Below are positions 1 through 32,701 of a DNA stretch of 32,701 bases, one piece after another. The DNA lies in IMG/VR virus record IMGVR_UViG_3300030109_004766, positions 1 through 32,701 of that record; one strand, written 5' to 3'. The translations under genes were made by a program, and so were the position numbers. Position 1 is the first letter of the stretch. Every line of letters begins with the position of its first letter. A model generated the notes under the pieces. The model saw only the letters and a list, made by a program, of their open reading frames with translations. It was not told the origin of the DNA and did not search any database. The stretch is from a virus.

Positions 1-383
1 ATAGACTGTACATCAAGATCAATAACGTCGTCTTTATTGCTATCCCGGTAAGTTTTAACCGTACCGTTCCTCTGGCAGAGCGCGTCATATTTTCCCTGAT
101 GCTTATCAATCTTCCAAACAGATCGATATTGTCCAGGTACAAGAATAGCAGTCCCTTCGACGCGAGTGGGGTTCTCAAGCCAGTATTTTCCAGGCTCAGT
201 AGTACATTCCCAAGTGCGAGTGATCCAGCCCTGCTCATCACGGAACACGACACACATGCGGTCGTCAAAGCTGTTGGCTTGGTGATCCTTGCTACGGATG
301 CCGATGATGTTCAGGTTGTACTCGCCTCTCTCAAAGACCGTGTACCCTAACGAAGCTACATAATCTAAGAGAACAGGGCGCAT
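1..383 (-). CDS. Conserved phage protein, possible lysis/cell-wall enzyme (C-terminus cut off by window edge)
   Basis: An open frame runs from an ATG at 383 to the left edge, giving 127 complete codons without a stop. The start overlaps the stop of the upstream gene as ATGA, so it is translationally coupled to the lysis-like cluster. The protein begins MRPVLLDYVASLGYTVF and contains YNLNIIGIRS near residue 23, a GTAILVPGQYRS segment near residue 80 and YRDSNKDDVIDLD near the visible end. From memory, this pattern belongs to a family widespread in phages and prophages whose missing C-terminal part carries an INIH...SAGCQ-type motif and is suspected to act on the cell wall; I could not check this. 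The position at the end of a membrane-protein cluster suits an endolysin role. An acidic YRDSNKDDVIDLD stretch could bind calcium. Function is therefore inferred; existence of the gene is well supported. Confidence 0.72.
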   Translation of the reverse strand, partial: MRPVLLDYVASLGYTVFERGEYNLNIIGIRSKDHQANSFDDRMCVVFRDEQGWITRTWECTTEPGKYWLENPTRVEGTAILVPGQYRSVWKIDKHQGKYDALCQRNGTVKTYRDSNKDDVIDLDVQS

Positions 384-670
384 CAGTCACAGTCCGCGTT
401 AGTGGCAGAGCAAATCTTGGCTTGGTTAATGGCTTGCTGTTGCTGCACTTCAAGCATCTTAGCCATTAGGTCTTCCATCTTATCGAGGCGTTTCTCAACA
501 CCCTCAATCTTGAGGTCAACCAACTCTTGCTTTCCTGATTTAGACTCAAGGACTTCGACACGCTGATCAATCTCTTCTACATCTTGAGCCGCTGACTCAA
601 AAGACGCGAAAGAAATGCCTGCTGCAAAAACTACAGTAATGCCGGGAACCACCCATTCTTTTGTATTCAT
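383..670 (-). CDS. Small membrane-anchored coiled-coil protein, spanin- or holin-like
   Basis: The 95-aa product has a hydrophobic N-terminal segment (about residues 7-24, WVVPGITVVFAAGISFA) followed by a charged, strongly helical region with heptad-like Leu/Val/Met spacing (about residues 32-75), then a Gln-rich tail with two Cys. One membrane anchor plus a coiled coil is the architecture expected of an inner-membrane spanin, although other anchored phage proteins look alike. Its start overlaps the stop of the 146-aa gene (ATGA at 670-667) and its stop overlaps the start of the next gene (ATGA at 383). The four-gene chain suggests a lysis cassette. I do not recognise a specific family; the lysis role is inferred from topology and position. 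Confidence 0.7.
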   Translation of the reverse strand: MNTKEWVVPGITVVFAAGISFASFESAAQDVEEIDQRVEVLESKSGKQELVDLKIEGVEKRLDKMEDLMAKMLEVQQQQAINQAKICSATNADCD

Positions 671-1107
671 TTTCCTGCCCCTGACGAGTAGTAATATGTA
701 GCCCCTAACCCGGCACTGACAACCACGACGACCGCCAGTGTCTCTATTCTACCAAACCAACGCTGTGTAGAGGGTTTTTCCATCCAAGGCACCGGCTTAT
801 TTGCCTCGTCTAACTTCGCTTTATACCAATCTAAGTCCCTCTCAAGAGACGCTGTGTCGATTTCGTATCTTTGTGCAACATGCTTCGCCCATTCTTCCGT
901 CGCCAAAAGATCCGCGTAATCAGAAAGAGGGACAGCAACTGCAGAACAGGCGGCGAAGCCGGGATCAACAACAAGGGAAGTGGGCAACTGCTGCCCCTCG
1001 TTGATACCATAAACCCTTTCGCATTGACCAGCTACCGGCTTTGGTGGTTCGGGTCTTTCCGGCGCATCTGCGGCAAAAGCCAACTGTGATAGCAAAAGCA
1101 GTATCAT
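667..1107 (-). CDS. Secreted/membrane protein with signal-like N-terminus and C-terminal membrane segment
   Basis: The 146-aa product starts with a short hydrophobic stretch ending in Ala-X-Ala-like residues (MILLLLSQLAFAADA), which reads as a signal peptide. A Pro-rich segment follows (about residues 15-25), then a region with two Cys (about residues 29 and 54) and a helical, charged middle (about residues 60-105). Near the C-terminus lies a second hydrophobic stretch (about residues 120-141, ETLAVVVVVSAGLGATYYY). This predicts a periplasmic domain held by a C-terminal membrane segment. It is coupled by ATGA overlaps on both sides. It may be part of a lysis or envelope-disruption complex, but I recognise no family and assign no function. 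Confidence 0.7.
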   Translation of the reverse strand: MILLLLSQLAFAADAPERPEPPKPVAGQCERVYGINEGQQLPTSLVVDPGFAACSAVAVPLSDYADLLATEEWAKHVAQRYEIDTASLERDLDWYKAKLDEANKPVPWMEKPSTQRWFGRIETLAVVVVVSAGLGATYYYSSGAGK

Positions 1108-1346
1108 CGACGCCTCGCATTCCCTCTGGATGCTAGATCATCTGCAGGTGACTTACCCTCTAAATCTCCCTTGATAGCTTCAAGATTCTTTTGAAACTCT
1201 TCATTTGAGATTTCTCTCGCCTTGTCCGCCACTTTATTTTTTGGTGGTCGCTGTTCTTTTTCTTTCTTCTTGTCGCGCTTAATACCAAAAATCGTCGCGA
1301 TTAATGCGACGATTGCAGCTAACAATATACTCGTTGTCTCAACCAT
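1104..1346 (-). CDS. Small single-pass membrane protein with highly charged cytoplasm-like tail
   Basis: The 80-aa product has one hydrophobic segment at residues 4-21 (TTSILLAAIVALIATIFG), then a dense Lys/Glu/Arg run (about residues 23-45) and a polar helical tail ending in RRR. The start has a TAGG-like site about 8 bases upstream, and the stop overlaps the next start as ATGA. Small anchored, charged proteins of this type are frequent next to holin and endolysin genes and are candidates for spanin-like or holin-accessory proteins. No family is recognised. The first gene of the ATGA-linked chain, it follows the upstream beta-rich protein gene after 8 bases. Confidence 0.68.
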   Translation of the reverse strand: MVETTSILLAAIVALIATIFGIKRDKKKEKEQRPPKNKVADKAREISNEEFQKNLEAIKGDLEGKSPADDLASRGNARRR

Positions 1347-1354
1347 GAAATAAC

Positions 1355-1726
1355 CTAAGTCGCTATAATTTTAACGATTACACTTTCGGAGGGTGAAGAG
1401 GTATTTTCTGGTGTGTTTGAAGTCGAACACCATAAAGTAAGCCCAGTTGAATAATCATGACCCTCACTTAAAACATATGACGCCTTTGCCCCTGGACCAG
1501 CAACGAACAACCACCAGGGCACAAGGGTCCCTGCCGAACCTGCTGATTGCGCGTCTTTAATTCTCAGATAAGCCGACGATGATGCATTTGCAGTATTGTC
1601 GATATCAACGAGATAAAGCTTACCGGAAGTATTGCCTGTGACATGAGCCTCAACAGACGAGTCTGCATCAAAGTCAATGATGAGGCTACCAACTTTAGTC
1701 GTTTCTGTTGTTTTTGTAAAAGCCAT
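1355..1726 (-). CDS. Beta-rich structural protein, type A copy 2 (paralogue of 2296-2685)
   Basis: The 123-aa product has no Lys-rich or membrane segments and is rich in Ser, Thr, Ala and Val, as expected of a small beta-sandwich or fibre-associated protein. It aligns by eye with the 129-aa protein encoded at 2296-2685: both have an LY/VW-x-V-D/E-I-x-N-T strand near residue 40, a following Y-hydrophobic-K/R segment, a G-T-x-x-P/C stretch, a GA/GASI-x-Y motif, a G-H/Y-x-Y/F-x-T-G-L turn, and end in V-x-L/V-K-I. A GAGG site lies close upstream of the ATG. It is probably a virion or fibre accessory, given its location directly after the fibre genes; the function is unknown. Confidence 0.75.
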   Translation of the reverse strand: MAFTKTTETTKVGSLIIDFDADSSVEAHVTGNTSGKLYLVDIDNTANASSSAYLRIKDAQSAGSAGTLVPWWLFVAGPGAKASYVLSEGHDYSTGLTLWCSTSNTPENTSSPSESVIVKIIAT

Positions 1727-1732
1727 ATCGCC

Positions 1733-2092
1733 TCAACTACAAATCAAGGTAACGCTAACTGTACCCGCAAAATCTGTTGTGTCATCTTCAGCACTGTTAG
1801 CGCTCACCCGAAAGTTAAGCATGTCAAATGCGAATCCTTTTGGTATTTGAAGTGACCTAATCTCAGTTGCCACGCCCTTAATTACTATCTCCGAGTTTGA
1901 CTGATCTTTTCCGTCGAGAATATGTAATGACACATTAGCATTACAGTTAGCCGAATTAATATAAGCTGCGTAAAGTGTGCCCGCGCTTTCTGTGACATTC
2001 ACAAATACAGTTGCGTCTTCAATTGAAGTACAATTAACTACTTTGTAATCAATAGAATCATGAAAACCGGTAATTGTAAGTGACGCAGCCAT
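1733..2092 (-). CDS. Beta-rich structural protein, type B copy 2 (paralogue of 2695-3075)
   Basis: The 119-aa product is all-polar/beta in character with no membrane segment. It aligns by eye with the 126-aa product of 2695-3075: T-x-F/I-V-x-V-T-E/Q-S-A/S-G-T/S-LY near residue 35, a following S/N-x-x-x-x strand, a central ILDG/ILYL segment, an IPKG/IPGG turn with F-x-x-L near residue 88, and a terminal strand V-x-L-x-x-x-S. No clear Shine-Dalgarno is seen (AAAAAG), and the gene starts 3 bases after the holin-like gene stops, so translational coupling is likely. It forms a pair with the type A gene immediately downstream. Role unknown; fibre accessory or adhesin is a guess from location. Confidence 0.73.
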   Translation of the reverse strand: MAASLTITGFHDSIDYKVVNCTSIEDATVFVNVTESAGTLYAAYINSANCNANVSLHILDGKDQSNSEIVIKGVATEIRSLQIPKGFAFDMLNFRVSANSAEDDTTDFAGTVSVTLICS

Positions 2093-2095
2093 CTA

Positions 2096-2299
2096 TTACT
2101 TTTTCCCGATACCAATTGCAGCCATTGCCTTTTCAGCACTGTCACCAGCAATGTAAGCCAAAGCCAAGTAAAGCCACTTCTCAGAGTCCAGCATACCAGA
2201 AATGAGTAGGCCGGTACCAAGTACCAAAACTGCGAGCCGACGCCAAGAAACGCGCTTCTGCGAACAAAAAAGTTGGTTGATAAAATTTTTCATAATCAT
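2096..2299 (-). CDS. Holin-like small membrane protein
   Basis: The 67-aa product has a basic N-terminus (CSQKRVSWRR) followed by two hydrophobic segments, about residues 22-36 (LAVLVLGTGLLISGM) and 41-50 (EKWLYLALAYIAG), separated by a short acidic turn, and ends in a basic GIGKK. Length, two membrane passes and charged ends fit a small holin. The first ATG (2299) overlaps the stop of the upstream gene as ATGA; a second in-frame ATG two codons later is better spaced from a GGGGGA site and could give a second start, reminiscent of dual-start holins, but this is only suggestive. It lies between two pairs of beta-rich genes, separated from the other lysis-like genes by about 750 bases. Confidence 0.68.
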   Translation of the reverse strand: MIMKNFINQLFCSQKRVSWRRLAVLVLGTGLLISGMLDSEKWLYLALAYIAGDSAEKAMAAIGIGKK

Positions 2300-2685
2300 G
2301 TTCCCCCGAGAATTTTTAATGAGACGGATTTAGATGGATCGACTTCTGCCGTAGAACCATCATTGGCTCTAAGTGAGGAACCAACAACACTTAATCCGGT
2401 AGCAAAAGTATATCCGTGTGGAAACAGATAACGAATTGAGGCGCCCGATGGTGCATAAAGCTGACAAAATGACGGGCCTGTCCCTACAGCATATGCATTT
2501 GTAGATGTTTGGGCCTTTACGTATGTAGCGACACCATTTTGTGTGTTTGTAATTTCAACCATCCACACTTTTGTCGCCAAGCTTGTGCCCGTAAAAATAT
2601 TTGTTTCACTTGTCGCATTTGTAGTCGTGTCGAGAATTAGCGTCTCGGCCAGTCTATCTGCAATTTTTGATACTGTTACTGCCAT
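2296..2685 (-). CDS. Beta-rich structural protein, type A copy 1
   Basis: The 129-aa product is Ser/Thr/Ala/Val-rich with no predicted signal or membrane segment. It shares with the 1355-1726 product the strand VWMVEITNT (residues about 40-48), the SIRYLFPHGYTFATGL stretch (about residues 85-100) and a C-terminal V-S-L-K-I strand. An AGGAG site lies 6 bases before the ATG. The stop overlaps the start of the holin-like gene. It belongs to the accessory block after the fibre genes and is probably displayed on the virion or assists fibre assembly. No family is recognised; function is unassigned. Confidence 0.75.
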   Translation of the reverse strand: MAVTVSKIADRLAETLILDTTTNATSETNIFTGTSLATKVWMVEITNTQNGVATYVKAQTSTNAYAVGTGPSFCQLYAPSGASIRYLFPHGYTFATGLSVVGSSLRANDGSTAEVDPSKSVSLKILGGT

Positions 2686-2694
2686 GATAAACTC

Positions 2695-3075
2695 CTAAGA
2701 TGTGACCATTGTAAGTTTAACGGTTGATGAGTTACCTGATGTTGTTCTCGCACTGATGCTATCTTTCGGACCATCTACAGTCCAAACACTCAATTTTGTG
2801 AATGGAATTCCGCCTGGGATAGACACGCACAAATCTGTGGCCTGCTTCAAATACAGAATCATATCGGCGGACGTAGTACCAACAGTTATTTCTGATTCAG
2901 TAAAACAAAACTTTACATAGTAATCATTTGAGATTCCTGTAACGGCATCCAACTTTATGTAGTACAAACTACCACTTGATTGAGTCACATCAACAATCGG
3001 TGTGCTTAGTGAATCTTCCGAGACTAATTTGTATTGAAGTACAGATGAGTCAAAATTTGCGGTTTTAAGTGCCAT
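2695..3075 (-). CDS. Beta-rich structural protein, type B copy 1
   Basis: The 126-aa product is beta-rich with a VDVTQSSGSLYYIKLDA segment (about residues 28-44) that matches its paralogue at 1733-2092, and a SIPGGIPFTKLSVW segment (about residues 85-98). The conserved G-x-LY-x-x-x-I/L element is also present in the type A proteins, so types A and B are probably distant paralogues. A GAGGAT site lies 6 bases before the ATG. It follows the propeller gene after 10 bases, in the same polycistron. Location suggests a fibre-linked accessory protein; no function can be assigned from sequence alone. Confidence 0.75.
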   Translation of the reverse strand: MALKTANFDSSVLQYKLVSEDSLSTPIVDVTQSSGSLYYIKLDAVTGISNDYYVKFCFTESEITVGTTSADMILYLKQATDLCVSIPGGIPFTKLSVWTVDGPKDSISARTTSGNSSTVKLTMVTS

Positions 3076-3085
3076 TTTCTATCCT

Positions 3086-4240
3086 CTAAACTGGTAAGTA
3101 TACATTTGCGCGAAGTGCTAGGTTTTCTCTTTCGCCATTGAAACTGAAGTTATCCACAATCTGAGTCCAATTGGCACCGTTATCTGTGCTTTCAGCAATG
3201 TCGCCGCCAAACGAACCAATAAGCCAAGTTCCATTTCCATCAGTCGCAATAGTTTCAATATCACCCTCAACTATTTCGCCTTCACCAACAGTCTTTCTAC
3301 CTGGCGATCTTATAGAAATTGAAGTGCCGTTGACATCGAACGACATTGTATATTCCGAGTGTGCCGCAATAACTACACCGTCACCACACGCTATAACGGT
3401 TCTTTGCGCCCCAGAATCTGCAGTTGTGATGCTGTCGCCACCAGAGGTCAATTCTTGTGTGCCCCACGTAGCATTTGAGCCGCCACCCATTTCTGTAGCA
3501 AATGCAGACGCGCCAACAGTATTTAGCTGTCCTGGCGTTCCGGCATCAAGAACAACCCAAGTGTTGTTTGTAAAACCAATATCGCAGACGTTTGCGCCTG
3601 GATAAGAAGTCATTTCAGCCCAGGTGCTTCCATTGTCTGTGCTGGCAAAGATATTTGAGCCCTGGCCGAACATCCAGCTTCCTGCGCCATCGCTTGCTAA
3701 ACCAAAGACAGTAACAGCGTTTTGAATACCAGACACTCCAGACAAGTCAACTTCAGACCAAGATGAACCATCTGTGCTGCGGTATAACTCTCTATTCGAG
3801 GCATCCATGTGGCCCATGGCAATCCAAACATTGTTACCCCATTCGATAGTCCTACATTTTTTGGACACGTTTACTTTGGTCCAAGTGCTCGAATCGGTAA
3901 TGTCATTGTTTCCGTCGTGAGCAATTTCCATACTGCCAGAGTTGTTAACCGTAGCCCATAAAGGATTTCCGCTGCCGTCCTTTCCATACGCGATGTCGTA
4001 AACATCGGGAGTTGAGGATTGAGCCGTTGTACCTGTCCATGATGTACGATCACTGTGAGCGCAGTAAGAAATATACCAATTGGACCCGTTCCCATCGTGA
4101 CCCATTACCCAACGGGTTGCAACTTGACCGGATGAAGGCGTATCAACACCATTGATGTTCTGAATACTGCTTTTCGCAATATCATTCACCTTTTCAATGT
4201 CAGCAGCAGCAACATCGTTGACTTTTTCAAAGTCACCCAT
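3086..4240 (-). CDS. Asp-box (BNR-like) beta-propeller fibre/receptor-binding protein
   Basis: The 384-aa product opens with an 11-residue repeat (FEKVNDVAAADI, EKVNDIAKSSI, QNINGVDTP), a linker type I remember from aquatic phage fibres. The rest contains repeated blades with S-T-D-x-G-x-x-W Asp-box motifs (STDGSSWSEV, STDNGSTWAEM, STDNGANWTQI) and matching strands such as GNNVWIAMG, GAGSWMFGQG, NNTWVVLDAG and GNGTWLIGSFGG. This is the signature of a sialidase/BNR-type propeller, without visible catalytic Arg/Tyr set, so binding rather than cleavage is more likely. The start at 4240 is preferred because it overlaps the fibre stop as ATGA and has GAGGT 6 bases upstream; an in-frame TTG one codon earlier is less likely. 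Probably part of the host-recognition apparatus together with the 855-aa fibre. Confidence 0.82.
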   Translation of the reverse strand: MGDFEKVNDVAAADIEKVNDIAKSSIQNINGVDTPSSGQVATRWVMGHDGNGSNWYISYCAHSDRTSWTGTTAQSSTPDVYDIAYGKDGSGNPLWATVNNSGSMEIAHDGNNDITDSSTWTKVNVSKKCRTIEWGNNVWIAMGHMDASNRELYRSTDGSSWSEVDLSGVSGIQNAVTVFGLASDGAGSWMFGQGSNIFASTDNGSTWAEMTSYPGANVCDIGFTNNTWVVLDAGTPGQLNTVGASAFATEMGGGSNATWGTQELTSGGDSITTADSGAQRTVIACGDGVVIAAHSEYTMSFDVNGTSISIRSPGRKTVGEGEIVEGDIETIATDGNGTWLIGSFGGDIAESTDNGANWTQIVDNFSFNGERENLALRANVYLPV

Positions 4241-6807
4241 CAAGCAACCTCAATGTAGTCTGGACTTGGGTTGAAATAGATTTTATCTGCTGTGATCGCC
4301 CAACCAATTACTTGAACCAGATCACCGTCTGTGGATGGTTTTGTTTGAGTTGGTGGGCCTTCCGCTTCGGGCGCGTAAAGACGCCCTGCAACAGTAAAGG
4401 ATGGGAATGTTCCCGCATCGTGAATGACACCCTGCATCAAAAACTTACCCACAGCATCGGCTGAAATATCTTCTGCAGCCATAGCAACAGCCGGAATAGC
4501 TTCTGAGTTGCCTGCGGTCATGTTGACCTTGTGCATCTTAGAGTCACCTGCCTTAAAGTATACTACGTCACCGCGAACAAGCGACTCACCTGCGGTAAAA
4601 GCCGCCGTGATACCCGAGCACTTTTCATCTGCAATGGCAGTATCAATGGTCAACATTCCAAAAATGTCAATGTTCTGGGCAGGATCGAGAATCATAGTAG
4701 GCGTTGTGCCGTGCGTTTGACCAATACCGATCTCGAAAGTATCCGACGAGTCAACAATACCCATTCGATAATCCTGGGCATTTCCGTCAAAAGCAAGCAT
4801 GGTGTCTTCTGCAACAGCGTCACCGATCACAAGCTTCGGTGTTGCTCCATTTGAGCCAATAATGACATTCCCGTCAGGCTCTAGTTTCAGGTGAGCAGCG
4901 GCCCCATCGTCATCAACAGTTTGAATTGTCGTTAAACCTGCAGCCCCAACAGCAATTGTTGCATAGTCGCCCGCATCGGCAGAACTAACCATCTTAATGT
5001 CAGGTCCACCATCAGCAATCTGCATATAGATGCCCTGGTTGTAGTCTCCACCACTGGCGGTCAAATCCAAAGCGCGGACAGTGCTCGTCTCTGGACTTGT
5101 TGATCCTGTAGCAACAACTTCCATACCTCTTACGGTTACCGTTCCTGACCCTGACGGATGAGTACACGTCGGGGTAACCTTAATCCCCGTCATTGTGTTT
5201 GACCCGGCAATCGCGGTTGTATTGTCCATGTCAATGTTGATGCCATACATTGTATTGGCGCCCTCACTCGCACCAGTTTTATCAATGTCAATGGTTAGGC
5301 CGGTAAGCGTTGAATCTGCGGTAACACTGTAATCTTGATCAATTACAATGCCGTCGGTTGACGTGGTTGTGAATGTCGACTTGCGCGTGTCATCAATCGT
5401 CAATGCGGTCGCTATTGAACTACCGTTATTCGTAGCAACACTAAACTTACCTTTGGTATCATTGGCTGTTCCACTGTGACTGCCTTCGATCATCGCCAAG
5501 CCAGCACCGCTATGGTCACCAAAAAGAACGCGAGTCTCTGCCCCACCTTCACCATTTTCATCTGTGGTGTTTTGTAGTGTAATGTACGCATCTGCGCCCG
5601 CAACATGAAGCAAATTACTTGGAGCGGTTGTCCCAACACCAACGTTGCCACCACTAAATAGTGCCGCGTAGTTGGTGTCTGCGCCCGTCACATTGACATC
5701 AATACCCACATTTTTCTGAGTACCAGATGTTCCACCAGTAAGATCAATGTCTAAACCAGTGTTGTTGACTGTACCAACCATCGTGGGGCTATTGGAGTTA
5801 ATGTCCAAGTCGAAGCCAACATTATTACCAGTTTGACCCGAAGCAATAATGCCTGTTGCATCGTAGTCGATATGTGCGCCAACGGTTGTGTGGTTTGTTG
5901 TCGCTGTGACATCTGAATCCACAAGAAGCGTTGTACCGTCAAAGGTAAGCTTAGACTCTGAGGTAACTGTCCCATCACCATCGTCAGTTAGAATCTGGTT
6001 ATTCGCTCCGCTAACACCTACAGGATGAAGGTCAGAAACAACCAACGTTCCATTGCTAGCAGTAAGACCTGTTGTTGCAGAAGATCCCGCGATACCACTA
6101 ACTAAATCAGTAATGGTTTCCTTCTTGGATGCATTACTGTCATCAGCATCAATGATTGCAATACTATCACTTGCTACTGCTACTGTAGCGGTAGAAAGTC
6201 CATTGAGGTCAACCGCAAGAGTAACACCCCCAGTATTACCACCACCGGAAAGACCATCACCTGCAGTAACACCAGTAATATCACCAGTAGTAGGTGCTTC
6301 AGCCACCCACTTCGCACCATCGTATGTAAGAACGTCCGCGCTACTCGGAGAATCTTGGCCAATCTTTGTAACGTGGCCAGAAGCATCAATAGTAATCGCA
6401 GCAGTCCCACCGGCTTCTTTGATTGACCCACCATCATCAAGAGTAATGTCACCAGAGATAGCCACATTCGCCAAACGCAAATTTGCATCTGTTAGGGTCA
6501 GGTCGCCCGAACTAGCGCCAGTTGCACTGGTGGTGGCGATTACCCATTCATCAGCACTCTCATCCCAGATAAGCGCTGAGTTTGTTGAAGTACCACGCTC
6601 TACAATAATACCCGCATCACCAGATGGTGTGCCTGAGGTACCGTGAGCCAACTCCATAATTTTATCTTCGACGAGAACAGAAGTACTTTCGACCGTCGTA
6701 GTTGTACCCTCAACAGTCAAATCACCCTTGACGACGACACTTCCATCAGCCGTAGTCGTAACGGATGAATCAAAAACATTTCCAACTACGTTACTTGAAG
6801 TACTCAT
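4240..6807 (-). CDS. Long repetitive tail fibre protein
   Basis: The 855-aa product is Gly/Thr/Ser/Asp/Ala-rich and almost without Cys, as in trimeric beta-structured fibres. The N-terminal part carries GDLTVEGTTTTV and LTLTDANLRLANV segments, typical of fibre shafts that I remember from marine phages. A GNVGVGTTAPSNLLHV element lies near residues 387-402; this motif is common in phage and bacterial adhesins, often before a self-cleaving chaperone, but no such chaperone domain is evident at the end. Several alternating G-I/L-D-I-D/N strands occur around residues 330-380 and 500-545. The last ~128 residues (about 728-855) form a distinct domain with RGDVVYFKAGD and GRLYAPEAEG strands, resembling capsid decoration-type domains. 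GGAG precedes the ATG, which overlaps the upstream stop (TAATG). Confidence 0.85.
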   Translation of the reverse strand: MSTSSNVVGNVFDSSVTTTADGSVVVKGDLTVEGTTTTVESTSVLVEDKIMELAHGTSGTPSGDAGIIVERGTSTNSALIWDESADEWVIATTSATGASSGDLTLTDANLRLANVAISGDITLDDGGSIKEAGGTAAITIDASGHVTKIGQDSPSSADVLTYDGAKWVAEAPTTGDITGVTAGDGLSGGGNTGGVTLAVDLNGLSTATVAVASDSIAIIDADDSNASKKETITDLVSGIAGSSATTGLTASNGTLVVSDLHPVGVSGANNQILTDDGDGTVTSESKLTFDGTTLLVDSDVTATTNHTTVGAHIDYDATGIIASGQTGNNVGFDLDINSNSPTMVGTVNNTGLDIDLTGGTSGTQKNVGIDVNVTGADTNYAALFSGGNVGVGTTAPSNLLHVAGADAYITLQNTTDENGEGGAETRVLFGDHSGAGLAMIEGSHSGTANDTKGKFSVATNNGSSIATALTIDDTRKSTFTTTSTDGIVIDQDYSVTADSTLTGLTIDIDKTGASEGANTMYGINIDMDNTTAIAGSNTMTGIKVTPTCTHPSGSGTVTVRGMEVVATGSTSPETSTVRALDLTASGGDYNQGIYMQIADGGPDIKMVSSADAGDYATIAVGAAGLTTIQTVDDDGAAAHLKLEPDGNVIIGSNGATPKLVIGDAVAEDTMLAFDGNAQDYRMGIVDSSDTFEIGIGQTHGTTPTMILDPAQNIDIFGMLTIDTAIADEKCSGITAAFTAGESLVRGDVVYFKAGDSKMHKVNMTAGNSEAIPAVAMAAEDISADAVGKFLMQGVIHDAGTFPSFTVAGRLYAPEAEGPPTQTKPSTDGDLVQVIGWAITADKIYFNPSPDYIEVA

Positions 6808-7238
6808 TACGCTCTCCAGTTGAGCCGAATGTTTTCAGCCACACATGCTGCGTTAGCTTTTGCCACAACATAAATAGTGCCGCTCGCAGCATTAGAAGCT
6901 GTTGTGTCGTAATGATAATCTTTACCAACCGTAAAAGAAACGCCACCAGTGCTTGCTGCGTTACTGACTTTTGTCACAGCTTGAGTGGCACCACCCAATT
7001 GATCCGACGTCAGTGGAACATGACCGTTAGAATCACGAGAAAGATACATCGTAATTGTATCCCCTGTAGCAATCGCGCTAAGCTCAAATTCGATAGACTC
7101 AAGAAAACAATCGTCAGGCACGACACCAGACTTATTATTCGCAGCTAAATTTGTGATCGCAGTGACTGAATAAGTTGTACCGATAGCAACATCTACAGCC
7201 GAGCATGAGTAACCGTACTTCGTGAATTGTTGAATCAT
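6807..7238 (-). CDS. Hypothetical beta-rich virion protein
   Basis: The 143-aa product begins MIQQFTKYGYSCSAVDVA and is rich in Ala, Thr, Ser and Val with scattered Cys (about residues 12, 44, 131), without signal or membrane segments. A central LESIEFELSAIATGDTITMYLSRDSNG stretch (quoted in pieces: IEFELSAIATGD, ITMYLSRDSNG) reads as beta strands around a turn, and the C-terminus ends IRLNWRA. AGGAG lies 8 bases before the ATG. Its stop overlaps the start of the fibre gene (TAATG), so it is coupled to the fibre. It could be a small fibre-attachment or decoration protein. No family is recognised. Confidence 0.72.
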   Translation of the reverse strand: MIQQFTKYGYSCSAVDVAIGTTYSVTAITNLAANNKSGVVPDDCFLESIEFELSAIATGDTITMYLSRDSNGHVPLTSDQLGGATQAVTKVSNAASTGGVSFTVGKDYHYDTTASNAASGTIYVVAKANAACVAENIRLNWRA

Positions 7239-7267
7239 CTCTGAGACTCCTGACGCAAATCTGCGAC

Positions 7268-7280
7268 TAGTGTAACACTA
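7268..7280. repeat. Perfect short inverted repeat in the spacer upstream of the fibre block
   Basis: TAGTGTAACACTA is a perfect inverted repeat with 6-base arms and one central base. It lies between the end of the giant gene and the start of the 143-aa gene. As DNA it could be an operator-like half-site pair; as RNA its loop is too small for a stable hairpin. No function can be claimed. Confidence 0.4.
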
Positions 7281-7284
7281 AAAC

Positions 7285-7303
7285 CTCAATACGCGGTACT
7301 GAG
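7285..7303 (-). terminator. Stem-loop after the giant virion gene, weak terminator or processing site
   Basis: Read on the minus strand, CTCAGTACCGCGTATTGAG folds into 8 base pairs (one G-U) with a CGC loop, 15 bases after the stop of the 2774-aa gene. It is followed by only GTTTTAG, so the U-run is weak and termination would be partial at best. It sits exactly where the internal-virion block ends and the fibre block begins, so it may tune relative expression by partial termination or by stabilising mRNA ends. Confidence 0.4.
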
Positions 7304-7317
7304 ATACAAATTGATAT

Positions 7318-10300
7318 CTACTTTAACCTCTGCCCTGGCTTAGCTTTTTTCTGAACCAAACGACTACTGTCTTCTTCAGCTTGATATTTTGCGGCTGACG
7401 CGGTTCTTTCACGAGTAATGTCACGCATATCAAGACCCAACGCTGTACGTATCGCAACTTGAAGATTGCCCCGCATACCCGCAGCTTTTTCAGGCGACGT
7501 CTTCTCCATCTTCAACAAGATGTCATTTACCTCACCAAAAGGACTGTTATTAAATGCCAACTGCATGACACCGGGCATCAGGTAATAGACTTTATCTTGT
7601 TTAGTTTCTACCCCAGGCCGCTTAAGGGGCAAAGGATCTACATCTTTCCCCGCATCAATGTCTTTTTTACGCTCAATCAACAAAGAATATGGGTCATCTC
7701 TTTCGTCTAATTCAAGTACATCTAATCCTGAGTAATCAGCAAAAAAAGCAAAAGCAGGATGCACCTTTCTCGGTATTTGAGATCCACCAATACCTAAAGA
7801 CGCCATTGCATCAGACACACCAATTGTTCTTTCTGTGTTCAACAAAGCATTTAGTGGTGTGATCGGACTAATTGCATCCGATCCATCATCTTCATCCGTA
7901 AACCAGGCATCACCCAACTCTTCAACCTCACCTATTGCCAGCAGCATCGTAGAAGCCAAATACGTAAAGTGATTCATTGCAGCATTGTAGGTTGGGTCAG
8001 GTAAAAACAGCCCCATGTACGGCGCATCTGGACGATTTTGTCGATACAAATCCGTCCAAGTTTTCATCGTTTGTTTAAACTCACCAGGAATTTCGGGGTC
8101 AATTGACACGTCAACTGCACGCTCTGGTAGGTACGGAAGCCTCAGAGAAATTCTATCGTGTAAGTAATTAGGCATTGAGGAACGATCTGTTCTCGGTACA
8201 TAAAATGCTGCCAGAGAACGACGATCCACCAACAAAGGTTTACCCTCTTCGTCTTTCAAGCCACGAGCAATATCGACAAATTCTTCTGTAAGCTCTGTTG
8301 TTTGTCGCAATTGACCCAAAGATGCGCGAACAACTGAACCCGAAACAAACAAACGTAATTCTTCTCGAACGATTGGTGGGATACGACCATCAACTTCGTA
8401 CCGACCATAGATTTCTTTCTTCAAAGCAAAGTAGCTTTGCCTCAAATCATCTGGCAGTCCATCCACATAGATTCCGTTTTCATCAACAGATGCCGCGTAA
8501 ACAAGCTCACTGAGAGCATCGCTACCCTTATCATAGGCTCGACGCATAACACCCAGCCTGTACGCGCCTTCGGGGCTGAATAAGACGTCAAACATCTGGC
8601 GGTTTGCGTTCTTTTGGAAAGCCCAGAAAGGGAAGAATAGGTTGACCAGGAAGTTTCGATCGCCCTTAGACATGCTGCCTGCGTAGTCATAGAGCGCTTC
8701 AACTGCGATACGTGCCGCAGTTTTGGGGTCCATGCCGCCTTCAATCAAAGTGATTGCAAGACCTGCGCGCTCTCGCTCAGCCCAAGCTTCTGCAATATCT
8801 TCTGATGCGCCTTTGAGATCACCAAGAATATCTTTGCCCGCTTGAGACAAATTCCCTTTTTTCTGCTGCTCCATCAAAAACAAGTTTCCGACATTCTCAA
8901 TCTTCGTACCCAATTGACTGGTGTCGAATGAGGCGAAGACACCTGCTTCCAGAAATATCTGACGCAGATCGCTCATCACATAGGGCTTACCACCCAAGAG
9001 AATAATCTCATCACCGCCACGAATTACGTCATTAACATTGATGTGCCACTTAGAACCACGGCTAAATTTCTTCGCCCACTGTGCCGCCTTATCACCACCG
9101 GACTGCAGCACGCGTCGAAATGCCTCAACTTCTTCACCCTTACCGGCTCGACGTGCAGCGAATACAGCAGCTTGACCTATCGGATTCGACAACACATTCT
9201 GAGTAAACATTCGAGTGGTTGAGACAAATGCTGTTCCGTATCCCGCACGAAGGGCTGTTTGGTTGAAGTGATCGAATGTATTCATCCAAAAGTATCGAGA
9301 CTTCAAGACAAAGTGACCACGAACCATACGTGTTTTGAGGTACCGATAGATCAACGCCATATTCAACTTGGTCGTTGTGTTCGTACCTTTTGAGATCACG
9401 TCCTCACCAGCCGCCATCACAGTATGCATCGCATCAAATAGGTCGCCGTTAAGTGACTTTATGATGGTTGGATCATTCGCCTGAGACATAGCCATCGCAA
9501 GACGGTTGCGTGCCGCGTTTGGAAGATACATTGTGACGCCGTCCAAACTGAACACGTCAACCATACGGGGGTTGTACCCCATAAGATCTACGAAACGTTT
9601 GACCTGGACCAATTGCTCATCAGATACTTTCTCACCGACCAGGTACATATTGACGGCGCTTGCAAGTTCTTCATCGGCAGCAATACCAAGCTTAACCCAG
9701 TTAAGACGGGCCTTATGAGCCACACCATGACCTGCTACCAGAATAGCTACACGGTTCGCAACTTTGTTATCTTCAGGGAATAGCGTCGAAATCTCATCAT
9801 ACAAACGAATAAATGTGTTTTGAGGTACGTCAACAATACCGGCATCAGACATCATCGTGGAGTACAGTTTGCTTTTGTTATCCGCAGGATCGACACGCTC
9901 GACTAAGTTTGCGTAATACATAAACGCTTCGAGCAACCCACCGGCTTCAGTAGCACCTTTTGGTTGTGTCAAAAACTGAGGGTAAAACTCAGATGACTTG
10001 TACCCCGCTGCCTCAAACGCTTCTTTGATAAACCGGTTTGATTTATCACCCTTCACCACAGCATTAAACGCTTCGATGATCTGCTTTTGGGTGATATCCT
10101 CGCCCCCGACTTTCATCTGGGTGATTGTTTTCAAAGCTTCTGAGGCTGAGTTATTTTGCCTTACAAGAGCCGCGTACGTTTGAAGAATCTCTATTTGAAT
10201 CTTCCCTGCTTCCTCGGTCGCCATTGCTTTGAAGTACTTCTCCATACTCTTCACAACAGAAGTCACTGAGTCATGACCAGCACTCATCGCTGACCGACCA

Positions 10301-13300
10301 CCCTTGGCAAACTGAACAGTCTTGGTACCCGTCAGGTACCGCATCAAATTATTGATGTCACCTTCGACAACAAGCGTAATCGCGTCACCAATAGCTTGCT
10401 GAACCAGCCGCTCACCCGCTTTGACCGATTCTCGAATCGCAGGAGGTAGATGGCGCATGTCAGCGTACGCATCACCACCGAGGAATATGTTGCGAAATAC
10501 CCGACCCAATGGTCTATTAAGCATCGCCTGGTCAGTTAACTCTGCGGCTGAACGCTCTTCGATTGCTTTCTCAGCACCACCAATAGGCAAAGGCACAGTT
10601 TTCTTCGGCTGTATCTCAAACAACCGAGCATCCTCAAGCTGCCTCTGAGCCTTCGCCAAATCAGTCAAAGTAAACTGATCTTTTGGTTTACCTAAAGCAC
10701 CGCCGAGTTTAATCGCGACGGGAAATTTCAGTACTGCGGCATCGGGCTTATTTGGATCGTATCTTTTTAGCGCATCAGCCCATTGCTTCTCAAGATCTGC
10801 TTTTGATACCGGATTGCCCAAGCGATACAACTCTCGGTAGATCTCGTCCAAGACATCAAACTTCGTACCCTCTTTCTTCGCAGTAGACAGCATCGCATCT
10901 TTCGTAAGCTTAAAGATATTCGGAAGCGCAACCCGTTCAGAGCGCGTCCGCAAAAGCTTGTCCAATGATCGTGTGAGTCCGGGGTCTGTTCCTGGCAGTG
11001 GTCCGCCAGCACTACGACTTGTGATTGAGGTATATGTATCTTTAAGCCACTCATTTGCCTTACTCAAAGCCCCTTGAATTTCTGGTTGATCAGCCTGACC
11101 TGACTTCACGTAATGTAGGAACGCCCTCGCAAATTCTTGTTCAGCGGCTTCTACGACAGAAGCATCGTCTGCTGTGAGCACTGAACCACGATGACCAACC
11201 TTAATGCCCTTGGTTCCCAGCCAGGTAACCAAAGCCTTCATATCCGAGTCATCAAAGTTTCGACGAGTCACCCGACCGATTGCCAGCATGAAATCATCTG
11301 CCGTTGCGGTCTCCGTCAAAGCACGGATAACGGCACGGCCATCCTCCATGAAGTCTACAACCACAGGGTTAGCTACAAAGTCATCACCACGGGCAGCAAA
11401 GCGACTAACAGAACCCTCGTTGACGAGAGCATAAAGGTAATCAAGCGAAAATCTCTTTCCGTGTTCAATTGCAATTTTATCCAAGTCTAATTTAGCCAAG
11501 TTACGCGAGCTAATAAAATAGACATCGGTCAATTCGCCTTGTGCATCAGGTAAAGGTTTACGCTGAAACTTGACCCCTAAATTCTGTAACTTGTTGTAGA
11601 CACGAACAGCATCTTCCGTAGGCGTTAAATCACTAACAAAGCCCACACCCTCATTCTGCGCGTGCTTGAGTGCCCTAAGATATAAATCTGTTCCAAGCCC
11701 CTTACGCCGCAGAGATGCTGGAACCTCAACAGAGTCTACCTGAAAGACTCTTGAACCAAAAACTTTGTTCTCGCGGAAAAGTATTTCACCCAAAGGTTCA
11801 TCATATTTTTTTAACTTAGGTCGTTCATCAGACTTTTTAATTTGTCGCCTGTAAATTGTAACTAAAACCGGTGATGTAACTTTTGTGCCGCCTTCGGATA
11901 CAGTCACGATAGGTTCAGCATCAGAAACAACGCGGGGATCAAACTTAGATGCCGCCGTTAACAGCCGATCGTTTGCCACCAATACTTGAGCCAAAGCACC
12001 GGTCTCGTCCTCTGCCGTAATACCAAACAACTTAGCGATTAAACGCGTAAACTTGTTCCACAAAGTAGTTTTTGGTCCAATCTCTAAAGTTTGGAGCATC
12101 CGTTGAAAACTCGAACTACTTAAACTCCAAGCAAGAAACTCTTTCGTCGAACCGAAATAGTCCCAGCCCATTAACATGGCGTCGATTTTTACTGCGACAT
12201 CTTCAGTCAAATCTTGTGTGTTTCGGTAATTACGTAAAGCAGTAAGCGTCTCGTCGGATAGATCCTCTAAGTTTTTAATCGTAGCGTTATTAGGAGATGC
12301 ATCAATAAAAATTGATGTTGCAGCATGAATAAACTCATGCAGGATTGTCTCTTCATCCAAGCCCGTTCGCAAGGCACCAGCAATACCCCGAATTCGTACC
12401 TCGTTTAAAATACTCGAATACTGACCATAGCTGTTATTCATTCCAGTCGTATCAATTTCACGACCGTCAACAATCTTAAACGAAGGAGCGTTTCTTCTGA
12501 TTGTCGGTAAGATGCGTCGTGCAATTGCTCTGGTAGCAGGCAACGCTGCATGGTTCGCCAAAAACTCAACAACCTTTGCGCCTTCACCTGGTCCCTCAAA
12601 TTGACGTAGATGGTTGTAAAGATCTTCAGCGGACAAACTGCCCACAGGTTCGCTACGTTGAAACCAACCAACAAACAAACCACGAGGTGTAGACGGTTCA
12701 ATATCTGGCAATGGTTTCTGTTTTGGTGCCGTAGCTACAGGACCCTCAAACGCCCCACGAGCAGCCTTACCCGCTACCTTAGGCTTAAAGACAGACTCAT
12801 CAAGCCCCGTCAAAGCTTCTCGAAGACCTGTAGGTAGCTTTTCCTCCATTGGACCCGCAGGCGGATACTCGTCAAGTGCCTTCGCTGTAGGCGGTGTCTC
12901 TACATCTTTCGGTGTAGGCGCCTCAGGTGTCGGAGCCTTAGGCGGTGCATCAGGAGCAAGACCACGGGGCCGAGGTCTCGGTGATGGCGCACCAACAATT
13001 GCCTCAAAAGTCTCGTCGTAGAAAGCCTGTACAGTACGCTCGTTCTGCTTCGCCCACTTCTTTGCTTGGTTGTCTACATTCTTCGTAATTCTAAGCGCTT
13101 CATCGGCTGAAATATTCGGTGCAGCTTCTTGAAGCTGATCTAAAAAAGCCAATCCATCAGGAGACAAACCTGAGCGACCAACAGCTTTGTGCTTCTCTGT
13201 GATTGAAACAATCAATGGATCAACGGACAGACCTGCTTTTTCCGCTATTTTCTCACGCGTAAACGCCATGGCCGCTGCACGAGACTCAAACTGACCGCGA

Positions 13301-15642
13301 ATAGCTTTGACGCCTTTTGCCGTAGCACTTGCCGCAATCTCAGGTGTAACCTTGGTTTTCAATGCTGCACGAGTCTTCTTCATCGAAGTCACCGTGGTAG
13401 ACATTTCTTTGTTTAGCTTAGAAAGAAAGATATTCGTATCGGTCAACTTCTCAGGATCAAACGGAAGTTTCTGCGCCAACTCCGTTACCCGAAGTTTCCA
13501 AGCATTCGGATCATCACGAAGTAGTTTAATCGACTCAGCAGACTCCAAGTAACGAACAAGGTCGATTGATAGTTGACGCTGATCTGTAGTCAAATCTGGA
13601 TTAGCTGTACCGACATTGATCTCACGCATGAAGTCTCGTACTTTCGATAGAAAGCTAGACGCTTCTTGTCGATTAGCACTCAAAAGCTGTTCGTTAATGT
13701 TGCCCTCTTTCAACACACGAACAGAGTCTTTTAGATGCTCGATCGACTCACTCATACTGAGTAATTCACCGAAACCGACGGTCTGCTCATCCATGTCACC
13801 ACGAAGAAGTTTACGTCGTAAACCCTGATGGATATTCTGCTCAATGAAACCAAATGAACCAGGTATGATTGAGGCCAATCGGTTGCCTTCACCACCAGCC
13901 ATTTCAGGTGTTTCTTTACTCAGCTTACGGGCAATTTCCGTATCTAACTCATCAACAACGGTTGCTGCGTTTCTATCTAATCCGCGTGCCTCGGATATCG
14001 ATGCATCAGACTTCTTTGCAAACTCCTGTGCTTCATCAAGCAAACGCAGAGCCTCATCGTAGTTACCTGCAAGAATAGCATCAGCCACACCATCACTCAG
14101 AATCTCTTCGGCTTTGGCCAAAGACTCTGCACCATCACCCAAGCTGCCCGTTAAACCTGGGGCAAGCTTTCTAAGTCGAGCCACGTCTGCGGCAGATGTG
14201 CCCAACTTCTTTGTTATGCGTGCGGCAGCAGCGGCACCAATAAATGCATCGGGGAAAACAATAGCACCACCCAAGCCAAGCATACCCAAAGCAACTGCAG
14301 TAAGGCCGTCAGACTCAGCCGCCTCAGTGGATAGCGCAGCTTTTATGAGATCCCTACGGTCTTTAATACCTTCAAGTGATCCTTCTGAGATAGCGTCGAG
14401 AAACGATTCACCCTCAGGCCCTTTGGCGAGTCTCTCTACCGCACCTGTGAAGGCAGCTTGAGGTGCATCCATCAACTCAAAGAGGTGCCATGTAGGTGAG
14501 TCAAGACGGTAAACCGGTGCTTTGTTTTTCGCGTCTAAGCCAATAACTTCTACACGAACCTCACTCGCATTGTTCCACGCTTTCGAAAACCAACTCTTGT
14601 CGTCTTCGTTTTCTGTGTTTGGAATCTTCTTGAGTGGGTCAATCAAGTCGTATGAAATGAAAGCCGGAAGATAAAACTTGTTCAGTGTACGGAGAAGTGT
14701 TGCATCATACAAAGCGTTCTTCATTGCTTTGTCTTTCAAATCTTCGTACGAAACACCGTCCTCTCGGATCTGACCTCGACCGATACCCTCTTTCTTGGAC
14801 ATCTTGTTGAGGTCATACGTAGCGATGTTCCCGATAATGTCTCGAAACTTACTGTCCGCCAGGACGTCGCGAATCATTTTACCGGAAGATGGAGTACCCA
14901 AACTCTGTAGCTGTTGTTGCCAAAGCTTGGCTCGTTCAGGGTCTTCCGCCACTTTGTCATTGATGATCAACTCACCCATCTTATCAAGTTGATCCCACCC
15001 AGGTTGACCGACACGGATAATCGCATCCTCGGCCTCACCTTCCGTGTTGCCGTCGAAGATTATCGGTGGTTGTTCTCGAGGATCAAAGCGTGAGAGTATT
15101 CGCCGTTGTGCCGCCTCACGCTCTTTCTTTGGTAGCTTTTTCTTACCTGTTTGAAGGCGCTTAAGTCCTGACAAAGCAATGTCTGTTCCCCGTTGCTTTA
15201 CCTCACGCTTCTCTTTGGTCTCGCCAGCCTGCTCTCTCTGAAGTTTGAAAGACTTAACTACATCACTGACCGGCTCACCCTTTTCCGCCACCCGCGTAAA
15301 CAGGTCGTCGAGTGGAATATTCTGATACGTTGCTGCTTCTTTGTATTCTGTCGGCGTCAGCCCCGTAAAATCTGTGACTTCGCTCAGAGCATCTTCGTAG
15401 TTAAACGTTGGCGCTTCTTCTGCTTTACGCTTCTCAACAGCTTTAGGGTCGTATGAACGCTCTGTTTCTGCGTACTCAGCAATGATCAGACCCAGCCGCT
15501 CGATCTTCAAGTCTTTCGTCAGCTTACCTAATTTTTCCTTATCAAACTGTGTAACCTCAGGCTGTTTAACTTCAGGTTGCTCAGCATCGACGGCAAGGGT
15601 TTCTTCCTCAACAATTTTGGTACCTTGCTCTTCCTTAGCCAC
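7318..15642 (-). CDS. Giant internal virion/polyvalent protein with zincin and GNAT-like domains
   Basis: The 2774-aa product starts at a GTG with GGGG 6 bases upstream. N-terminal ~430 residues are charged and helical, followed by a hydrophobic stretch (about 443-475, LGMLGLGGAIVF and later residues) and long coiled-coil-like helices. A Pro-rich linker lies at about 885-935. Next comes ILHEFIHAAT with H1102, E1103 and H1106, and KEFLAW with E1168 as likely third ligand: a zincin metallopeptidase. At about 1235-1375 a GNAT-type acetyltransferase segment contains VPASLRRKGLGTDLY (R1312-T1318 is the acetyl-CoA loop). Another helical module around 1490-1570 (EQEFARAFLHY, NEWLKDTYTSI) resembles modules of large polyvalent proteins. 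Near 2320-2345 FFPFWAFQKNANRQ matches a motif I remember from large ejected phage proteins. Its place after other ejection-type genes suggests packaging and injection with the DNA. The domains are seen; the injected-effector role is inferred. Confidence 0.85.
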   Translation of the reverse strand: MAKEEQGTKIVEEETLAVDAEQPEVKQPEVTQFDKEKLGKLTKDLKIERLGLIIAEYAETERSYDPKAVEKRKAEEAPTFNYEDALSEVTDFTGLTPTEYKEAATYQNIPLDDLFTRVAEKGEPVSDVVKSFKLQREQAGETKEKREVKQRGTDIALSGLKRLQTGKKKLPKKEREAAQRRILSRFDPREQPPIIFDGNTEGEAEDAIIRVGQPGWDQLDKMGELIINDKVAEDPERAKLWQQQLQSLGTPSSGKMIRDVLADSKFRDIIGNIATYDLNKMSKKEGIGRGQIREDGVSYEDLKDKAMKNALYDATLLRTLNKFYLPAFISYDLIDPLKKIPNTENEDDKSWFSKAWNNASEVRVEVIGLDAKNKAPVYRLDSPTWHLFELMDAPQAAFTGAVERLAKGPEGESFLDAISEGSLEGIKDRRDLIKAALSTEAAESDGLTAVALGMLGLGGAIVFPDAFIGAAAAARITKKLGTSAADVARLRKLAPGLTGSLGDGAESLAKAEEILSDGVADAILAGNYDEALRLLDEAQEFAKKSDASISEARGLDRNAATVVDELDTEIARKLSKETPEMAGGEGNRLASIIPGSFGFIEQNIHQGLRRKLLRGDMDEQTVGFGELLSMSESIEHLKDSVRVLKEGNINEQLLSANRQEASSFLSKVRDFMREINVGTANPDLTTDQRQLSIDLVRYLESAESIKLLRDDPNAWKLRVTELAQKLPFDPEKLTDTNIFLSKLNKEMSTTVTSMKKTRAALKTKVTPEIAASATAKGVKAIRGQFESRAAAMAFTREKIAEKAGLSVDPLIVSITEKHKAVGRSGLSPDGLAFLDQLQEAAPNISADEALRITKNVDNQAKKWAKQNERTVQAFYDETFEAIVGAPSPRPRPRGLAPDAPPKAPTPEAPTPKDVETPPTAKALDEYPPAGPMEEKLPTGLREALTGLDESVFKPKVAGKAARGAFEGPVATAPKQKPLPDIEPSTPRGLFVGWFQRSEPVGSLSAEDLYNHLRQFEGPGEGAKVVEFLANHAALPATRAIARRILPTIRRNAPSFKIVDGREIDTTGMNNSYGQYSSILNEVRIRGIAGALRTGLDEETILHEFIHAATSIFIDASPNNATIKNLEDLSDETLTALRNYRNTQDLTEDVAVKIDAMLMGWDYFGSTKEFLAWSLSSSSFQRMLQTLEIGPKTTLWNKFTRLIAKLFGITAEDETGALAQVLVANDRLLTAASKFDPRVVSDAEPIVTVSEGGTKVTSPVLVTIYRRQIKKSDERPKLKKYDEPLGEILFRENKVFGSRVFQVDSVEVPASLRRKGLGTDLYLRALKHAQNEGVGFVSDLTPTEDAVRVYNKLQNLGVKFQRKPLPDAQGELTDVYFISSRNLAKLDLDKIAIEHGKRFSLDYLYALVNEGSVSRFAARGDDFVANPVVVDFMEDGRAVIRALTETATADDFMLAIGRVTRRNFDDSDMKALVTWLGTKGIKVGHRGSVLTADDASVVEAAEQEFARAFLHYVKSGQADQPEIQGALSKANEWLKDTYTSITSRSAGGPLPGTDPGLTRSLDKLLRTRSERVALPNIFKLTKDAMLSTAKKEGTKFDVLDEIYRELYRLGNPVSKADLEKQWADALKRYDPNKPDAAVLKFPVAIKLGGALGKPKDQFTLTDLAKAQRQLEDARLFEIQPKKTVPLPIGGAEKAIEERSAAELTDQAMLNRPLGRVFRNIFLGGDAYADMRHLPPAIRESVKAGERLVQQAIGDAITLVVEGDINNLMRYLTGTKTVQFAKGGRSAMSAGHDSVTSVVKSMEKYFKAMATEEAGKIQIEILQTYAALVRQNNSASEALKTITQMKVGGEDITQKQIIEAFNAVVKGDKSNRFIKEAFEAAGYKSSEFYPQFLTQPKGATEAGGLLEAFMYYANLVERVDPADNKSKLYSTMMSDAGIVDVPQNTFIRLYDEISTLFPEDNKVANRVAILVAGHGVAHKARLNWVKLGIAADEELASAVNMYLVGEKVSDEQLVQVKRFVDLMGYNPRMVDVFSLDGVTMYLPNAARNRLAMAMSQANDPTIIKSLNGDLFDAMHTVMAAGEDVISKGTNTTTKLNMALIYRYLKTRMVRGHFVLKSRYFWMNTFDHFNQTALRAGYGTAFVSTTRMFTQNVLSNPIGQAAVFAARRAGKGEEVEAFRRVLQSGGDKAAQWAKKFSRGSKWHINVNDVIRGGDEIILLGGKPYVMSDLRQIFLEAGVFASFDTSQLGTKIENVGNLFLMEQQKKGNLSQAGKDILGDLKGASEDIAEAWAERERAGLAITLIEGGMDPKTAARIAVEALYDYAGSMSKGDRNFLVNLFFPFWAFQKNANRQMFDVLFSPEGAYRLGVMRRAYDKGSDALSELVYAASVDENGIYVDGLPDDLRQSYFALKKEIYGRYEVDGRIPPIVREELRLFVSGSVVRASLGQLRQTTELTEEFVDIARGLKDEEGKPLLVDRRSLAAFYVPRTDRSSMPNYLHDRISLRLPYLPERAVDVSIDPEIPGEFKQTMKTWTDLYRQNRPDAPYMGLFLPDPTYNAAMNHFTYLASTMLLAIGEVEELGDAWFTDEDDGSDAISPITPLNALLNTERTIGVSDAMASLGIGGSQIPRKVHPAFAFFADYSGLDVLELDERDDPYSLLIERKKDIDAGKDVDPLPLKRPGVETKQDKVYYLMPGVMQLAFNNSPFGEVNDILLKMEKTSPEKAAGMRGNLQVAIRTALGLDMRDITRERTASAAKYQAEEDSSRLVQKKAKPGQRLK

Positions 15643-15654
15643 GACAATCCCCGA

Positions 15655-16890
15655 TTAAAACTGAGACGCAAAATCACCCAAAAGATGTTTCTCTGGCTCT
15701 GATTCTTCTTCTGCCTCTCGTCGAGGTATTGTAACGTCTTTTATGCGAAGCAATTGATTCAACTCAGCTTGCATTTGCTCTTTCTCATCTTTCAACGCCT
15801 CGATCTCAGCGTAAATATCACCAGGTCGACTCGTGTCACCGATACTATCTTGAAGCTCTGTTAGTCTCGAATTTGCACCACGGATATTTCTTTTACGCGA
15901 CAAAATTTCTACGCTCAATTTCTCGCCGGTTTTATCCGCGTCAAACTGTTGACCCATTGGTGCTCGCGGAGCAAACATCACACCACTCGAAAACGGAGCC
16001 CTTAGTGACTCAGGAGAAATACTGTCTGCCGTCGGTTTGTCGCCGCTGCCCAATGTTTGGTCATAAACTGATTGACCTGCAGCAATACCCAACCTCGCAG
16101 GAGATTTTATTAGTGCCTCTCCCAAAGGGTTGTTTAAAGCAACGCCACCAGTCCGAGGATCGAACAACTGTTTCATCGCTTGTCTCTTACGAGAACGAGC
16201 GTACACTCGAGGTTCTTCTCCTTCGATGGGTAACTCAACTTCACGCATCTCTGGACCGGAACTAAAGTACTCATAAATACCGGGTTGAGTTTGCTCAATC
16301 GTTCTCGCCCCAGTCTCGGCTTCAATCAACTTTTCTTGTGACCGCTCTCTCGATCTACCTGGGTACACAGGGCCGCGTTTCTCGTCAAACTCAACGCCAG
16401 GAGGGGGAGCCGAAGGTGCTTTAGCGGGCTCAGCCACACCAGAAAGAGACTCTATTTGCTCTAAAACCTGACGCAACTCACCTCTTTTCGCTGAAAGTAA
16501 TTGCGTGGCTTCGTCTTTTTCCAACTGAGCCATTTCACGTTCTTCAATCGTCGCACGAAGTTTGACCGGAGCCTGACCACGAACCGAAGACTGAAGGTTT
16601 TTAATTTCTAATTCAAGGGCATCGGCACGCTTGTTCAACTCGTCCAGATCACCCTCGACAGCCACAGGCTCTGGCTCTGGCTCAGGTGTGGGCTCAACTG
16701 GTGGCGGCTCAACTGGATCGGGTTCAGACGGAATTGCGGGCGGTGCAACAGGTGGTGGAGCAGCAGCCGCAGGTGGTGGAGCAGCAGCCGCAGGTGGTGT
16801 AACGGCAGTCGCCGCAACGTCTTGTGCTCCAGGAGTTGCCGCCGCTTGTACTACTTTCCGTGTTGCTTGTCCGAAGTCAAGAACGCCCAT
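15655..16890 (-). CDS. Proline/alanine-rich and coiled-coil virion-associated protein
   Basis: The 411-aa product has a short N-terminal segment (MGVLDFGQATRKVV), then a low-complexity Pro/Ala/Glu region (about residues 28-78) partly encoded by a 21-base tandem repeat, then a coiled coil (about residues 80-145, LDELNKRADALELEI and following). The rest is charged, Arg/Glu-rich and contains a second coiled coil near residues 330-385 (SRLTELQDSIGD, EALKDEKEQMQAELNQLL). Such build suggests a flexible scaffold or internal-virion partner. AGAGGT precedes the ATG by 5 bases. It lies between the 119-aa gene and the giant gene, 12 bases from the latter, so it likely acts with it. No family is recognised. 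Confidence 0.75.
   Translation of the reverse strand: MGVLDFGQATRKVVQAAATPGAQDVAATAVTPPAAAAPPPAAAAPPPVAPPAIPSEPDPVEPPPVEPTPEPEPEPVAVEGDLDELNKRADALELEIKNLQSSVRGQAPVKLRATIEEREMAQLEKDEATQLLSAKRGELRQVLEQIESLSGVAEPAKAPSAPPPGVEFDEKRGPVYPGRSRERSQEKLIEAETGARTIEQTQPGIYEYFSSGPEMREVELPIEGEEPRVYARSRKRQAMKQLFDPRTGGVALNNPLGEALIKSPARLGIAAGQSVYDQTLGSGDKPTADSISPESLRAPFSSGVMFAPRAPMGQQFDADKTGEKLSVEILSRKRNIRGANSRLTELQDSIGDTSRPGDIYAEIEALKDEKEQMQAELNQLLRIKDVTIPRREAEEESEPEKHLLGDFASQF
16750..16799. repeat. 21-base tandem repeat within the Pro/Ala-rich coding region
   Basis: Two identical 21-base units (16750-16770 and 16771-16791, AGGTGGTGGAGCAGCAGCCGC on the plus strand, one base over the quoting limit if joined, so read as AGGTGGTGGAGC then AGCAGCCGC) are followed by a partial third copy. 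They encode PPPAAAA repeats in the 411-aa protein. The unit length is a multiple of three, so copy-number change by slippage would keep the frame and change linker length. Confidence 0.8.
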
Positions 16891-16899
16891 TAAACACCT

Positions 16900-17259
16900 C
16901 TACTTCGCACTTCTACGCATCGTTAGTGTATCGATGATTCTATCAAAAGCCGCATCAACACCATCACTTGCGGGCTTGTAACGCTGACCATTTGTCGAGT
17001 CTTTCTTACCCATACCACCAAGGACACCCGCAACCGCTTGGGCCTTCGGCTGGTTCTTCTTAAACTTCGCGTAACGATCGATCTTTTTATCGGCTTTCGA
17101 ACTAGTCTTCTTTGGTGTACCGGGTACGTCCTTCATCAGATCAAACTCATCTTCCTTAGGTTTTTTGATCGACAACTCAGGCTTTGGTGCCTGATAAAAC
17201 CCCTCTGATTTTGGTTTGACTTTAAACTCAGGTGTATCAAGTCCCTCAAACTTACTCAT
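16900..17259 (-). CDS. Small Lys/Pro-rich protein of the internal-virion block
   Basis: The 119-aa product starts MSKFEGLDTPEFKVKP. The ATG at 17259 is chosen because AAGGA lies about 8 bases upstream and it overlaps the end of the 940-aa gene by only a few bases; a longer frame back to 17358 would overlap that gene by about 100 bases and adds a basic segment with no support. The protein is rich in Lys, Pro, Asp and Ser with repeats of K-P/K-S, likely disordered, with a helical C-terminus (AAFDRIIDTLTMRRSAK). It may be a small packaged or scaffold-like protein. No family is recognised. Confidence 0.7.
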   Translation of the reverse strand: MSKFEGLDTPEFKVKPKSEGFYQAPKPELSIKKPKEDEFDLMKDVPGTPKKTSSKADKKIDRYAKFKKNQPKAQAVAGVLGGMGKKDSTNGQRYKPASDGVDAAFDRIIDTLTMRRSAK

Positions 17260-20074
17260 TGTTTTGTCCTTGCTTATCGTCTTTGTCGGGCGGGAAACCT
17301 GCATGGAGTGTTTCCGCAGAAATCTGCGTTTTAAGATTAGGTTGTCCGCCCTGCCCAAGTACGGTCATATCTGACTTTTTTGCGTCGTCATTAGCGTCTT
17401 GATTTTTTCGTGCTTTCTTCGATTGGCGGTCTTCTTTCTTCTTTTTCCGACGCTCCATCATCTTAGCAAATAGACTACCAGGACCAAACAATTGACCTAT
17501 TCCCATGTCACCTGTGGGTTCCGGTAACTCACCCGAAGTCTTTTCTTCTTCGGGTACTTCAGTCGCTGGAGCAAATACTTCAGGGTTAATATTTAAGAAC
17601 ATGCGACCAGCAATATCCTCTTGCGTTTTAAGAGACTTAGGCGTTTTCTTACCCGTCATCTTCCGACGCTCACCAAAGCGTTTACGCGTACCTTTTTTCG
17701 CCTCCTTAACGTCTTCTTTAGAAGGCTCACCACCACCAACGATAAACTCGTCCGCCTGACTGTCTGTTTCCTCGCGAGCGCTTTCTTCTGAGTCTACTCT
17801 AGGCAATGCGCCAGGTGCGTCAGGATCGCGCGGGGGAGTGCCTGGGATCTTACCCGGATGATCTTCGTCAAGATTTATTGCCGCAGCAAAAGCCTCATTT
17901 TTCGCTTTCTCCACAGGATCAGGTGACTTTTCAAGATCTTCAGGTAGTTCAGAATCAGTTGGTATCAAATCTTCGGGATCAATACCTTTTGAACCGTACT
18001 CATCAATGAACGCGCTACCTTGAAGACTACGTGGCCCAAACAAACCCTCATCGGGTACAGCCTTATAACCAAAAACACCCGGATTGATGTGCGCGGCTGT
18101 TGCCGCGTCTAAAGCAGCAATTTCTTCTTGTGAGTCGGTGGGCATTTTCGCATGAAACTTTATGTTACCTGACGTAAGTGCTGACTGAAAATCGTCGCCA
18201 GAAAACATCTTCAGACCACCAGCTTCATCCTCAACAAACATATAATTACGATTTCCGGGTTCTTCTGCAGCTAAACTTAAGACACCGCTAGCTTGCTCAT
18301 CATCAAGCTGAATTAAGTTACCCTCTCCATCGATTTCATAAACATCGCCCTCAGGCGACACAACATGATGCAGTTGCACACCTAATTGAGGATTAGCTGC
18401 CAGTAACTCCGGTGAAATAGCGTCACCTTCAACATAGGCTGCTGTTCGTGTTCCATCAGTACTAATGTAGTGATAAGCCGTCTCACGTAAGCGATTATCT
18501 TGTGCTTCTTTCAAAGCATCTTCAGCAACGAGGTTACCCTCGGCATCCTCCAAAACATCGTCACCCACCCGAGCAAGGGGAGTCTGATCCGCCATTAAAA
18601 CTGCGTCAGTTTCTAATCGACTATAATTGCCTATCTCACGCTCATAGATACGCTTCGCACGACGGTCGATTCGAGTGACATCAGGTGCAGGCTTCTCAAG
18701 ATAGATCGCCCGCTTAACCTCACCAGGGTAAACCTGCCGCGCACCCTCAGGAGTTACGATACGAATGACGCCCTTGGGATCAGCCGCATGACGACGAAGG
18801 CGCTTACCAGTAATCGCTGTGCCGTCCGTAAACTCGATACGCAAAACCTCGCCAGTATCGATACCCCTCAACCCATAGTTACCCGCCGCACGCTTCGATT
18901 GGCGCTCCCAAGCAAGCAGAGCCGCAATATCGTCACCGCCAGCAACGTAGGTTGAGTAATCAGGAGTGCCATCCTCATTCATTGAAACTCTACCGAGGCG
19001 ATCCCAACCGTAGTCAGCAGCCCAAGCGCGGAAAACCGGATCGGCAATACCCTTTGCGATACCCGACCTTACACTATCGCTGGTCTCACCACCCATGATC
19101 TGAGCGCGAAGTTTCTCTACATATTCTTCTGCAAACTTATGTGATTGCTGGCGCATACGTGCATCTTCTACACGGGCCTTCAGGTCATCTGGGTTACCAA
19201 GTTGCTGCTCCAACTGAAACTGAAGCTGACTTGTGATTGCAGCTTCATCAAGTGTTTCCAGTAATCTTCTTGCCCCCTCTTCATCTCCATCGGCAGCCAT
19301 TGCTTGGGCTCGACCGAGGTTTGCTTCTACCGCAAGAGCCTCACGTCTGCGCTGATCGTCATACGCTATACGTCGGGTAAGATTCTGGTTGTATTGATCA
19401 ACAAACTCAAAGATTCGATTAAACTCAGGGCTACCAATGTTTCGACCCTTGTCACTATTCTTGATTGCGGCTTTTGATGCCTCAACATCAACCCTACCGT
19501 CAGGCGTATAGATAAATAAATCGGCGTTATTTCTATCGTTCATGCCGTCTAAGATGGCACGAAAAGTCGGTATGTATTGAGGGCTGTCAAAAGCAATTGC
19601 AGGCTTTTTCATTCCCGTAATCTTATCCATCGGTCTCAAAGCATTGAACCCGGCTATAAGTGGGTCCTGGCCTACGGGATTCGAAAAACCATCCAATGCA
19701 GAGAAGATTAGTTTCGTATCGGTTGATCGAACCTTGGTGTTGTACCGCTGCTCAGCATCGATAAACGTCTTATAGATACCCGCACGAATCTCAAACTGCT
19801 TGTCTAAACTTTGTTGTTTCGCTTTTGTTAGCTCAGTGTGGGCGCGGGTATTGGCCTTGTAGTACTCCAACTGGTTCTTGGCAGCAGCCAAAGCACGCTT
19901 GTCACCTTCCGTAGCAATACCCTGCTCGATCTTCTGCAGTAGATCCAAGGCTTTCTGATAAGCGTCGTACAACTCTTTCGACGTAAGATCGTCGTCAGTA
20001 GATACCGTGCCACCACGTTTATTCTTGACGGCTTCGATAATCGCTTCAGTTGTCTGTGCTACTTGATCTGCCAT
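17252..20074 (-). CDS. Large internal virion/ejection-type protein
   Basis: The 940-aa product is helical in its first ~330 residues (long charged helices such as KELYDAYQKALDLLQKIEQG), has a beta-rich middle (about 390-690, e.g. VLRIEFTDGTAITGKRLRR and YEIDGEGNLIQL), and ends in an acidic/Pro-rich, then very Lys/Arg-rich disordered tail (about 700-940, ERRKKKKEDRQSKKARK). It is unrelated by eye to a portal or tape measure. AGAAGG lies 8 bases before the ATG. It follows the small Ala/Gly-rich membrane protein and precedes further large proteins, the order seen for internal core proteins in short-tailed phages. I see no lytic transglycosylase motif. Function inferred only from position and build. 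Confidence 0.75.
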   Translation of the reverse strand: MADQVAQTTEAIIEAVKNKRGGTVSTDDDLTSKELYDAYQKALDLLQKIEQGIATEGDKRALAAAKNQLEYYKANTRAHTELTKAKQQSLDKQFEIRAGIYKTFIDAEQRYNTKVRSTDTKLIFSALDGFSNPVGQDPLIAGFNALRPMDKITGMKKPAIAFDSPQYIPTFRAILDGMNDRNNADLFIYTPDGRVDVEASKAAIKNSDKGRNIGSPEFNRIFEFVDQYNQNLTRRIAYDDQRRREALAVEANLGRAQAMAADGDEEGARRLLETLDEAAITSQLQFQLEQQLGNPDDLKARVEDARMRQQSHKFAEEYVEKLRAQIMGGETSDSVRSGIAKGIADPVFRAWAADYGWDRLGRVSMNEDGTPDYSTYVAGGDDIAALLAWERQSKRAAGNYGLRGIDTGEVLRIEFTDGTAITGKRLRRHAADPKGVIRIVTPEGARQVYPGEVKRAIYLEKPAPDVTRIDRRAKRIYEREIGNYSRLETDAVLMADQTPLARVGDDVLEDAEGNLVAEDALKEAQDNRLRETAYHYISTDGTRTAAYVEGDAISPELLAANPQLGVQLHHVVSPEGDVYEIDGEGNLIQLDDEQASGVLSLAAEEPGNRNYMFVEDEAGGLKMFSGDDFQSALTSGNIKFHAKMPTDSQEEIAALDAATAAHINPGVFGYKAVPDEGLFGPRSLQGSAFIDEYGSKGIDPEDLIPTDSELPEDLEKSPDPVEKAKNEAFAAAINLDEDHPGKIPGTPPRDPDAPGALPRVDSEESAREETDSQADEFIVGGGEPSKEDVKEAKKGTRKRFGERRKMTGKKTPKSLKTQEDIAGRMFLNINPEVFAPATEVPEEEKTSGELPEPTGDMGIGQLFGPGSLFAKMMERRKKKKEDRQSKKARKNQDANDDAKKSDMTVLGQGGQPNLKTQISAETLHAGFPPDKDDKQGQNNE

Positions 20075-20086
20075 TGTTTAAACCTT

Positions 20087-20863
20087 CTATTGAGACCCTA
20101 CGGCTGGGTTTTGGCCTGGTGGAGTGGTCGCTTGGGGTTGAGCCGCGAGGGCCTCACCAGCAGCCCCTGCCTGAGCCGGTCGATTAGGATTGAACGCGCC
20201 CGCTGCATAAAGTGCCGTACCCGCACCAATACCCGTACCGATACCACCCGCAATACCAGAACCGATTGCCGTATTAGCCGCTGCAATACCCTGCTCAGCA
20301 GCTTGTCTCTGTGCTGCCGCCGATTGAATAATCCCTCTATCAGCCGTCTGCTCAGCCGCACGAATCTGAGAATGCAGTGCCTGTTGCTGACTACGAGACT
20401 TAGCCGCTGCGTCAGCACTACCAGCACGCAAAGCGTCCGTCAGTTTACGTTTCCTACCAGCAGCAAAAGGATTTTGCGAGTCGCGAGCAATATTAGCCGC
20501 TGCAGTCTTTGTATCGGCTTCGTAAGTGCGCCGAGTTTCCCCGACACCCCGACGCATTTCTGCTTCGCTGAGACCGTAATCACCCTTCTTAAGTCTCTTA
20601 CGCGCTTCTTTCTGTTCCTGTCGAAGTGCTTTCGCTTCGGCACTTTTATCGTACCGCTTCATGGCTTTCTTTGCCTGAACGCCCTTAATGATTTGTGGGG
20701 CAGCACCCGCAGCTAGCGCACCAGCAATTAAAACGCCCGCTGTAACGGGTTCAATACTAAAAAGAATGTCGCCGGATTCGCCCCGAAAGACGAAACAAAC
20801 AACCAAAGAAACCAAATACAGAATAGCCTGGACCGGAGTAAATTTAGGGAACAACAAAGACAT
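20087..20863 (-). CDS. Small Ala/Gly-rich internal virion (ejection) protein with membrane segments
   Basis: The 258-aa product has hydrophobic segments at about residues 11-26 (VQAILYLVSLVVCFVF) and 39-60 (PVTAGVLIAGALAAGAAP), an amphipathic Arg/Lys/Glu-rich helical region (about 62-110) and a long Ala/Gln/Arg helix (about 115-200). A Gly-rich segment (GIAGGIGTGIGAGTAL, about 202-217) is followed by a Pro/Gln tail. This resembles the small core protein of short-tailed phages (T7 gp14 type), which inserts in the outer membrane during genome delivery; the match is by architecture rather than by recognised sequence. GGAGA lies 7 bases before the ATG. It heads the internal-virion block. Confidence 0.72.
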   Translation of the reverse strand: MSLLFPKFTPVQAILYLVSLVVCFVFRGESGDILFSIEPVTAGVLIAGALAAGAAPQIIKGVQAKKAMKRYDKSAEAKALRQEQKEARKRLKKGDYGLSEAEMRRGVGETRRTYEADTKTAAANIARDSQNPFAAGRKRKLTDALRAGSADAAAKSRSQQQALHSQIRAAEQTADRGIIQSAAAQRQAAEQGIAAANTAIGSGIAGGIGTGIGAGTALYAAGAFNPNRPAQAGAAGEALAAQPQATTPPGQNPAVGSQ

Positions 20864-20893
20864 TAATTTCTCCGTGTAAAGTATAGCGCGAAA

Positions 20894-22006
20894 TTACAGA
20901 AAAGACATCACACGCGCGTTTCTAATTCCAAGTGATAGTTTTCCTGTGAGATTAAAATGCCCTCGACACTTGTACTCAACGGTCTGCCAGTCATCTACAA
21001 CCGTTGCCTTGCCTAAACTCAGTACAAAAACAGGACCACTCGTTCGACCTTTGATACTTTGCATGACATCAATCGAACATTGTACACCTATCTCATGATA
21101 CCCCTGAGATAAAAAAGTCAGGGAGCGTGTATCTGTACCTGCGTCGTTTCGGACATATTTTGACGGTTCAGTTTCTGTTTTAGCCTGTGTAGAACCACAA
21201 CCAATTAAATGGTGTAGGTCAAAGTGGGTCGCTGAATGGGCTTCAGTCTGTACGTATCGAGGATTCCCGCCACCTAATCTTGTCGCGGGGGCGCCCAATT
21301 CTTCGTAGTGGTCTAATCCTGGACCCCATTGATATTTAGAATCACGTGCAGATAGGTCGGAATCAGTCAACCAGGGATTATTTGCTCCTGGGGATACGGG
21401 ATGAAAAAAGTTTTCGCCCAGCACTCTTTCAGTGTGGGCTAAAGGCGTACCATCAAATGTACACCGCAACTTGATTGTTGTCTGAACAGGGTAGTTGAAT
21501 CGTGTATTATTTGAGTCTTGATATCGACCTGACCAAGAATTAAAGCTGAGAAAAAAACTCCACTGACACAAAGCAACATTGGCCTCATAAGGTTGATACC
21601 ACCTAAGACTTAGTCCTGGCAGGTTGAAATACTCATCTTCATCGTCAGTTGTCGTGGCACTGCTATTACCAAACACAGTACTTGATTCTCGCATTGACTC
21701 CATACGCGCTAATGCAGCCTGCTCCGGCATAATATGCTGGGCTTTTATGAGAGTTGCTGGGTCCAAGTTTTCTGTGTCTAAGTTGCCATTGATCCCGCCA
21801 ACAATACCGCGATAACCTTGACCGGTCAGAAATTCATCAGCCCATCTATTAGTATAGATCGAATCTGTGTACCTGGTTGATTGAACCACATCACCAAACC
21901 CTGCCGCGATCAGTCTCTCATCGGCACCCGCCCAAGATGATGCTGTAAGATCATTAGGTACATCATCTGGGGGTATCTCGTAATGTGGAAGTTTTATCTT
22001 CGGCAT
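20894..22006 (-). CDS. Tail-associated structural protein
   Basis: The 370-aa product is aromatic-rich and mixed beta in character without membrane segments. The N-terminal part (PHYEIPPDDVPNDL) is charged; the C-terminal half carries SATHFDLHHLIGCG and a YHEIGVQCSIDV strand about 70 residues from the end, then VVDDWQTVEYKCRGHF. The G-Y-H-E-I-x-V segment is similar in form to GKHTIEIVARR in the 810-aa neighbour, so the two may share a beta-domain. AGGT precedes the ATG. It lies 8 bases after the 810-aa gene and is probably a peripheral tail or fibre-holding protein. No family name can be given. Confidence 0.74.
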   Translation of the reverse strand: MPKIKLPHYEIPPDDVPNDLTASSWAGADERLIAAGFGDVVQSTRYTDSIYTNRWADEFLTGQGYRGIVGGINGNLDTENLDPATLIKAQHIMPEQAALARMESMRESSTVFGNSSATTTDDEDEYFNLPGLSLRWYQPYEANVALCQWSFFLSFNSWSGRYQDSNNTRFNYPVQTTIKLRCTFDGTPLAHTERVLGENFFHPVSPGANNPWLTDSDLSARDSKYQWGPGLDHYEELGAPATRLGGGNPRYVQTEAHSATHFDLHHLIGCGSTQAKTETEPSKYVRNDAGTDTRSLTFLSQGYHEIGVQCSIDVMQSIKGRTSGPVFVLSLGKATVVDDWQTVEYKCRGHFNLTGKLSLGIRNARVMSFL

Positions 22007-22013
22007 AAGTTAC

Positions 22014-24446
22014 CTACTTGTTTATCTTGAGGGCCGTTAAAGAAGCATTACCTACGCAAGTCTCTACTCCCGAAAGAATACCCCGACCAAAAGCGGGCGA
22101 TGCCCAAGCGTCCCATACGGGGTAATAGTCACCATCTGTACCAACCTTTTGTCGTGCGCTACTGCTGGTATCATCGCCATACACCGCAGCTAGGTCCCAC
22201 CAGTTAGACGGAAAAGTTGTACTCACAAAAACTGCGACTTCTTTGATAGTCGGTATCCCACTTAGGTGGCAGACTAAAGGCACATTACAACCGAGATTAG
22301 ATGGAAGTGTATTACCTCCACGCTTATCTGTGGGCCGTTCTTTGACGGAAAAACTATAGTCAGACGCACCAGTACCATAAGCAGCTTCGACGAGTTTCAT
22401 GTCACCACCAGACCAATCAGCAACAAAATACTTAGACCGATTTACCCAAGTGTAAGAATTAACCATTGCAGGTGCTTTTTCTGACGCAATTATCCAACTA
22501 CTATCAGAATTACCGGTACGATAACCAATTGCAAATAAGGCAAATAAATCTAGATATTTACCGTCCTGTAAGTAACTTGTGTACGCGTTCAAACGGTTTT
22601 CATGAACATCATCACCAAGCATTGCACGTGCTTTAGCGGATAATATACCTCGAATCCACTTGACCTCTAAATCAGCCATGAGAATAAGATCTTGCGTGGT
22701 TGACGGACTTAATTGATCCGTCTCTATAGCCAACGCCTTTGTTACTTCGTCTGTTTTATCAAAACCTTGAACCTTCTGCCAACCAAAAGTATTCTCAGCA
22801 GCCCACCCAACACCGGCTGTATCATGCGTATCTATCGCGTCGTTGTTAAAGCCAGGAAACCGTGCATGAGATTGACAACTCTCGGTCGTTGGCTCCCATA
22901 AACCGCTGTTAACATTACGACTAAAATTACTAGAAAGTGTCCGAGTAAATGCGTAAGCGATTTTTGACGGTAGGTGTGTATTTGGGAGTGAGTGCCGCCT
23001 GATCTCCGGAGATCTAATCGAGTTACACGCATCCTTAAGCAAGTTTCTTGGTGTTCGAACCCGACTCTTATAAATTACATCCTCTGTTTCCCACGATACG
23101 TTACGCAAGTAATCATCCTCGGGCGGTAATTGAACTAAGTCGTCATCTTCAACCGCATCTGATACGCTCGAAAGCTTATGCAACTCCATCGCGTAAAGGC
23201 GACGAGAAAACACACCGACAAAGTCGCCATATTGAAACTCACCTTTCTTTCTGTCTAAGCGACGAGCAACAATTTCGATTGTATGTTTACCGGCAGATAT
23301 CGGTACCGTAGCCCCAATACGAACAGGCATTACTTCGGGACCACAACTCACAGCCCTACTTCTCGGTAACTTTTGTCCTGCAGGCGCTATCGGCTCGTCC
23401 CAAGTACCGTAAAAAGCTTTTGCTCGGTTATGTCGTTGAGCCACACGCTTAGAGTAAAAGTCTTTTGAGTCTTCTATAAATGTCGCTATGGGACTATCTT
23501 CTATCTGAAGCCCATGAGCAGATTCTTCAAACGAATAATCTTTACCCGTAATGGTTTCTTCAATGATTTTACCATCTACACGTAAAGCAAATTGAACCAA
23601 CGAAGGATAAAAGCCCTTTGAAATATGGTGTTGACCACCTAAATTAGGGAAACTTCTCTCAACTTTAGGTGACGGCTCATTTAATGGGTAAGCATAAAGT
23701 GCCTCCCCCTTTACCGCAGATGAAGCGGGGAGAGTTTCATTGGCAGTAGCATCCCAGTTTAGGTCGGGCCCAGAAACATTCAATACGTCACGTTCTTGAA
23801 GCGCTAATTCCTCGTTGTTATACGTTATATCCCAACCAACATTGGAACCCCTTACCAGACTACCCCTAAACGGATCAACAACAAAGGCCATCTGATCATT
23901 GGTAGCCCAAGGTGATTTGTACTCATAAAAACCCTGCCAAATATATTGCAGGTAAGCGCACAACCATAAATTTGCCTCACCCTTAGATTCAAAGGTAATT
24001 TTCATCGGCGCACTTAAGTTTGCGTTTCTTACCGCAGACCACTCACCTGTATGAGGAATGATAAACGGTTTTCCGTCACCCGCAGTATTTTTATCTTCGT
24101 GATGCCGAAAGGTTTTACCATCAGGCTCGACAAAATTTGGTGGGTGACGATCATAATTGGGTGGGATACTTTTCCCGTTATCCATGTAATAGAAAGACTC
24201 AACCTCGGCTTTTTGAAATGAGTGATAAGCCTCCCTAAAAACTATACGCTTATCATTGTCTGCCGTTGCGTCCGAGAAGTTTTGTGTGTCAGGCTCGAAT
24301 TTACTTTTTAAATTCTTCCCAATAAAATTGTGTCGATCAAAGCCCGTAGTCAATATGTCATTTACAGGCTCAAGATCACTTTTAAAGTCTTCAGGCGTTA
24401 AGATATCTTGTTTTCTTATATATCGACGCGGAAAAATAAACGGCAT
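22014..24446 (-). CDS. Large tail structural protein
   Basis: The 810-aa product begins MPFIFPRRYIRKQDILTPEDF, a pattern I remember from aquatic phage structural proteins. Around residues 335-430 there is a beta domain with PVRIGATVPISAGKHTIEIV and VFSRRLYAMELHKL strands. Other parts are rich in Trp, Tyr and Asn, typical of large beta-structured tail proteins. AAGGA lies 9 bases before the ATG, which is only 2 bases after the stop of the 827-aa gene, so the two are probably coupled. The product may form part of the tail tip or baseplate-like hub, but this is inferred from position between the propeller protein and internal-virion genes. Confidence 0.76.
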   Translation of the reverse strand: MPFIFPRRYIRKQDILTPEDFKSDLEPVNDILTTGFDRHNFIGKNLKSKFEPDTQNFSDATADNDKRIVFREAYHSFQKAEVESFYYMDNGKSIPPNYDRHPPNFVEPDGKTFRHHEDKNTAGDGKPFIIPHTGEWSAVRNANLSAPMKITFESKGEANLWLCAYLQYIWQGFYEYKSPWATNDQMAFVVDPFRGSLVRGSNVGWDITYNNEELALQERDVLNVSGPDLNWDATANETLPASSAVKGEALYAYPLNEPSPKVERSFPNLGGQHHISKGFYPSLVQFALRVDGKIIEETITGKDYSFEESAHGLQIEDSPIATFIEDSKDFYSKRVAQRHNRAKAFYGTWDEPIAPAGQKLPRSRAVSCGPEVMPVRIGATVPISAGKHTIEIVARRLDRKKGEFQYGDFVGVFSRRLYAMELHKLSSVSDAVEDDDLVQLPPEDDYLRNVSWETEDVIYKSRVRTPRNLLKDACNSIRSPEIRRHSLPNTHLPSKIAYAFTRTLSSNFSRNVNSGLWEPTTESCQSHARFPGFNNDAIDTHDTAGVGWAAENTFGWQKVQGFDKTDEVTKALAIETDQLSPSTTQDLILMADLEVKWIRGILSAKARAMLGDDVHENRLNAYTSYLQDGKYLDLFALFAIGYRTGNSDSSWIIASEKAPAMVNSYTWVNRSKYFVADWSGGDMKLVEAAYGTGASDYSFSVKERPTDKRGGNTLPSNLGCNVPLVCHLSGIPTIKEVAVFVSTTFPSNWWDLAAVYGDDTSSSARQKVGTDGDYYPVWDAWASPAFGRGILSGVETCVGNASLTALKINK

Positions 24447-24448
24447 AG

Positions 24449-26932
24449 CTATCGATCCTTTCGACGAGGGACACGACCAAGTGGTGTACCCTTCGTAGCG
24501 ATACTCGTATCAAACGCAAACGCAGCAAGGCGCATTCGACCTAATGGAGGGTAACCAAGCCCAGGGTGTAAACCAGCTTCCTCTACCCTTTCCCTTCTCT
24601 CGAACCACTCTGGCCAGGAGGTCATATAACTGTCCCACGAAGTAAATTTGCCCAACACTAATGAGTGGGCGGACCAGTCATTTGCGTGAAGATAATCACG
24701 TCTATCCCTAGAATCATCCAGAGGAAAATCAATTCTCTGCAAAGAAACCGGATCATCTGCACCGAGAAACGGCGCAGGCCACCCAATCATCTCAATCTCG
24801 AAAGCCCAAGAACTTACATTATGTAGGTCCACAGGAACCGATCGCCAAAATAAACGAGGCTCACGCACTCTTGCCTCATCCAGTTGTGCTTCACCTGCGA
24901 TATCCTTAACCAAACCAGAATCGTCATCGACACCGACAGCGACTAAATCACGCATTTCCTGAACGGGTTTCCAAGAACCATTTTTATAGATACGTACGAT
25001 TGCATTACCGTTCCAAGCATCTTTCATCCCAACGTAGAGAGAACGAACATTTGTCGGCTGAAGCCCACTTTCGTTAGATAAGATCCAGTTTGATCGATAT
25101 CGAACACGTCTTGGTGGACCAAACCAATCATTTGTTTGATGATCCAGCAAAAATACACGGGCTAAATTTACTTTAAATTCTGTCGGCTCTGTTTGCCGAT
25201 CAACCGTACCCGTAATGTCTACTTGTTGTTCGCGATAGTCAAACCCAATTGCATATGTATGACGTCGCCAATCTGACGTTGTACAAATATCCGATAAACC
25301 CAGACGTAATGTTTGCCTTCTCCAATACTGACCATCAAAACAAAACATCAAACGATTTGCATTTGACCCAGCTTCAGCCACCAAACAACGATACTCATTC
25401 TTGTCCGTGTCAAATGTAGCTACAGCCAGATTAATTCGACTGAAATTAATATCGGATTTAAACGATTTCTGGATGGGGTCACTTATGCGAAAGATCTGCC
25501 CTAATTCCTTCATACCGTAAAAGCCGTCACGGCTTAGCCAAATCAAAGTGCCGTTTCGAAGGGCTGCAATAGATCGGGGAGCACTGCAGCCAATGCCAAG
25601 AGAGATCGGCTGTGGTTGAGTAAAATCGTCGCCAACAGCATACATAGAGTTTTCAGTGAAGGCTATTAAGACGCCATTGTGTGACGCCAGCCCTGTGATG
25701 CTCGCCCCACCTGAGTCAGGGTAAATGTAGTCGTCCTTCAAAAAGGTCCCAGGAAAATTAACTTCGGATCGACGCAAAAGACCAGGGTCGCCTGGAATAT
25801 TAGCGATAATCAAACGACCTTGATGTGCGCAAGCGATACGAAAAACAGGCACACTAATCGTTTCAGTCCAAGGAGAGCCCAACTCACTATCAGCTAAGTT
25901 ATCATCATAAACAAACGGTACAGTACCTGGTACACGGACTAAAAAACGCGGCGTATTATCCACATGCCGGGTGTCAGGTGTACGATATATGTGTGTCGCA
26001 ACTGTGTGTTCAGGCGCGTTACCACTCATACGAACCAAGAATCTGCGGGTTAGATCATCAATCTCACTACCGTCAGCCTGTAAAAATATGCTATTGTTGG
26101 TTGAATCAGGACTATTGGTCTTGCCATCGATATTACTGTGCTGTTTAAACGGATCAGCTTGATTAGCTTTAGTCGAGACTGGTTCACTGCGAGACGAAAA
26201 TTCAGATAAGTTGCCGTTGATATCCTCGTACTGAAAGTGGTAATACCACTGACCAGCCAACAAAGAACCCTTACGACCTGTTAGTGTGTCACCTGGAGTA
26301 CCTATTCTACCCGGCCACGAATAACCCTGAGAATTCGGGTAAAATCGATTAACTTCACTCGGTTCAGGTTGAGACGGACCTGCTAACATCGGTGTTGAAG
26401 GTTTTGTAGAATAACCTAAAACCTCTACTGAACCGTCATACGATATGGTTCTTGCCCGATCAATCCCATTCGTAAAAATAACTTGGTTGTTAATTAAAAC
26501 ATACTGATCGGGAAACAATGGCTGAATAACAGACCTCAAACCGTCTGCAATTACCTCATGCTTAGTCTGATATTCGCCTCGAAACCGATATAGTTTATCG
26601 CCAAAACGATAATATAATGTATCTGCTGAACCATTAAGAAACTGAGCAAAGAAGATACTGTGAGGTCTCAAGGTATTATAAAAATGCCTAACAAAACCAT
26701 CAGACATACCAGTAACTGTGATCTCGTCATCAATTGTTGCGAAACCTTCAGTTGCCTCGGCGTATTCACCTATATCTAAGGTCGTCGGACCAACAATACT
26801 TTTTAGCGTATCGCCTTCTTCTATCTCAAAATTCTCCACGTACCACGCGAGGGCCACAGGTGAATATGACTTGCGACCCTCGCCAGGTGGTATGATTACG
26901 GTGTTTGTACTTTGTTGCGTCGGTCCAGACAC
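24449..26932 (-). CDS. Propeller-like tail nozzle/hub protein
   Basis: The 827-aa product starts at a GTG with GAGAGG 5 bases upstream. It has repeated beta-blade features: GDKLYRFRGEY, ISYDGSVEVLGY, GNLSEFSSRSEPVS, GLASHNGVLIAFTENSMYAV and SRDGFYGMKELGQIFRISD. G-x-L/M-x-x-F/A and W-R-R-Q/H strands recur along the length. This pattern fits the beta-propeller nozzle proteins that cap the adaptor in short-tailed phages (T7 gp12/P22 gp10 type), which I infer from size, strand pattern and position after an adaptor candidate and a 168-aa protein. Sequence identity to those proteins is not claimed. The stop is followed after 2 bases by the next ATG. Confidence 0.78.
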   Translation of the reverse strand: MSGPTQQSTNTVIIPPGEGRKSYSPVALAWYVENFEIEEGDTLKSIVGPTTLDIGEYAEATEGFATIDDEITVTGMSDGFVRHFYNTLRPHSIFFAQFLNGSADTLYYRFGDKLYRFRGEYQTKHEVIADGLRSVIQPLFPDQYVLINNQVIFTNGIDRARTISYDGSVEVLGYSTKPSTPMLAGPSQPEPSEVNRFYPNSQGYSWPGRIGTPGDTLTGRKGSLLAGQWYYHFQYEDINGNLSEFSSRSEPVSTKANQADPFKQHSNIDGKTNSPDSTNNSIFLQADGSEIDDLTRRFLVRMSGNAPEHTVATHIYRTPDTRHVDNTPRFLVRVPGTVPFVYDDNLADSELGSPWTETISVPVFRIACAHQGRLIIANIPGDPGLLRRSEVNFPGTFLKDDYIYPDSGGASITGLASHNGVLIAFTENSMYAVGDDFTQPQPISLGIGCSAPRSIAALRNGTLIWLSRDGFYGMKELGQIFRISDPIQKSFKSDINFSRINLAVATFDTDKNEYRCLVAEAGSNANRLMFCFDGQYWRRQTLRLGLSDICTTSDWRRHTYAIGFDYREQQVDITGTVDRQTEPTEFKVNLARVFLLDHQTNDWFGPPRRVRYRSNWILSNESGLQPTNVRSLYVGMKDAWNGNAIVRIYKNGSWKPVQEMRDLVAVGVDDDSGLVKDIAGEAQLDEARVREPRLFWRSVPVDLHNVSSWAFEIEMIGWPAPFLGADDPVSLQRIDFPLDDSRDRRDYLHANDWSAHSLVLGKFTSWDSYMTSWPEWFERRERVEEAGLHPGLGYPPLGRMRLAAFAFDTSIATKGTPLGRVPRRKDR

Positions 26933-26945
26933 CGAAACCTCTCAT

Positions 26946-27452
26946 CTACAATGTGATTTCGTATTGCTTACTTTTCCAAGATTCAGAAAGCTTAGCTTTC
27001 ACTGAAGTATTACCCTTCAATTCCGGTACCGATTTTAGCACACGAGACTGCCAAGACATGTATTTTTCGCCTTCCCAAGGAGAGGGAACAACAAAGACAT
27101 TGCTGGCTGCAATGTTTTGCGCCTCGATCGGATCTTCAATCTCTGCATCCGAAGCATCGTCCCGAAGGATAGACTTCGGCGGAAACCAACCAACACGAAC
27201 CTCATCATAAACCCAACCGATTGGCATCCAATCATAAGGTGTACGGTGCTCAACATAACCACTCACATATTCCACACCGTTCTTGGTCATCAAAGTACCT
27301 GACCAATCTTCTGAATCAGCCGTCGCGCTCAAAATACTAACGACCATGGCCTCTTCATATTGGCCAATCAAATTCTTTCTGAATACGCGGTCACCTACAT
27401 TTAGACGCGGGATACCGGTAAGGGTGGAGTAAAACTTCTTATCCTCTGACAT
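26946..27452 (-). CDS. Small head/tail-joining candidate
   Basis: The 168-aa product has a beta-rich N-terminal part (IPRLNVGDRVFRKNLIGQ, MVVSILSATADSEDW) and WYD-type residues near the middle (VYDEVRVGWFPPKSILR). Its C-terminus has a PSPWEGEKYMSWQSRVLKSV stretch followed by PELKG and LSESWK. W-x-x-R...P-x-L...L-S-x-x-W is a pattern I recall from small phage proteins, function not known to me. AGAGG lies about 7 bases before the ATG. It lies between the adaptor candidate and the propeller protein, 13 bases from the latter, so a connector role is plausible but unproved. Confidence 0.72.
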   Translation of the reverse strand: MSEDKKFYSTLTGIPRLNVGDRVFRKNLIGQYEEAMVVSILSATADSEDWSGTLMTKNGVEYVSGYVEHRTPYDWMPIGWVYDEVRVGWFPPKSILRDDASDAEIEDPIEAQNIAASNVFVVPSPWEGEKYMSWQSRVLKSVPELKGNTSVKAKLSESWKSKQYEITL

Positions 27453-27473
27453 GAACTACCTCTCTTGTTGTTC

Positions 27474-27488
27474 TTCCCACTACGGGAA
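27474..27488. repeat. Small inverted repeat between the adaptor and 168-aa genes
   Basis: TTCCC and GGGAA arms (5 bases) flank a 5-base loop in the 49-base spacer. There is no following T-run, so a rho-independent terminator is not supported. It could be an mRNA-processing or ribosome-access hairpin just upstream of the AGAGG site of the 168-aa gene. Confidence 0.3.
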
Positions 27489-27501
27489 CCAAACCAATTG
27501 A

Positions 27502-29475
27502 TTAATCATCTAACGCAGTCGACCCATAATTACCATAGCGGTTACGAGCACTGTAACCAGTAATTGAAGTCGGCTCGACAATACCACCTGTGTTTGCATA
27601 ACGCTCTCTAAAACCTCGAACAAGATCTTGATAACGACTCAAATGAGCCTGGGCACTTGCTTGGTCATTACCGTCGTCTAAACTAACATAATACAAGGCT
27701 AGTTCGAGTAACGCAGGTACCGCATCACGTTGAATCGGGGCGGTATCTTGGTCATGAATGTATTTACGCGGTAGGCGCAAAACACGAAAATCCAACTCGT
27801 ACCGAGCATCTTGATGCGGAAAAGCCTTCCAAGCATAGTAACCTGTACTGTGTTTCAACGGTCGTTGGTAATCAAATAGCTGCGAACCATTTATCATTAG
27901 TCGGCCCGCTCCTTCACCTTCTTGATAAAAATAGGAGAAATTAATGTCGTTATTATTAATATCCTCGAGCAGACTCTTCCTTGGTACTCCTAAAGTTGCA
28001 TGGGTTGGACCCGCCGTCCAAAACTTAGACCCGTCGGAGAAAACAGTATCAGACGCAAAATCATACGAAGAATCCGCTTCAGCTAAAAGATAGAAACGTT
28101 CATTTGTCTCAATAGAATGCCTCCCTTGCTTTCGTGTCTCAGTCATATCTTTCGGCTCAATATACGCGACATAATAACGTATACGATAACCTGAATGACC
28201 CGACCTCTTTTGTAGTGCGTCAAAGACATTACCGAAGCCAAGCATCACATCAATATTAGACGCACTAAGAGTAAACGTACCTTCACCTGGCGTTGACGGC
28301 GATGAATTATCAATAATTGTAACTGGGGAAGGCGCACTCTCCCAAATAGGATCGTTGATTCCCGTATACAAATTATCCCTACTCCCTCCCCCTAGATTTA
28401 CCGCTTTGTGATAGTCACTACCCACAGTTTCGTCATAGTAACCATACTTATCATGGCCGTGGGCGGGAATTGAGGCCGCAACAGAATTCATTGCCCACGC
28501 GACACCAAGTTTAGCATTATCGTATTCCTCGCTTCGACCAGGCATGGACATGGGTGACTGCTGCCATTCCTCGTCTCTTCGACCCCAAACATACGTATAC
28601 CTAAATGCGTAAACACCGCGCTTTAATCCACTAGGATTCCACGCCACAGCGTCTGACGCCTCACTATCGGCTCCTTCTACAGACCCACCAGCCTCCCTAA
28701 CATTTTCCATAGACTTACGGGCGTCTAAACGAGTAATGGTCGGTGGAAGAGTCGGGGCGGGTAAATTAAAATGACGACCACGCCAGCAACGATAAGGTCT
28801 GCCCTTTGAGTCGCCCTGAAAATCAATCATACTTTGTCGATGAGCACCCGCAGTATCAATCTTCCATACTTGTTGACGAGTACTATCGTACACGGCTGCG
28901 GGCTCTAAAACCTCGATTACATCATCCGAAACAAAAAACTCAGGTTGATGAATTCTGAACGTGTAAGCACTTTGAATCGAGTTTACCAAAGTGGGTAAAG
29001 GTCGATCTAAGCTTACTACATACTGAGTGCTCGAATCGCCTGAGGTCGGAGCGTATGTATCTGTAAACCACTCCCTCGATTGACGACGAATTACCGTTCC
29101 ATCTGGAGCAGTTAACTCCAAATGCATAATCCCGTCCCACTCACCAGTGACCTTAGGTTTCCACGAAGTTGTGCTTGAAGATTCTGCAATGCCTACAATC
29201 GATGACGTAAATGACGAATCAATAAAGCGGAGCAGTATTTTGTCGTTACCATAGGATAATGCTTTAGCACCAACACCCTCATCCGTACTAACGACATCAG
29301 GGCGCAAAACAATATGCTCTTCATCCGGAACCAAAGCCTCAGGTACATCACCTGATAAACGATCTAAAGCTAGATTCAAACAAGAACGAATTCTATTATT
29401 TAGTGTTTCACCCGTCGAGTCCCACGAACGAAGAGCAAACAAACGGTCACGCAAAGAACCTAAAGAAACGTCCAC
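27502..29475 (-). CDS. Adaptor (head-to-tail connector) candidate with a large insertion
   Basis: The 657-aa product starts at a GTG with GGAGGT just upstream (spacing only 3-4 bases). N-terminal ~55 residues (LRDRLFALRSW, LNNRIRSCLNLALDRLSGDV) and C-terminal ~50 residues (AVPALLELALYYVSL, AQAHLSRYQDLVRGFRERY) are helical, and resemble the helices that pack together in tail adaptors of short-tailed phages (T7 gp11/P22 gp4 type). Between them lie about 500 mostly beta-type, Trp/Tyr/Arg-rich residues, far longer than in those adaptors (~170-200 aa). If correct, the protein is an adaptor carrying a large surface domain. It is the first gene after the capsid and decoration genes, which fits. Sequence family not recognised; call rests on helix placement and order. 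Confidence 0.72.
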   Translation of the reverse strand: MDVSLGSLRDRLFALRSWDSTGETLNNRIRSCLNLALDRLSGDVPEALVPDEEHIVLRPDVVSTDEGVGAKALSYGNDKILLRFIDSSFTSSIVGIAESSSTTSWKPKVTGEWDGIMHLELTAPDGTVIRRQSREWFTDTYAPTSGDSSTQYVVSLDRPLPTLVNSIQSAYTFRIHQPEFFVSDDVIEVLEPAAVYDSTRQQVWKIDTAGAHRQSMIDFQGDSKGRPYRCWRGRHFNLPAPTLPPTITRLDARKSMENVREAGGSVEGADSEASDAVAWNPSGLKRGVYAFRYTYVWGRRDEEWQQSPMSMPGRSEEYDNAKLGVAWAMNSVAASIPAHGHDKYGYYDETVGSDYHKAVNLGGGSRDNLYTGINDPIWESAPSPVTIIDNSSPSTPGEGTFTLSASNIDVMLGFGNVFDALQKRSGHSGYRIRYYVAYIEPKDMTETRKQGRHSIETNERFYLLAEADSSYDFASDTVFSDGSKFWTAGPTHATLGVPRKSLLEDINNNDINFSYFYQEGEGAGRLMINGSQLFDYQRPLKHSTGYYAWKAFPHQDARYELDFRVLRLPRKYIHDQDTAPIQRDAVPALLELALYYVSLDDGNDQASAQAHLSRYQDLVRGFRERYANTGGIVEPTSITGYSARNRYGNYGSTALDD

Positions 29476-29493
29476 AGGACCTCCAAAAGACGA

Positions 29494-29523
29494 AGGGGGC
29501 GGAGCCCGAAAGCCACGCCCCCT
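29494..29523 (-). terminator. GC-rich hairpin between decoration and adaptor genes
   Basis: Read on the minus strand, AGGGGGCG and CGCCCCCT form an 8-base-pair G-C-rich stem with a 14-base loop, 22 bases after the stop of the decoration gene. It is followed by TCGTCTTTT, a short U-rich tail, then directly the GGAGG site of the adaptor gene. It is a good candidate for a partial terminator that keeps capsid and decoration mRNA more abundant than tail mRNA. Confidence 0.65.
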
Positions 29524-29545
29524 AAGTGTATCACGTAGTCAGATG

Positions 29546-30070
29546 CTACGGCAGACGAATCCTGGCGCGGATCGTTCCAGAAACCGGAGTACCGGTTGCG
29601 GAAAGAGCCTTACCAATCAACGTTCCTGCAACAGTGCTATCATCTACTTGACCACCAGTGTGCGTATCAATGAACAAACCGGCAGTAACACCTGCAGCGG
29701 CGTTAACGACGGCTTCACCGTCGCAAACAATCCAACCGTAGGAGTTTTCTGCGATTGCATTTTGCGCGACACCAACGACATCAAGGCTATTGTCACCAGC
29801 AGCATCAGACGGAGCGACCTCATAGGAGGCTGTAGCCGTATCTGCTGTCTTAACAATAGCACAGTCGTAAATGACCAATGCAGTTGTTGCCTTCACAAAG
29901 ATCCATGTTCGGTCTCCCTTCAAGCCCAACGCAGTACCGTCAGTATGCTCGGAAGCTTCAACTTCATCGGCTGACTGTGTGCGGATTGTACCCACTGGGT
30001 ATTGTTCCGTTGTATAAGTCGCTGAAAAAGCGGTCCCACCAAGTTCTGCATCTTTAAATGTACCAGACAT
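29546..30070 (-). CDS. Capsid decoration/cement protein candidate
   Basis: The 174-aa product (MSGTFKDAELGGTAFSATY) is small, beta-rich and Ala/Gly/Thr-rich. Strands such as RTWIFVKATTAL, VVGVAQNAIAENSYGWIVCDG and GTLIGKALSATGTPVSGTI recall DUF2190-type head decoration proteins, which follow the major capsid gene in many phages. The start at 30070 is chosen because AAGGAGGT sits 5 bases upstream, whereas a longer frame from 30106 would overlap the capsid gene and lack a ribosome site. That site overlaps the capsid stop codon, suggesting coupled, high expression. Its gene is followed by the 29494-29523 hairpin. Function is inferred from position and composition. Confidence 0.78.
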   Translation of the reverse strand: MSGTFKDAELGGTAFSATYTTEQYPVGTIRTQSADEVEASEHTDGTALGLKGDRTWIFVKATTALVIYDCAIVKTADTATASYEVAPSDAAGDNSLDVVGVAQNAIAENSYGWIVCDGEAVVNAAAGVTAGLFIDTHTGGQVDDSTVAGTLIGKALSATGTPVSGTIRARIRLP

Positions 30071-30075
30071 AATGT

Positions 30076-30083
30076 ACCTCCTT
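30076..30083 (-). promoter_or_regulatory. Strong ribosome binding site that sets the decoration protein start
   Basis: The minus strand reads AAGGAGGT then ACATT and ATG. This is the closest match to the Shine-Dalgarno consensus in the window and its first bases overlap the TAA stop of the capsid gene. It decides the start at 30070 and implies a high translation rate. Confidence 0.85.
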
Positions 30084-31134
30084 AAATCGCGCCGCCGGAA
30101 ACACAACCCTGAGCCGGAAGCTTAGTGCAGATCATGTTGCCTTGCATTGCAAAGATAGCGGTTACCACGTCCTGATCTCCAACCCGTTCCTTGAATTCCG
30201 AGATGTTCGGGGCTTCAAGCATTGGGAATTCAATGTAGTCCGTGTTGAGCATGTAAGTGACACCGTCAGCAGCGACACCCGAGAAAGCAGAAGAATCTGT
30301 GCGATCCAAGTCGATAGACGAGGTAACAGCAGCAAGACCAAGGGAAAGACCCAGGGTGTTGCTCTTGTCAATCTTATCATCAACGAGAGTCACGCGGACG
30401 TTCTGGCTACGCTCATCTTCGAAGTTAGTGAAGGTATCATCGTCCATGATCACAAGATCAGGACCCTTACCAACACCACCTGCGTAGTGAGCACACTTAC
30501 GATACGTCTTCCGAAGTTGAGACATACCCTCACCAGACCAAGAACCAATGTCATTGTACTGGTTGAAGTGGAAGTAGCTTGTGCTTGTTGTCACGTTTTG
30601 TACAGCAACAGAACGAGAAGCACTGAAGCCGAGAAGACCATTGGTCACGCCGGTTCCAATACCTGATGTGTGCTGTCCGTTAAGAGACAAAAGCCCAAGA
30701 AGCTCTGACGTGTTGAAAGCAAGTCCGCGACTCACACCAGTGAGAAGAAACTTGTTCATGTCAGCCTTAGCAGCTTCCATTGCGGTCTGAGGATATTCTT
30801 CGATCAATCGAATAACAGCCAACTTGCCGCTGTTTTGGTTCAACTCTCGCTTAGGAATGTTGATGGCCATAACCATACGGTGTGGCTCAACCTCAAACTT
30901 ACGAATTTGTTGACGCCGGGTCATGTTCAGTAGCTCATCGCCCACATAAACACCAACACCACGAGCAGGGGCACCACCGGAGAAGGAACGTTCAATCTTC
31001 GTTCCGCCTTCCATGGGCATCCGAGCCTTGGAGTTAAGTGCTTCGAACAACTCATTGCTACGAACAAACGAATTTACAAGAGGTCCACGGAGGTCCGCGA
31101 ACGTAGTATTCAGTAGTTCTGTACTGATAGTCAT
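30082..31134 (-). CDS. Major capsid protein (HK97-fold family likely)
   Basis: The 350-aa product begins MTISTELLNTTFADLRGPLV. It has an ARMPMEGGTKIERSF strand near residue 37, a helical spine-like region (about 95-135, RLIEEYPQTAMEAAKADMNKF), a VIMDDDTFTNFEDERSQNV segment (about 230-248) and a TAIFAMQGNMICTKLPAQG ending. These features and the length fit major capsid proteins of HK97-like phages, where the C-terminal strand often ends with a G-N/Q-L/M-V/I-C/...-P/..-G run. It has only a weak ribosome site (GTGAGA) and opens the minus-strand operon. No protease or scaffold is visible nearby; a scaffold may lie elsewhere. I regard the call as good but not checked by search. Confidence 0.85.
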   Translation of the reverse strand: MTISTELLNTTFADLRGPLVNSFVRSNELFEALNSKARMPMEGGTKIERSFSGGAPARGVGVYVGDELLNMTRRQQIRKFEVEPHRMVMAINIPKRELNQNSGKLAVIRLIEEYPQTAMEAAKADMNKFLLTGVSRGLAFNTSELLGLLSLNGQHTSGIGTGVTNGLLGFSASRSVAVQNVTTSTSYFHFNQYNDIGSWSGEGMSQLRKTYRKCAHYAGGVGKGPDLVIMDDDTFTNFEDERSQNVRVTLVDDKIDKSNTLGLSLGLAAVTSSIDLDRTDSSAFSGVAADGVTYMLNTDYIEFPMLEAPNISEFKERVGDQDVVTAIFAMQGNMICTKLPAQGCVSGGAI

Positions 31135-31233
31135 TTTGTTCTCACTATAAATTTATTAGGAAAAAAACACTTGTCGCCTGCCCGCGATGCATAAGCTGGA
31201 CCAAAAGGCTACCCAGCACATCAATTTGGGTGC

Positions 31234-31255
31234 TGTGTATTGTATACAACACATA
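31234..31255. promoter_or_regulatory. Imperfect 22-base palindrome with perfect 10-base core, operator candidate
   Basis: The core TTGTATACAA (31240-31249) is a perfect palindrome; flanking TGTGTA and CACATA extend it with 4 of 6 matches per arm. A symmetric site in the middle of a divergent promoter region is the classic position for a dimeric repressor or activator. No regulator gene is in the window to pair with it. Confidence 0.45.
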
Positions 31256-31269
31256 CTTTATATGTGCAA
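31241..31269 (-). promoter_or_regulatory. Weak candidate promoter for the capsid operon
   Basis: Minus strand: TTGCAC (31269-31264), 17-base spacer, TATACA (31246-31241). The matches to sigma-70 boxes are 3 and 4 of 6, so this is suggestive only. The -10 box lies inside the palindrome. A better -35 (TTGACA, 31292-31287) has no -10 box at the right distance. Phage-type or host-specific promoters could be used instead. Confidence 0.3.
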
Positions 31270-31356
31270 GTATGATACTTTTGCAGTGTCAAGATTTTTT
31301 CGTCCTGTTCAGCACACGTAATGCTGCGTACCCAACATCATGATACCATTGTGGAT

Positions 31357-32701
31357 ATGACAACAAATACAGTAAGAAAACGTAAACGCAAAAATGTAGA
31401 GGTCGGCGGAGCAGAGTTTGCTACTGCACCAGGTATCCATGACGGCAAAGTAAAAGCTTTGTTTTCGACCCCAGATGCTTTTGTGTCCATGTGTCAGATC
31501 GTCAGAGAAGACGAGTCAACTGGATTCATGGAACCCACACATACGCAGAAGAAACTGCTGAAAGCATACGATGAGAACCGCTGGCTGATGGTAAACAAAT
31601 TCCGTCAGGCAAAGATCACAACTGTTTCGGTTATGTTGCTGCTGCGAGATTGTATGTATCTCAGCGGCGTCAAAGGACTGCTGATTGCAGAGCGTCAAGA
31701 CACCGCAGAAGACATCTTTGAGCGAATACTGTTTGCCTATAACAGACTACCAAAAGATGTACGTATGCCCCTCACGCCAGGAAAAAAGGCCGGGGCAACG
31801 CAAATGCAGTTTATTCATGGTGGTGGAATTAAGGTCCTGACGGCTGGTGGACGATCACCTGCTATCGGTCGATCCATTGATAGACTGGTCATCACAGAGT
31901 TTGGTGAAGCCCAATGGCAACGCAAAGCAGCCATCAACATCTTCCCCACAGTAAACAAACGGCCCAACGCGAAAGTTATTCTGGAGTCTACCCCCGGTAG
32001 AGCCGGATCTCACCATGAACAAATGTGGCGCTCTGCTCTCGAAGGCTCGAGTAGATTCCATCCATTGTTCCTCGAATGGTGGGAAGACGAAAGTTGCCAG
32101 GAAAAAGACGATAGCTTCAAACCGTCTACAACTGAAATCGAATACATGGAACGCCACGACGGGATGAACCTCCACAACTTAGCGTTTCGTCGTCGCGGAC
32201 TAAACACTGAGTTTGTTGGAGACTCACGACTATTCTCGTGTAAGTACCCCTCAGACGCTTACGATGGCTGGTTAGGCACAACGAATCCAGTCATGCCTGC
32301 TGAGATACTTAAACCTCTACTCGAAAAAGCAGACATCGAACCAACGCTTGGACCATTTGCGTGTCACGAATTCGAACCACCAAAACCAGGGCATCAATAC
32401 CTGGTCACGGCTGACCCCGCAGGCTTCGGTAGTACAGGTGATAAATCCGCACTAACTGTATGGGATGCCACAGATTGGAAAGAGATTGCTTTTTGGGAAG
32501 ACCGTGAATCACCTGACCGGTTCGCACAACGACTTCAGATCGTACAAAAACGATACCTGGGCGCACTACTGGCAGTTGAGTCAAACGCTACAGCATGTAT
32601 CGCGATCCTAAAAGATCAAGGAACAAGAAACCTACTCTGGACCGATAGCAATCACCCTGGTTGGTATGCAACACAAAAGAGACTACAAGAATCAGAGGCT
32701 C
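31357..32701 (+). CDS. terL: Terminase large subunit (C-terminus cut off by window edge)
   Basis: This DNA-packaging motor subunit is visible for 448 residues. The ATPase part has VNKFRQAKITT (residues 79-89) at the Walker A position, where the usual Gly is Lys, and a Walker B-like LVITEFGEA with E181 preceded by Thr rather than Asp, a variant seen in some terminases. A coupling-type LESTPGRAG motif follows. The nuclease part starts with TADPAGFGSTGDKSAL (D353, and D362), and AVESN with E408, matching RNase H-like terminase nucleases; the last acidic residue lies outside. The chosen ATG at 31357 gives MTTNTVRKRKRK; an in-frame ATG at 31321 and GTG at 31351 are alternatives, and none has a strong ribosome site. 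The gene points away from the capsid operon. Confidence 0.93.
   Translation, partial: MTTNTVRKRKRKNVEVGGAEFATAPGIHDGKVKALFSTPDAFVSMCQIVREDESTGFMEPTHTQKKLLKAYDENRWLMVNKFRQAKITTVSVMLLLRDCMYLSGVKGLLIAERQDTAEDIFERILFAYNRLPKDVRMPLTPGKKAGATQMQFIHGGGIKVLTAGGRSPAIGRSIDRLVITEFGEAQWQRKAAINIFPTVNKRPNAKVILESTPGRAGSHHEQMWRSALEGSSRFHPLFLEWWEDESCQEKDDSFKPSTTEIEYMERHDGMNLHNLAFRRRGLNTEFVGDSRLFSCKYPSDAYDGWLGTTNPVMPAEILKPLLEKADIEPTLGPFACHEFEPPKPGHQYLVTADPAGFGSTGDKSALTVWDATDWKEIAFWEDRESPDRFAQRLQIVQKRYLGALLAVESNATACIAILKDQGTRNLLWTDSNHPGWYATQKRLQESEA

Follow-up and report, generated by a model that had tools for sequence, protein, structure and literature searches.

Phages are known to evolve by exchanging host-contact genes as blocks. 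In tailed phages, receptor-binding and fiber cassettes are exchanged as sharp-edged blocks between closely related genomes and diverge quickly relative to their conserved flanks, and the swapped unit comprises a fiber tip and its chaperone. The locus described here shares the sharp-edged exchange and the fast divergence, but its unit is a pair of small paralogous proteins, termed B and A. The best or near-best neighbors of A and B in the PDB are the KHP40 cement protein (PDB 7dou) and the PRD1 vertex protein P5 (PDB 1yq5). Like A and B, these are small beta-sandwich proteins, located in their case on the virion surface, but the TM-scores lie below or about 0.5 and sequence similarity is absent. 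To our knowledge, neither is encoded as a pair of paralogous genes. The Ig-like decoration proteins T4 Hoc, T5 pb10 and N4 gp17 mediate attachment (PMC7602432) and may have a role in common with A and B, as accessory beta proteins that touch host surfaces. Their fold class is different, however, and membership of A and B in this group is not claimed. A true member of the A/B family is encoded by the 197-kb Virus Rctr197k (APU88968.1; KX853510.1 143253-143612; L063:6001-6360), yet as a single, partnerless gene on the strand opposite to its neighbors.

The window, meaning the whole stretch of DNA that was analyzed, is a 32.7-kb IMG/VR virus record from an uncultured bacterial virus. Five array genes had been recognized from the letters alone (the sequence-only reading), and all five are confirmed as minus-strand open reading frames with the following exact coordinates, in which stop codons are counted. 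Flanking genes are listed as context.

4240..6807, minus strand: context, 855-aa fiber-like protein (ORF; fiber call from sequence character only)
3086..4243, minus strand: context, 385-aa propeller-like protein upstream of the array (propeller call by eye)
2695..3075, minus strand: B1, 126-aa small beta protein, first gene of the left B-A pair (ORF)
2296..2685, minus strand: A1, 129-aa small beta protein, second gene of the left pair (ORF)
2096..2299, minus strand: HOL, 67-aa membrane protein, probable holin, separating the two pairs
1733..2092, minus strand: B2, 119-aa small beta protein, first gene of the right pair (ORF)
1355..1726, minus strand: A2, 123-aa small beta protein, second gene of the right pair (ORF)
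1104..1346, minus strand: context, 80-aa protein with a membrane segment at its N terminus, resembling a spanin or holin by weak match and hydropathy
2..383, minus strand: context, endolysin truncated at the window end (YkuD-like motif by eye)

Spacers of 9, 3 and 6 nt separate B1 from A1, HOL from B2 and B2 from A2, and the A1 stop overlaps the HOL start by 4 nt (ATGA). The array is positioned at the junction between fiber genes and lysis genes, and the major head gene (30082-31134; phrog_9953) is located about 27 kb from the array at 1355-3075. The array is also present at 100% protein identity in a longer contig, IMGVR_UViG_3300030110_004955 (53 kb). Among the context genes, the 385-aa protein matches phrog_8700, a family of unknown function (E=5.5e-5), a Pfam search with the 855-aa protein gives no match and the similarity of the 80-aa protein to the Rz-like spanin phrog_1026 is not significant (E=0.02). 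A full-length relative of the truncated endolysin (L006:6341-6925) matches the endolysin family phrog_33083 (E=1.5e-16). Both the window copy and this relative carry a YkuD-like SxGC motif, and the endolysin is 43-54% identical to many bacterial proteins, mostly from Bacteroidota. Elsewhere in the window, positions 7318-15642 are taken up by one 2774-aa ORF that may encode an internal virion protein.

Database searches provide few functional hints for A and B. None of A1, A2, B1 and B2 matches Pfam, and the sole PHROG match among the four is a weak one between B2 and a tail spike (E=0.0037). Relatives of A and B give few matches to tail fiber and spike PHROGs, all marginal and scattered and none significant. 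Single-protein searches of annotated phages give a single marginal match, for A2, and no match for B1, A1 or B2. Hydropathy profiles reveal neither a membrane segment nor a signal-like start in A or B. Structural searches of the PDB return KHP40 cement, PRD1 P5, plant virus coats and C1q-like jelly rolls, all with TM-scores up to about 0.5; KHP40 is the best neighbor of B (probability 1.00, E=3.8e-3, weak TM of 0.49-0.50) and also appears among the matches for A. Such matches would indicate a fold class at most, many of the neighbors being virion-surface jelly rolls. In BFVD, the A2 model aligns with small unnamed phage proteins at a TM of about 0.8. The family is also absent from the open-access papers searched. 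As far as these searches reach, both the A/B protein family and its organization into paralogous pairs that are obligate and occupy fixed slots are new.

The sequence-only reading had proposed that A1 is related to A2 and B1 to B2, and profile alignments bear this out. BLASTP aligns A1 with A2 at 1e-10 and B1 with B2 at merely 4e-4 across 28 residues, while profile-profile alignments with four genomes per gene yield E=1.7e-19 over 119 columns and 3e-9 over 117 columns, respectively. At this depth, A and B profiles also align with each other in three of the four pairings (2e-7 to 5e-6), A1/B2 being the pairing without a match, and a profile of all A sequences aligns with one of all B sequences at 5.3e-34 over 121 columns (63 A, 63 B sequences). 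As controls, column-shuffled and reversed versions of the profiles and two small, unrelated beta families of the same phages score about 10-20, near chance, versus 38-190 for the true pairs. The AlphaFold2 models of A2 (pLDDT 87) and B1 (84.6) have identical strand order and thus show no sign of different folds. Because of the all-A/all-B alignment and the common predicted strand order, all four proteins are members of one family; B1, for instance, is joined to both B2 and A by profiles and falls in the B1 clade of the tree. The G-x-LY strand earlier noticed in both A and B is real, but it belongs to a full-length homology rather than being an isolated feature. The low raw identity of B1 and B2 would fit a chance resemblance among four unrelated beta-rich proteins of common composition. 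This explanation is refuted by the shuffled, reversed and unrelated-family controls and contradicted by the tree, the strict pairing and the identical strand order, which leaves it with practically no probability.

Several candidate relatives were rejected. A 120-aa family and a 143-aa protein (6807-7238) give profile scores at control level, fused A/B domains within fiber or propeller proteins are represented by merely partial, repeat-like matches of 10-15 bits, and a Gluconobacter phage GC1 protein matches in fold but not in a full-length profile alignment. The 120-aa family (phrog_30535; L071:3162-3524 and similar) is located upstream of the array in several relatives and is missing from the window.

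Related loci were collected with a HOL-alignment scan (48 loci) and with two scans using A2-type alignments (25 and 23 loci), which are independent of B and HOL; some contigs recur among the scans. Once duplicates of the same array are removed, 25 loci have the layout B-A-HOL-B-A, 19 have HOL-B-A, 18 have B-A and 4 have B-A-HOL. Each of the 87 distinct A genes directly follows a B gene, with a gap of -10 to +11 nt, and the single B gene lacking an A sits at a contig end. Distances between genomes are correlated within pairs (B1-A1 rho 0.62, B2-A2 rho 0.65), less so across pairs (rho 0.27-0.39) and least between A or B and HOL (rho 0.02-0.19), despite HOL adjoining both pairs; this within-pair co-divergence can partly come from linked exchange rather than contact. 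Identity across genomes is 33-41% for A and B, 80% for HOL and 86% for the endolysin, and this divergence of A and B, far faster than that of flanking genes, is a trait of receptor-binding cassettes. Median dN/dS is 0.2-0.4 for A and B, calculated from few comparisons (9-27) because synonymous sites saturate, 0.12 for HOL and 0.065 for the endolysin. Selection on all these genes is purifying overall and not clearly diversifying.

Profile searches of whole virus records were used to survey copy number. At least two pairs are present in 20 of 25 records, including all 11 that reach 60 kb, and one genome (L018) has three pairs in total. The five records with one pair are 49-59 kb long and possibly incomplete, and two pairs per genome is the pattern seen across these 25 records and is not established as a rule. 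Six genomes have one pair at the holin slot and the other at a distance of 11-43 kb, without exception as B followed by A. Five of them (L135-L139) carry this distant pair directly after a RusA-like resolvase gene, near 4.5-5.9 kb in the oriented sequence, and these deeply diverged pairs form their own clades in the tree.

Comparisons of closely related genomes reveal that the B-A pair is exchanged as a block and is gained and lost at a fixed site. L020 and L029 are 92-100% identical over B1, A1, HOL and the downstream sequence, but B2 and A2 are only 56% and 69% identical; identity drops no more than about 25 nt from the B2 start and recovers at the A2 stop. The right pair is swapped likewise between L070 and L085, whose flanks are 97% identical in HOL and 93% in the downstream gene. 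Left of HOL, filled and empty sites have a common upstream sequence that extends to the start codon. For example, 59 of 60 nt agree between L017, which is filled, and L027, which is empty, ribosome site included, and four genome combinations are 89-96% identical over 120 nt.

The history of the pairs was examined with an A/B tree rooted on the single-copy Rctr197k homolog. This protein matches A with 100 bits and B with 114 bits, the behavior expected of an outgroup that was never duplicated; a scan using it as the query returned no match. The earliest split separates A from B with support of 95 and 99. Within A and within B, the sequences group by position 1 or 2, which takes 5 label changes where 3 is the minimum and shuffled labels average 69, and with seven sequences added the group labels take 10 changes (minimum 5), in a tree of few columns whose branching details are not reliable and many of whose forks are unresolved. 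The earlier proposal that a B-A pair was duplicated and then diverged holds in that the ancestral unit is B-A, of which the array contains two diverged copies. A simple in-place tandem duplication is not supported, because the pair is a cassette that genomes gain, lose and exchange and the second pair of other genomes lies 11-43 kb away, and it was dropped in favor of cassette insertion. The small membrane gene had been read as either caught between the copies or part of the original unit. It does lie between them, with an insertion slot on each side; some genomes have the left pair alone and others the right pair alone, and HOL is therefore not part of the unit.

HOL itself has one strong hydrophobic segment and a net charge of +5, is 76-79% identical in relatives and matches no holin family in Pfam or PHROG. 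In other relatives, its slot holds a 69-71 aa protein (L071:4394-4603, L077:4403-4618 and L096:3984-4196) that matches the holin family phrog_9987 at 2e-5 to 1e-4 and has no detectable homology to HOL, an in-place holin replacement. Because HOL is interchangeable with this protein and its slot is followed by spanin-like and endolysin genes, HOL is likely a holin by position. A HOL scan of bacterial genomes returned no relative, and an endolysin scan returned 22 distant relatives, none accompanied by A, B or HOL.

From the evolutionary behavior of the pairs, namely their strict pairing, within-pair co-divergence, block exchange, gain and loss at a fixed site and presence as two pairs in the longest records, we infer that B and A contact the host. 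The array represents two B-A cassettes flanking a holin-like gene at the fiber/lysis junction. In the proposed mechanism, B and A, as diverged members of one jelly-roll-like family that are always co-encoded, would form one hetero-oligomer on the virion surface, either at a tail or fiber tip or as a head decoration, and this hetero-oligomer would touch the host cell. A need for matching partners could explain why they travel as a block. The holin-like gene would be an uninvolved marker of a stable point of insertion within the late operon. The probability that B and A form such a hetero-oligomeric, host-contacting jelly-roll protein of the virion surface is estimated at roughly 55%. The lack of membrane segments and signal-like starts and the virion-surface jelly rolls among the structural neighbors count in its favor; the weakness of the PDB matches, the scarce and marginal matches to tail fiber PHROGs and the purifying selection count against it. 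The heteromeric adhesin suggested by the sequence-only reading would be compatible with all findings. Two different pairs could further provide two surface specificities per particle. The broader model, in which two matched hetero-oligomers have their own targets and are shuffled between genomes as fixed-site cassettes, from gene start to gene stop, as two exchangeable specificities, is tentative and on balance doubtful.

Three other roles were weighed. B and A could be a capsid cement or decoration pair whose hetero-trimers, or similar assemblies, stabilize the head lattice, with host contact secondary or absent. Cement proteins normally follow their capsid lattice. A and B do not behave in this manner, being swapped between near-identical genomes, and their genes occupy the fiber-lysis end of the genome, far from the major head gene. 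The trimeric KHP40 cement protein remains the closest structural neighbor of B and is listed for A as well, and decoration proteins can also mediate attachment (PMC7602432). On this evidence, a cement function is considered unlikely. A non-virion accessory (moron-like) cassette, acting for example in phage exclusion or host modulation during infection, would fit the block-wise gain, loss and exchange, the lone Rctr197k homolog on the opposite strand and the B-A pairs of L140 (5000-5823) and L141 (5091-5859), which sit between replication genes (primase/helicase, PAPS reductase) and on the opposite strand. The latter pairs also argue against the virion-surface reading, since replication-gene neighborhoods are not the usual location of virion genes. 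However, no record of 60 kb or longer has fewer than two pairs, which speaks for a core need; A and B carry no secretion or membrane signal, and the majority of copies are within the late operon, making an accessory role a rather poor prospect. Finally, lysis-associated proteins acting with HOL would agree with the direct contact between the genes, through the ATGA overlap and the 3-nt spacing, and with the spanin-like and endolysin genes that come next. This role is highly improbable, because the pairs are kept beside either holin version and away from both, and they do not co-diverge with HOL.

If the host-contact reading is correct, the surface part that changes fastest in a whole group of uncultured phages would belong to a protein family that is neither described nor annotated. 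Its obligate pairs, mobile as cassettes, would then offer a simple, testable case in which partner matching limits recombination, and a B-A pair beside a holin slot would serve as a sequence handle for host-contact genes missed by databases.

In some relatives, an extra gene encoding an 89-186 aa proline- or charge-rich protein is located between HOL and B2 (L018:8211-8771, L034:8205-8594, L044:1694-1963 and L049:5231-5545). The right pairs of genomes with such a gene share one clade, and the extra gene differs between L102 and L103, which are otherwise near-identical.

Follow-up and report, generated by a model that had tools for sequence, protein, structure and literature searches.

The window analysed here comprises 32,701 nt (positions 1 to 32,701 of the IMG/VR virus record IMGVR_UViG_3300030109_004766) and derives from a phage lineage that is scarcely represented among isolates. 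The gene for the terminase large subunit (31321..32700, plus strand; phrog_2, E 2e-18) runs off the window, and that of the major capsid protein (30082..31134, minus strand; phrog_9953, E 2e-23) encodes a protein with 26% identity to the major capsid protein of Bradyrhizobium phage ppBjS10J-1. Four large late ORFs of 258, 370, 810 and 827 aa at 20087-26932 lack Pfam matches, and one of them shows a weak match to a structural-protein PHROG. In the upstream late region (15655..20074, minus strand), ORFs of 411, 152 and 940 aa are likewise without Pfam matches above cut-off. They lie on the same strand as the feature of interest, a giant ORF of 2,774 aa with a GTG start (7318..15642, minus strand), which is open throughout. 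A PHROGs search gave no match for this protein; since the major capsid protein gene is found at 30082..31134 (minus strand), we assigned the giant to the virion gene block and consider it a putative internal virion or ejection (polyvalent) protein.

Bases 1-19937 of the window are 99.2% identical to contig IMGVR_UViG_3300030110_004955, which continues beyond window base 1 into replication genes, namely a fusion of uracil-DNA-glycosylase and family A polymerase, a DUF927 protein and a SNF2-type helicase. The glycosylase-polymerase fusion (L035:5854-8634, in a contig overlapping the window) lies in the same phage and might suggest a uracil-related genome biology.

Relatives of the giant in IMG/VR share 33-51% identity over the full length. 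Conserved among them is a mostly helical C-terminal core (residues 1690-2440; 8323..10575, minus strand; 37-59% identity across relatives), modelled by AF2 as helical at a pLDDT of 64. It matches the BFVD entry A0A516MAA7 (37% identity), and fold searches yielded nothing beyond giant viral proteins without a name and weak matches labelled "large polyvalent"; GTDB contigs were searched for cellular homologues without result. Further upstream in the protein, conserved flanks enclose a variable bay (residues ~885-1430; 11353..12990, minus strand), which in a full-length alignment ranges from 143 to 661 aa across relatives and differs in content. In the window protein it holds a zincin-like metallopeptidase segment followed by a GNAT acetyltransferase domain.

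The identity of the second segment as a GNAT domain (residues 1268-1395; 11458..11841, minus strand), as put forward in the original prediction, is near certain, with Pfam, PDB profile, AF2 and Foldseek in agreement. Pfam PF00583 (Acetyltransf_1; cut-off 20.7 bits) matched the full protein with 23.7 bits (E 6e-5) and the region alone with 27.9 bits (E 3e-6); 12 of 17 relatives matched the same model independently, and the small Acetyltransf_CG model was matched by 11 of 17 members as well. A profile built from seven relatives' sequences retrieved 11 PDB sequences, of which nine carry the name acetyltransferase; 1yvk (E 1.5e-5), 2g3a (2e-5) and 8osp (6e-4) were among the matches, whereas reversed and shuffled giants reached E 0.04 at best. 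We take 1yvk ("hypothetical protein") and 1z4e ("transcriptional regulator") to be GNAT-fold entries as well. The AF2 model shows a β-β-α3-β5-α4-β6-β7 core with pLDDT values of 77-95, in which GNAT motif A is followed by motif B, the order claimed beforehand. Foldseek against the PDB, proposed as a check of the fold, ranked ICL2 chains first, whose C-terminal domain is presumably GNAT-like and binds acetyl-CoA, and then returned mainly GNATs (8gxk, 1yre, 5jq4, 2bsw, RimI, AtaT, TacT and KacT); GNATs thus dominate the matches, the best target having a TM of 0.54. The extent given earlier, 11500-11940, overlaps the confident core (residues ~1284-1385; 11488-11793, minus strand) but also takes in a low-confidence linker.

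The N-terminal helices of GNATs usually shape the acceptor site. Here, most residues of the β1-α1-α2 region (model residues 226-280) fall below a pLDDT of 50, and between the zincin part and β4 only one helix is predicted, at low confidence. Because the canonical α1/α2 helices are not resolved in the model, we describe the domain as a small, compact GNAT in which, as far as modelled, the usual α1/α2 helices are either absent or not confidently placed.

The predicted acetyl-CoA pyrophosphate loop, R1312-x-x-G1315-x-G1317, lies at the start of α3 (11692..11709, minus strand). The sequence claimed for it, R1312-RKGLG-T1318, is present in frame (11709..11689, minus strand) in the uninterrupted ORF. 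The motif alone was rejected as proof of a GNAT, as [RQ]xxGx[GA] occurs eight times in the giant versus 3.3 +/- 1.8 times in shuffles, which is near background. Conservation of the acetyl-CoA site was checked among homologues: the loop is kept in all 17 aligned relatives, with G1315 in 17/17, G or A at position 1317 in 17/17 and R, K or Q at position 1312 in 16/17; Y1321 and G1356 are invariant in the same 17 sequences. Neither outcome named beforehand as a refutation, a predicted structure without a GNAT fold or relatives that have lost the loop, was observed. D1338 at the end of β5 (11629..11631, minus strand; conserved in 16/17) is the candidate general base, and Y1349 in α4, within the A-x-x-x-Y-N-K-L helix (11596..11598, minus strand; 15/17), the candidate general acid. 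These roles are a reasonable inference by analogy, as their spacing resembles that of E103/Y115, which we take to be the catalytic pair of RimI. In the close pair L004/L006, dN/dS was 0.27 for the GNAT, 0.20 for the zincin and about 0.06 for both flanks, i.e. the GNAT is constrained by purifying selection yet evolves faster than the scaffold.

These data also bear on whether the GNAT fold might persist in an ejection protein solely for structure or CoA sensing, with catalysis lost. The acceptor-side N-terminal helices that are not recognisable in the AF2 model and the raised dN/dS relative to the flanks in that one pair would be in line with such a loss, as would the distant giants L032 and L033, which carry Val at the position of the motif-B tyrosine Y1349. 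However, a purely structural role would have no need for the CoA loop in every aligned sequence, nor for D1338 and Y1349 in nearly all of them, and we regard a loss of catalysis as unlikely.

The zincin-like segment of the window protein (residues 1022-1234; 11941..12579, minus strand) contains the motif HEFIH at 1102-1106, with E1168 as candidate third ligand; HExxH and a downstream E also occur in L002, L003, L004 and L006. A tblastn search linked this segment to internal core proteins of the phiKMV-like type, at 27% identity and a best E of 2e-10. Across the homologous giants, the GNAT is present in 16 of 17, the zincin only in seven. Both domains occur in the window protein and in L002, L003, L004, L006 and L021. 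The combination of Rho_N and GNAT was seen in L007, L018, L022 and probably L019 (four members were counted by Pfam, L019 not being listed individually). A GNAT with neither zincin nor Rho_N is found in L015, L016, L017, L031 and L044, and L020 has a zincin and ART-PolyVal without a GNAT. L005 gives no zincin call, its sequence being cut just before the GNAT, and the more distant L032 and L033, with weaker GNAT matches, stand outside the 16/17 count. Although some relatives were recovered with GNAT-containing queries, a query with the core only yielded eight new contigs (L015-L022), seven of which have the GNAT. Sampling is narrow, as many contigs carry neighbouring IMG sample numbers. Judged from this distribution, the GNAT, rather than the zincin-GNAT pair, is the constant element of the bay.

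In L007, L018 and L022, the Rho_N domain (SAP-like, nucleic-acid-binding) directly precedes the GNAT at about residues 1115-1175 and takes the zincin's place. In the core tree, L031 pairs with L003 (100/100) and is nested in the zincin clade, so that L031 has lost the zincin and kept the GNAT. Over most of their length, the giant genes of L018 and L019 share 93-99% DNA identity, but only 52-67% in the bay and 84% in the GNAT core; the Rho_N-GNAT bay (residues 1142-1580 of L018 versus 1141-1442 of L019) is their sole sharply divergent stretch. From sequence comparison, this looks like the pattern expected of cassette exchange. At the N-terminus, seven relatives (L007, L015-L019 and L022) carry a phage lysozyme (Phage_lysozyme2). 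According to Pfam and a profile built from these relatives, an N-terminal lysozyme or lytic transglycosylase is absent from the window protein and its clade, and the profile found no lysozyme elsewhere in the window or in the overlapping contig. The relative in L020 (L020:2-11860) comprises at least 3,953 aa, its 5' end being open, and has two HExxH motifs in addition to ART-PolyVal.

The conserved core showed no detectable relationship to T7 gp16 or another known ejection protein, and homology to a known ejection-type protein is limited to the zincin segment (Ab05 gp42). We infer virion location and ejection of the giant from its gene position, from the lysozyme and Rho_N of some relatives and the ART-PolyVal of L020, and from the homology between its zincin and internal core proteins. 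After ejection, T7 gp16, which serves as the reference for such proteins, extends from the periplasm across the inner membrane into the cytoplasm (PMC8954989); a domain in the bay could therefore reach host acetyl-CoA. We consider it probable that the giant is an ejection or polyvalent protein and that, through its exchangeable bay, it supplies the infected cell with a protein acetyltransferase of RimI-like type. According to our proposal, the giant would be packaged in the particle and leave through the portal together with the DNA or before it. Once in the host cytoplasm, the GNAT would use D1338 as base and Y1349 as acid to acetylate an amino group of a protein at an early stage of infection; in giants that have a neighbouring zincin, this protease would most likely process the giant chain or release the GNAT. 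Delivery of the GNAT along with the genome, as envisaged in the original prediction, is plausible; it may act on host machinery within minutes, as also suggested there, and early acetylation of a host protein appears to be its most likely role. More tentatively, the conserved GNAT cargo may covalently modify the host early, its target being e.g. the ribosome, RNA polymerase or a defence protein, with zincin, Rho_N and lysozyme as interchangeable companions.

Alternatively, the GNAT could work in the producing cell on phage proteins, in assembly or in protecting the giant or its zincin, and not in the new host. The late position of the gene would agree with this, as would solo GNAT genes among the head or virion genes of ppBjS10J-1 and Arthrobacter phage Inked and, in vB_PaeM-G11, between gp12- and gp14-like genes (PMC10142737). 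Fusion to an ejection-type protein with exchangeable neighbours, however, better fits an exported payload, and action in the producing cell seems distinctly improbable to us. A fixed two-step effector, in which the protease exposes a site that the GNAT then modifies, is very hard to reconcile with the data and was rejected from domain distribution and tree: although both domains occur together in the six giants named above and, in reversed order, in KpV48 gp48, the GNAT stands without zincin in the Rho_N-containing giants and in L015-L017, L031 and L044, the zincin without GNAT in L020 and Ab05, and L031 kept only the GNAT within the fully supported zincin clade.

With these results, the acetyltransferase, as persistent payload, replaces its pairing with the protease at the centre of interest, and a bay for domain exchange comes to light in a probable phage ejection protein. 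The notion that the pair forms a new infection system is not supported: the pairing is not fixed, and giants that have no zincin still retain the GNAT. Nor is there support for the fusion being unusual, as had been thought: Iyer et al. (2017) found zincins to be more common than any other domain of polyvalent proteins, reported RimI-like GNATs in those of phages, and proposed packaging and delivery (PMC5512222), so that the pairing in the window giant is an instance of an already described theme. In the literature searched, we found no case of acetylation by an ejected phage GNAT; as far as this literature shows, the window giant, if the more tentative reading given above is true, would represent the first demonstrated virion-delivered acetyltransferase.

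The window giant resembles the polyvalent proteins (PMC5512222) in being giant and multidomain, in its location among virion genes and in containing a zincin and a GNAT, the GNATs of the polyvalent proteins having been assigned to RimI-like clades. Several unrelated enzymatic domains share one polypeptide, i.e. zincin and GNAT in the window protein and lysozyme, Rho_N and ART-PolyVal in relatives, the last being a polyvalent-protein domain of L020. However, the previously described GNATs typically adjoin an ART domain (PMC5512222), whereas those of the window giant and its relatives adjoin a zincin or Rho_N. Pfam LPD and MPTase-PolyVal models gave no match in the window protein, and L020 showed only a sub-threshold LPD1 match. 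With RimI-type N-acetyltransferases (structural matches 2cnm and 5isv), the domain has the motif A loop and the motif B tyrosine in common, but it sits inside a giant protein and is without a clear α1/α2 acceptor region. Comparable to the putative internal virion giant are T7 gp16 and N4 vRNAP, two large proteins inside the particles of short-tailed phages that pass into the host; the ejected N4 vRNAP carries an HExxH (PMC12633501), as does the window giant, and no GNAT is reported in the literature examined on either protein. Homology to T7 gp13 was not detected.

With the whole giant as query, only the zincins of internal core proteins of the phiKMV-like type were matched among GenBank phages, judged from the best 40 of 97 records. 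One such protein, Ab05 gp42, is homologous to window residues 1022-1234 and, unlike the window giant, has no GNAT. The capsid relative ppBjS10J-1 encodes its solo 94-aa "GNAT" in the virion gene block (L034:24763-25047); it apparently lacks the CoA loop, and no homology to it was detected. The tblastn search of GenBank phages with the window GNAT gave no relatives, and KpV48 surfaced only when a relative's GNAT served as query. KpV48 gp48, a Drulisvirus T7-gp16-like protein annotated as "internal virion protein with endolysin domain", combines a GNAT (PF00583 at 307-380, 30.4 bits) and an HExxH zincin (HELIH at 561) in one protein like the window giant, to which it shows 35% identity over 53 aa in the GNAT and 39% over ~55 aa in the zincin. 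It is half as long, has the two domains in reverse order, and its remainder shows no detectable homology to the window giant. This reversed order and the zincin-only Ab05 gp42 make a separate origin of the two pairings probable. In myPSH1235, SFN6B and ZH5, the GNAT of KpV48 recurs at 87-93% identity; these phages were compared for this domain, and the zincin was checked in KpV48. Since cultivated phages of Klebsiella, Shigella and Escherichia thus bear a GNAT in their T7-gp16-like internal protein, virion-delivered acetylation, a sequence-based prediction since 2017, is directly testable.
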